In this document: positions 1 to 64,000 of the stretch, piece after piece
Layout: each line of letters starts with the position of its first letter
Position numbering within the stretch: the first letter of the stretch is position 1
Assembly (NCBI RefSeq): GCF_037975245.1
Contig: NC_092574.1
Location: 25,774,713-25,838,712, forward strand
Reading direction: 5' to 3'
DNA from: Apostichopus japonicus
Lineage: Eukaryota; Echinodermata; Holothuroidea; Aspidochirotida; Stichopodidae
DNA: 64,000 nt
Notes under the pieces: generated by a model
Told to the model about the DNA's origin: nothing
The model's input: only the letters and a program-made list of their open reading frames with translations
Databases searched by the model: none
Translations under genes and position numbers: made by a program

Positions 1-770
1 ACATTATTATCTGTCTGCCTGCTTGCCAGAATACTAACTTTGACATTGTAAATTCATTCATTCATTCATTTATTTGTTTCTTCACAATATAAATACAGTG
101 AAGGTAACTAAGTGACAAAACATATCAACAACAGGGAAAATTGTGAAAGGAAGCACTCAAAAAATGCCAGAGGGCTTGTCTAGTAGAGCGCTCCCATAAG
201 TGAATAGAGAGAACAATACAAGAACAAAGTTTGCATATCCATATAATATATAACAATTTTCTTAGGAATGTTACGTAAAGTCAAACGAGTTGAAAAAGAT
301 TTTCCAAGATGAGCCTTACCTACCTTCCTCTTTTATCTTGTCTTACTCTTTATTGATTTTGAGGAGAAAAGTTACCAGAAATTAGAGGAAATTAAAAAAT
401 TGTTTAACTGTAACTGCCTTTCATTATTTGTCAAGTTTTAAAGGTCTTTTCCCAGATTTCTGTACAAGCTATTCAGCATCTTACAAGTTGACAGTTCCTT
501 TATTTCTCATTAATATCATTGGCAAACAAATGTAGGGATTTGTGAAATGAAGTAGATCTACCTTTAGTAATGCTATCAACTCTTTTTAATTCTTATAATT
601 TTGTCATGGTTTATATTATATAAAAGAAATGCTATAGTCATGAAACCCCAATTGTTGTAGCAACTTTCAAATATCACAACAAATAGAGAGGTCAGTAGAT
701 CCAGCACCTTTTTAGAGACTATGCCCACCCACCTGGTATGGTGTGTATATCAGGGAATAGACCTCTATAT

Positions 771-805
<35 letters not shown>

Positions 806-1242
806 ATATCATATATATGTATATGTATATATATATGTATATGTCGTTGTGGGTATTATGGGACTTACCAAACCTTATTGCCTGATGGAGCTTACCCCAA
901 AGGAATTAACCCTACATGGTGGTGGTTATTTGGTTAAAGGGAAACCCTGAGCTCTTTCACCGGGGACTTGTGTCTAATGCAGGCACCAAACTACACTGAA
1001 TATGTGCAGTGGTGTGTTGCTTACACAGTATCCATTTGAGTTAACTAGGTTGACTCCTGAGGAAAGTTTCCAGACAAGGTTGTTGAATTTGAAAGCAGCT
1101 GTTCACACATTTAGTTGTCTGTGTCAGGGAATATTTTGGTGTTAAACCTTTGCATAGCAACATTGAAAGCTCCTAAGTTTGTCTTCTTATAAAAAATATG
1201 TTTTTTTCTCTTTATCTATCAATTTCCTTGTTTTTCCGACAG
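1..1242. other. intron or upstream sequence of the GLIS2-like gene
   Basis: No coding exon was recognised here. The stretch lies upstream of the first visible GLIS2-like exon, which begins inside a codon, so it is most likely intron. A (TA)/(TATATG) microsatellite runs about 770-840, and the short reading frame across it is only the microsatellite being translated. A pyrimidine-rich tract ending in CGACAG at 1242 is the acceptor of the next exon. Confidence 0.6.
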
Positions 1243-2592
1243 GTACAAAATGCTGATCCACGTACGCACACATACGAACGAGAAACCTCATCAGTGCCAG
1301 CATTGTCGGAAATGTTTCTCAAGACTGGAGAATCTTAAAATTCACACACGCTCTCATACAGGTAAGAAAGTTCCATGAAAGTCACTGGGTGGGTCCGGTT
1401 TACAGGTCTGGTATTTCTATTGCACCTACAGGTCTGGTTCTATTGTCCCTACAGGCCTGGTAACTGAAACATTTGCTCCTCTAAAACCCTCCTACTCTCC
1501 CTTTTGCATCCTTGTTAAACCCTGTTAGTTGCTGTGTTAATATGTATTTGTGACTTTGATTAATCTGTTCCCTACAATAAGGTAAAAGGAACAGCTCCAT
1601 GGAATCAGAAAACATTTGTAATCCACAATAAACATGTAGTCCCCTTCACCATAGTATCAACATTATTGACATTTTACACCCTAAATTTACCCCCCCCCCC
1701 CTGCCTCCTACCCTCCCATATTTACCATATAGAGAAAGTATTATTGCTTGCATTGCTGTTTTAATTTTTTCAGTTAAGCATACTTTTTCAATTCAAGCAG
1801 CATATTGACTTTTATTGAATCTTTGCATCATTCTGAACAAGTCCAGTATGAATGCCTTTATCTCTTTTATCTCTAACTCCAGGAGAGAAGCCGTATGTTT
1901 GTCCAGTAGAGGGCTGCAATAAGAGGTACTCAAATTCAAGTGACCGTTTCAAGCACACAAGGACTCACCACGAGGAGAAGCCGTACTCTTGCAAACTGCC
2001 AGGGTGCACCAAGAGGTACACAGACCCTAGCTCCCTTAGGAAGCATGTCAAATCTCACGGACATTATTCTCGAGAGCAGAGGACTAAACCTTCCGAGAAA
2101 ACCGCTCACAGTATGAGCATCTCCAACTTAATAACCTCCACGACGCCCACAGTCACGGCTACCAACCAACTCTCTCCTGCCAGTATGTTGGCGTCGTTAC
2201 CGTCGTTCGCCACTGCAGGTACCAACAGTTTATCAGAGAGGGTCATCATGTACCCCATCTTGGTGCACTCTCCAGCCTTGCCACCACACTACAGCTACGT
2301 AACAGTTCCCACCGGTCCACTTGCCTCTCTCCCGTCGACCCTCTCAAGCCCTCTGCTCTCCAATTCTGTCTTGCCGTTAAACAGCATCGCTAAACTTAGG
2401 ACTGATAGTTTTTACTCGGCCTTGTCACCCTCGGTGCTACCTTATTCCTCCTCCTCCTTGTCGGACCTACCTGCGAGTGAACACGGTCATAGCGTATGCA
2501 AGAGGCAGAAGAGGGAGGACAGTCCTTTGTCTTTGACCCAGTATACTTCTCACCCCGAAACCAGGGATATCACCGTGGCGACCAAGTCATAG
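1243..2592 (+). CDS. GLIS2: GLIS2-like Kruppel/GLI-related zinc-finger transcription factor, 3' part
   Basis: Two exons, 1243-1361 and 1883-2592 (stop TAG), joined by a GT/AG intron with matching phase. They encode the end of finger 2 ([15 protein letters not shown]), finger 3 (C-X2-[14 protein letters not shown]), finger 4 (C-X4-[13 protein letters not shown]) and finger 5 (C-X4-[17 protein letters not shown]). The short C-X2-C finger 3 and the NEKPH linker fit GLIS2 better than GLIS1/GLIS3, where finger 3 is C-X4-C. The roughly 170-residue tail is rich in Ser, Pro and Leu and contains VLPLN and a KRQKR basic patch that may aid nuclear entry. GLIS proteins are nuclear DNA-binding regulators. 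Fingers 1-2 and the N-terminus lie off the left edge. The family is certain; the GLIS2 assignment is strong but was not tested by phylogeny. Confidence 0.9.
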
Positions 2593-3314
2593 CTGTACCT
2601 GATATGTCTTATAAAAAAAGGAATATGCAGAAGCGATCAATTCAATATTTATTAATGGTGGAAAGAAAGCAACCTTGTCATATTTCTAATATATTTATAG
2701 CTGCTTTTCAGGGTACTGTATCTAATTTTACGCTGGAAGATAAATGATGAAAAAGACATACATTCTATTGACCTTGAAAAAGGAGAACAAATTCCAATGA
2801 CAAAAAATACTGAAAAATATATATAATGCCGTAGGCAAGCAGTTCATTACATCATTACACCCAAAAAATGTATGTTTGATCTTTTGCCAGCACCTGTAGC
2901 CATACTTAAATGTATAATGAAATAATACAGCACTAGGGAACTTCTCAATAGAGAAGTAACAACAATTTCACTGTTCGTCTCTGTAATAGCAGGACATATT
3001 CTATCTTGCTGTGATGAATGGTATATGGCAATGATGATAACTTCACTTTGTGCCTGATATATAAATTAGGCTAGGCCTAATGACCTGTGTTGTGGGAGTG
3101 TTGTGGTCCTATCGTTATGTTGCAATGATAAAGCACTGATAATGCAAATTAGGCTGGGAATAGAAACATTGTGTTGTGAAGATGTTGCAGTCCTGATGTT
3201 AGACTATAACCATTTGTAATGTCACACATGGAAATTGGGCTAGGCCTATTTACATTTTTGATGGAGGTGTTGTTTAGAGCATGCTAAATTGCTATATATA
3301 TATATATATATGTA

Positions 3315-3814
3315 TAGAGCTAGTTTTGCTCGAAAGCTCTGCAAAACCAAACATTGGCTGTTTTACTTCCAATCACTTACCTAATTTAATTATTGTATCT
3401 CACTCGAGATCCAGCCTTTCTCTAAATGCAGCATAGTTGTTTAACAGTTTTTCCGTTATTCCTATCTATATCTTTCACTGTTGGTATCTAATTGATCCAA
3501 CTATGCTTCAAAATGGAGAGCAACTTTGAAAACGCTTTGACGCCTTTCCGAAAGCGGGTTAGGTATCGGCATCACCTTTCCAACTACAGACTATACCGTA
3601 ATAAAATAGTTTCAGTTCCTGCTACTCCTTGTCACTTTCGGTGATCATGCACTGAAGAAGAGCTAGTTTTGCTCGAAAGCTCTGCAAAAACCAAACATTG
3701 GCTGTTTTACTTCCAATCACTTACCTAATTTAATTATTGTATCTCACTCGAGATCCAGCCTTTCTCTAAATGCAGCATAGTTTTTTAACAGTATTTCCGT
3801 TATTCCTATATATA
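3315..3814 (+). repeat. direct repeat pair resembling a Penelope-like element tail
   Basis: A block of about 155 bp at 3315-3473 recurs at 3660-3814 in the same orientation, separated by about 190 bp. Each copy begins AGAGCTAGTTTTGCTCGAAA, which can fold back on the AGCTCT that follows. The second copy is preceded by CACTGAAGAAG. A CTGAAGAAG word ahead of such a fold-back is common at the ends of Penelope-like retroelements, and direct repeats of this kind recall their pseudo-LTRs. TA-rich microsatellites sit on both sides. The repeat is certain; the family is an inference. Confidence 0.6.
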
Positions 3815-6800
3815 TATATATATATGCATTGCAACATATGATTTTGTCAGATTCATCAAATTTTCCAACTGACAAGAAAAAAGACAAAGTAAAGCATGAT
3901 GATAATGATGAAATCATTTCAGTGTGTGATTAATATTACTGTTCCATATTTCGGTGTGCTGCTGCTTGTTGCCCAGACCTCGGTGGTGGTCTTCATCTTA
4001 AAGGAGACACAAACCCAATCCGAATCACTGTTTCATGTGATAAAGATATCAACTGTGATGTGAACAAATTCATTAAAGAGTGAATGAAAAACCATATTCC
4101 ATTTGGGATTTGTCATAGACTAAATACAAAGCTGAAGGCTTAATCAAGTTTATAATATGACATCATAATCAAGCCACATGTGCTTCGATGTTTTATTTAT
4201 TACAATATTTATTTGCTGCAATGGAGACGTGAGTTTGTTAAAGCTGAATCTAAAATATTTAAAATTTAAACTTTCAGTACCTGATAATATGAAATGATAA
4301 ACAAAGAGAAAGTTAAAGGTTGCAGCACATTGTGGGCTCCATGACATCACAGTTTTTACAAAATGAAATTCCCCTGACAAAAGGAACATAATGTTTCTTA
4401 GCTGTCTGTGGGAGGTGCTCATCGCAAGGCATTTAAGCAAATCAGTAAAAGATGATAGTTTGTTCTGTCTCCTTCATGCAGCTATGAACAATAAACAAAG
4501 ATGAACGAGCACACCAGTTTACCTGTTCAAGTAATCTTATCATTAGGAGTTGCCTTGAATTCAAAATTATCATGGAGGCTTTTTTTGTAGCCGTTCTTTT
4601 GTCAAACTTTGTAAAAATATTAATAATAGTTATCAATCCTGATGGAACAAAGAAGGGACTCCTGCTGCTATCTATACATTTGACTGGGTATTTGTCCTTG
4701 GGGGGGGGGGGGGGGTGTTGAGGGTGGCAGGTTCCATCTCTTTCTACCTTGTCAGGTCATCAGTCAAGCAGTATGGATGATCAGTGTGGGTTCTTTTATT
4801 TTGATATTCAGCTGGGGAATATTTAGACCACTGCTATTAGGTGTGTGACCCTCTATTCAACCGCACAAAAAAAAATTCAAGAGTATTTATCTGCACAACC
4901 TTGCATTTAAAGTTAATTATACACCTAATTTATAAATCTATTATGCATCAGAATTTTAAAACTTTACAATTGTTTCTGTGGAGGGAAACCCTCCCAATCC
5001 CCCCCCCCCCCCCTCCCATTGCAGTCATCAGAATCCAGCCCTCTATAAAATCATTCATTCCCCTCCGACCCTTCCATAAAGATTCAAGCCCTGTACCAAA
5101 GTCGAGACAAGATTTTAGAGTTAACTTATTCTAAATGTTGAAAAGTCATAGCTGAGAGCTCAATATTGAATATTATAGCATAGTTAATACAGTCAGATTG
5201 TATTACCTGTTACAATATTATATTGTAATTAATCAAACTTGTTAAAAATTGTTAAACTGTTATATATCTTTTCAAGTCAATTCATGCCATTATGTTTCTA
5301 CGACAGCAAGTTTTGTTAAAAGCATCCCATGAAAATTTGCATTTGTATTCCTCTTATGTCATAATTCTGCCAACTTCCAATTTTGGAAGTTTTTTTAAAT
5401 GAAAAGGCCTATTTATAACATAAATTAACACACTTTTTTCGATATTTCATACCTGGAGTGTATCCTCACGAGGGGTTGATGTGTGCAGTACTGTGATACT
5501 GTATGTCCATTGACTTTATTAATCCCCAGCAAAGCGCATCGTATTTTTCAGCATATCAGTTTTCATCGTTTACAAGTATTGGCGAAAGTCAAGAATTGGC
5601 GTATATTCAAGGGTGACGTTTAAAGTTTTCATTTGAGTGATTGTTACATTCTTTGTGCCATAAAAAATTTTTTGAGTTGTTGAAAGTGGATGTAAAATCA
5701 TCCCACAGATATTTTCAGTTTTTAGAGAAAAATAAAGGTATATATATATTTATTATCATCATTATTATTGACTTTCGGTCAAAATTATTCAATAGTTTTG
5801 TATTCATTAACAATCATGGTCAGTACCAATATTGCATAAATTATAAAACTAAAACAAAAGAAAAAAACACATTTTTCATTCTTAATATTCTAAAGCTATA
5901 TGTGTGACAATAAAAGCACCTTTCTATGGAATAGGGCAGTCTAAATAAAAGAATGTCGAAGATTATTTGAGAACAAAACCTGCCGCAACACTAGCACTGA
6001 GAATGTGAAACAAAGAGCCATTTGCTGCTTGAAATACCCACACAAACTTAGGTATTACTGTACTATCATATAATATGAATGTCTGAAGAAACTTGTCAAT
6101 ATATTATTGAAGACTTTCGTTTATGTTTTGGTATAAAAATTGGAATACCCTCGGTTTGAACCCTTGCAGGCAGGGGGGGGGGGTAGAGGTAACAAGTTAA
6201 ATAGACAGATCGGACTGACAGTTTAATGTAACTGGTAACTTTCATTGGAGTATTTTGGATGTTTAGTACAGATACTTGTTCAAGAGTACTCATGCCAAAC
6301 ACTTTGTACTCAAACTCCTAGCAAGGGCAATTTACTTGTACTCATGCTGTTGTACTTGTACTCATGCTGTTGTACTTAGGCTGTTGTACTCATACTCTTG
6401 CTGTTGTACTCATACTACAAGTCATGAATTAAAACAATTATCAGTGAGATTGAAGGAATCAGGTGATGAAAGGGCTGCTCTCTACTACAAGAGATTGAAA
6501 AGCCAGGCCCTCTGAACTTTAATACATTTGCCTGAACAAGGCTTTTACAGCAATAGATAAGCAGTTTGTTAATATTTTCTCCTGTTTCGTGGTTGTAGAA
6601 TGGAATAAACTCATGTTGATACAAAACATTAAGGCTCAGATGAATGTCCTAGGCTCATTACTGTCACTAATTAATGTATCCACGTATTAGTTTAAACACT
6701 AAAATTCATAGAATGACATACAAGTGATTATCATTGAATTATTTGTGGTTATTGTTGTTTTTCCTGAAAGCAAAGATCAGTCAATCTGAAATTTTTATCA

Positions 6801-7179
6801 TCACATTTTTAATTCACTTTTTTTTTTTTTCATACTTCCTTCTTTTTCTTTTCTTTGATCTCTCATATTTTATGTAAGTAGAATGCAATGTTCTTCATAA
6901 GTAAGCTAGATTCACTGTTGCACTTCTAAAGTGTTGTTTGTCTGATTGTATGTACGTACTATTTTACTACTTTGTCTTCAGATTCTGGAGAATTTATAGT
7001 ATATTTGCTACAAAAATTTATTTTGTTTTTGTCATTTTTTGGTGGTCCACGGCTTTACTTGTCTTCTGCCGTTTGTCCAACTTCAACGAATAAGATGAGA
7101 TTGCAGAAAGAAGGGAACCAATTTAAGTAAATATATTTGTATGTATGTATGTATGCATGCATGTATGTATGTATGTATA

Positions 7180-7349
7180 TTAGATCCTCCTGCAAGCAGG
7201 AACTCGCGAAGAAGCCTCGTTGGCTTATCAAAGCCGCAAGCTGACCGAAGTCAGTCTCTTACATTCATATTTAACGTCCATGATTATGAATTGTTAATTG
7301 TCAACAACTCTGTAACTGGACGACATACATTAATCTGGGAGTGACTCGA
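7180..7349 (-). mobile_element. tRNA-derived SINE, 5'-truncated copy
   Basis: This is a minus-strand copy of the SINE that is full length at 16735-16959 and 30954-31174. The body is shared (AGATTAATGTATGTC, then the GTCAGTCTCTTACATTC region and the terminal GCAGGAGGATCTAA), but the copy stops just inside the tRNA-like head, keeping only the GAGTCACTCC end. 5' truncation is typical of LINE-mobilised elements. It abuts a (TATG)n microsatellite at its 3' end. Confidence 0.85.
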
Positions 7350-10030
7350 TTTGCCGTGAATGTAACCAGATGCTCTAACATAGCTCATCTGTGTGACTGT
7401 CTGCTGAATTTAGACACAGAGAATCTGCCTGTCATGCCATCGTGATGAGGTCTGTCACATGGCAACATTCAAAGAGCCCTTAAATGTGTTACCAAAGTAT
7501 AACTCTGTTGAAGATCCTTGCTAAAGTGTCTTCACTTGAAAGTATGTTTGATGTGAGCCAAAATGAAGTACGATTCAGTTCACAAGTATAAGACTTGTTC
7601 CTTGATTTTGGCATCTTTGACGTGCATGGAATTTCAGAGGAGGGGGGAGGGGCACATTCCAAACTGTTCCCCAACTGAGTTAGGTACAGGGGCATGAACC
7701 GATATGGACGGGATGAAGGTAGATCAAATAAAAGAAGTACCAATGATGGTCGGTGCAGATGTGGAGTTGTTGAATGCAACTCCCATGTATGGAGAGGAAG
7801 GGTCTTGGGGTTGCTGCCCAGTAAAAAGTCTGAGGTATAGATATCAAATGATAAATGAGGCATATTCAGACTGTAAATTAGGTCCATTTATATAGGTCTA
7901 AACACAAGGTTGTGTACTAATTACCTGTGAATTTTGAAAACCTACTGACTGTTTTTCTCTGATGATAGAGGTGAGGGCCCCTTTTGTGCATGCCACTAAC
8001 CAAGTTAAAATTCCACCACAACCATCTCATGAGTAATGTCAGAGTATAGTTTCTCTCTCTCATTGTCCTATCAAAATATAACCCTTGGAGGAAAGGTCAT
8101 CAAAATTGTACAAGAAACCATTTGACAAATTATTTGACAACTATCAGCTTGATTTACTCAAAGTGAAATACTTGAATCCTGGGTTTATTGGAATCGTGCA
8201 TTCCATGCTAATGAGCTTAACAGGCATGTTTCTTGCAGTGTGTCTGTGTAAGAAGATCTTTTATTCTGGTACACCCTGCTGGCAGTCTAGCCTTGAAAAT
8301 GTTACGTTACTGTTATGTTTTGATATGGCGCGGTAAGTTAATATCTCGTGCAGGATTAAAAGCGTAGAATTTTTTGCTTGCTCTTTTTCTTTCACATCAA
8401 TTTTTTTTTTTTTTTCATATCAGAAATATATGAGGTTGCAGTGCATTCGCACTGATACTTTAAAACGAAATTAAAGGTTTTTTTTTCAAATTCATTCCAT
8501 CAACGAAGGCAATATCATTGTTTCAGAGGAACTAACAGTCCACACTACAGCTGAAATTGAATCTGAGAACACCAGAATGATATGCCCAGAAAATTATTGG
8601 CCTTTTGCCAACTATATTTCATTTAAAGATTTTTTTCTTCTTACCATTGCAGGAAAGTAAACTACCATGTCCAACAACCCCCCCCCTCAACACATCTTCT
8701 TGATTTTCTTATCAGCGAAAATCCTAACTCAATGATTGAACGCTTTCTAAGACACAAATCCAAACACCTACAGAAGTAAACATAGTATCGCTGCTCTGTA
8801 TTTCATATGCAAACTACTGCTCAGACATATCCCTGAAACAGATCAACTGTACAATATGCTAAGCACCTAAATACAAAGGCACTGTGCAAGTAGATACATC
8901 CTTAAGTCAACATTAATTGTTGACATACCCAAACATTATGTTGCTCACTTTGTGTAAAACAAAAAACACAGCATTTACCTTCTTTGCATCTATCACTGGT
9001 TTATGGACTCATTCAGCGATTGTATTCTTTCTATTGCTCTGCTAATGAATCATCTATTTATGCAAATTAAACCAGGCCTCTGTAACATAGGTGATGTAGT
9101 TTGCATTATAAGCCATTCTATTGTGCAATTAATTCACCAGTCATTTTCTGATTTCACTACAACTTTAACAGCGTTTTGCAAACAAATTGTTGAAAAGGAA
9201 TTGGGTGGATGAGAGGAGTTCAGGTATAGGCGTTCATCTGGTAGAGAGCCCTCTGTTTCAAATCAATAAGCAGCACATGCTTTGTCCCCAAAGAGTCCAA
9301 TCACTTCTTTCTCCCTCGTTCATATCTAGTCAAGGACCTTCAAGGTCAAGCCTCCCCTCTCCCTCCCCACCTCGCAGGAAAGACCATTTCTTATTTTGCT
9401 TGTGTCTGCAAACTTTATACCTTTATCCAAATTTTTGAGGTCAAACTTTCTCCTCTTCCCAATGTGTCAATGGATTAACTGACAAACTTTATTCCTTCTT
9501 GTATCACAAGATGCTGATGTAAATAAATATCATGGTGTAGGATCAAGCTCTTTGTTTTGCAAATAAAAATCAGATTAATTACCCGACCAAGTATCTATTA
9601 GTTTCTTCTCCAATAACTTACTCTTCTCTTTCCCATTCTGATGCAATCAGGGGAGAGATTAATGATTGGCATTTAATACACAACGCTTTTATAAAATATT
9701 GCTTAACACTGCAGAGCAGCAGAGACATTAATCATCTTTCAGAAATGTACAAAGAGAAGAACTTGATAAATCTGAATATTGCTATACAAAACTAAAACAA
9801 GTCAATCTCCCTTGAATCACAAATAGTCCTCTATGGTATGAAGCTCTATGACTTCACTGAAAAGCTAAATCCCAAAACTCTTGGTTGCTAAGACTTGAAC
9901 CAGCCAGCAGCTTCACAGTTTTTCACACAGTAACTCTCTCCACTTCTTATTCTTTAAGAATCCATTTTTCCGTTGGTAAAAGTTCCCATTGGTAGGTCAG
10001 TTGGTATGTTTCCTCTCATTTAAGCTACTA

Positions 10031-13000
10031 TCATGTCCGTGGTTCTCCTTGTGTATTGTTAGTGTTGCTGTCTGTGATGGTTCTTCCTTTGGCCTGTTCT
10101 GCCAGTTTTAATTCTGAATCTAACCTCTCCTTAGCTCTAACAACCTGAAGAGACAGAGAGAATGAAGTTAAAAAGGAAAGATATGAGGAGCCTCCCTCCA
10201 GTTAGTTGTCACGCAAGACGAATAGAACACCAATACTAAAGTTATTTGATACATTAACAAGCCCTGGTATTCGAGGAAGGGGTTGTAGAAAAATCATAAG
10301 AGAAAAGAAATTTATGATATTTATGGGAAAAAATATTCAAAACGTTACTTCAATAGATAACAATATTTTTCAACCAAGCACCCTTAATCATATATTTCTC
10401 AAAGAGGAATAGGATACCATCTACCCATAGACTCCTTCTCTTGGCCACAACATCCTCCACTGGAGGGTCACCAAGACGACGAAGGTGAAAGTTGGGGTCA
10501 CTGAGCAAATACAATTTGAATACCGTTACTTTAAAGTACTCTACCAATGAAACCAACAATATGAATGAAATCTTACAAAATCTTATAGACCTTTTCATTC
10601 CATAAATTGACCTTTAATGTGGACCCACAAACTATTGTGTGTACCTTTAAAAAAAAAAAAAAGCAATTTATAACTTCCACAAACTGCATCTCCAGAAAAG
10701 AACTTTTGACGTTTGTCTCGGTTTTACTGACCCCAGATGACCTTTGACACCTGTTACTCCACCAAAAGACAATCTAGAATTCACATTCATTACAGAGAAG
10801 CCATCTTGTCAAGTATGACATCTGTCCACATTCTCCTCCTATCTTGTTATAACAACCTTTCCAGGGTTTCATCTCAAACTACCTTTCACGTCCACCAAGA
10901 GTGTACACTTAATCTTTCATATCGTAATGAATGAACATAAACTTTGTCCATGCAAAATGATATCTTGAATATATTTTGACCATGGGACCTCCACGGACCT
11001 CACATGACCTAGGAATACCACCAATTGCCAACAGGCGTCTTGTACTTAATTATTATGAAGCCATTTAATATCAAGCATGAGTTCTCTTGGAAATTTGGGT
11101 GTACAATGACATCAGTGTTTACAAGCTACTGTAGCATTGTAGTGTATATCAGAAAGCACATCGACTGACTTTGTACACTGCAAACTAGAACTAAAACTGG
11201 AGCTCCAAACAGTTTCTGCTGGAGATGACTAGATTATTGCCCTCATACGGTATGTATATATCTTGAAACTTTGAAAACATTTCAAGTTTTTGAGTAGAAC
11301 CACCTGTGAGTCTGTTTCACACGGGGAAACTCTAATTTTAGCAACAAAGTCTGAAACTGCTATAATATAATGTACAACTTCCATCATAAAACTATTTCAG
11401 TTTTTTTCTTACTACCTTCTTCAATTCATGAATGTCAAAGTTTATGTATAACTTTTGGGAACTTCTTCTTTGACCTTTTGACCTCCATGCTAGTACAGTT
11501 AGTTGATACCTACAGAACATATGCAGGTGATTTGTTACATTCCTCAAATTATAAAAAAAATACATATTTCAAATTCCGCTGGATTATCGCTAAATCATAA
11601 TTTTTGGCAAAGTTAAAAGTACTTGAAACCGGATCAAAAGTTTGATGAAAGCCACAAACTTCTTCCTCCTTGTTCCCATTATTGTATTATTTATATTTAT
11701 TTATTTATTTATTTATTTATTTATATATATGTATCACAAACAATTGTGAGAAAACATGGTACAAGACTAGAAATAGCAAAATTGCCTGAAAAACAGTGAC
11801 AAACTAACATCAGGGAACATGAATCAGTCATATCAAGACTGAAGGAATCAATTGAGAGTAGATTTGTATATTCAACAAAACTAGTGAAACCCTACTCAAA
11901 CCACTTTTGAAGAAACATTAAAATTTCCAAGTAGGCTGATTGATTCTCTGCGAGCCAGTTCTCTCTGGCCAAGGTACATTATGTTTATAGACAAAGAGAA
12001 CAGCAACTTTATGTCTTACAAATGTTATAAGCCTACAGAACGGTAGAGTGGAACATCATTAACACCGTCCCAACAACCCCACCCTCCCCCACCCCCCTTT
12101 GTTACCTCTGCTGATGATAAGTTACTTATATCTTAACTCTACAAATTCTGCTGATTTGAAGCCTGAATGGCGGAACGCTGGCCACCACACTAACATGGCT
12201 TCCCACTTGCACTGGCACTACCTACATGCTGTGTCCCCTCCCCCCTCCAAAGTTGCTCTCACTTTCCTGCCCGCCCCCCTTAACCCCTTATTTTCAATTG
12301 TCGAGCCAGATACAGTAGAACTAGTCACCGAAACATCTGAACAAATCCTAAATGTTCAACAGACATTTACGATACTAGAAAGGGGCTTAAGCACAAGTTA
12401 CAATGTACGTGAAAGAAAAAATGAGCAAAGGAAAAAAAAAATTCAAAAAAGACAGAGAGAAAAAAAAGTTAAGGAACCACATACTCATTCTCACATTACA
12501 AATTACACAAATATTCAATTTCATTACGGACTGGATGCCCTGCTGTCCACAGCTCAGGTCAAATCAAAATTTCCGTCTGGATTGAATCTTCTCTCTTTTG
12601 ATTATTCTTTGACAATGTATCACAATCGATTTACAAGACCGTTGACATTACTCCTGTCTCTCTTCTGAATAGCTTTATGTTAAATGCCATCTAAACAATC
12701 CCCTACCCGGGCTCTATATACCCAGAGGTCAGGGGTCAATTGATGAGAATTAAGTCAATGTTTCTGGGAGATACTGTATTGTGGCAATAAAGGTAACCCA
12801 GGAGAAAAGTCACAGAGGGGGACTAAGAGAGCCCAGACCACCCTAGGTGCTGATTGACAGGCTAGGGTCTCTCTAAATTACCCCTAGCAATCACTCACAG
12901 TATGATGTCAAAAGTAACATGATCCAGATATGAGCGAAACTGAATTGCTTCGGAAGGGTAAAAGTTGACTGAACTGGTAAATTAAGACCGGAGAAGAAGA

Positions 13001-16000
13001 TGCTCCCACTGAATAGTATCATGTCTGCTTCTACATCTCTGAGACACATACCTTTGTTTCGGTTTGTTGTGACAACCAGCTCATTTGAACGGGATACCTC
13101 ACATCCAGCATTTACCGAAAGATGCATTTGAGAGTGGGGACCGTTTTAAAAAAAAAACGTTTTATGACCGGGATTTGGCTGATTTATTAAAAACATGCAA
13201 TAAAAAATAATAAATAAATTTAAGAAAAAAGTAAAATCACTGATTTGAATTTAACAAAAATATACTTTTTTTTCAAATAATAGTTTTGAACGTTGTTGCA
13301 ATATCGTCTAATATCTATTTACAGATGGTGAAAAGTTCGTACCTTCACTATTAATACTTGATGTATGCATATCTTGTATATATAGTACTATATACCCATG
13401 ATGCATCACTCATTAAAAAGAAAGGAGTTGATAAACCTTACTCTTCCATTTATCACCAGACCATAAATTAAGCACTCTGCCTTTTAAGATTCCTTTCCAA
13501 ACAAACATTTAAAAATTAAGAACCTGAAATAGTCCAGATTTTATAACACTTTGGCAATATTTAAGTTTGTTCTGTTTGATCATTGTTTGGAAGGGAGAGT
13601 GTGGGTAGTTTCTCTCATTTTATCATGCATTCACATGTATACTTTTTCATACACTTAGAGTGCAGCTTAAATATATATTCACTTGACAGGTTTACTTATT
13701 TCTACAGCTTCCTTTACTTCCATGGTATGTTGACAGGATTTAATTGTCAGTCTGTGGCGACCACATCAACATGGTGTCACAAACACAGTAGGAAGAGTTC
13801 AGAGGTAGCGCCCCCCCCCCCCATTCCTTTAAATATACACTATATCTCAGTGCATCTGTTTCTTTAAAGCAGTTCTATATAGTTTGCGAGACAATTTTTA
13901 TCAAATCAATGTAGGGAATAATGACAACAACACCATCACAACTATAAATCAAAGCTTAGGCAGACTACTCGGTTGTCATCACTGAATGTAGCCCAGGGCT
14001 TTGAGATTAAGTGAACCAAGTACTAAGTACTAGATCCGAATACAGACAAATGTATACAGATTACAGAATATCACAAAATAAACAGAATGGATTGCTGTCG
14101 GTGATCACCTGCAGCCTGGCCAAACACCTCACTGTCACTTTAAATCCTTGTCATATCTCGATAGGTTGGAGTACTGTAATAGTTACGTTAGTGCCAGAAA
14201 TTAAAGGGGCACAGTGTTAGGATAATACACAACACTTATTTGGACTCTGATTGCATTGTCCAGCGGTTAAAGGCCTATGTCTGTTGTGTCAGTTATGCTT
14301 ATCAATCTATATGTTTGAATGCTTCCATATTAATATTTGGGGGTTAGAGAGGCAAAGTTCCCAACTATTCATTCTTTATTAATTAACATGAAACTCTAGA
14401 GATTCTCATTGAAGAAAGATCACTATAGTTTTTTCTTGACTTTTGAAACAATACTTTATGGTGCAAATATTCCAAATAGTATCACAGTAAGCTACTGTAC
14501 TATGCAGAAGGTAACATTTAGTTTATGAATATTCATAAGACCCTAATCCAATCACCAATCAGACAGTTTTTCTGACAATTAGTTTTCTATGTGTCTACAC
14601 TTCCTTTATTATTCTCTGCACAAGTAAAAGTATTTATTCTAACTCGTCCTGTTAACCCCCTTGCTTGTCTTGAATATTCACTTTGTTTAAACCAATCATA
14701 CTAGTGTATATCTGATGTATGTAAATGATCATATTGCATCAACCTTTCCCATCTTTATTTTCTTAAGACAAGAAATATTATTAACAAAAATTTTTTTAAA
14801 TAAAAGTATCCTTGAGACTGCAATGTATCTTTTTGAACCAGCAAAATAGATAGCATGATAATAAGTGATTCAGAAGAAGGCAACGGTGGGGGTCTTTAAT
14901 TATAGAGAATTAAACTCCCGGTGATCACAACAGGGAATTTCCTCTTTGATAAAAAATAGAAGAGAAAAGACAACAATGTTCCATTATACCAGTGAGCTGC
15001 CAGGGGGTTGCCAGTTCCCTGATTATAACTGTACTATTAAGAAATTTGTCACGGTTCAACTCTGTCGCCCCCCCCCCCCCCTAAAAAAACAGCAATTTAG
15101 AATGTAAGGCTTGGCAATAAAGTAAAATAGACAGAGGCATATAAAAGAGAGCTGGTGGACAATAATTGGTAATTCACAGTAACATCTCGTCACCAAGGTG
15201 ATACTATGTAGTAATTTGATTCATTATGATCAATATTATAAACTTAAAGCCAAGGTTGCTTTGTGAAATTACCATCTTGATTCAGATAATGTGGTTACTC
15301 ATATTGCAAAAACATGAAGTAACGTGACATGTGACTGTGGTATTTTGAAATTTCAGATATATATACTTTCAGAAGAAGCTGGCTCCAACCCAGGTAATTC
15401 ATAGTTCAGTTTTCAAATAGTTTCTACCAAAAATTCTGAACAGTCTTTTTTTTTTTTTAATTCTCAGTAAATACCTACCAGCAATTCACTTTGATAGCTT
15501 AAAAATAGTTTTTTTTTATTTTGGGGGGTGGGAGGGGGGGGGCAATTGTTCAATTTTGCCTCCTTAACACTTGATCAAAACTGATATAATGCTTCTTGGT
15601 CATTTCACAATTTTAAGTGTCATTTTCCATGGCTGCATGTCAAATATGCTAAATTATAATCTGTTGACTACTTCACCCATGTTTCCACATTACAACTCAT
15701 GTTTTATAGACACTCGAAACTATTTAGGCTTGGTCATACTCAACTTGGACGTACCAAGCACTGCTACCAGGAAATATTTCAACTCCAGGGTGGATGAAGA
15801 ACTAATGTGAAGTTGTCATCAACAGTAGAGGGGGCTATTCAGACCGTGCACTAATTCAGATGGTGTACTGTATACCTTATTCCTAGTTTGAACTTTGAAT
15901 AAATAAAGGGCAAAGGCCCTATGAACGTTAGAAAAAAAAGGTCAGTTGTTATATATCACAAATTAAACAAAAACATATGCCTGCCACTGTGTTAGAGTAT

Positions 16001-18955
16001 TTTTTTCTTTTGCTGGTGCGGTGACCTTTAATTCTCTGTATAATGTATGAATTTTATATTTCCCAATTAAACAATTTGCATACTTTTCTCCCCCACCCCC
16101 CCCCCCCATCTCCTGACAGTTTAAAATGTTGTATTTGCTTACTCCATGCAACTTTAGGTTTCAGTGTTATATTTTCTCTTTTGTTTCTTGCTGCATATAG
16201 TGTCATAATTGTATAGTATCCTGTTTGACTGATGGATTCATCATTTCAAAGTAATTCTTCTGATCTTATTACTCTGATAAATACAAATTACACAACAGCA
16301 GAAGCTATGTCAAATCTGCTGAATCAGGACCTTATTGAGGATCTGTAAATCAAACAGTCTGAGCCATAAAAGGACTTCAAATGGAAAGGCATACACAGAC
16401 AGCACTTTACAATATCACAATAAAAAAATAAAATTTAGACTTAGCTGTAAGTAAGAAACAAAACATCAATCCACTTCAACCTTAGAATAAAAGAACAGTC
16501 TAGCATTAAAAAGCATGGATTCTTTCTTTGCTAAAATGCAAGGCCGGTCAACTTCAGAGTTTAAGTACATCTTTGCATAAAAAACACAAATTCACTCGTA
16601 TTAATTAGGGTATGTAAAATTCCCAGCACTTTTAACATCAGGCTGGAATGCTACAATCAAAGTCATCAAAGAAAGATGAAAAAGAAAGCAAAAGATGTGA
16701 TTTGGATGCCAATTTGCATCTATACTATCAAAATGGAGTGTTGGCTCAGTGGTTAACGCCGGCGCCTTTCAATCATAAGGTCCCCAGTTCGAGTCACTCC
16801 AAGATTAATGTATGTCGTCCAGTTATAGAGTTGTTGACAATTAACAATTCATAATCATGGACGTTAAATATGAATGTAAGAGACTGACTTCGGTCAGCTT
16901 GCCACTTTGATAAGCCAATGAGGCTTCTTCGCGTGTTCCTGCTTGCAGGAGGATCTAATATACATATACATATACACATAAAATTGCTTAATATGTGAAA
17001 TTCACTTTTTGGTACAAATATGTGAACAAATGAATGTTGAGGATAAATTTCACCTGGTTGTTTAGGCTAGGTTTCTCTTTGTCAATTTGACTAGAGCTGG
17101 GCTATCCTTTTAACTCCCAACAGTTAGCTTTCTCTCACCTTAGATTGCAAATAGAATGATCCACCTTTCTTTTTGTCATTGACAGCAAACAGGTGGTTAT
17201 AACTCTTTGATATTTCTTCAGCATCTACTTTTGATATATTGAGGATTTTCTGGGCTTCTTCTACCGTCATCCCAGAGAGGCTGTTGGCAGCAGCTGTTTT
17301 TGCTCCTGCTTGGCCTCCACCTCTTTGCTTAGCTGCTTGTTGACTAGCTATATAAACACACAGAAATAAAACAAATCATATTTTCTGTGCTTTCAGATAC
17401 ATGAGTTGCAATATTAGTTTATATTCAATTAAGACTTGTGGATCACATTTCTGGAAATAGTGCATATCCTAAACATTATACATATATAGAAGAAATATTC
17501 ATGCAGTCTTCAACAAATTTCTCTCGAACATCTATGGCTTGTACCGTCCAACAAAAAGGTAAAACATGGTAAATCCAAACTTTTTCACACAAAAATCTTT
17601 TGAAAAGATCTTCTGATGGCTAAAGCTGATTGATTGTCAAACTTGCTGAAAATTGTCTCAGAATGCACCACTTCGTGTTCGAATTCTACTTTTGGCTGGA
17701 GAGAACCCCCAGACACTGTACATTGAAGTTGGCTTCAACAACCCTATGATTGCACCCCTCTCTTGTAGAATCCTGCATTTGCCCAGGTTGACACTTCTAT
17801 AACATTCTTTAAGCAGCTTTTCCATTAGAGTGACAATCTTACCAAACCTACTGATTAATCCTCAAAATAATATTGCAATTGATCAGACTATGACATCCTC
17901 CTCATGTTTTTTGGAAGATGAATGCTCAGTGAGCAAGTCATAATATATTCAAATAATACTTACAGTAGTTACTCAACATTTCATTTATACCAAAACGCAT
18001 TTTATAGTGTTTTTAAGTATTCATCACAGGTACAAAGCAACTTGGCAAATTTTCAAAGTATTTGGTACATTTTTAGGCATTATTTGAAATAAAACTGTAC
18101 TAGCCATGCTTAAGTGAATTATCTTGTAGCAAACAACATCTAACAAATCAACTCAAAAACATTATTTTTCAGTAACAGCAAAATTTATCAGTGTAACACT
18201 TAACAGCTCAAAAACCTTTCTTTAAAGAAGGATAAAGCCAAATTCAAACATGACTGATGGAACAAGAACACATTCTAAGCATCCTGGTGACATTTGCATC
18301 TAATCTCTATGTGCATGATATATCAAAAACTAAAAACTGTCACAGTTTGCACTGTGAGTGAACTTGAAGCAAACAGGTGTGAAATCATAGTCGCACACTG
18401 ACAAAAAAATGTTTTCTTTTACTTTATTTTTCACTTTACTGTTTTGACTTTGGATCAGACTGGGTTCCAGCTTTCTCTTAGAAGGTGATGCGAAGTTGAC
18501 AATATACTAATGATGGTTGCTTTGTCATGCTGAAATGCATGCCAAGTTTAGGCAGAAAACGTTTGATTAAACTTTGAAGAAAATTGCAACGCAAATTTGC
18601 TAGTGTGAGTGTATGACATGATTGACATCATACGTGTTTGCTCCAAGTTCACTACGGCTGCAAAACGTGTCAACTTCACATGTTGTTATATCTCCAAAAC
18701 TGAATGTACAGTATAAGAATTAAATCAATGCAAACTTCCCCAGGGTGCTTAGAAATATGCTCCTCGTTTATCTGTTGAATGTTAATTTTCCTCTGTACAC
18801 TATCCCCTTTAACAGCAGGTTCTACAGGCTACAATATATTACATTTATAATACCATGAGATACATACCTTGAATTTCTTGCCTCAGTGCTTTAGCAAATG
18901 CCCTGCCAACAACCTGCCCACCAAGGACAATTATCTGCGCCAAATATTTGGCAGC
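10031..18955 (-). CDS. PAM16: PAM16/Magmas, mitochondrial import inner membrane motor subunit
   Basis: Exons in coding order are 18955-18868, 17347-17139 and 10144-10031 (stop TGA), all with GT/AG sites and matching phases. The protein begins [20 protein letters not shown], the hydrophobic N-terminus of the family. It then has a J-like domain with [20 protein letters not shown] and [20 protein letters not shown], and ends with [13 protein letters not shown] plus a short divergent tail. The HPD motif of true J-proteins is absent, as expected for PAM16, which pairs with PAM18/DNAJC19 and restrains mtHsp70 at the TIM23 channel. With an initiator Met the product would be 137 aa (human 125). The exon with the ATG was not identified: the phase suggests it ends ATG|gt somewhere in 18956-20190, and CAT at 19898-19900 is one weak candidate. 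The last intron is nearly 7 kb. Confidence 0.93.
10145..17138 (-). other. last intron of PAM16 (7 kb)
   Basis: No exon was recognised inside. The intron contains an (ATTT)n run at about 11690-11724, poly-C tracts near 13810, 15069 and 16097, and a plus-strand full-length SINE at 16735-16959. The longest open frame (12099-12668, plus strand) is low complexity and carries no recognisable domain, so it is not called as a gene. Confidence 0.7.
16735..16959 (+). mobile_element. tRNA-derived SINE, full-length copy
   Basis: The head reads as a tRNA-like unit: GGAGTG at its start can pair with CACTCC about 65 bp later. The A-box-like word GGCTCAGTGGTTAACGCC and the B-box-like word CCAGTTCGAGTCACTCC lie between them. 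A shared body of about 150 bp follows, ending GCAGGAGGATCTAA, then a TATACA-rich tail. It lies antisense in PAM16 intron 3. The source tRNA cannot be named safely from the anticodon loop. Confidence 0.9.
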
Positions 18956-20192
18956 CTTGAGGATATAACAGAAAATATATTGAATCGAAAAGATGAAGGT
19001 TTTACGTTTTACCTGTGACTGTACCAGTTTCCATCTAATAAAAGGATGTCTTTGTAAATGAAGTTTTTCAATGAATGAAGAACCATCAGCTTCTTAGGGT
19101 TCATCAATTAGTTCAAACATCTATGTAACATAGACAGTGGCCTTTAGATAACAGCCCTGTAAAATATACTTGAATCATCAATTGTACTTTACTTCTAAAT
19201 TTATGACTAGAACCTAGGCCTAGGCAAGGTTATGTCATCCATTTTAACATGGTCTGAAACTAAAAGCACTTATTTGAGATCCAAAACCAATGCCATTCGA
19301 AGGGTTACCTTAACTGATAAGTACTATGAGTATGAGTGTATCATGACAACTATTACTCAGCCAACAAAATCTTGTCTAATTGTCCTTCCAAATGGTGCTG
19401 AGTTACATTGGCAAGTGAGCATACAAATGCCATAAATGTAAATCTAGTGTTGGATTATCATATTACTGAATTAGTACTGTACCTTACAACCTGATTTACT
19501 GTAGGCCTAAAATCATGCTACTTGTTTTAAAATGGGAACAGCTACTGCTCTATAGGATACAATACTAGCTTTCCCTGAATTTACACGTAAATTTACACTA
19601 AAATATCAACAAAACTGACTCAAAATAATATTTATCATGCGAATTAGATCTACTTTGGTCTATGGCCTAGTAATAGGACTATTACAACTTCAATTCCAGG
19701 CCCAGTCCAGTACTACTACTACTACTAGTGTAGTAGTACAAGGTACAGTAAAAGTGATCGCAGAAGTGGTACGTACAAGTTATGTGATGCCCACAAAACA
19801 AAAACCTTGACCCAATGCATTAACACCTAGCATTTGACTAAACGTAATACCATTGATAAAATGTAAGACACTGGATGATGATAATAATTTAACAAACCAT
19901 TTCAATCACTACTAAGATCAATTAGATTCAGTTCAGCGAAGATATTTAGGCCCACCGTGACTGCGTAGTTATAACTAAGATGACTTCTATGCACTTTTTC
20001 AGATGTTGCGCAATGAGGTTAACGAATTTCGAGACATGTGAGCTACAGTGTGTACAGTTCTATACTGTTTCTTTATTGCGTAACTAGTACGTGTCAAGCT
20101 AACGTTAGGCTACTTGACCTCAGCTAGACTACGTTACGAACTATAGCAGATGACACGTACATAAAATATCATTCCAGACGCCAAACATAAAA
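18956..20192. promoter_or_regulatory. head-to-head PAM16/LRRC59 5' region
   Basis: This 1.2 kb separates PAM16 exon 2 (minus) from the LRRC59 start codon (plus), so it must contain the PAM16 start exon and both transcription starts. It carries several TAGGCCTA/CCTAGGCCTAG-type words (for example near 19210 and 19503) and a short (TAC)n run at about 19712-19740. No TATA box or CpG-rich core stands out. Shared promoter use is inferred from the geometry only. Confidence 0.5.
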
Positions 20193-23100
20193 ATGGGATC
20201 AAAAATTAAAACAAATTTGAAAGACAAATTGGATGGCAATGAGTTGGACTTGAGTTTGAGTAATCTGACAAAGGTCCCTGTAAAAGACATTGTAAGTAAA
20301 TATTGGATCGGTCTTTACTATTAGTAATCACTAATACTAGGCCTACGTATCTGTATCGCCTACGTAATTAATAGATGCTAGGCCTACTATTGCAACCACC
20401 TTTTAACTTTTTTTAGTAAATTACACTTCAATTATGCCTAGCCTAATCGCAATTGCTCACATATAGGCATAGGCGTATATATGTAGGCATATGCTACATG
20501 ATTAAAGTTTAAATACATTTAAAGCAGAACTAGTTTGGATAGAATACACCAGAAAGCTTTCTGTCTTGTCGCAGCTTGTTGAGCAGGATACATAATAAAA
20601 TGGGAATGAAACTGTGGTGGTCACTATTTTGAAATCAGACTTGACTGTAGCCGATATTCACTAAGAAGTAGCATAAGTACCACAGAATAAAAAAGACATA
20701 AATTTATGATGCTAACTGATACTTCCGACAATATGTTACAATTTTTGCATGTCCCCCAATTTCCATGGATTCTCCAAGGGACGAAATAGTTTTAGAGAAT
20801 TGATTAGCAATAATTGCTCGACAATTCTTGGAAATAGCAATTAGCATTAGCAGGTACTGCATCTTTTGCTAATCAAAAGTAATATTGATTAGCAACTGGC
20901 AATTCTTGGGTAGCAAATTGCTATGCGAACGCAGTTATTTCGTCCCTTGTGTAATATTGTGACGAGCCCGCTTCCTCCGATAGTAAAACTATATCGGGAC
21001 TCGCGATAGAAAGGTACTGGGATATCTTGATGCCGTATTTATGCTTCTTCAGGAGATGTCTCGAACGGAAGAAAACAATGACTTCACACAAAAAACAATT
21101 TGACGAGATAGGATTTGATTATTGATTAGGTATAATTTCTTCTCTGTCGATTCTCTTTACAAATAAACTAAATTACAATGATTTGACTTGACTTGACTCC
21201 GTCAATTAAACAATTAGAAAGAGTGATGAAATGGTGACGAAGCAACGAACTGATCACGGAGCGCTGACGGAGTGATAAATTTGCTGACCAAGTGATAAAT
21301 TTGCTGACGGAGTGCTCAAACTTTCGGCCTCCTTTTACTTTTAAACCTTACTTCCATAAAATCTCACTGCGCACAATCAGTAGGCAGCCAATAACCTGAC
21401 CATCCTGTATTAACTTAATGATATAAAAATAAGTGCGCTGGCACTGATCTGCCCTGATTGGTTGGGAGTTTGGAAGTCCATCCCCTTTCTATGGAAACTT
21501 CCATACCACATAAGAGAACCTTCTCGAATGTTCCACAGACATAATGGAATCTATTTTGGGAAAAGGCCCTGTACCAAGATTCAATAAGATAGTTAAAAAC
21601 TTCTCGTGGGAAAACTGAATCCATGACCTAGATAAATACATAAGAGGCCCGTAAGGTGTCTCGATGGAGTTTTTCGGTAACATCAAAGAGATGGTATCAC
21701 TATTTCATAACACTTGTTCTCACATGGATTTATGTAGCTGTCCCCATATGGAAAGTATTCCTGGAAATGTCCCAGTTTATTTAGTGCCAAGGGAAAACGT
21801 TTACAACAACAATCATAGAGTTCATCTATGACTCACAGATGAAGGCATCCCACATCATATCATACTTTGGTAGGCCTAGCTGGTAATTCACATGAAAAAC
21901 ACTGTTTTGCACATGAGTGATTAATCATGAGACTCACAGGTACCATCCAGTTTTTTCACTTTGGATTATTTTAAATCTTGGCAAAAATTGCTTGCATCTG
22001 GATAACATTCTAAACTTGGGAGTTTGACTATTATCTCTGAAACATAGGAAGTTGCCAAAACATTGAGAAGCCATCAAACATCCTTCTCTCCTTTCAAATC
22101 CAAATGTACAGTGTAGGTAAGTGTCCCTCAGTGGCAAAATGTAGGGGTCAACATCATGTCCCCAGATTCTGTGGAAAATATGGTCACCTTATTATACAAG
22201 ACAACCAGATTGCCCTAATTCATGTCATATCTCAGAAAGTAATTTCAAGACATACAACCACTGTGAAGCTTCAGGTTGTGGCGACCTGAAGTTGTGCCTG
22301 CATTGACAGTTGAAGTTTGTGATCTTGGCCCAAGTTTTTCATAAGGTTGCACCTATTCGCCCAGCAGCACGGCAAATAAGGTGAAGTGCCCTCACTATTT
22401 ATCTGACAGTTTGGTGGATAAGTAAATGCATCATCTTATTACTCTGGTAGCCAGATGAATACAGTCTAACACTGACAATATTCCCCTGGCTGCCAGGCGA
22501 ATAAGAAACGTGACATGTTATTTACCTGGCAGTCAGACAAATAATTTTTACTGCCTAGTTATTTGTCGTCTGACTGCCATGCATAACTTGACACGTATCC
22601 GTTCATCCAGGCAGTTGGGCAAAGATGAAACCTCATGTTGAAAGCCTCATGTTGTGTATCTATAGTTAAATTAAAACAGTACAGATAGAATGCTAAACTT
22701 ATGCATTATGATCTCATCACAGTAAAATGGTAGATGTGGTTGATCTTATATCTTCCCAAACATTGTCAAGTGTTGTGTTGAATAGAGCATTGTGGAAGTG
22801 CATTGAAACAGGACTACTTGTAATCCACCCAACAGTTTCCAAATGTAATGTGAATATGGATCACATTGCACCCTTAATGCATGGTACTTCATCATCGAGT
22901 GTGGACATTCTAAGCTCTGTGTTCTGATTGGTTAATTAACTGCATTATGAATAGTTGGAGTATACTGTACTCTTGTTTCCACGTGGCTGCTGGGTGAATA
23001 GCCACAATGTTTCATAATTTATACACTAGTCTTGGCTTTGAATAATTGTTGTTTGTGTTTCTTTTTACCCTGTTATAGGCAGCGCTCACCAAGGCAAACA

Positions 23101-26100
23101 CTTTGGATTTATCCTGTAACCAGCTGACAACATTACCAGTGAGTACTCAGATGTTTCGCATTTTTTTGTTCCTTTCATTTTAAAGTTTGCTGGTTGTGTT
23201 TTATTATTCATAGCCATTATTTACTTCAGTGCTCCTCTCTCACTTTTCCATTCACCTGACCTTTGACATGGTTAACGTTCCAGCATTAAGTCCCTTTTAT
23301 TCTACTTTGTAAATTATCTCCGCTCGTAAATACTGAACCCGAACCAAGAACGTTTGGAGTTTCCAATTAACTACCAGATTCACTCAAGTTACTTTTTTTG
23401 CAGTGTTCTGTTTTATCCTTTTTGTCTAAGGAGGTGTGGTCAGCTGGTAACTATGGTAACTCTTAAGGTCATCAGTGTTTGCCTGAAATTTCAGCACTAA
23501 AATGAAATTGAGCAAACTTGCTCCTAGAGGCGCTCATCCTCCAAATTATTCCCAGAGATTGAGGAGTGTTTGAAGTAGATAATTAAATGTCTCACCTAGA
23601 GTGGCTGTATACAGTTTGTTGAAATGTCAGGATGAGTGACCATTAAGGTGACTTTCTAGTGCTTTGGGGGCAATACTGATGAGTTTTAGACGTGAATTGG
23701 GACAAATATTCTCAAGATATTGAACATCTGTTGTAACCATAACAACATGTGCAAGCATATATCTGATGTTGAGGGAAATTAATTGACCAAAACTCTGGGC
23801 TGCCCTTTAAAGTGGAACGATAGTGACAGAAAAAAAATCTCTCATTTTCATATATAATGTAGTTCATATGTTACCAAGGAACCCATTTTTTTAATTTTCC
23901 AAATAGCACACCGGAAAGTTATAAAAAAGGGAATTATAACGTGGTTTTTCGTCTCCGTAATTTTCTATCATTGCAGCATATTTAATAAATAAATAAATTA
24001 CTCAATAATAAATTCACAAATGACTTATTAAAATGCCTAACTAGGAATGGTCTTTCTTTGTTTCTTTCACAGGAAAATTTTTGCACTCTCACAAGATTTG
24101 TTAGATTGGACCTCAGCAAAAATGCCCTGACTAGTCTTCCGGATAACTTTGGACAACTCGTAAACCTCCGCCACTTGGACCTCTTGGGAAATAAACTTGA
24201 ACGGTTGCCAATTAGTTTTGCTGAGCTGGAAAATCTAAAGTGGCTTGACTTGAAGAACAATCCGTTAGTGGAGCCACCCCAAAAGATGGTTGGAGATTGC
24301 TTGGATGACAAACAATGTAAATTGTGTGCTCAGAGGGTGAGTCTATGTTAGAGAAGCAACAATCCAACATAGCATTTGTTGCAGTATCTCATTAAAGGGT
24401 GTGAAGACTCGCGCACAAAGAAACATCTCATGCCGGTAATCTGACCTAGTTTCGAATGAGGTGTAACAGAAGTGTTAGACACCACCATCAATCCCAGAAA
24501 ATGCACACACACACAGCTTGCTACCGTCGGTAATTAGACACAATAATTACACAATCATGACCTTGCTTTTTTATTTTGCCAAAATTTTGGTCCATTTACA
24601 GAGAAATTTAAAGAAAAGAAAACATTAGTTGGACACATGTGCGGGCAGACGTATTTACCTCTCTCTCTGTTCATACGTGTACTTAAAGGCTATATTTAGG
24701 TTGACTTACAGTTTAATATAGTCTCTTTCTCTCAAATAACGTTTGTCTAGCAAAGTGATCCATTCCAAGGAAACATGTAATAAATACGCTCAAGAAGAGT
24801 AATTAATTGCTTTACTGGCAGTGGAATCCAGGACTGTACTGAGTCCAGCAGAAATTGTTAAATATGTAGTCTACATTGTTTGGCAATGTAATATGTAAAT
24901 AGAGGTCGTGACATTTGCTCTTGCATACTTCTGACTAATGTTTGAATATTCATGAACTGTTACTTTGTTAGTAAACAAATTTGATGTTTACATTTCGATA
25001 TGCGGTCCCTTGATCTCTACAAACAAGTTTTTGCCAATTAAGTATGTATGGTCATGATTTTGTACATATTTATGCCAAGAAAGACTGTAGGGATAGTATC
25101 AGTTTGACCGTGTTTGTTAATGGAATGCAAAATGAGACCTAAAGTGGTGCAGAAAGGTCAGGAAACACAGCTGTAAGGGCTATTTTGTTTTGTCTAAACT
25201 CTGAGTATTTAAATAATTAAAAAAACTACAGTATTCTGTTTAAGATTACTTTTTAAGAAAAAGTCACCCAGGAAAGAACCTGGGCACGAAAACCAAACTA
25301 CCAAACGACTGATCCGCTCTCAGCCCCAGTCCCCTTGCATCGGGACTGTGACTGTGTGATCATCGTCAGGTGTGTATCACCATTCCCGAAGGGAACAGAT
25401 ACTACACATGATCTTAGCCAAAAGGCCGAGAAGCGATTCTGTTTAAGATTGCTGGGATTATATACAGTGCAAACTATGTGGACAGAGGACATTCATTTTG
25501 TCATCTTGTGTACCTCTACAGGACATTCTCTGAGACCTTTAGTTTTGTTTTTTTCTTGTGCAAAACTTTACACTTTCTTTTGAGGTTGCTCAAGTCTAAG
25601 GTTGAGGAATTCCACCCAACATGAATGTGAAACGAAGAGATTGTAGGGATAGAAATTAAAGAGGATGTACTAAGAGGATGCTTACAGTATATGTAATTGG
25701 GCCGTGATTAATTATTCTGGTATTGTTTTTATCAGTGACATGACATTCTCATCACAGGTTCTCCGTTACATGAAAGACTTGAAAGAGATTTACGATCGGA
25801 AGAGAATAGCTTTACTGGAGATACAGCGAGGTTAGTCACTCAAAGAAACTGAAACTGATGAAAAGTGAAGAACATTTATGTAACTTTTATGTATAATTTG
25901 ATTATCTCATTAGCATCCCAAGCCAGTTGAGATGTATCCGTCAGTCTTTCTATCTGTATGTCCAATTCAGCTTAAAGGGACACTGTACTCTGACATTTAG
26001 GTCTGTATGTATCAAAGGTGTCCTAGTTGTTACCTATGTCAGGTGCTTCATTAGTCCGTATGCAAAATAAAGTATGCTAAAGGTCATGTAGGGTCAGGGC

Positions 26101-28743
26101 AAGTCCAAACATCAAAACCTTTTAAATGCTCCTCCTAGAGTATTAATCTGATCTGGATGAGAATTGTTGACAAAGTTTTGGTTGATGAAGTGAGCACAAA
26201 AGTTGTAAAAGTATCAGCGGTCAAAGGTCATTTAAGGTCATATTTTGGGTAAAATCTGGTGGGATATTCATCAAAAAGATCTTTGTATGGTAACAATGAT
26301 CAGTTGGTCGTGCAGTAAAAGAGAGTCCACAGGAACGAGAGTTCCAGCATTTCTCGTTGGCTGTTATAAATATTTTCTGTGATCTAATTATAGCCAAGGA
26401 AGCAGAGGCAGAAACTGTGAGGCTGGTAGAGGAAGAGAAACAGCGAGAAAGAAAGAAAAGACAGAAACAGGATGAGAAAGAGAGACGAAGAGGGGAATAC
26501 CTAGCAGCCAAGGCAGCCAAAGAGCAAGAAGAGGCAGCAAAAAATAAAGATGAGGAGGAATCGAAAGATGATGACGAGATGGACGGTAAGATGACGATAG
26601 ATCGTGTGAAAGTTCACTGATTACAATGATTATTTCAAAGTGGCTGAGAGGGTTTACCACTCTCCCTAATAACTGTTATCTGTCATCAATATTCAGAGGG
26701 GTAATTTATACTTTGCAATGATCGAGTGGTCTGGTATGGTGTTCTGGTACTTGTCTTCAAGACACATTTTCCTCAGTTGCTCTATCAATCAGGTGATTCC
26801 ATCTTCACTTTAAACTTATAAGGCAAGGAATCACTAAGCCTGCTGGCCTTTCTGATTAACATCTGGTCCAATCATCCAAGAACAAGGTGCAACAAATGAA
26901 AATACAAACCTAAGTGATATTTTACTTTAAATGTATTTGGTTAATAAACCAACTTTGGGGTTACTATGGCAGATCTATATGATATAAAGAAAGCCTTTCC
27001 ATATTTTTTCAACTTTTCTTTTCTATTTAGTGTCCTATTAATACTATTACTGATATTCCTTTGATATCATTTTTCATGATCCATTTATTACAGAAACTGT
27101 TAAGGTGAATGGAACTTCAAAATCAGCCAGAGAAAGTGATGAAGGTAAGTGATTACCCTTTGTCACAATTTAGAAACATCTGCTGTAGGGTGAAAGGAAA
27201 CTCTTTCATAAACAGATTCAAATTATGGCCTGACTCACTTAAGTAACTGTTTGATGGTTCCATAAGAATGCTATGAAGGGCTTCTTCTTGTCAATGGTGA
27301 TGTAACAAGCTGAAAAACAATCTTTTCCAGGGATATGACAATGACATCTCTGTTCCAAGACCAACAGGTGTTTTGTGCTCGTCTGTAATAATTGAATAAT
27401 TACCCAAATATTAGACATAAACATGGCAACAGGAGCGGAATAAACACATTTTGATATTTAATTCCTACTAAAATGATATATTATTGCTCCATCTGCTCTT
27501 TCAGAAAAAATCCCCCAAATTTTTAAATTTTTATTTCCCCTTTCAATGAGGTCATCAAACTTGACCAGTTCAACATCAGTGAATTGTATTGTACGGTATT
27601 GTACGTGTTTATTGTACGTGTTTATTGTAAGGTACCCTACATGAAACTTTCTGTAGATTTATAGTTCTCAGCAACAATTGAGTCATAAATAAAGAAGACA
27701 TAAGATAGAAAAGGAAATGTTCCCCCTGTCTTAGTACTCTCCTGACCCCTAGCCAGCTAATTAAAGTTGTTAATGTTGTCACTAATGTAATCACTAATGA
27801 GGAATACACAAAACAGAATAAGGAGTGCTATTAAGAGAAGTCTTCCTCCCCTGTCTTAAAACATGCCCCACCCCTACCCTCCCCTCACCCATACCCCATC
27901 TAATGAAAGTAACAATATTTATGACAATTTCCAAGTGTCTCCCATGTTACCCACTTCCCCCATTCTTCTTCTGTCTGCCTCCCTCCCTCCCTTCCCCTCC
28001 CTCCCTTCCCCTCCCTCCCTTCCCCTCCCTCCCTTCCCCTCCCTCCCTTCCCCTCCCTCCCTTCCCCTCCCTCCCTTCCCCTCCCTCCCTCCCTTCCCCT
28101 CCCTCCCTTCCCCTCCATCCCTTCCCCTCCCTCCCTTCCCCTCCCTCCCTTCCCCTCCCTCCCTTCCCCTCCCTCCCTTCCCCTCCCTCCCTTCCCCTCC
28201 CTCCCTTCCCCTCCCTCCCTTCCCCTCCCTCCCTTCCCCTCCCTCCCTTCCCCTCCCTCCCTTCCCCTCCCTCCCTTCCCCTCCCTCCCTTCCCCTCCCT
28301 CCCTTCCCCTCCCTCCCTTCCCCTCCCTCCCTTCCCCTCCCTCCCTTCCCCTCCCTCCCTTCCCCTCCCTCCCTTCCCCTCCCTCCAAATATCAGTTTAC
28401 AGGACTTTTAGTCATATCTCACCCATGAGGAACCCTTGAAATCAGCCATGCTTGTGGTGAATAGTTTACAAGTTATTTTAAGGTATATGTATTAAAGCAA
28501 GTTAAGTTAAGAACTACCAACCTAGCTTTTTCCAATCTCATTGTGTTTTTTTTATGTTTTTTTCATCCCCTTGCAGGTTCATCATCGGGAATTTTCTTCT
28601 TTGTTATGCTGTTTGTGCTTCTCCTTGGTGTGGCTGTTGGATCTTACATGCATTGCCAAGAAAATGGAGAAATTCCTTGGTGTCAACAATTTAATGACTA
28701 TACCAGACCAGTAAAAGCACAGATTGAGAAATGGTTAAAGTGA
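20193..28743 (+). CDS. LRRC59: LRRC59, ER leucine-rich-repeat membrane protein
   Basis: Seven exons: 20193-20291, 23079-23138, 24073-24336, 25758-25830, 26394-26585, 27094-27144 and 28577-28743 (TGA). All have GT/AG sites and consistent phases, giving 301 aa (human 307). Residues 15-118 hold about five leucine-rich repeats (LDLS.N.L..LP pattern, e.g. [12 protein letters not shown]). A Lys/Glu/Arg-rich coiled coil spans about 145-215, followed by an acidic stretch. A single transmembrane segment lies at about 251-270 ([20 protein letters not shown]), with a short lumenal tail after it. LRRC59 (p34) is a type II ER protein with cytosolic LRRs that binds ribosomes and has been linked to nuclear import of FGF1 and CIP2A. 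The start ATG is the first in a frame that runs straight into the conserved N-terminus. Two AATAAA signals lie 400 bp downstream. Confidence 0.97.
20775..20949. mobile_element. short MITE with 14-bp perfect terminal inverted repeats
   Basis: CAAGGGACGAAATA at 20775-20788 is exactly mirrored at 20936-20949. The 147-bp interior is AT-rich with repeated ATTAGCAA/TTGCTAAT words that can extend the fold. No clear target duplication was seen, so the superfamily is not assigned. It lies in LRRC59 intron 1. Confidence 0.7.
24396..24540 (+). mobile_element. TTAA-type MITE, left part (same family as 61827-62181)
   Basis: After a TTAA at 24392-24395 the sequence begins AGGGTGTGAAGACTCGCGC and stays closely similar for about 140 bp to the element at 61827. 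It then diverges, and no matching right terminus with TTAA was located, although a weak GGGCAGACGTATTTACCT resemblance sits near 24645. It lies in LRRC59 intron 3. Confidence 0.75.
25233..25247. repeat. 15-bp target-site duplication, left copy
   Basis: ATTCTGTTTAAGATT is identical to 25436-25450 on the other side of the U2-headed element. The first two bases of the right copy overlap the AT that also begins U2. Confidence 0.9.
25248..25437 (-). mobile_element. U2 snRNA-headed SINE-like retroposon
   Basis: Read on the minus strand from 25437, the first 44 or so bases match the 5' end of U2 snRNA (ATCGCTTCTCGGCCTTTTGG, then CTAAGATCATGTGTAGTATC), including the branch-site-pairing GTAGTA. After TCTGTTC it departs from U2: the SLIIa region is replaced by CCTTCGGGAATGG, then TGATAC. 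A body of small hairpins follows: a 7-bp stem CAGTCCC/GGGACTG and a 6-bp stem CCCAGG/CCTGGG near the end, then GTGACTTTTT. The element is flanked by a perfect 15-bp duplication, ATTCTGTTTAAGATT, at 25233-25247 and 25436-25450, which shows retroposition. Inside LRRC59 intron 3, antisense. A genuine U2 gene is unlikely because the Sm site and SLIII/IV are not recognisable. Confidence 0.85.
25436..25450. repeat. 15-bp target-site duplication, right copy
   Basis: Identical partner of 25233-25247, adjoining the U2-derived head of the element. Confidence 0.9.
27976..28387 (+). repeat. 14-bp homopyrimidine minisatellite in LRRC59 intron 6
   Basis: About 29 near-perfect copies of TTCCCCTCCCTCCC run for about 410 bp, interrupted by one shortened unit near 28090 and one CCATCC variant. 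The plus strand is pure pyrimidine and the minus strand pure purine with repeated GGGAGGGAGGGG, so the tract could form triplex (H-DNA) or G-quadruplexes in the template strand of LRRC59. The long open frames on both strands (Pro/Ser/Leu and Gly/Arg/Glu repeats) come from the repeat and are not genes. It ends 190 bp before exon 7. Confidence 0.97.
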
Positions 28744-29143
28744 CATTTATGGAAATCATTTGGAGCACAAAACTTGATCTCACATATTGCAAAATATACC
28801 TAAAAGGCCAGATAAAATTACAAAAGACCAAGGATTTAAGCAGTTCGAAAATATGTAATTGAAGGTATAGAAAACCTTGTTTCATAAACAGAACTACGGA
28901 AGGGAGAACATCTCATATATACAAGACATGTGACATAACTGACATGAATATTCATGTCGTCACCCTCCCTTAAGATGTTACTATTTAAACCATGGCCAGC
29001 TGTAAGGTGCTGAATGTATCACAATGTGTATTGTTTTTATGTAACAGTATTGCCGATAAATGTAGGATTAATTGTGAGCAGCTCTTCGGAACCTGTGGAG
29101 AACCATGGGGGAACGTAAATGGAGAACAGGATTCAAGATTGAG

Positions 29144-29154
29144 AATAAAATAAA
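29144..29154 (+). terminator. polyadenylation signal candidates for LRRC59
   Basis: Two overlapping AATAAA hexamers (29144-29149 and 29149-29154) lie 400 bp after the LRRC59 stop codon. They are the first good signals on this strand after the stop. Confidence 0.55.
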
Positions 29155-32132
29155 GATAATTCAGAAATTCAGAATAAATTACTGGACAACTTCATCTAAA
29201 TTCACATTTTAATCAAGGACAATATGACCACTGAGAATACGTCCTTTGCAGGATTGCTCGGTGGAAAGCTTTATTGTTTCAAAACATTTTTGCCATAAAA
29301 TTTCTGCACCATGATGTATATGCAAGGCACTTTAACTATAGCATGTTTTACATCAATTATGAAATATTTTTTCAAATAATAGAGACAAAATTTCTTGAAA
29401 AATGAAATAATCTCACAATAGGACCAAGCAAATGGTCAGATTAACATGTCCTCTAATTTACTGACCCGATCCTTTCAATCATGTTATTTCAAAATTTGGT
29501 AATTATATGTCATTATTTTACTGCTTAATTACCATAAAATTTAAAATTAATTCTTGTGAAATGACCCATTGGGTTGATGAGCAAAAGTTAAGACACTTTA
29601 CTTGCCATATAAATATGTATAAATAAATAATTCTCTTGAAAATGACCCATTAAGTTGATCAGCAAATGTTAAGATACGTTCACTTATGGTTTTGAGGAAA
29701 ACAGATACAAAATAAACACAAGATTGGGACTTTGAGGGACCTACAGAACAAAATTAATAACTAAAGTAAACTTTTGGAAAGAACTAACTGAACCAACAGC
29801 ATGTCATAAACTTATGGAAAACATGCTGCAGTGACTTATGGTGGGATATTTTGCAAAGAATATTAGACTACTTTGGAGTTATGTCAGGGTTGCCTTTCAA
29901 TATTTCTCTTCTAGCTGCCAGGATATTTTTTGCTGGCATGACCTTTGACATGACATGACATCACAATGCCAATAAATTCATTTTAGCATTAATGGTAATG
30001 GCAGTAAGAAATATTCCTATATAACCAATATAGTTGATCCAATCATGTAAGCTTGACAGATTTATTTGGTGGAATATTCCAGGAGGTGAGGCAGCTTGTT
30101 CTGTTACTGTGAGATGACCCCACTCGGCCCTCCCCCCACCCCCTTGCCAGATTATGGAAATAAACAGTTTCATTGTCATTGTCATCCAACAGGCAGATGA
30201 AATAAGTGCATCAGGGTTCATCAAGGACTTCAGTGAACATTCCCAGGCAAGACTTGGTAATATTAGATTTTTGGCTTGTGCCTGCAAAACTTAAAAGGAG
30301 GGGAGGGGGTGGGGGGTTGGTGGTATGAAAGAGGATTTTAATTCCACATTGATTTCCCACCCCATCTCACCCCACCCCACCTCTCCCCACAGGTACATGA
30401 GCAGAGATATAGGTTGTTCTTTTGCATTTATGATGCAACAGACAATAAATATCTTTAGAACTAACTTATTAAAACAAGGAACTTAAGAAGTTTCAGTTTG
30501 TAAAAGCAAAAGGCATCTTTAAAACTAGTTGAGATGTAACCTTTTTTGCAGAAATAAATATTACAACTCAACGTTCAGAAAAACGTTTGAGAAGTGCTAA
30601 TTTTTTTAATCATTTTGTAATAATTTGTAAGATTATTGGCCCGTTTAAAATGACATGTGCATCTCTTGATAGGATGTTTGGTTTAAAGCATAAGCACTTC
30701 AATTACTTGTGATAATGGAAACTGATTCAACCAATAAAAAAACCAAGTGAGAACTGGAAGCTCTGCCAGACATGTTACTGCTCATTTATGTACAAACTTT
30801 CACTTGGAAATGCCTTATTGAAAGAAGTAAACAGCACTATCAACGAAGTAACGGTTAAGCTTTTACATGGCATAAGCTTTGAAGGTAATGTAACAAATTG
30901 TAGATCTCAAGAAATAAAATGCTGTTCTTATAGCAAATACTGATGTAACTAGTGGAGTGTTAGCTCAGTGGTTAACGCCGGTGCCTTCCAACCATGCATA
31001 AGGTCCCGAGTTGGAGTCACTCCAAGATTAATGTATGTCATCCAGTTACAGAGTTGTTGACAATTCATAATCATGGACGTTAAATATGAATCTAAGAGAC
31101 TGACTTTGGTCAGCTTGCGGCTTTGATAAGCCAATGAGGCTTCTTCGCGAGTTCCTTCTCGCAGGAGGATCTAACAACTACATACTAGCGCATCATTTCA
31201 TTTTAAAAGGGTTCAAGATTTAGACTTCTTTCCTCCTCCTGATCATTTTAAATCATACTAAATTATTATCTTTAACACTTTTTGAAGGAAGATTATTACT
31301 ATATGAAGAACCCAGTATTTATGACTCATTTGTGGTGGAATATAGAAGATGGTGTATCATTTGAATATAACATCTATTTGGAGTTTTCCGGTTAAAGAGT
31401 TATGAATAATATTCAGATAAGTGAATAAATGTTATTACACGTGCAATCTTGGAGCAACTTTGTCCATTTTAGACTACTTTGTGTATTCAAAGAAAGTTAG
31501 GAACTCTGTTGTGTCCTGGTGGGTAAAGTGGTTGTAGTTTCAAGTGATTCAAATTTTGAGCTCTTGGTTAAAATGTACACGGTCATTGTATGAAACATTT
31601 AAGGTGCCATGAATGCTCGATGCTTCAGCAATCCAAAAACACGGGGCTTCTTCTGGCGAGAAACAGCTTTAGAGCTGCATTCGGTTTGACGAGTGCATAT
31701 AACTCAAGGGGTATGTATATTGTTTTTACCACCTAAAAGTGGATCACGAAACATTTAAGGTCGGTCCCTTGGTCCATTTAATATGTATTTAACACGTTTT
31801 TGAAGTCAGGGACCTATTTGGTCGTCGCTTAGTCCACATGGAGACTCCTGAGTCGTAGGCGTACTGTAAACTACCCCCTATAGCACAGCCATATTATACT
31901 TGTGACCCCAAGTACTTCAAGGAGATGGCGCTATTGTCTTTCTTATTGTTTGCAAACAATATGTCTAGCGGTATGGTAAGACTTTAACAACGTTATGGTC
32001 TTGTACAACTTACAAGACGGTAAGAAAGGTAAACCAAAGATAATTCACCAACGGTGACTTAGGCCTAGTATTGTATACGGTACGGGAGCGAAATATTTTG
32101 AAGTACTATTGTATGTCAGTATTGATAGGATT
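29155..32132. other. intergenic region between LRRC59 and the MADF/BESS gene
   Basis: No exon was recognised. It contains one full-length SINE (30954-31174) and poly-G/poly-C rich patches near 30120 and 30300. The last few hundred bases lead into the MADF start and include CTTAGGCCTAG near 32060. Confidence 0.6.
30954..31174 (+). mobile_element. tRNA-derived SINE, full-length copy
   Basis: Same family and orientation as 16735-16959, with head GGAGTGTTAGCTCAGTGG, B-box-like CCGAGTTGGAGTCACTCC and a body ending GCAGGAGGATCTAA. It has a small insertion in the anticodon region (CATG) and lacks one short TTAACAATT unit of the body. Confidence 0.9.
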
Positions 32133-35100
32133 ATGGCCGGTGGACAAGAAAGTGATTTTAGTTGGACACATGAGAAGACATTTAAACTTATTTTTCTCTT
32201 CGAAAAAGCACCGTTTCTATACAACTCCAGACTACTAGATTACAAGGACAGAAATAAAAGGAGTGACGCCATTGCCAAATTAGCTCGGGAATTGGAAACT
32301 ACAGGTAACAGTAGTCAAGTGTAATAGGCTAGTAGTACTTGTAAGTTGTAAAGTTAGGCCTAGCGCCCCAGCATAAGGGGTGTTACTAAAACGAATGACA
32401 ATTGCGTTACACATAACGAATGACAATATGTTGTACACACTAAAAAATTGCGTTGACTAAAACGAATGACAGTAATGACAGCACAGACATTTGCTTCAAC
32501 CGGATATCAGAGTTCAGACTTCGTGGGTATCTAGATCTAGAAAAGTACGGACAAGGTAAAAACGCACCTTATAGTAAGCGAAATTGTAAGTCTGATTTTA
32601 AAAAGTAAATTTAACGTCATATTTCCGATATTAATTGTTAGAAACTAACAATACTATAATCTTGAAACGGCTTCAGTTATCTTGTAGTGACCGAGCAGTA
32701 ACAGAACAAACTAAAACACATGCAACCAACAAAGAATGACACAAGACAAGTTGACAGCTTGGATGCTGGAGGAGCTCTGGTTTGTATTATCCTCTTGTAA
32801 CATCATCTCCAACATACATAACAAATTAACACTCACATAAACCAACACCCTAGTATAATACAATCCTATTGGTAGGTGGAAGACCACTGACCACTCCCAC
32901 TAGGTCATTCCATCTCTCACAAACATCTACACCTGTATAACATGTGATATCACACCAGAGTGTGTGCACCTGGGTACTCTCCAATTGACCTGGCTATAAC
33001 AACTTCCAAACATAACTCAACTTTCAGTGTAAACAATAGACAAAATACCAACAATGCCATAGATGGCTATCCTCAGTGGACTAGACCAAACAGTGACCAG
33101 AATAGTCTAATAAATGCCAGCAAGTACAAAAGACTGGCCAAAGATAGGATAAATAAGCTAGGACCCTACAATCTTTCTATATAAATCTACAGTGGTAAAA
33201 AGCAGTGGCCGCGGAACCGGGGGCTTGGGGGGGCTCAGCCCCCCCAATGAAAAAATTGAGGGGGCAAATGCATGATAAGCCCCCCCAATATTTACCAAGG
33301 CTCCGAAACGTGCATCTGCCCATTTTTCAATGCATACTTGTCGATCTGTCCGATGCACACGTATACTATATAGGTGTAATAATTTTAGTAATTGCTGGGG
33401 GACCCTGGTCCCTCGGCCCGTCCTCTGGCTGTAGACCACATTGTCACCCCAACCGCGTCTTCACGCCCGTGAAAAGTGGAAGCAGTTAGTGTGAGTACCG
33501 GTAAGCGTAACACAACTTCGTCTTAGGCCAATGACTTGCCTCATTTCAGCCAGTTCTCCAACATCCCCTTACTTAGTGGCGGAGCGTCCATATATACAGT
33601 CAGGGGGCGGATCCCCCCCCCCCTCCTGACGGACTCAATTTGACTGCTGGCGTCCTTTTCAGCTTTTCACTACTTTTTACTTATTCGCGATTATTGACTA
33701 TTTTATTGCGCTCTCATACACCTATTGACATTTGTCATATTCTGTTGGTGTAATTTTCCGACAAAATGGCGACGACACCTATTTGTTCTCCGTTTATCTG
33801 CAAATTAGCAAGGCCCGGAAAGGGTCATTTCCTGCAATCTAGGGAGTAACTTTACTCAAAAATTTCTGTACGCTCCGCGCCAACCTGTGGTGGGGCTCCG
33901 CTTAGATAGTGTCGAAAGCGCCCCTACAGACCATTCTTGCCCCCCCCCCTGACCAATACCCCTAGCTCCGCCACCGCCCTTACTACACTCAAAAACGTCT
34001 TTGCGAGTACACTACGAGTAATAGCTACTCTCTTAAAAAAAACATACAAATTACAATGGTTTTACAGACTTTTACATGCAATCTGAGAAATTGCAGGCTT
34101 GAGACCCATATTTTAGGGCTAGGTATTCGCAGCATAAAACACTCGGGAAATGCCGTTTTCGGCCATCTGGGGGTTTGAAAAAACCGAAAATTTTCTTGTA
34201 CGCTCCACGCCAACCAATGGTGGCGCTCCGCTTAGATAGTCTCCACACATTAGCCCCCCCAATAATTTTTCCGTTCCGCCGCGCCTGGTAAAAAGCACAG
34301 CACTCGAGCGCATTCTCACACAAAAACTTTCCCTGTGGTTTCTATCCGCAAATTACACCAAAACCCTGCAACCACGTAACATGCGATTTTCCTCAAATCA
34401 TTTTTGCGCAGAAAACCAATAACCGCATTTACCCCACTCCGTTAATCATTCTATCTCCACTCAACACTGTCCTTCATTGTCATTCGTTGTCATTCGTTGT
34501 CATTCGCTGTCATTCGCTGTCATTCGCAAATGATAATTAACCCTGTACAAAGTCAATTGTCATTCGGTCATTCGCTGTCATTCGTTTTAGTTTGTCCCCA
34601 GCATAAGTAAGTAATAGTGTAAAGCAACAGGAAGTGTACCTTTCCACGCAGGAATACAGCTAAAATAAATTTCTGGCAGTTGCATCTAGACCAAGAGGCC
34701 TTGGCCTATCCTCTGTTTATGAACAGTTTGTGTACTATGGCCTATGGGTAAAATTTGCGCGGGTCCTGGGCTTAACTACAGTAAGTATGTCATTAAAGTT
34801 AAGCTACAGTAGAAAACTGAGGACCATACTTGGGCCTAGGCCTACCAAAGAGTTAGCCAACATTACTCTCTGGTCGCATGTCTGAAGTTAAGACTCTCAT
34901 CAGTAGCTACCAACCTAGTCTAAAGCAGTTAGGAATGGGTTTGTTGTTATTAACGTGTTATTGTTCCTCACACATGTATGATACTACGGAATGGTGTCTA
35001 GCAGTATGTTATGCTTTTGTATGTCTTGAAGCCTACATTCTGTACTTTAAAGAAACTCACACCTCAAAACCTCAATAAAACTAGCAATTAAATAAGAATG

Positions 35101-37931
35101 TCTGCCTAATTATTAAGCTCTCTTAAACCCGCGACTATGACTCTTTGAACTTGATCATTTCCCTGCCCTTAAACATCGGGGGACATTTTTTAGGACTACT
35201 GACTTACAATATGATACTGTACTGCATTTGATGGACAATTCCTTAGGCTGAAAGATCACATTAATGCTACTGCCTGCATCTAGCATGGACTTGATGAATT
35301 GGGTTATTTCAGAAATGAACAAATGCAGTTTGCTTCTATTCTTTTGTTGGTTTTAAAACAACTTTGGAGTAGCACATCTGCACTAGACTGATTTTGAATC
35401 ACCACACACTGAGGGTCAATGACATGCATATATTAAATTAATATGAATTACAAAAATTGATGGGAGGCCTATGATATGCATATCATAGGCCTCCCATCAA
35501 TTTTAGATCAGATCATTTTAGAAAGTAACAGAACTTTTTGTTTACACTTCATTCTTCTTTTCTTCACTCTTAGTTTCTGAGGTTACAAAGAAGCTAAGAG
35601 GACTGAGAAGTCAATATGCCCGAGAGAAAAGCAAGGAGCAGTACCCACATGCCGGGGCAATGGTAGATGGAGAACCTTACAGGAGTAAATGGTCTTACTA
35701 CCCCTATCTGCATTTTTTGGATCAATTTACGATTGTTAAAAAAAGCAGAACCATATCACCTGATGCTGATGCAAGATCATTTGACCAGCAGGTATGGTAC
35801 AAGCTCTCGATGTAAGGTGGCACTTGTTAACGTATGGATTTATAAAAGTTTGAGGAACTGATATTTTGATCATATCAGGGTCTTCTTCAGAGGCTGACTG
35901 ACACGAAATAAACCAAGAACACATCAAAGACACATATGGACAGACAGTTAATTATAAGATTCCCCCTTTAAAAAAAGATAGTAGAAAGAAAACTGAACCA
36001 ATGACAGAACAAATACTAAAGCAAACAAAGTACAAAGTTGATAAGGATGACACCTGAGAGATACTGTAACAGAAATGCATGGAGAGACAAAAACTGTTAG
36101 CATACTGCATATCTATTGTAAGCTGCATTTGTCGGTAAATATGTAGAAGTTAGATGGCCTGACATTTTTATCCTAGCAGGATCTTCTTCAAAGGCTAACT
36201 GAGATGAAACAAACTAACACTCATTAAGAGATGTAGATCCTTGCTAGCATTTGTTATTCCTTGCTGAAAACAAAAGGAAATATTGCAGTCATGATGCAGT
36301 GTGTATGTGGGTGTGTGAGTGTATGTGACGCCTTGGCTTGTAAACACAATGACTCAATATTATAAAGGTGCATGGACTTAAAACTTTGTATTTAGATGCA
36401 CCATATTGAGTTTTAAGGTAGCATACGCCCATTAAAATCCCCATTGACTTACACACTAAATGACAAAAGTAATGCCTTTTCTAAGCCTAGATAGAAGTTT
36501 TCACTTGCTAAGCGCTACCCATCACTGGATAGCTGACAAGTTGGCCTTTCATGGCACCATCAATTTTCCGTACCATGACCGTGAAAATTTTTTGCTACGA
36601 GAGCTGGAACTTTTCATCACTTGTAAACAAACCTCTTTACTCGGCCGTAAACAATCTTCGTCCGCTGCTCCTGAGAGGGCTTAACTGGTCTAAAATTGCC
36701 TCAGTTTTACCCAATTTTTTAACCACATGTGCTTCTGTTCATGCTCTTTAACATCCAAGCCACAAAAAAGCTCATCCTAATTGATAACATAGCAATTCCT
36801 GCTCCTAATTGGCACTTTTCCTGAAGGAGAACATTTGCCGCGGATTGATATAGACGCTAATAGGAGTATGCCACCCTCAGCTGCATTTGTTTTTGGCTGG
36901 GATCAAAGGTCATGCTAGGTCACCAGAGTCCAAACTGTGAAAAACCTTGTGAACACGATAACTCAATATTACAAAGTTAGATGGACTTCAAATTTGAGGT
37001 CAATAGGTGTAAAAGTCTGAAACCCTCTAATCATGGTAACTCCAAAATTCAAGCAACAATTAATCTGGGAATTCTCCAATGCTATGAACATAGTTTGGTC
37101 AAGTTCAGTTCAGTTTGTGAAGGAGCTCTATAAGCTTTCAACAAAACATACAGTCATCCAGGAAATGAAATCTGCTTCAGTCTATTGATTATCTATAATG
37201 CTCTCTCACATTAAGACTCACAGCAGGCCCCCTATCAGTTTTCAGCCTCTGAGCTCAAGGGGTCAACAGGTTATCACAAATGGTGGAAACATTGGCTTTA
37301 GGGGTCAACAAGTTATCTCAAATGGACTCAAAATTGGCCATTGTCTCTATGATTCATACAAAAAGACTTTTGCTATGGCTAAGTTGTGAAAATATTTCAC
37401 AGTGTATGAACAGTGTCATGCAGTTCTCATTCATTGATGAAAATTATTAAAGGGATGGTTGCAAGGTGGCAGAGCTGATTTTATTAATACATGTATGGGT
37501 CTATATTTCACATAGGAAGACTTTTCTTTCTGGATATTGAAACATTTTGGAATAAAAATTCTATACTGTAACATCCTTACCAATGAAGGATATGGCTGAT
37601 GCCTGCAGGGGAGTGTTAGAAATAAGTGCTGGAAATCTCTGATCTTTTCTGGTTGTCACTTAATTCTTGGACAAATTTAACTCACTTGCTCTACATTAGT
37701 CAGATAGTTATTTGCATTTATATGGCAATGAATCACAAAGCCAACTGGCTTTCTGCTTGTCTGTAGGTTTAGGCTGTTAAGGTTCAAATGTTCAGTAGTA
37801 AACTAAGTGGATACAATTGACTGTCAAACAGACCAACTTCTCGTAAAGATAAGCTACTATCATGTATCACAAAGTAAGAAACCATTCAATGATAGGTTGA
37901 TAAATCATGCATTATTTATTAATTTATTTGT

Positions 37932-37978
<47 letters not shown>

Positions 37979-38494
37979 TCTCACCAGTCTTACAGCAGTG
38001 ATAGCAACGAGAACCACTATGAGACATACATCACAGCATCCACTGATGAATTTCATGGATTTCTGGAGGAACTACCACCTCCTCCTCCTACAGGTGCAGA
38101 AAGCAGTTCTGCCAAAAGAGAAACTGAAGATGACCTCGATGGGGTCAGTGAGACTGTCGAAATAGAGGTCGCATGTGAGTCCCCAGAGAGTGACACAAGC
38201 CCCCCTCCTGACAAGAGGAAAAAGCACGATAAACAGGAGACTAACCTCTTAGAGAAGGCTTTAACATTGATAGAGAGGCTTTCAAACGGGAACGCAGATG
38301 AAGAATGGAGTCAAGACGGTGATGTCTTGTTTGGGAAGTACGTCACTCACGAACTGAAACGGATCGAAAATGTTCACACGAAATTGCTTTTGAAGAACAA
38401 GATTCAGAATTTAATTTTTGATGCTCATTGCTCTTCGCGGTCATCTACAAATGCGACAAATGGATACCATATAAGGACACCGAGTCAAACATAA
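32133..38494 (+). CDS. MADF/BESS-type DNA-binding protein
   Basis: Three exons, 32133-32304, 35574-35791 and 37988-38494 (TAA), with GT/AG sites and matching phases; 298 aa. Residues about 17-105 form a MADF (Myb/SANT-like) domain: FIELY-like FKLIFLFEKAPFLYN, then LLDYKDRNKRSDAIAKLARE, the LRGLRSQYAREK helix and WSYYPYLHFLDQF. The middle is acidic and Pro-rich with a possible nuclear signal, PPPDKRKKHDK, at about 202-212. Residues about 240-275 (DVLFGKYVTHELKRIENVHT, then KIQNLIFDA) match the BESS pattern (xLFGxxVxxELxxL...KxxIQxLIF) that mediates protein contacts. MADF/BESS proteins are nuclear sequence-specific regulators related to Drosophila Adf-1. ATG 32133 is the only in-frame ATG before the domain. 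No orthologue is named because such genes expand freely in invertebrates, and descent from a transposase cannot be excluded. Confidence 0.9.
33203..34287. mobile_element. hAT-like non-autonomous transposon, nested in 32378-34598
   Basis: The left end is CAGTGGCCGCGGAACCGG and the right end is its inverted partner (CAGGCGCGGCGGAACGG on the minus strand). A perfect 8-bp duplication GTAAAAAG lies at 33195-33202 and 34288-34295. CAG-starting termini with 8-bp duplications are characteristic of hAT elements. GC-rich poly-G/poly-C patches follow each end. It is interrupted by a second hAT-like element at 33574-33976. Confidence 0.85.
33574..33976. mobile_element. hAT-like MITE, innermost nested insertion
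   Basis: This 403-bp element has termini TAGTGGCGGAGC / GCTCCGCCACCG and a perfect 8-bp duplication CCCTTACT at 33566-33573 and 33977-33984. The subterminal regions also match (GTCAGGGGGCGGA against a GGTCAGGGGGGGGG run on the other strand). It carries no transposase. Confidence 0.9.
35453..35504. repeat. perfect 52-bp palindrome
   Basis: Two 26-bp arms with no spacer, centred between 35478 and 35479 (centre ATATGCATAT, each arm containing the GAGGCCTA / TAGGCCTC word). It lies in MADF intron 1, 70 bp upstream of exon 2, and could extrude a cruciform or form a hairpin in the pre-mRNA. Confidence 0.95.
35855..36230 (-). repeat. Penelope-like tail repeats, two copies
   Basis: On the minus strand the word TCTGAAGAAGACCCTGAT (35875-35892) and a variant, TTTGAAGAAGATCCTGCTAG (around 36185), lie about 300 bp apart in similar contexts (GACATTTT/GATATTTT on one side, GCTGACTGA / GCTAACTGA on the other). 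This recalls Penelope-like element tails in direct repeat. It lies in MADF intron 2. Confidence 0.45.
36417..36875 (+). mobile_element. MITE-like element, copy A
   Basis: The termini are imperfect inverted repeats (GGTAGCATACGCCCATT against GGTGGCATACTCCTATT on the other strand). The whole 459 bp recurs almost identically, inverted, at 41264-41714. The open frames inside are conserved between copies only because the DNA is. It lies in MADF intron 2. Confidence 0.8.
37923..37979 (+). repeat. (TTTA)n microsatellite forming the exon 3 splice-acceptor tract
   Basis: About 14 TTTA units run directly into TCTCACCAG, the acceptor of MADF exon 3 at 37988. The microsatellite therefore occupies the position of the pyrimidine tract. 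Confidence 0.95.
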
Positions 38495-39387
38495 ATGTAG
38501 TGAAATACTGACTGACCTGTCCCCACCCCCCCCCCCCCCCGGGGACTCTGCTTAAACCTTCCGTATGACCTGGTCAGTGATGAATGGGGCCCTTGACAAG
38601 AAAAGATCTTGGTTCGGAAAGATGGTAACCTTTCTTCTGAGGTGACACTGAAAGTGAGAGAAATGACTTTCCCTGAGTACAACTTGTGCTGTACCTGCAC
38701 AGTTCCTAGCAACTGTATGAAAAGATGATCTTCCAGGCCCAACATCTTTTGAGTAGTTTATAATGGTGTTGTTCAAAAGGGAAATGCTAGTAAGTCGATT
38801 TTGATTCCTTGCCAGAGGCAGAAGTAATCGCTGCGATGGTGATGGCCTGTCATTGTGTGTGTGTGTGTGATGCCTCGACCTGTAAACACTATAATTCAAA
38901 AATATATCGCGGATGAACTTCATATTTGGTGTGTGGATGAACCTTATGGAGGTGACCGTCATCTGTCATCCACTCTCAGTAGGTCAGTGCCTGCGCAATG
39001 ATCCAGTTATCCGGAACTCTTTTCTGATATTCTGGTACTTAACTTTACCTCAGTTGCTCTATCAATGTGGTGATGCCATAAATGAACTTACAAGTTAAGG
39101 AATGACTTAGTTTGCTGGCTTTGTTGATTAATGCTTTAGTGTCACAAATTGCTATTATTGGATAACAGTAGTCTTTAACTGAAGATGACTACTGCGATAA
39201 TGGGTTATATTACCTACAACTTCAAACCAAATAGCCAACTGCAATGTGCCAGACTTGTAATGTTTCTTTACTCATTGTGGTACTCTAATATAGTTGTATT
39301 GTACTCACTCTCAACGTCAGGATTTGTACTCTAACTTGGAACACTTTGAAATGTAGAATAGCTATTAGAGTAATTGGAGTACTCGCA

Positions 39388-39588
39388 CAGAGAGCCCTGT
39401 ACTTGTATCCCACCTAGGGAATTCTACATGTACTCATATTGGTGCTGTTGTACTCACATTTCTAGTCTACAATGTGCATGTAGTATACAGAGAGCCCTGT
39501 ACTTGTATCCCACAGGGAATTCTGCATGTACTCATATTGGTGCTGTTGTACTCACATTTCTAGTCTACAGTGCAGGTAGTATATGGTT
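39388..39588 (+). repeat. tandem duplication of a ~98-bp unit
   Basis: The unit starting ACAGAGAGCCCTGTACTTG occurs twice in a row and ends with TCTAGTCTACA. The words TGTTGTACTCA and CTCATATTGGTGC recall the shorter TGTTGTACTCAT repeats near 6330-6415, which suggests one dispersed family. Confidence 0.85.
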
Positions 39589-40477
39589 CAGTTTTTATTG
39601 TAAGAACGGCTAGCTTCAAACACGGCCTGTCGCAATTTAAATCGCAAAGCTTTCTATAGTTACAGTGTGTAAAACTGTGGTTAGTACCATCTATCCATGT
39701 ATTGGCCCTTATGTCTGCACCTGTCACACCACACCAACTCTACCTATCTCTGCCATGTTCCCCACCCGCCCCCCCCCCCCTTCCATCAAGTTCTTGCCTT
39801 CACGTGTATAGATCGTTTTACTTCTTGGATGAGTATTGTTTCAACAAGGATTGTAAACCTTATTAAGTCAAAACATGTATGATATTTTGAAAAGGAAAAA
39901 TAAATTATTGAACTGTAATATCAAGGATGAGCTCCACTATTTATTGATGTGCTTTCCCATCCTCTCGTGCAAAGGCTTGCTTTCACATGGTCAAGATGTG
40001 ACATCATTCTCACGTGTAATTTATCCCCTCCATCTTGACCGGGTTCTCTGAGAAATTGGAGACACCCCTGTGCAGTTGTGTTGCGTTACATTCGTACTCC
40101 CGAGATAGTCACTTGTAAAGGTTAACAGTATTCGTATCCGAGTATGCAGTCATTCTAGAGGTGAGGGGGGGGGGGGGGGAGGGAACCTATTTTCCAATCA
40201 ATTTTATTTCTATGAAAATATTTAGGGGATCAGACATTTTAGTTTGGTCCCCAGTTTATGCTTCACGTTTATTGTAAAATTTAAACGCCTAGAAACTTAG
40301 TCTGGTCTGCTATACTTTACATTGTTACTAAATCATCCAGAAACACAACAATATCCTCAACAGTTAAGGAATTTCATAAGCTTCTGTTACAGGAACAATA
40401 CGAATCATGTCTAATCGTGACGAGTAGCATGACCACCCCACCCCCATCCCAGCCTCCATTCATATCACCTTTTCCAG

Positions 40478-40650
40478 CGTCAAGACCTATTGTCTCGTAT
40501 GAAGTTAATTAGTAGTCGCAGCTTCCAACACAGAACTCCTCGTTCATGGGACTCACTTCCGGTTGATGTAAGGTCATTGAACGAACAGTTTAAAATAACG
40601 AATGGTAGTGTGCATGCATGTGAAGATTGTTTTAAGTCAGTTTCGTAACA
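40478..40650 (+). pseudogene. LINE reverse-transcriptase C-terminal remnant
   Basis: One frame reads SSRSFQHRTPRSWDSLPVDV, then RSLNEQF and CFKSVS before a stop. The pattern RSF...P..W.SLP.D.R..... F is the usual C-terminal end of non-LTR retrotransposon ORF2 proteins. Only the extreme end is present, as in a 5'-truncated insertion. Confidence 0.55.
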
Positions 40651-41263
40651 TGTAACCCACCTGTACCTGGTAGAGGTCAGTAATGTACCCTGGTTTGAGC
40701 TAACCGTTTTGCCGCTAGTTTGTAGTGCCATAACATTTCATAAGAGGAGGCCCGGGCCCTCCTTCCTGTGTCCGTCATTGATTATTAAAAAGCAGCATTC
40801 TATGCCGATCTGAGGCTTTTGGTTTTTATCTCATTACTTTGTAGCGGTGATTTTTTATATCAAAGCTAGTTTACAACTTTACATCAAAGTTCAATCAGGC
40901 ATGAAATATGAATGGAATATCTTAACTTTTATTCAAGGGGGAGCCCCGACCCCTCTACATGGGAATCGGCTTCAAGGGCCACAATTCTCCTATTAAATCC
41001 TCCATTCGCCCCCGGAACTTCCATAATGGTTCATGCCCCTACCTAAATCAGTCTGGTGAAAACTTGAATTTCTCCTCCCACCTTTTGAAATCATGCGCAC
41101 GCCACCATTTTCGATATTACCAAGTTTCTAAACTTCACTCGATCGTTGATACGTCATTCATGGCACTTTTAGTTTTCCGTAGTATGACAATGTAGCGGCG
41201 CACTCAATTCGTAGTTCCATGATAAACCTTATTGGGGACGCCCTTTCAATACATTGCAGTGAA

Positions 41264-41714
41264 GGTGGCATACTCCTATTAGCGTCTATATCAATCCGCG
41301 GCAAAAGTGCCAATTAGGAGCAGGAGAACAACTTTTTTGCTATGTTATCAATTAGGATGAGCTTTTTTGTGGCTTGGATGTTAAAGAACATGAATGGAAG
41401 CACATGTGGTTAAAAAATTGGGTAAAATTGAGGCAATTTTAGACCAGTTTAGCCCTCCCAGGAGCAGCGGACGAAGATTGTTTACGGCCGAGTAAAGAGG
41501 TTTGTTTACAAGTGACGAAAAGTTCCGGCTCTCGTAGCAAAAAATTTTCACGGTCATGGTACGGAAAATTGATGGTGCCATGAAAGGCCAACTTGTCAGC
41601 TATCCGGTGATGGGTAGCGCTTAGCAAGTGAAAACTTCTATCTAGACTTAGAGACCACATTACTTTTGTGATTTAGTGTGTAAGTCAATGGGGATTTTAA
41701 TGGGCGTATGCTAC
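41264..41714 (-). mobile_element. MITE-like element, copy B (inverted relative to copy A)
   Basis: This is the inverted and nearly identical partner of 36417-36875. A possible 8-bp duplication TGAAGGTG at 41260-41267 and 41716-41723 overlaps the terminus; copy A shows no equivalent, so the insertion boundary is uncertain. Confidence 0.8.
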
Positions 41715-42059
41715 TTGAAGGTGAATTCTTCTCTCAATTGAAAAGTGCTCGGCAGATTACTGCGGTCGGTCACAAAATGGCTTATCGGTCTCAAAATCGA
41801 TCTAGTGGTACCGCACCACGATTAGAGTATTGTTCATGCGCTCAAAATGTTAACCGTTATCAGAGAAAAGAGGTAAAAGTACCTAAGGTAAAGCTTGTTT
41901 AAGCATGTTATCAGTTACTGTCATAGTTTGTTCCGCTTTTATATGAAAGAGCATAATTTAAAGTACAGATGATGTGAAAATAGGGAGGATCGAAGATGAT
42001 TTAAACCATTTAGAAAATCTTTGGTTAAATATTGATATTACTCTGAGCGAGCAGATGGA

Positions 42060-42262
42060 AGGGTGGTGGTTCAGTATGCTAAACTTGCTTCTCTTCTAGC
42101 TCAAAATCTAAACAGTCATGATATGGAAGTTTGCAAGTGCCATGACAGGCCAAGATCTCAGCTATCACATGTGGCGGGTAGGATATACCAGTTGACAACT
42201 TCTATCTATGCTTTTGCAGGTCTTGAAAGTGACGAGTTTAGTGTGTAAGTCAATGGAACAAT
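42060..42262 (-). repeat. diverged relative of the 36417/41264 MITE
   Basis: From about 42140 to 42262 the sequence follows the 41579-41698 part of copy B (GCCATGACAGGCCAA, AACTTCTATCTA, TTTAGTGTGTAAGTCAATGG) with many substitutions. It is an older copy or a related family. Confidence 0.6.
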
Positions 42263-43059
42263 TAATTGTGGTGCGAGACCTACTGTACTGACCTCATTGA
42301 GAGAGAGAGATGATCTGCCCAGATTGCAAATGACATCATCTGCCAAATATGCGGAAATTATACTGACCAAATGTAGCAGTTGACCTTGTGATAAATAGGA
42401 AACGATACTGGTTAAGAATCCCACCCTCAAGACAATTTTCTGCGGAATCCCTAGCCTGCACACAGCGACGCCTAACAACGTAATATTTAAACAATATATC
42501 TGAAATATTACACGTCAATACCGACAACAGTAAAAAAAGTAAGGTTTTGAAACCTTTGTGTATGGCTTCTAGCTGTGCTGGTGTTGTTCGTTTTTCCTTC
42601 CAAACAAAATCAAATCAATTGTTGCATCAGCCTTTGTGGGTGGGTAATTAAATTTTAAATGAAGCCCGTAATTGCATCTTATATAGTGAGGCCAAAAGAG
42701 GGATTATGCAAAAGTACTGAATGAAAATGATTTAGCTGATTTGAAAAACCTTTCTGCATGGGGAAATATTGACCAAGCATAGGTCTATGGCATCTAGCGC
42801 TGTTTACACATGTACGCTACATAATTTGAGTCAGATTTATACTAGGCCAACTTATATAAATATATATTAATATAAAGTGATGATAAGTATGTATACTTTA
42901 TATATGTTTTTTTTTTTTTCAATTATAAAACCTCGTTTCATCACAAAGGCCCTAATCAAATTAACTGCAAAATTCTCCAGACCATTTTCTGGACACCACT
43001 GTGAGTCTGTGACCCTACAAAATGGCTCACTCACAACAGGCTTGTTCAATAAACCCACG

Positions 43060-43420
43060 CAGTGGAGTAGGAAGGTACTTTTGAGTGGGGGGGCTGAAGA
43101 CTGATGACCGGCCTGGGGGAGGGGTCTAAGGGGAGGGTGTGTCCTCTCCCCTTTGGATTTTTTTTGCATTTCCAGGTGGATTCAGATGCAATTTGGTGCT
43201 ATATAGCACACTTCAACACCCACTCCATTTTGTAAATAATTTTGCATTTTCACCTGGCCTTAGATGCAATTTGGTGCTCCCAATGAGATTTTTTTCTCAT
43301 TTGGAAATGAAAAAGGGGTTTTCTGACTTGCGAAGAGGGGGGCGGAATGATACTTCCGCCCCTCCATATTTTTCACTGGGGGGGGGGCTGGCGCCCCAGC
43401 CCCCGGTTCCTACGCCCTTG
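43060..43420. mobile_element. hAT-like MITE with perfect 8-bp target duplication
   Basis: The 361-bp element starts CAGTGGAGTAGGAAGG and ends with the inverted partner (CAAGGGCGTAGGAACCGGGG on the minus strand). A perfect duplication AACCCACG lies at 43052-43059 and 43421-43428. The interior has a duplicated GATGCAATTTGGTGCT word and G-rich/C-rich subterminal runs. Confidence 0.9.
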
Positions 43421-43519
43421 AACCCACGAACAAGCACAATTACCTCTTATCAAGCAGTTGTCACCCACGTCATTGTACCATCAGAAGCATCCCGTACAAT
43501 CATGCATTACGTATCCAAC

Positions 43520-43910
43520 GCATGTGTACTTCTCTGAAGAAGATGTTGATACTCGCACCAAGGAACTGTCGCAACACCTAAACAGACAGTATTTTCGAGA
43601 CTGTTGTTGAACCATGGAGCTATAAACAGATAGCTTCATGGTTGAACATGCCTTCAAAAGGGGCCAAAAGCAAACCCCACTCTGAACATTAACGTAAAAA
43701 ACTCATCAAACCAATTCCAAAAGGGTACTATTAGTTATACTGAATTCCACCCTGGTCTCCCTTCACTGGCAAATACCATGAAGAAGAATTTGCACATACT
43801 TCAGAACACCGAACGTCTGAAATCAGTTTTCTCTGAACAACTTGTCGTTTCAGTTACGATACCAAGAAATCTATATACGGACATTTTAGCCTCACCATAC
43901 ACTCCGGTGG
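43520..43910 (+). pseudogene. Penelope-like element reverse-transcriptase remnant
   Basis: Broken frames encode SEEDVDTRTKELSQHLNRQY (about 43532-43600) and, in another stretch (about 43692-43900), YTEFHPGLPSLANTMKKNLH followed by ILQNTERLKSVF and IPRNLYTDIL. The order HP.LP.L...M.....IL...ERL..VF......V....P.NL.D.L is typical of the region after the RT fingers/palm in Penelope-like elements. Stops separate the pieces, so it is inactive. Confidence 0.6.
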
Positions 43911-44473
43911 GCCCTAGAGATCGGCATCGGTATAGTTAACCGATATTACACCGAACTATACCGACATAGCGCTGTATACGACTAAATATTACTAAATAGT
44001 ATGATATGCGAGACACACTTCCATTGTATGTGTACCTTGAGCACATTTATGTTAACAGATCATTTCTTAGTGTAAAAAAAACAGAAGAAGATGGGGTCCG
44101 GGCCCCCGAGCTCACTCCCTGAATCCGCCGACCCTTGATTTATTTTATTATGTCTCTATGACTAATCTCCCCATAAAAAATATAAAAAATGCAAATTACG
44201 ATTGAGCCAAGAACGCAGGTATTATTGATGCCAATGATTTTCAGCTCATTTCATCATCACGTATATATGAGGCTGCTCTTTAGCAATGACTTTTTGACAT
44301 TGCGTTGTGTTCTTTATGCGTATAGAGTTTGCACAACTTGAACTGTACAAACATATTAATTCCCAGGTCATCACACACACACTCACAACGTGAAAGATGT
44401 CACAGGTCAACTATCATGTTTGCATATCTACCTTGACGTGTTTACAGATATAACGCTAGATATTAAGGTATTA

Positions 44474-44621
<148 letters not shown>

Positions 44622-45548
44622 TGTAAAGATACAAATACGCCACAACGTTCTCTAACAGTCTGCTTTAAAAATGTTCTCCGTATATAGCCAAAAATATGGG
44701 TATTTAAATAATTTAAATACAGCAGGAGGTTAATGAACAACAGAATGTGACTTGCGAGAATGCTTCTTCTACCAGTCAACATATATAGTATATGTCATGT
44801 TGGACTCTACATGCTACCATTCAGATCTGTCTTCAATACAACATTCAAAAGTCATCAACATTTGCACTAGAAAAAATTCCAGCAAATGTGTGTATTATTT
44901 CAGACAGTTCTTGGCTTGAAGTGTTATCCGATGTAAAAGTTTATCAGGTGGGGGTAAGGGATTAAGCGCCGCCAAATTTTCTGATCTTTTGAATAAATTC
45001 TATTCTGACGTTAATTTATGCCATTTGTTCACACAGTTATAGTTTGAACATTTCGCGACACACTTTTTCGCACAATTTATGTATATGGGAGTCTCATGTA
45101 TGTATAGTGTATATGTTAGTGCATTGAACTCGATTCTAAGGGGAATCTAAACGTTCTTTCCTATGTCTCTTAAACAGGTAAACCTCGTCAGTCATGCGAC
45201 AATGACCCATTAAAGTGTACTTTTTTTGGCATTGGCATAACCTGACACTAATAAAGGTTTGAAGCATCAAGATTGCCCAGGAGAACACCGTGATGGTTAT
45301 AGTTCGTAGACGTATAGGCCTGTAACACCCAAACCCTTTTTCGTTCTTTATCGTGAACTAATCCATATTTAGTCAAGCTACAATGAAGACGGCCTAATCA
45401 AAACACGCCAGACGGATCCCCATTTCACGAAACCATCACTCGCGCTGAGCGTGCTTTATATCACAGATCCGTGTGCTTTTTGCACATGAAAATATTTGCA
45501 CAGTTGATAATTGTTATTTATATATTGATACTTCTTAGGCTTATCTCA

Positions 45549-45557
<9 letters not shown>

Positions 45558-45640
<83 letters not shown>

Positions 45641-45660
45641 CATATATATATATACACATA
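45558..45660. repeat. (TA)n / (TATACA)n microsatellite
   Basis: A TA tract of about 100 bp with AAATA and ATACATA interruptions, preceded by (GT)n. Confidence 0.97.
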
Positions 45661-46225
45661 CATACACACTACAACTACAACCTTTCAAGGTTTTTAGCAG
45701 TAGTTTTAACGACCTCCTTTGTTTGAATACAAGTTGCTTACTCATCTGTAGGTTTAGCTTCCTCCCTTCTTACAGAATATGCAATGTCACGTGTGATTCA
45801 ACAAGAACAAACGTCTTTCAAAAAGTTTGCAGCCATGTGACAATGATAACTATGACATATTCGTCAGGCTCTAGTATAAGTTCATCGTAATAAGTTACAT
45901 TGCCACGTGACGACTGCATTCCTCGAAAATGGAAAACATGACATCAAAAACAAAAAGGAGTGTAACAATTTTCGTCAAAATTTTATATTGTGCACGAGAA
46001 CAAAGTGTGAAAACTTGATAACTACCATTAACACTTTGTAAAGGTCTAAAGAGTACTATATATATGTTGCTAGTTAACATAATCTTGACTATGGCGTTAC
46101 GTAAACGATAGTTAAGAAATGGATTTTTCTCATGTAAGAAAATCTAGTTTTGGTACCCGCGACTATATGAAACTGTACAAATAACCAACAACACTATCTC
46201 TCTCTCTTCCCCACCACTCTTCCCC

Positions 46226-46228
<3 letters not shown>

Positions 46229-46302
<74 letters not shown>
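46229..46302. repeat. (TA)n microsatellite
   Basis: About 74 bp of uninterrupted TA after a CT-rich lead. Confidence 0.97.
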
Positions 46303-46303
<1 letters not shown>

Positions 46304-48067
46304 TTATGCTGCCTTGAGAAAGTCAGTTCATATATGAACAAAATGAGACTGCAATTGATCATTTTCAAGATATCATACCAAGTGTTTTACCACGTGAACT
46401 TAAGTGGGAATAATTTATTGTTTTCAATATTTTTGCTTATCATGCAATATTTTTTGTTACTTGTAATCCAAGGCCAAAATAAACCATGTCCAAAAAGTAC
46501 CTTCTTCAATCATAATGTATCTTTTCCAATATAAGCTGAAATCTGTACATGACATCACAAAGTTTATTTCAAACTTTCGTATTTGTTAAATTGTAGTCTT
46601 TGTTGCACACAGTTCATTCGTTTATAACGGTAATACTTTATAAGAATATGTTCAATATCCAACATGAAATACAATTAATCTCTGTGATAAACACATCAAT
46701 ATATATCTAGATGGAATAAGAAAAGATGAATGTTAAACAAGAAAAGATTTTAAACAAGAAACAATGATCAAGTACCGGCATATATACAGAGACCACTAAC
46801 GTTCACATAGGGAACCCTAATTGGTAGGTGCAGTACGGTCAGTGTGTGAGATATATGAGCTACTGTGTAACATTAATGTGCTACTATTATCACAAACTTG
46901 AACTAAGCATTAGTCATTCGGTGTTCCTTCAAAAGTAACAGCCAAAACTTTAATTATCATAAAAACAGTTTATCAAACCAGTGATGTATCCCCCTTCCAG
47001 TGGCTACTTGCCATAAAGCAACTTCAATCCAACATGAATGTGAATAGACAACCGAGATGGACACATTAATGTGACATACCCAAAGCCAGAGAGCATCGGT
47101 AGTAGCCATCACCTTTCAATTCATTCAGTTGTTTTAACAATTAAGTTTTCAATGGCAGGCTCAAAATGGTATACTTAAAGTGACAATGCTAGGTCCTGTA
47201 AATACTGGCTGTGTGTTGTGGTCAGAGAAACTCACCTTCGTTTGGAGGCAGATAACTCTGACTCTGTCAAAGAAATGTCTTAGGGGTTTTGAATTTCTAG
47301 AAGAAAAGGTAAATTTCCCTGAGGGAATAACCAGGTTTGTACCTAGGCCAGGGCACAGACGAGCTGTTATTTTATGTGTACGATGCGTTCCTACTTGGAC
47401 CAATACTGACCGTGGTAACGTGGTTGAACTTGAAACTTTCCACAAGTCTTGCAGAATTTAATTAAGCAACTAATCTTCCACTATGGCATTCCAGAGATAT
47501 ACCAACATAAAAAAAATCACACAATAATCTCTAACAAAAGTAAATAAACTTTGACCTCCACCAAAAAATGATAGTGTGTTTATGCTCATTAAAGGAGAAC
47601 CACAGGTTAAGTTTGAGTTCTAGCAAACCATTCCCTTCTTGATGTTAATATAAACGTATTCACATACTGATCTACGTTGACATTTGAAATCTTATCACAT
47701 GTTGAAGGCTTTTGAAGACCTTGAAATAACATACAAATGTACATAATAAACCAACTTACATGAGGTATAATGCTTAAATTCTCTCTTTCTTTCATTTCTT
47801 CATACATTTTCTTTCCTATAGCAACGATACATAACATGTGGCTTCTCCAAAACAGAATAAGGTTTAATCCATTTTGTAGTATTACTTTATTTTGCCATTT
47901 TTTTTCTTTTTGGTTCTTGAGCACAAAGTAAACTGAACTGCAAGCCATTCCATTATGAACTCTATGTGCCCTAAATTTATTATGTACAACGTGCGAACTA
48001 GTTTTACTATTTACAATCACAGAAGAAACAAACTTGCATAACTGCCATTTGTTCTTCAACATTATAT

Positions 48068-48835
48068 TGTGGAATAACTAGATAACTCCAGCTTTCTCAC
48101 ACAAGTCATATGTCTATTAAACTCCATCACTTAAGTGAGTGAGTCTTGTAGTTATTCCTATCCTAAATCATTTACTTACAATATATGGGTATTTAATTGA
48201 TTACTCCAGCTTCTCACTCAAGTGAATTGTCTGTTAAGCTCCATCACTTAAGTGAGTCTGGTAGTTTTTACTTTCCTAAATCATTTACTTACAATATATG
48301 GGTATTAAATTGATTACTCTAGCTTCCTCACCCAAGTAATATGTCTGTTAACCTCCATCACTTAAGTGAGTGAGTTTGGTAGTTATTCCTATCCTAAATC
48401 ATTTACTTACAATATATGGGTATTTAATTGATTAATCCAGCTTCTCACTCAAGTGAATTGTCTGTTAAGCTCCATCACTTAAGTGAGTCTGGTAGTTTTT
48501 ACTTTCCTAAATCATTTACTTACAATATATGGGTATTAAATTGATTACTCTAGCTTCCTCACCCAAGTAATATGTCTGTTAAGCTCCATCACTTAAGTGA
48601 GTGAGTTTGGTAGTTATTCCTATCCTAAATCATTTACTTACAATATATGGGTATTAAATTGATTACTCCAGCTTCTCACCCAAGTAAAATGTCTGTTAAG
48701 CTCCGTCACTTAAGTGAGTGAGTCTGGTACTTATTCCTAAATCATATACTTACAATATATGGGTATTTTATTGATTACTCCAGCTAAGTAAAATGTCTGT
48801 TAAGCTCCATCACTTAAGGGAGTAACGTCTGGAAC
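48068..48835. repeat. minisatellite with alternating 113- and 118-bp units
   Basis: The anchor ACAATATATGGGTATT recurs with steps of 113, 118, 113, 118 and 112 bp, so the real period is a 231-bp dimer of two variants (for example TTTAATTGATTACTCCAGC against TTAAATTGATTACTCTAGC). Each unit carries the palindromic word CACTTAAGTG. About 6.6 units. It lies downstream of the PAR-bZIP gene. Confidence 0.95.
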
Positions 48836-49765
48836 TTCTTATCAAGAAACAACATTTGCATACAATTAAAATAATGTACAATAAATGCATTGCTGCAGCT
48901 AAATCACCCCTCCATGGTGAGGCATGTGTAATCACCAAAAGCATAAAAGCAAAAAAGCAAATTATACAGCAAAGCAAAACAACAGAGGGAGCCAACTATG
49001 CAAACACTGACATAAGTCTAGTTAATACTGGTCCCAAATTGGTGAATATCTAGTGAAACAAATTAACAAGCCTAAAAAAAACACAGCTTCCACTTTGAAG
49101 GGTGAAACAATGTATAAAAGCAGAGAATACTTGCATCATGGTAACAACTTCGTCAGTTAAACACTGGGTTAATAAAAGTGGTGCGACCCACTGTCATAAA
49201 GGCAAACCAGTCAAGATAAAAGTGGCTAAACTTTATCGGACATGCAGGATATTCTCATTTCCTCTTTTCTTTGTCTTCCTGCTAACTTGATAACTCTTCC
49301 ATTTCAAGAGAACCAGAAAGCCAGTTTTGCCTTGCGATTACTTGCCATACAATTTGCTCAAAATACCACATAACTATTTGACTAATGTCCAGCAAGTGAG
49401 TTAAATTTTTCCAAGAAGTTAAGTGTCTTCCACTGTGTTTTGCACTTTTCGTTTTCCTGGGAAGTGAGACAGTCAACAGTCGAATAAAGTCACGCTGCTC
49501 TCTGACCAATCTCAACACCCACAGGTTTTGACAGGTGTACTGTTCCATGAAGCTTGCCTCACACAAAGATTTTCAAAGTAAGACTGTTGTTGATGGGGGA
49601 ATGGGGGACTCTTGTGACACAAGTCGAACCACTCGATTCACAAGAAGAATAACAGAGAGGGAGGAGGAAAATTTAAGCGCAAAAGAATGCCAAAATGAAA
49701 ACAAAGAGTGACTGTACATCACAATGCCTTCGTATGAATCTCACTGCTGCTGCGACGAGAGGCAA

Positions 49766-52700
49766 TCACAGGGCATTGAGAGCTAGCAGTTTCTTCTCAT
49801 AGGTTTCCACAAGCTTCTTGAAACTTTGGTTCTCTTTCTTCAAATCATGGACCTGAGACTTGAGACATGAATTCTCCTTCTGCAGGAAGGAGGTCCTAAT
49901 TACGATTTGGTTTTCCTTGACTCTTCTCGCATCCCTGGACCTCTTTGCGGCAATGTTGTTCTTTCTTCTTCTTTCCCAATACTTGTCGTCCTTGAGCTCT
50001 TCGGGGACGTACTGCTTCTTCGATTTCTTCACCATGGGCTGCGGTTTCAAATCGTCGTCCGAGAAGGTCTTTTCTCTCGGGTTGAACTCATTCTGTCCCG
50101 GGGCGGTGGCCAGGGCCACATCTGTGGATGACACTGCAAAAGCCACATCAACATTGACCGGACTGAGTGGACTAGGAGGGGTGCTAGGGGAAGCCACGGA
50201 GGGGTTTTCCTCTTGAAAAGCTGCAACTGCAAGAAGATAAAAACAGTGATGGTCATTGTTGAAAGTATGAATTAATGTCGTCTGACATCAGAAGCAAGAT
50301 GAAACTAGCAAATATGAACTGTAGCTGTTAGGTTCAATGCAAGTCAGTTCAAGATCTGGATATTATTGGATGGGTGCAGTACTGTAATAGGTCACAAAGG
50401 TCCCTCTTTATTGCACCTGACATAGCCTTTGTTCTTTTTAATAAATAAACTACAGTACTGTACATCCCAAATGGGTGGAGAACTAGAACACTATTAACAG
50501 TGCAAATATAGAACTGGGTTACTGTAAAGTCAAGCAGCTAGTTTTCAATCTGGGTTAGCAGCTACAGTCCCTCCATGCAGTGGTAAATCACATTATCATT
50601 GATATCATGTCTATAAGCTGAACTTGTTTTGACTGTTGTCACACAGTTAACTTTCAAAAAGCCCCAAAAACTAACAGTTTATTTTGTATTTGAAAAACAA
50701 CTCAACATGTCTCTATTACTACTATATACAGCATTGCTGAAAAACACAATCCAACGCAACCAACGGATAACCCACACAATGCAGTCGTTAAACTTAATGA
50801 AGGCCATATTGTTAAACAGGTATATACTACTGACATGGAAGTGACAGCCTGCTGAAATACATTGTACAGTCTATTCCCTTTGTCTTTTATAACCGATGAT
50901 GTACTGGTAGACCAGTACTGTATGCTTTAACTCTGTATACACAGTATGTCATTCAACGTAAGAAAGGGTAACCACTATCCCCTTTCAGTTTGTCTCGCTT
51001 TTCTTTTCCAGCTGTTTCTTCCTCCACTTCATTCAAACCATATTGGTGTATTCCAGAGCCTGGTATTATGATCTGACATTATACTGGTTATATCGCTATA
51101 TGGAAATTAAACTAAATTTTAAGGACATTCCCTCTAAAAAAAGAGTCATTGTACACCTTGGGCTGTATTAACTGTTCCATATTGTTCTGACAGCTGATAA
51201 TACTTACTATCCAACAATGATCTCTCTTTTCATTAATATTAAAATATTGTTTTCATAGTATTAAATCACCCCCCACCTGTGTAAACTATCATATCTATAA
51301 GTCCACCCTTTACACTTTCCATGACTTGCAGAATCTCAAAATTGATCTTGTTGTGTGCCTTTGTACATAACAGAAGATCTGTGTATATGTCATGGGTTGA
51401 CATTGGCAAATAGCTATCAAGATGTCAGATAAATCATGCTGAATACATCCTGGCGAACTGTTATTTCCACACCGTTTGGGGGCAGTTTTACTTTGATGCA
51501 AGTTTTTCTTTTCATAGGTCAAATCTATCTTTCCGTGACATTTCAGTTGGACGATGTTATGCTGGTTTCATGTTAACTGAACATGGTGGTATATTAAAGT
51601 TACCTAGAACTTTCTTATCACCGCAAAGACACAGGTTAACTTGTGTTGGTGTTTTATTTTAAGCCCTACTGAAGCCTAAATCCCAACAAACCAGACTAAA
51701 AACAGCTACACATGGCAGGTAATCCTGGTTTTACAAAGCACCAAAACTACTTAATTATCAACTTGACTGGAAATGTTCAAAGAACCTGTTAACAAATTTA
51801 CAATTTGCCTAACTGGCTAGAGCCATATAGACTGGTACAGGGTATGTGATTAATGACTGGAGAACTTCACTTTCGGCCATGACATAACATTGACAGGATA
51901 AATAATTGTACTGTACTGCATGGCCATTTCTCACACATTAATTTATCCTCATATCTATCTATGTTCAGACTTCTATCTACATGACTCCCCATGACTACGC
52001 CTACTAAACCAGCCAAAATGTACACAGTTTCAGAAAACTTTTCAAGATGAAATGACACTTAAGAGACACTGTAGTTATTTAGTTCTTTTGGCAAACTGGG
52101 CTATTAGCTATCTTCATTAATACTATTGACACACATAGCCTTCCAATAGCTACAGTACAGTGTAAACAGTGAGAATAGCCATGGAGGTACACAGCATACA
52201 CGTCAAGCCTTTTGTCAACACTGAGATTCGGACAGTACTGTACATAGGTCAAATGGATATTAACATCAGTTACATGGGTTTCTTCCTTGCATACTGCAGT
52301 GTGATCACTTTAATATGAACCCTGGGATTCCCACAGGCTGATGGTCAAAGCATGAGATGATGGCTGGAACAAGGTCATCTGGTATTGTTACCATATAGAA
52401 GTATGGCCACTGCTGAACTTTGTATCACATTTGACCTACAGTTGAACCGTTGAGGTAGAACTACTTTACGCCACAACTGTTTGGCATCCTGCCACATGCT
52501 TGACCAATGATTGACCCAGGAGCTATTGACAAGTATCGGTTGACCAATAGCTTGAATGCTGTACTAGTGTCCCTGAGAGTATCCTGTACTGTACAGAAGA
52601 TATCAAATTGTAAGCATATTCTACACTTGAATATATGCCACACTAAATGTGTAAAAGCTGACTGTAGTGCTTCTAAAGTGAGTTAGTGTACATTACTAGA

Positions 52701-55700
52701 TTCTGAGTGGATTCATTTTGTTGTTCTTGAGCATAAAAGATTCAGTTTATATGTTTCCACTGTCACACATATGTGTTGTAAACCCTTGGGGAGAAGAAAC
52801 ACAGTATATTTAAATGACCAATTCAGACAGAACAGCATGCTATGACAATCACATACTGTTTATAAGGAGATCAGCAAAGGTGAACCTAACCAAGGCATCA
52901 GTCATTAATTATGTTTAACAGTACTACTCATTTTATAAATAAAAGTGCTCCTTACTTGGAGAGCCCAGTGGCGTGGCTCCACCATCCATGCTGTGAGTAC
53001 TCTGTGTATCCACCATGACGGGCGATATTACTGGTGAGGAAGGCATGGATACGTTGCTGTAAGGTTGTGCAATCAACTCATCAGTGGGGGTCATGGGTCG
53101 TTCAATGGTCGGAGGAATGTCCCTGGCAGACTTGTCTTCCTTGCTCTCGCCGTTGTTGACCTGGATACCATTCTCGGCCAGAAATTCATCGATGTCCATG
53201 TATTCCAACTTCAGGTCCGAGTCGGAGGGTAATGTCCTGTCCCAAAGGGTGGGCCCGAGGAATGCTGCTGCCATGTCCACTGCTTCTGCATCGTAAAAGA
53301 AGTCATCCTTGTCGCCTTTGGTTCCATCTGAAATGAAATAAGAAAGGAAAATGAAATGAAAATTGCCTAGAAACATCTTTTTCAAAAATATATATATAAT
53401 TAATTCCTAACGTTCATGATTTGTTCCATCTAAAATAGATTACTGCTAAGGTCACCTTAAACGCAGTTTGGGGGCAGGAAGGTTACCTAGGTTACCCATT
53501 GTTAGAACTGTTCCGGTCTCTTGCCTTGTCCATTGTATTGTTTGTACGTGTCTTTGTAATTTTATTGTTCTTTTTTTATAATACTGTTTACTGTTTTGTG
53601 CGAGAATTCAATTACCCCTTTGTGAGGTTTAATAAGGTTGATCTTATCTTCTTATCTTATCTTAACAGTTGGCAAGTAGCCCTGGATGCTTGAGAAGTTT
53701 TGCAATTAGGAATGAATTACTAACACATACTTACTGTACAGTTCAGTATGCAGAGTGTACCACTATACCGTTTGTATGTTAAAACTAAACAACAGACAAA
53801 TTAAATATACACCAACAACAGAAAACAACCAACGAGCAAAATAATTAAGAATTAAATTTATGAAAGCAACTTAAATTACTGCCAACTTTTATTATCCCAA
53901 AATCTGTCTATATAGAAACATGTCAAAGCACATTGTGACATCTACACGGGTCTTCAAGACTTCAATGGATTACCAGAACATTCGTTCTTCAAAAATATCT
54001 AACTCTCCCACCTCACATATACTGTCCGCTCTAATGTACAGCACTACTGTTACATGTTTGGAGATACTCTACTTGTACTGTTCTATAAATTAATTGTATA
54101 CTGTTTATTAATTGATTAATCGTGATTAATAAATGTAGAGTAGATGAATAAATCCAGGTGCAGTACTGTAGACCAGTGTAAACCTTCAACAGAATAGGAA
54201 GATAAGCCATGACTGGATAGTGACCTTTGACCACACAAGAGTGATGTAGGCTTCATGTATGAGTTCATTAAGCTGGGTCTACCAAACAAGTAGGAAGTTC
54301 ATCCAATCTTCACTTAAGTTGGAGTTATTGTTTGACAAAACTATTGTTACAACCACTTTCCCTATTTCAATCAAGTCCTTCATATTGATTTTTGGATTCT
54401 GCACAATGTACTTTTGACATCAACAAAACTTGCAGGGATTAACTGATCCAGTATTGTATAACCAGATGCTAGGCAACATGGGCAAATTGCTAGATCATAT
54501 AAGTGCAAAGATGAATAGCAGCTTTAGTACAAAAGAGCCATTGTACTTTGTAAGGGAGTGTTCAGAGCCTTCAAATAGTCACAAAGCTAAGTGCTACCAT
54601 AATGAGGGACCTACTGTACCATCAAAGCAATTCATAGAAGCAGCCTAGCAGGTAGGTAATAGTACTGTAGGCCGCCATTGGTGACTTATCATGTTCACAA
54701 GCCAGTCATCTCGGACTACACATCAGACGGCTATGCGTCTATTAAGATTCAATTGTGGATGAAGATTCTGAATGAAGAACACACTCCCTCTTAAAAGTCC
54801 TTGGCACTTTTGGTGATCAGTGTTGAATGAGAAGGGTCATTGACTACTGGTAGTGACAGTAGTTGAGGGCTTAAAGGTATGCTGTATAGGCCCCAAATAT
54901 GCTAGATATTCAAATATGGTCACTGTTGGTCCAAATTCTTAAACTGTATTTATTACCAACCGGCAGTAAATTTTACCTCACCGGGGCACTCAGTCATCTT
55001 GTGTGTATCATTTAGAAAGTCTGAGAACAATTTGGAGAGTAAAAACCTCAAGGAAAGTACTTTTTGAAAACTTGTAGCAATTTTAGCGTGCTATAATTTG
55101 AGGCCTTTTACAGACTACCTTTAAATGATAACCAGTTCACTCTAAGCACGGTAGAGCAAGTGTGCTGAGCTGGGAGACAGGTACAGTAAGCGAGGAACCC
55201 TAGCAAATAGTTTAGTGTACACGCATGCACATGTATACCCATGTCATCAAAATCACATGTTCTTTTTGCTTTCAGCAATGACTAACAAATTAAAATTTTC
55301 AAGTAGGTCATTAGTTAGACCAAAAAAGTCTGGCAGGCTGTCTTGAAAACCCACTGTACAGGTTCCATGCAGATCTGAAGGTTATGAAATGCAAGAAGTG
55401 CTATTAAAGATAATCAATCATGCTTGATACTGTCTGTATACACAATCTTGTACCAGCCTGGCAGCCACCGCTACCAACACACATTAGCACAAGCATGCAC
55501 TGAGCGCATGGCAGCAAGGGCAACTTTGGCTGTCTTTGACTTTAACCTTTAAACAGACATCTAGAGTAGCTTGCTGAACAGGAGGGCCTGAGTGCTGACA
55601 GCAAAATTATACTTGACATGGGAGAGACTTTAAGAGGATCAGAGAGGAGGGGAAGGGGTGTAAGGATCAGAGAGGATAGAAGGGTGTGAGGATCAGAGAG

Positions 55701-58623
55701 GAGGGGAAGGGTGTAAGGATCAGAGAGGAGGGGAAGAGTGTTTAAGGAACAGAGAGGAGTGGAAGGGTGTAAGGATTAAAAAGGAGGGGAAGCGTATAAG
55801 GAACAGAGAGGAGTGGAAGGGTGTAAGGATTAGAAAGGAGGGGAAGAGTATAAGGATCAGAGAGGAGGGAAGGGTGTGAGGATCAGAGAGGAGGGAACGG
55901 GATAAGGAACAGAGTGGAGTGGAAGGATGTAAGGATTAGAAAGGAGGGGAAGAGTGTTTAAGGAACAGAGAGGAGGGGAAGGGTGAAAGGATCAGAGAGG
56001 GAAGGGTGTGAGGATCAGAGAGGAGGGAACGGGATAAGGAACAGAGAGGAGTGGAAGGGTGTAAGGATTAGAAAGGAGGGGAAGAGTATAAGGATCAGAG
56101 AGGGAAGGGTGTGAGGATCAGAGAGGAGGGAACGGGATAAGGAACAGAGAGGAGTGGAAGGGTGTAAGGATTAGAAAGGAGGGGAAGAGTGTTTAAGGAA
56201 CAGAGAGGAGGGGAAGGGTGAAAGGATCAGAGAGGAGGGAAGGGTGTGAGGATCAGAGAGGAGGGAACGGGACAAGGAACAGAGAGGAGTGGAAGGGTGT
56301 AAGGATTAGAAAGGAGGGGAAGAGTGTTTAAGGAACAGAGAGGAGGGGAAGGGTGTGAGGACCAGAAGTATCTCGGGTCTAGTAAATTTTGTTAGAAATT
56401 TTACCGTCACAGAGTAAGAATTATTACTGTATTATTTATTTCACGAACAGTTTTTGATGTTTAGCGTTTACAGTAGTTTATGCTGTAACTGCAAACATTG
56501 TGAGTGAAAAAGTAAATTCTTTCATCTTGTGTCCTTAACAAAAACTTCATCAGTTGCAATGAAAAATTTACCAAAAGTTGCATGAATTCTATTCAAACCC
56601 ATGCTAGGAGGGCATAACTAATTTAGTCAATACCCTTTGCATAGCAATATCACATCTCTTTTTTTTTTTAATTAAATAAATGGAATACTGAAAACATAAT
56701 GGTTTTGCACAATGCATCTAAAATAAACAAAAGGGCACTGCTGTCATGTACTTTTCAGTTAAGTTCTGCAATTGTTCATATTTGGCAATTTGCTTAGCAA
56801 TGTGCAATGCCATATATTGGATGAATGTTTTGCATAATTTAAACCTTTCCAGGCATCCACAGAAACCTACAAAAACAAATGGTAATAGCTACTGTAGGAA
56901 CCCCCCCCCCCCACATCCTCTCTGCAGACATACTATGGGGTTACCGTCTCACTTTCTCTTACCATCAAATTTATCTGCCATTCTGGGGTTATCTGACATA
57001 TATACTGATTTTCATGGACATTTTCATCTTTTTGAATCTGTTTTTCTTCCTCCAGTAAGGTTTCTACTAAACTACAGCAGATAAACAAGAGTTAAACCTC
57101 ACTTCAACTATCCCTCTATAACCTAAATATAACATCCCTCTATCCCTCTATAACATAAACTCTATAACTTACGCTACTTTCAGACTGTATCCTTCAACAA
57201 TTTGCAATAGACTGAATCCAAAAGATTATTGTTAGGTTGGAGTTTTCTTGAAACTTTTGGTAAATTTGTTTGTAAACAGGTGAACTTTGGTAAGAATCTG
57301 ACAGAAGAAGTGATAATTGAAATGATAATAGCCATGGTCCGTGTCCAGTGTGCCTTTTGCAACAATTTGAGTGTCTGCATGCATTTAAAATCCAATGGCT
57401 GCAGATAGTAATGTTTTGTTTCCAAAAACAAATATGAATGACGTGGCTTTTTGGTTTTATATCAATTCTCTTCTCAAACTTTCCGGGGCCCGGCTACCAC
57501 TCTATCTGATTTATATGCAAGTGATGTCTGCTCTTCTGACCATTATAATTTTAAGAAACGGGAAGTTAATTCTTTCTTTTTTAAAGTAAACCTAAAAAAT
57601 TTAATAGCAAAGTATTAAAACTATTATTATGAACTCAATATGAAAATACATGTATGCAAAAAAATTGATGCTGGTCTGGTTATCATGACTGAGAACATTG
57701 CAATAGTTAAATACGTACAAAGTTTCCATTGTTGATTCAGGCCTAACTGGAGGGAAACTGCAAGGCACAGGGGGGTGGCAAGGAGCTGCACCATATGAGC
57801 GAAGGAGTGACTCCCTGCCAACCTTATAGCGCACCCCCCCCCCCCATATTATTATGCTTGAACTTTGGACCCAGGCCTACTGTACATAGTTGAATGCAGA
57901 CTAGCAATCTCCAAAAGATATAAATATGGGTATTTTCACATTAAAAAAAAATGATACCTGGTGCCCGATACATCATGCGATCCTACAAAACATTTTAAGT
58001 AAAATTTAACTCATAATTTAACATTCTGGCCTCCCCTCGAATTATTAACAAGATGTTTGTGTTCAGCAATGTCATCCTTGGCTGCTTTCTTGGGCTTTAA
58101 CAAAATTGTGTATCCATCTTTCAATATTATACACAAACAAATCCAGAACTCAACCTTGGCATTCTCTACACTAGTTAGATCTGCTTTACGTTTTTCACAA
58201 GGCAAGAATTGTGCACTTGAGATTAAGGAAGCCCATTGTGAGACCAAACATAAAACCATGTCCACCGGTGTTGGTGGAAGTAGCATAGGCCTAGTATATT
58301 ACTGTTACTGTGCATTGTAACTTGTACTTTGTCATAGTGCTTTGATATGGTCAATCGATAAGTTCTAAAGCTCATCTGATGTATGTTCCATAGCGATTGA
58401 GTTACTTAGACAACAACACACGAACAGTGTTCAAGTTAGTAATATTTTTTCCACGTTTAACACTTATGCATATAACTTTGGACTAACTTTGTATTATTAG
58501 CGAATAACATTACTTACCATCGTTGTTGTTTGTTACTGGCGGTGGTAACAACAAGTTCGGATTCTCAAGAAGAGCCTTTAGTGTTATTCCTCCAAGTTGG
58601 GGATTTGGTGTTGCTTCTGCCAT
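49766..58623 (-). CDS. PAR-type bZIP transcription factor (DBP/TEF/HLF family)
   Basis: Three exons in coding order, 58623-58518, 53327-52956 and 50226-49766 (TGA), with GT/AG sites and matching phases; 312 aa (human HLF 295). The N-terminus holds LGGITLKALLENPNLLLPPP. Exon 2 carries AAAFLGPTLWDRTLPSDSDL, then LEYMDIDEFLAENGI, the conserved activation segment of PAR proteins. Exon 3 has the PAR region (FSDDDLKPQPMVKKSKK, YVPEELKDDKYW, about 214-243), the basic region RRRKNNIAAKRSRDARRVKE (about 245-264) and a leucine zipper to about residue 305. These factors dimerise and bind D-boxes (RTTAYGTAAY) and act as circadian and metabolic output regulators in vertebrates (Pdp1 in Drosophila). An invertebrate single-copy gene would be pro-orthologous to DBP, TEF and HLF, so no single vertebrate symbol is given. 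Confidence 0.96.
53328..58517 (-). other. intron 1 of the PAR-bZIP gene (5.2 kb)
   Basis: No further exon was recognised. A plus-strand frame at 54430-54648 has no identifiable domain. The intron contains the purine-rich tandem array at 55627-56365 and poly-C tracts near 56900 and 57833. A VNTR of this size in the first intron could affect chromatin but nothing in the sequence shows it does. Confidence 0.7.
55627..56365. repeat. purine-rich tandem array with higher-order periodicity
   Basis: Short units of the type AAGGATCAGAGAGGAGGGGA and AAGGGTGT, about 30-36 bp each, are arranged in longer blocks. The variant GAGGGAACGGG recurs at about 55891, 56023, 56126 and 56261, so the blocks are about 103-135 bp. 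The plus strand is strongly purine-biased. It lies in PAR-bZIP intron 1. Confidence 0.93.
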
Positions 58624-58840
58624 TGTCAAATAGTAAATTCGCGACAATTCAAAACACTACGGGATAAAAACGAAGTTTAACCTGGGGGAGAAATAAACGT
58701 TTGGCAATATTTGAGTACAGTTAACATTATCTGTCCTATATTTTAGGGTGTTTGTCTGCGTACACCGCTTAGCCAGGATCGTTTGCTGTACTTGTTTACT
58801 AATTAGTTGATTCAATGCTCCTATCGATATAGCTGATGCA

Positions 58841-58848
58841 TTACGTAA
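58841..58848. promoter_or_regulatory. D-box (PAR-bZIP binding site)
   Basis: ATTACGTAAG matches the PAR-bZIP consensus RTTAYGTAAY at nine of ten positions and lies 218 bp upstream of the PAR-bZIP start codon. This suggests autoregulation or control by related bZIPs. Confidence 0.55.
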
Positions 58849-58989
58849 GTGCGAGTCTGGCCTACAGTACGTTCGCATATGTAGTGTACAAGCATGTACA
58901 TATGTACATACGCCTTCTGTGTTGAAAAGTTAGCTCAGCGTTCAAGCTTGCGACTTGTGACGTTACTGCGCAGGAGTCGTCAAAGATTT

Positions 58990-59007
58990 CACGTGAAGCT
59001 ACACGTG
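58990..59007. promoter_or_regulatory. tandem E-boxes, 6-bp spacer
   Basis: CACGTG-AAGCTA-CACGTG, two perfect E-boxes separated by exactly 6 bp, about 370 bp upstream of the PAR-bZIP start codon. CLOCK:BMAL1 favours paired E-boxes with 6-7 bp spacing. Confidence 0.65.
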
Positions 59008-59529
59008 CAATGAGTTTGACGGTAGCCTATAGAGACCATTCTTTTTCTTATATCTCAAATATTAACACACTATACTGTGGCAAATATATATGTGTGACGA
59101 TAAAACATGGCAGAACAATACCTGCTTTCTCATCAAATACAAGGTTGCTAAGATTACGATAGAATGCTGTTAATCTTTATGGCTACTGGAGATAAACGCC
59201 TCGATCTGTTTGCTATCCAGATCGTGCGTACGTATCACGGTGTAGTACCAGTGTTCCGTCTCTCGAAATGGTGATTTCATGGATTTCGATATAAGAACGA
59301 ACGTGGCACTACATTGAAGACAAACCATCGTAGAGATCACATGATGTTTGTTCCGACAAGAGGACTGGGACTGAGAACGCATCAGTTTGGGGAATAATCC
59401 TTTATTCGTCGTGCCCATACAAGCCGGCGGTGACTTTCCTCAAGGTAAAATGAACAACAACGCCTCCGCAATGGCAGTTGCATAGCCATTGGGGAATGGA
59501 AGTTGAGGGCGTGTTACAGGCTACCACAC

Positions 59530-59560
59530 CAGAGCCGTATATAGAGAGAGTTTGGCCAAC
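59530..59560 (+). promoter_or_regulatory. 31-bp promoter-like motif, copy 1
   Basis: Identical, inverted, to 63712-63742. It contains CAGAGCCGTATATAGAGAG followed by TTTGGCCAAC. The TATATA core lies about 50 bp before the ATG at 59589 and just before a CRE, so it may act as a TATA-type core promoter for the plus strand. Confidence 0.5.
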
Positions 59561-59570
59561 TGGCGATTTG

Positions 59571-59578
59571 TGACGTCA
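59571..59578. promoter_or_regulatory. CRE palindrome TGACGTCA
   Basis: A full 8-bp CREB/ATF site, 11 bp upstream of the candidate start codon at 59589. Confidence 0.5.
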
Positions 59579-59588
59579 CACGCAAACC

Positions 59589-59751
59589 ATGGGCATCAAA
59601 ATAGGTCCAGTTGTCGTTACCAGTTGCGCGAAACACGAAAAACACCACACACAATATATAGCAGCTTTGCACACTGTGCTCGTTGCGAACAAACGAAGCG
59701 ACCCAGAATGTCAGATTTTGACAGGCATACGAGGAACAAAATGGATATCAG
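59589..59751 (+). CDS. candidate first coding exon of an unrecognised gene
   Basis: ATG in an optimal context (AAACCATGG) opens a frame of 54 codons (MGIKIGPVVVTSCAKHEKHH, then an alpha-helical-looking QYIAALHTVLVANKR and CQILTGIRGTKWIS) that ends at a GTAATG donor. Promoter-like motif, CRE and start codon follow one another within 60 bp. No family is recognised and the second exon is not established. The nearest acceptor (60034) joins in frame but leads straight into LINE sequence; the acceptor at about 60948 would add only 13 codons before a stop. Confidence 0.4.
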
Positions 59752-60034
59752 GTAATGAATTAGAGTATGCGTTAGTTAATGACATTTACGTTTATCTTCA
59801 CACCTGAAATGCATAGAAAACTAGCTGAAAACCTGTCATTACACTTGTTTTATTTTACGCCTCATACTACTAGTCCTACTTTAGTCATACAAACGAAAAG
59901 CACACATCACAGTCCTGGCTAGGCTAGATTACAGACGCACAACTATAGCATCAGGCCTACATTAATAGATCCTTCAATTAAATGAAGTAGGCCTACACAT
60001 AAAATGACAATTTATGCTTCACTGATCTTTTCAG

Positions 60035-60260
60035 GTTTGCCAAAAAGTAGTTGTACCAGAGGTCATTGTATTAAACTCCAGAAGTTACATAGTAGGATTA
60101 ATATTCGGCATAACTTTTTCTCTAAAGTCTAATACAACTTATACAAGGGTTGTGAATGGATGGAATGGTTTGCCTGAGAAGGTTGATTGCAAGTAGTATG
60201 AATGGGTTTAAGAATACTTTGGATGAGTACATTAAGCATTGTAATTGGGTATGACATTTG
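60035..60260 (+). pseudogene. LINE reverse-transcriptase C-terminal remnant
   Basis: Frames joined only by frameshifts read TRGHCIKLQKLHSRINIRHN, then RVVNGWNGLPEKV, then SSMNGFKNTLDEYIKH before a stop. The series NFFS.RVVN.WN.LPE.V..A.S...FK..LD is the C-terminus of many non-LTR retrotransposon proteins. A downstream tail with GACTTGAATGTCTCTCCTGG continues to about 60360. It is inactive. Confidence 0.75.
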
Positions 60261-60360
60261 ATGGCCACGGTTTTATTCCTCTCATATAGCCTAAGGGTTC
60301 TTCATGGGGACTTGAATGTCTCTCCTGGTCTTTTTTTCTACTAAACTAAACTATATACTT

Positions 60361-61826
60361 GAGTGTAGGAGTTAGCAATAGTTGGGAGTCTGTGGGCAAA
60401 CCTAAGACTGATATTGTGGTGTTAATTTCTCAGGAATGTAGTACTAGGCTATAGTAGGTGCAACAGATTGAATGGGTCTGTCGAGAAAAAAAAAAAAACC
60501 TGCAACAACTGAAGACTGGTGTATGTTGTAGCTTATGTATTTTCCATTAACATATATACTATAAGGTCATGTCCTTAATAAGGTTTCATGGATCACACTG
60601 ACATAGTGTGCCTACTTGTCAGTGTTGTCAACTGAGCACAGGGCTGATGACATCATTCAGTTTGTTATTATGCAGACAGCAAATGGCCATAGTGATAATT
60701 ATTAATTGTTACTTATTCTTCATACTGCCCTTACTGGCCTTACCTGAACAGTGATGTATAAAAATGCAAGAAGTCGTTAAGCTTTCCATTTAAGAATCGT
60801 TTCAGCCTGTCCTATTTCAAACATATGATTGGCAGGTTTCCACGTTACATAGCTTATCAAAATGGAGCTGTTCTGTAAAGCAAGAAAATCACACATATGC
60901 ATGCATACAAACACACTCATATATAACAATTTCTGAATATCTTTTCAGCTGCCCAAAGGTACTGGAATGCAAGCTCTGTTGGGTGAATTAAAAAACCCTC
61001 ATTGTACTCTTTTATCATGGTCAGCGTAGCTGGAACCAACAATGATGGTGATGTGGATTTGACAGTACCTAGACAAGAATTCAATAGCTGCTTTGTGTTG
61101 AAGTGGGTTCAACTTGCTCAAGGCCATGACAGGATGACGACTAGACATTAGGATGAATTACCTGTTGCAGAGCTCTATAAACCAGGCAGTTGTTAAAACA
61201 TCCATTGGGTGACCCTCACAGTCTACCAGCCACTGCATCGCAGAAGCAAAATGAAGTGTGTGTGAGAGTGGAATGGTATCAGTGTGGCCTCTGTCAATTT
61301 GGCTTCAAGTCTTTGTTTTCTTGAAAGCTGAGAAGATCTTTCAGTGGTTTCACACTGACCTCTGTACTTGACAATTCATGTGTATTTGCCAGCTCAGGAG
61401 GAAGCCAGATTTTAATTACATTAACCAATGCTGACTTTTTTATGGACATGTGGTACATCTGCAAGGAGGTGAAGGAAGCAGTTGGAGTTGCATGGATGTG
61501 GAATCTTGTTGATAGTCTGGCATTCTTATCCACAGATTATCCCAAAGCTTCTCCACATTGCCACATTCAGAACTTATTACATTGATAAACTTGAAAATTG
61601 CAGGAATCTAACGAAGCACCCATCAAGAGAATTTGTTTGTATAATTATTGAAAGCTGTGACCTTCTGATGTGACAGACTAATGTGAAATAAAGGGCAGTA
61701 GATTACTTTGTAAATGAACCTTGTTATTGTTTGATTGTATCTAATGTTTGCAAAATTTTAAGTTGCATGCTACCAATTGAAACATAATTCTTTCTCTATT
61801 AATGGGATATAAATACTTCTCCTTAA
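60361..61826. other. unassigned sequence
   Basis: No exon or repeat could be supported. A minus-strand frame at 61294-61533 (ending QENKDLKPN) lacks a recognisable domain and has no convincing acceptor. Some of this may be transcribed from the promoter-like region at 59.5 kb. Confidence 0.4.
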
Positions 61827-62181
61827 AGGGTGTGGAGACTCCCGCACAAAGAAACGTCTCATGCCGGTTATCTGACCTAGTTTCGAATGCGGTGTAACAG
61901 AAGTGTTAGACACCACCATTGATCCCAGAAAATACACACACAGCTTGCTACCATCTGTAAATAGACATTAGTGTACAGTCAATACAAACATCACAGTCAA
62001 TACCCACAACACAGTGCACATAGCAGCGTGGACATCTCAGGTCTAGATAAAAGATAACAAGGTATCAGGTTTCATTACTGTCTGCATTTTGTAGCGACAC
62101 AAAAAAAACTTCACTTGCAAGCAACGGAAAGTAAACTTTTTCAGAGCGCGGCATGCGGTTTAGGGCAAGTCTTCAATACCT
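61827..62181 (+). mobile_element. TTAA-type MITE, complete copy
   Basis: The left end is AGGGTGTGGAGACTCCCGC after TTAA (61823-61826). The right end is the inverted partner (AGGTATTGAAGACTTGCCC on the minus strand) followed by TTAA (62182-62185). TTAA duplications point to the piggyBac or Kolobok groups. Its left 140 bp match 24396-24540. No transposase is present. Confidence 0.85.
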
Positions 62182-62739
62182 TTAAATATACTGCATCGGT
62201 TGTTGTCACTTGATCATTTGCTTGTGTGTGAGATAAACAGCTTAAATAATATGTAAAAAAATAATACAAACTTTCAAATTGCCAGATATTTACTTGCTCA
62301 AAATCATTATCCAATCATGATTTGTTGCTATCCTTGAGTCCATTATTCAGATGATGAGGCAGATTCCCTTCAACTCTCCATGATGAAGGTAAAACCTTAT
62401 ATCTTAACCAACTGCCATTGAGTGTCCATTTGAAAGTTTCAAACACACAAGTGCATTGATTAAAACAAAGACTTTATTGCTGTGGTTGCAGGAACTGGAT
62501 TTCAGTCTAGTAGTCACTCACCAGGTTTGTCTTTATCACAGTCTGCTAACTGTGGCTTTTTATGTTAGGAGTTTTTCTTCAGAGCACATGTCACCTTTGA
62601 TTTGTAAAAAAAGTCCTGAAATTCAGGGAGTTAAAATTTACTGTCTAAAGATAATTTAAAAAGATTTTTTTAACTTCAATCGTCAATGTGGGTGTCAATT
62701 AAGGGAATAAGGAGGTACTGATGCAACTTTGATAAATGA

Positions 62740-63430
62740 TAGTTGACTGCATCCAAATTAAACCAAGGCCTAGGCTATACTTTTGAAGAAGAAAATATTA
62801 GGCTGAATTCATGTTAGCCTAAAAAGGCTAGGCCAATGCTGACAACACAAACCAAGATCATTTAACCATTTGGGCACTTGTTTATGGCATACTAAAAGGG
62901 TCTATAGAATTAGGCCTGTATGTGTACACAACCCACAAGTTGCCAATGAGTATAGACCTAGCCTAACTAGTTTAGGCCTAGGCTACTTTGTTTTCCATAG
63001 ACCTAGTTTAATTGGGCCTTATACTGTGCCATATTATGTAATGTACTATAACAGTTGTAGTAATAGCAAGAATGGTCCAGGTCTAAGCCCAGGCTTAACT
63101 TATGCTTCAGGCTTAACTAAGGATTAGGGCTTTACGTGATGCCTAGAGGCTAGCCCACCCTTTTACATTAAACTAAAAGTGATACTTTTTTAGGCTAGGC
63201 ATAGCCTAGGCATACAATAACTAGGAATTAGGATAACTATATGTGCGACTGAAACTGCCATGCCTATGATTAGAAGAGCTGGCATAATGAAATCGAATTT
63301 GTGGATCGTAAAACGAGAGAGAATAGCCATGCATGTAATTACAGAAACCAGTCTGAACGTAAAATTCTCGCATTGCTTGTACATTACTCGTATTACACTA
63401 GGGCCTATGGCTAGTATGGGCCTAGGCTAC
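62740..63430. repeat. cluster of TAGGCCTA-type words
   Basis: At least a dozen instances of TAGGCC, GGCCTAGGC or TAGGCTAG in about 700 bp. Nothing coding was seen. Smaller clusters lie near other gene starts in the window. Confidence 0.6.
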
Positions 63431-63711
63431 ACAGACTTTTTTTCATTAGATCTCCGTCTTGTTCTTTCTACTTCCAAAAAATTCCTCTTCTTTTATGGTC
63501 AGTCGGAAAATCAAACAACAATATCCATGTTCTGACCGATTGCAGCATCCCCAGCACCATTTCTTTCATAATTTCGTACTTTTTCGTGTACACAAACGAT
63601 AGTCTATACACTGTGAGTATGCGTGTCGCCTGCTAAAAAGTTTTCAAGTGGACCTATTTTACCACCCTGTGTGGGCGTTTTCCCTCTCGACCAATCCAAA
63701 TCGGTTACATG

Positions 63712-63796
63712 GTTGGCCAAACTCTCTCTATATACGGCTCTGTACCACACCAGAGCCGTATATCACCAGAGCCGTATATCTCTATATACGGCTCTG
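63712..63796 (-). promoter_or_regulatory. 31-bp promoter-like motif copy 2 with palindromic satellites
   Basis: 63712-63742 is the exact inverse of 59530-59560. The 13-mer CAGAGCCGTATAT occurs four times in 67 bp: inverted at 63730-63742 and 63784-63796, direct at 63751-63763 and 63767-63779. This gives two nested palindromes. Orientation suggests transcription towards lower coordinates from copy 2, but no downstream minus-strand exon was recognised. Confidence 0.5.
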
Positions 63797-64000
63797 TACC
63801 ACATATCAGTCGAAATTCGATGGCACAGAGCATCGGAATCAGCAGTCCCAATCAGCAGTTCGAGTGTTTTTGTTTAGCATTAGCATATATACCTATACTA
63901 TAGTTTTGTTGGGTGTCAATTCCAATTTAAAGTCGGGATAATCCACCAAAGGGCACACGAGTCCTGATACGGCATAATACTGTCAATGTAATCAGTGTTG

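Follow-up and report, generated by a model that had tools for sequence, protein, structure and literature searches.

Paired E-boxes and a D-box octamer upstream of a putative PAR-bZIP gene in the sea cucumber Apostichopus japonicus

The putative PAR-bZIP gene and its neighbours

The window analysed here is the whole stretch of 64,000 nucleotides, numbered from its first letter. Its minus strand contained a gene with three exons that joined in frame to give a protein of 312 residues:

58518-58623, minus strand: first coding exon, which begins MAEATPNPQLGGITLKALLENP and ends at the donor GATG/GTAAGT, with a possible start at 58681 if an upstream acceptor is used
52956-53327, minus strand: second coding exon
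49766-50226, minus strand: third coding exon, with the basic region, the leucine zipper and the stop codon (Pfam bZIP_2)

The first base of the ATG was located at position 58623, and an in-frame TAG was found 12 codons upstream. The C-terminal domain matched the C/EBP-like bZIP_2 family in Pfam above the cut-off (E-value 8.1e-17), and among the genome's 14 bZIP_2 matches the exon that encodes it scored best. Among solved structures in the PDB, the closest was NFIL3 (4.3e-11), followed by C/EBP beta. The joined translation contained LKPQPM-KK and KDDKYW-RRRKNN-AAKRSRDARR-KENQI, and in the N-terminal part LENP, LGPTLWD and LEYMDxxEFLxENGI, which we take to be PAR-type motifs by comparison with vertebrate HLF and TEF. 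The KPQPM motif was present only in this gene among the seven bZIP stretches listed by a motif screen of the 14 bZIP_2 loci. On the basis of these family features rather than of a database model, the gene is probably a PAR-bZIP gene of the DBP/TEF/HLF/Pdp1 class, in agreement with the initial annotation.

A scan of the viral contigs with the bZIP exon gave no related sequence. Elsewhere in the genome, 2 bZIP_2 genes were located 11 kb apart (L006 and L012, at G000:C2:1505203 and 1516530). The first of these appears to be NFIL3-like, as judged by eye from its likeness to the NFIL3 structure chain, and the 2 products are possible competitors of the PAR-bZIP protein for D-boxes.

Two tandem arrays were associated with the gene. 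One, at 55635-56366 in the first intron, consisted of about 27 copies of a purine-rich unit of 27 bp, while the other, at 48081-48832 beyond the stop codon, contained 6.6 copies of a 118-bp unit and is perhaps part of the 3' UTR. Further away on the plus strand, the window contained a C2H2 zinc-finger exon at 1852-2592 that was GLIS-like by eye, a leucine-rich repeat exon at 23989-24351 that was LRRC59-like by eye, and two pieces of MADF-domain exons at 32058-32324 and 35522-35815, all identified with Pfam. An 84-bp match to U2 snRNA on the minus strand at 25354-25437 (53.3 bits against a gathering score of 46, for a model of 192 positions) is probably a pseudogene.

Position and setting of the E-boxes and the D-box

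Three exact motif matches were located upstream of the start codon:

58990-58995, no strand assigned: E-box 1, CACGTG, flanked by T and A to give TCACGTGA
59002-59007, no strand assigned: E-box 2, CACGTG, flanked by A and C
58841-58848, no strand assigned: D-box octamer TTACGTAA

The E-boxes were separated by the 6-bp spacer AAGCTA and thus form a tandem pair, defined as a CACGTG and another E-box with 6 or 7 bp between them. The pair was located 367 to 384 bp upstream of the ATG. The D-box conformed to TTAYGTAA and was located 218 to 225 bp upstream of the ATG, separated from E-box 1 by 141 bp. These positions bear out the claim made from the first inspection of the sequence, namely that two perfect CACGTG sites lie 6 bp apart about 370 bp upstream and TTACGTAA lies 218 bp upstream of the start codon. 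As judged by eye, the D-box matched 9 of the 10 bases in the extended consensus RT(G/T)AYGTAAY quoted in PMC2759001, and on the minus strand it fitted the Nfil3 motif VTTACGTAAY, which is listed in a study of deuterostome chromatin together with GHCACGTG for Clock and RTTATGYAAB for Hlf (PMC11240583). Neither of the E-boxes fitted this Clock motif on either strand by eye.

The surroundings of the sites included three further features:

58681-58697, minus strand: splice-acceptor-like site TTTATTTCTCCCCCAG/G, located 58 bp upstream of the ATG
58501-59750, no strand assigned: CpG-replete stretch, with an observed/expected ratio of about 1.1, as compared to 0.43 on average in the window
59571-59660, plus strand: candidate divergent core promoter, with a CRE, TGACGTCA, at 59571-59578 and TATATA at 59655-59660, followed by an ATG at 59708 (by eye)

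Splice sites were scored with weights that approximate metazoan frequencies, and ranks are therefore quoted. Of the 7760 AG sites in the window, both strands included, the acceptor-like site at 58681 ranked 10th, higher than the acceptors of the gene itself, which ranked 99th (53327, exon 2) and 34th (50226, exon 3). The exon with the ATG may thus not be the first exon. Upstream of 58681 and up to 60200, the only donor-like sites on the minus strand that scored above 3.5 were those at 59530 and 59804, and if the acceptor is used with either of these, the E-boxes and the D-box would be located in a first intron rather than in a promoter. From the E-boxes to the start codon, the sequence contained six ATG triplets, a mild argument for either splicing or a transcription start near the gene. 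The description of the region as a circadian-style promoter is supported in so far as it refers to a PAR-type gene, a tandem E-box and a D-box octamer, and it is in keeping with the CpG-replete setting. Its status as a simple promoter is less certain, since the acceptor-like site argues against it and would allow for an intron in the 5' UTR. The element may be either a promoter or a first-intron enhancer, and an intronic location would not exclude a function, since mouse Dbp has an intronic E1-E2 element (PMC3043000).

In blocks of 500 bp, the observed/expected ratio of CpG was 1.14 at 58501 and 1.07 at 59001, which were among the top four of 127 blocks, and 0.87 at 59501. Ratios above 0.8 were obtained for 7 of the 64 blocks of 1 kb. 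The CpG-replete stretch probably has a regulatory role, which the 5' end of the gene and a possible divergent transcript would share. No donor on the plus strand scored above 4 between 58600 and 60000, and the divergent promoter is for this reason considered a candidate only; the second donor of the PAR-bZIP gene itself scored just 4.04. Searches in Pfam gave no match for three open reading frames in the 59.5 to 64 kb interval, one at 59507-59755 (E-values up to 1) and two at 61325-61585 and 63603-63941 (E-values up to 0.01).

Other accounts of the region were set aside. A role for the D-box as splice donor of a plus-strand transcript was dismissed on the basis of the same donor scores, and a transposon origin of the E-box stretch was rejected since a pair of inverted arms both fall outside 58841-59007. 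These arms, which were perfect over 31 bp at 59530-59560 and 63712-63742, 4.15 kb apart, and had further partial copies at 63743-63803, are possibly the ends of a mobile element or a fold-back array; the 21-base core of the arm was absent from the viral contigs. Scans with Rfam and for tRNAs found nothing at the E-box and D-box site. A scan for bacterial signals gave 3 promoter-like sequences against 3.5 expected and 3 terminator-like sequences against 1.0 expected, which is irrelevant for an animal gene.

Frequency of the motifs in the window and in the genome

The motifs were selected post hoc, after the sequence had been read, and the estimates below should be viewed in this light. CACGTG was mildly over-represented, with 9 sites in the window against 5.23 expected, and at least 9 were obtained in 6 of 100 shuffles. 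The octamer TTACGTAA was present 3 times against 0.67 expected, a number reached in 1 of 100 shuffles, and a D-box occurred by simulation at 0.019 to 0.037 per kb. The D-box is thus weak evidence by itself and only nominally unusual.

The strict pair of CACGTG sites with a gap of 6 to 7 bp was much rarer under all of the models examined. At each of two Markov orders, 300 simulations of the whole window failed to produce it, as did 400 block-preserving shuffles. Local models gave 0.0002 and 0.00045 per kb when trained with the sites included, and 0.00045 and 0.00035 per kb when the sites were masked from the training data, while uniform placement of the 9 E-boxes in the window gave a chance of 0.0023. 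CACGTG was one of 7 palindromic hexamers, out of 64, that occurred at least twice in the E-box kilobase, and one of 6 out of 64 with a pair at 6 to 7 bp anywhere in the window, two of the six being located in AT repeats.

We also scanned the genome (671.6 Mb in 35 contigs) for perfect CACGTG pairs with gaps of 6 to 7 bp. There were 25 pairs with a 6-bp gap and 32 with a 7-bp gap, 57 in total, which corresponds to 8.5e-5 per kb, whereas a control with the reversed pattern gave 42 and 34, or 76 in total. Perfect pairs are thus rare in the genome, yet no commoner than the control. With only 57 pairs in 671.6 Mb, it is unlikely that one should be located at a clock-output gene by chance. Among the 20 other 6-bp pairs that were inspected, out of 24, TTACGTAA was present within 500 bp in 2 cases and the observed/expected ratio of CpG was at least 1.0 in 8 cases, as compared to 1.10 around the pair in the window. 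It is therefore the location at a PAR-bZIP gene, rather than the D-box or the CpG content, that distinguishes this pair.

Among the 14 bZIP_2 matches, only the one in the window had a perfect pair nearby, at 9.2 kb from the bZIP exon. For the other 13, the nearest perfect pair with a gap of 6 to 7 bp was at least 0.9 Mb away or there was none on the contig. No such pair was located closer than 2.1 Mb to any of four cryptochrome/photolyase places, and the nearest to the TIMELESS match on contig 4 was about 3.9 Mb away, by eye. The comparison with clock families is limited to perfect pairs, while the second box in mammalian pairs is often imperfect (PMC3043000). Ten open reading frames from 6 of the 20 pair loci that were fetched contained no clock family in Pfam, a test weakened by introns; three weak or ordinary matches in these were to an ion channel, a UDP-glycosyltransferase and, below the cut-off, FSIP2. 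Seven near-identical 7-bp-spaced CACGTG pairs, with the spacer ATGCGT plus one base, were clustered within 0.24 Mb at G000:C23:10777222-11020644, and are probably a duplicated gene or a repeat family.

A second group of E-boxes and a D-box was identified at the other end of the locus, 3.4 to 4 kb beyond the stop codon of the PAR-bZIP gene:

45788-46396, no strand assigned: CACGTG at 45788, 45904 and 46391, TTACGTAA at 46097, and CAAGTG-N6-CACGTG at 46379-46396

It is tied to the gene by position only. When one mismatch at most was accepted in one box and the other was perfect, only two tandem pairs with a gap of 6 to 7 bp were found in the window, the 5' pair and the one in this 3' cluster, and a D-box was located no more than 500 bp from either of them. 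Of 400 block shuffles, 2 gave two such pairs, and even a single pair accompanied by a D-box was obtained in no more than 2 of 400. Two clusters with at least two E-boxes and a D-box within 700 bp, a span set after the size of the second cluster (609 bp) had been seen, were observed in the window, as compared to two clusters in none and one cluster in 2 of 400 block shuffles. With the first cluster excluded and the remaining 7 E-boxes and 2 D-boxes placed uniformly, the chance of a second D-box with at least two E-boxes within 700 bp was 0.018, and that of a D-box with three E-boxes within 310 bp, a threshold chosen post hoc, was 6e-5. Two AT microsatellites were present, one inside the second cluster (46229-46307) and one immediately ahead of it (45561-45654).

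Possible functions and comparison with known clock elements

CLOCK:BMAL1 prefers E-boxes that are 6 to 7 bp apart, acts on them cooperatively and binds such sites in Dbp, and PAR-bZIP genes are named as controlled by BMAL1/CLOCK (PMC3043000). According to the same study, E1-E2 elements with a 6- or 7-bp spacer were present in 13% of the mouse BMAL1 sites overall and in 29% for the set of core clock genes, and an E1-E1 version of the element in Dbp intron 2 functioned like E1-E2. Work on nucleosomes indicates a preference for spacings of 6 to 7 bp, and also 3 bp (preprint PMC12424780). These sources agree with what the initial annotation had stated about the preference of CLOCK:BMAL1 for tandem E-boxes and about the drive of vertebrate DBP by such pairs.

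The sea cucumber locus resembles the mouse Dbp promoter and the E1-E2 element of its intron 2 in that tandem E-boxes with a gap of 6 to 7 bp are associated with a PAR-bZIP gene. However, binding and rhythm were demonstrated for mouse Dbp and are only inferred for the window, and both boxes here are perfect CACGTG while the model probe for gel shifts in the mouse contained the non-canonical E2 AACGTG (PMC3043000). The clock enhancers of Drosophila Pdp1, which drive rhythms that need cyc, are likewise control elements with E-boxes at a PAR-bZIP gene, but consist of several single elements with a CATAC core and mostly imperfect E-boxes, unlike the perfect pair in the window (PMC5499816). E- and D-boxes are found together near a clock gene in the light-responsive module of zebrafish per2 as well, although this is a different gene, with one E-box and with adjacent boxes, as compared to 141 bp between them here (PMC2759001). 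The promoter of mouse Topoisomerase I is clock-regulated and has the same set of two E-boxes and one D-box, but the gene is not a PAR-bZIP gene (review PMC13300105).

The sea-urchin homologue Sp-Hlf is an echinoderm PAR-bZIP gene that is reported to cycle under light-dark conditions and to lack a rhythm in free run (PMC10486798, citing a thesis), a behaviour that light drive would explain no less well than clock drive. Canonical clock components have been reported for the starfish Asterias rubens, while the sea urchin S. purpuratus is described as being without PER (PMC9939569), and sea-urchin cryptochrome is the subject of PMC11292970. A sea-cucumber genome paper treats Clock, Bmal1 and Cry1, and the term Hlf is absent from it (PMC6018497). 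Of six putative circadian genes in Nematostella, the three that are rhythmic carried CACGTG within 2 kb upstream (PMC2943474), and a CLOCK:CYCLE to PAR-bZIP loop has been proposed as a model for this animal (PMC7222589). Among the matches listed in a literature search, there was no promoter study of an echinoderm PAR-bZIP gene, Sp-Hlf included. For mammals and flies, the wiring from the clock to PAR-bZIP genes is itself already an accepted one, and for cnidarians it has been proposed.

The best reading of the locus is in our opinion a cis-regulatory element of the CLOCK:BMAL type at the PAR-bZIP gene, a reading to which we assign even chances. Two CLOCK:BMAL1 (CLOCK:CYCLE)-type heterodimers would bind next to each other on the tandem E-boxes and turn on the PAR-bZIP gene, rather than the divergent transcript, once daily. 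At the D-box, which is 141 bp nearer the gene, an NFIL3-type repressor or the product of the gene itself could add light or phase control. Feedback is suggested with reservation because the D-box is only nominally unusual, and a 2026 review of DBP contains no word starting with "autoregulat" and gave no support for a feedback of the protein on its own gene (PMC13300105). We favour this reading because 6-bp tandem CACGTG sites are rare under every null model tried and in the genome, and because of the second cluster past the 3' end, the CpG-replete setting and the NFIL3-like gene in the genome. It is weakened by the lack of enrichment of perfect pairs genome-wide and their absence near the other clock-family matches tested, by a CpG richness that is shared with 8 of the 20 other pairs, and by the misfit to GHCACGTG (PMC11240583). 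It is further weakened by the observations that the fly elements need no canonical E-box for their rhythm and that their activity was not reduced when cyc was lost (PMC5499816), that sea-urchin Hlf reportedly shows no cycling in free run (PMC10486798), and that TTACGTAA was numbered 18 among 18 D-box sequences assayed in mammals, if the number is taken as a rank (PMC6687812).

Other proteins may make use of the same sites. The octamer around E-box 1, TCACGTGA, is typical of MiT/TFE and USF sites, although bHLH factors other than CLOCK:BMAL1 are not known to need a spacing of 6 bp. The E-boxes could serve bHLH proteins of the MiT/TFE, USF, HES/HEY or MYC/MAX types and mediate nutrient, stress or developmental control rather than daily expression, an account that we consider unlikely but with a real chance of being correct. 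That CACGTG is bound by other bHLH proteins, which also tells against the CLOCK:BMAL reading, is illustrated by USF1, which is named as a probable competitor for binding to the mouse probes (PMC3043000), and the poor fit to the Clock motif points in the same direction (PMC11240583). The strict 6-bp spacing, on the other hand, marks paired CLOCK:BMAL1 (PMC3043000; preprint PMC12424780). It is also conceivable, if quite improbable, that the motifs have arisen by chance in a CpG-rich stretch and that their pairing is without function. Perfect pairs are no more frequent than in the reversed-pattern control (57 versus 76), none was located near any other clock-family match tested, 7 of 64 palindromes are repeated in the E-box kilobase, and the finding is post hoc. 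Against this stand the low probability of a pair, 2 to 5 in 10,000 per kb in the local models and 8.5e-5 per kb from the genome count, its location at a gene class that was predicted beforehand to carry such pairs, and the second cluster, which flanks the same gene.

The D-box could instead be the main driver of a gene that is directly induced by light, with weak clock control added by the E-boxes, like in the module of zebrafish per2, where the D-box gives the light response and the E-box the clock response (PMC2759001). The zebrafish PAR gene tef is induced by light and cycles with low amplitude in darkness (PMC2759001), and the dependence of sea-urchin Hlf on light-dark cycles would be accounted for (PMC10486798). 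Yet, a D-box alone is expected in 2% to 4% of such kilobases and was found near 2 of the 20 other perfect pairs, and it is separated by 141 bp from the E-boxes here, as compared to adjacent boxes within the 55-bp core of per2 (PMC2759001). We regard this explanation as very unlikely.

The most far-reaching version of the CLOCK:BMAL reading is that two composite modules, one at the 5' end and one shortly beyond the 3' end, each with a tandem E-box of 6-bp spacing and a D-box, bracket the locus of the PAR-bZIP gene in what is probably a non-chordate animal and would form a clock- and light-driven, self-regulating enhancer pair that predates the split of vertebrate DBP, TEF and HLF; this is in our view a long shot. 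The observation is sound, and the CLOCK:BMAL interpretation is sensible and conventional. The old clock-output wiring suggested in the initial annotation would require the sites to be conserved between species, and within the genome it is not mirrored by perfect pairs near the other clock-family matches tested. If the sites are conserved, they would extend the link from CLOCK to PAR-bZIP genes, down to the precise syntax of the tandem E-box, to another animal lineage, and make it testable whether the 6 to 7 bp rule predates the vertebrates.
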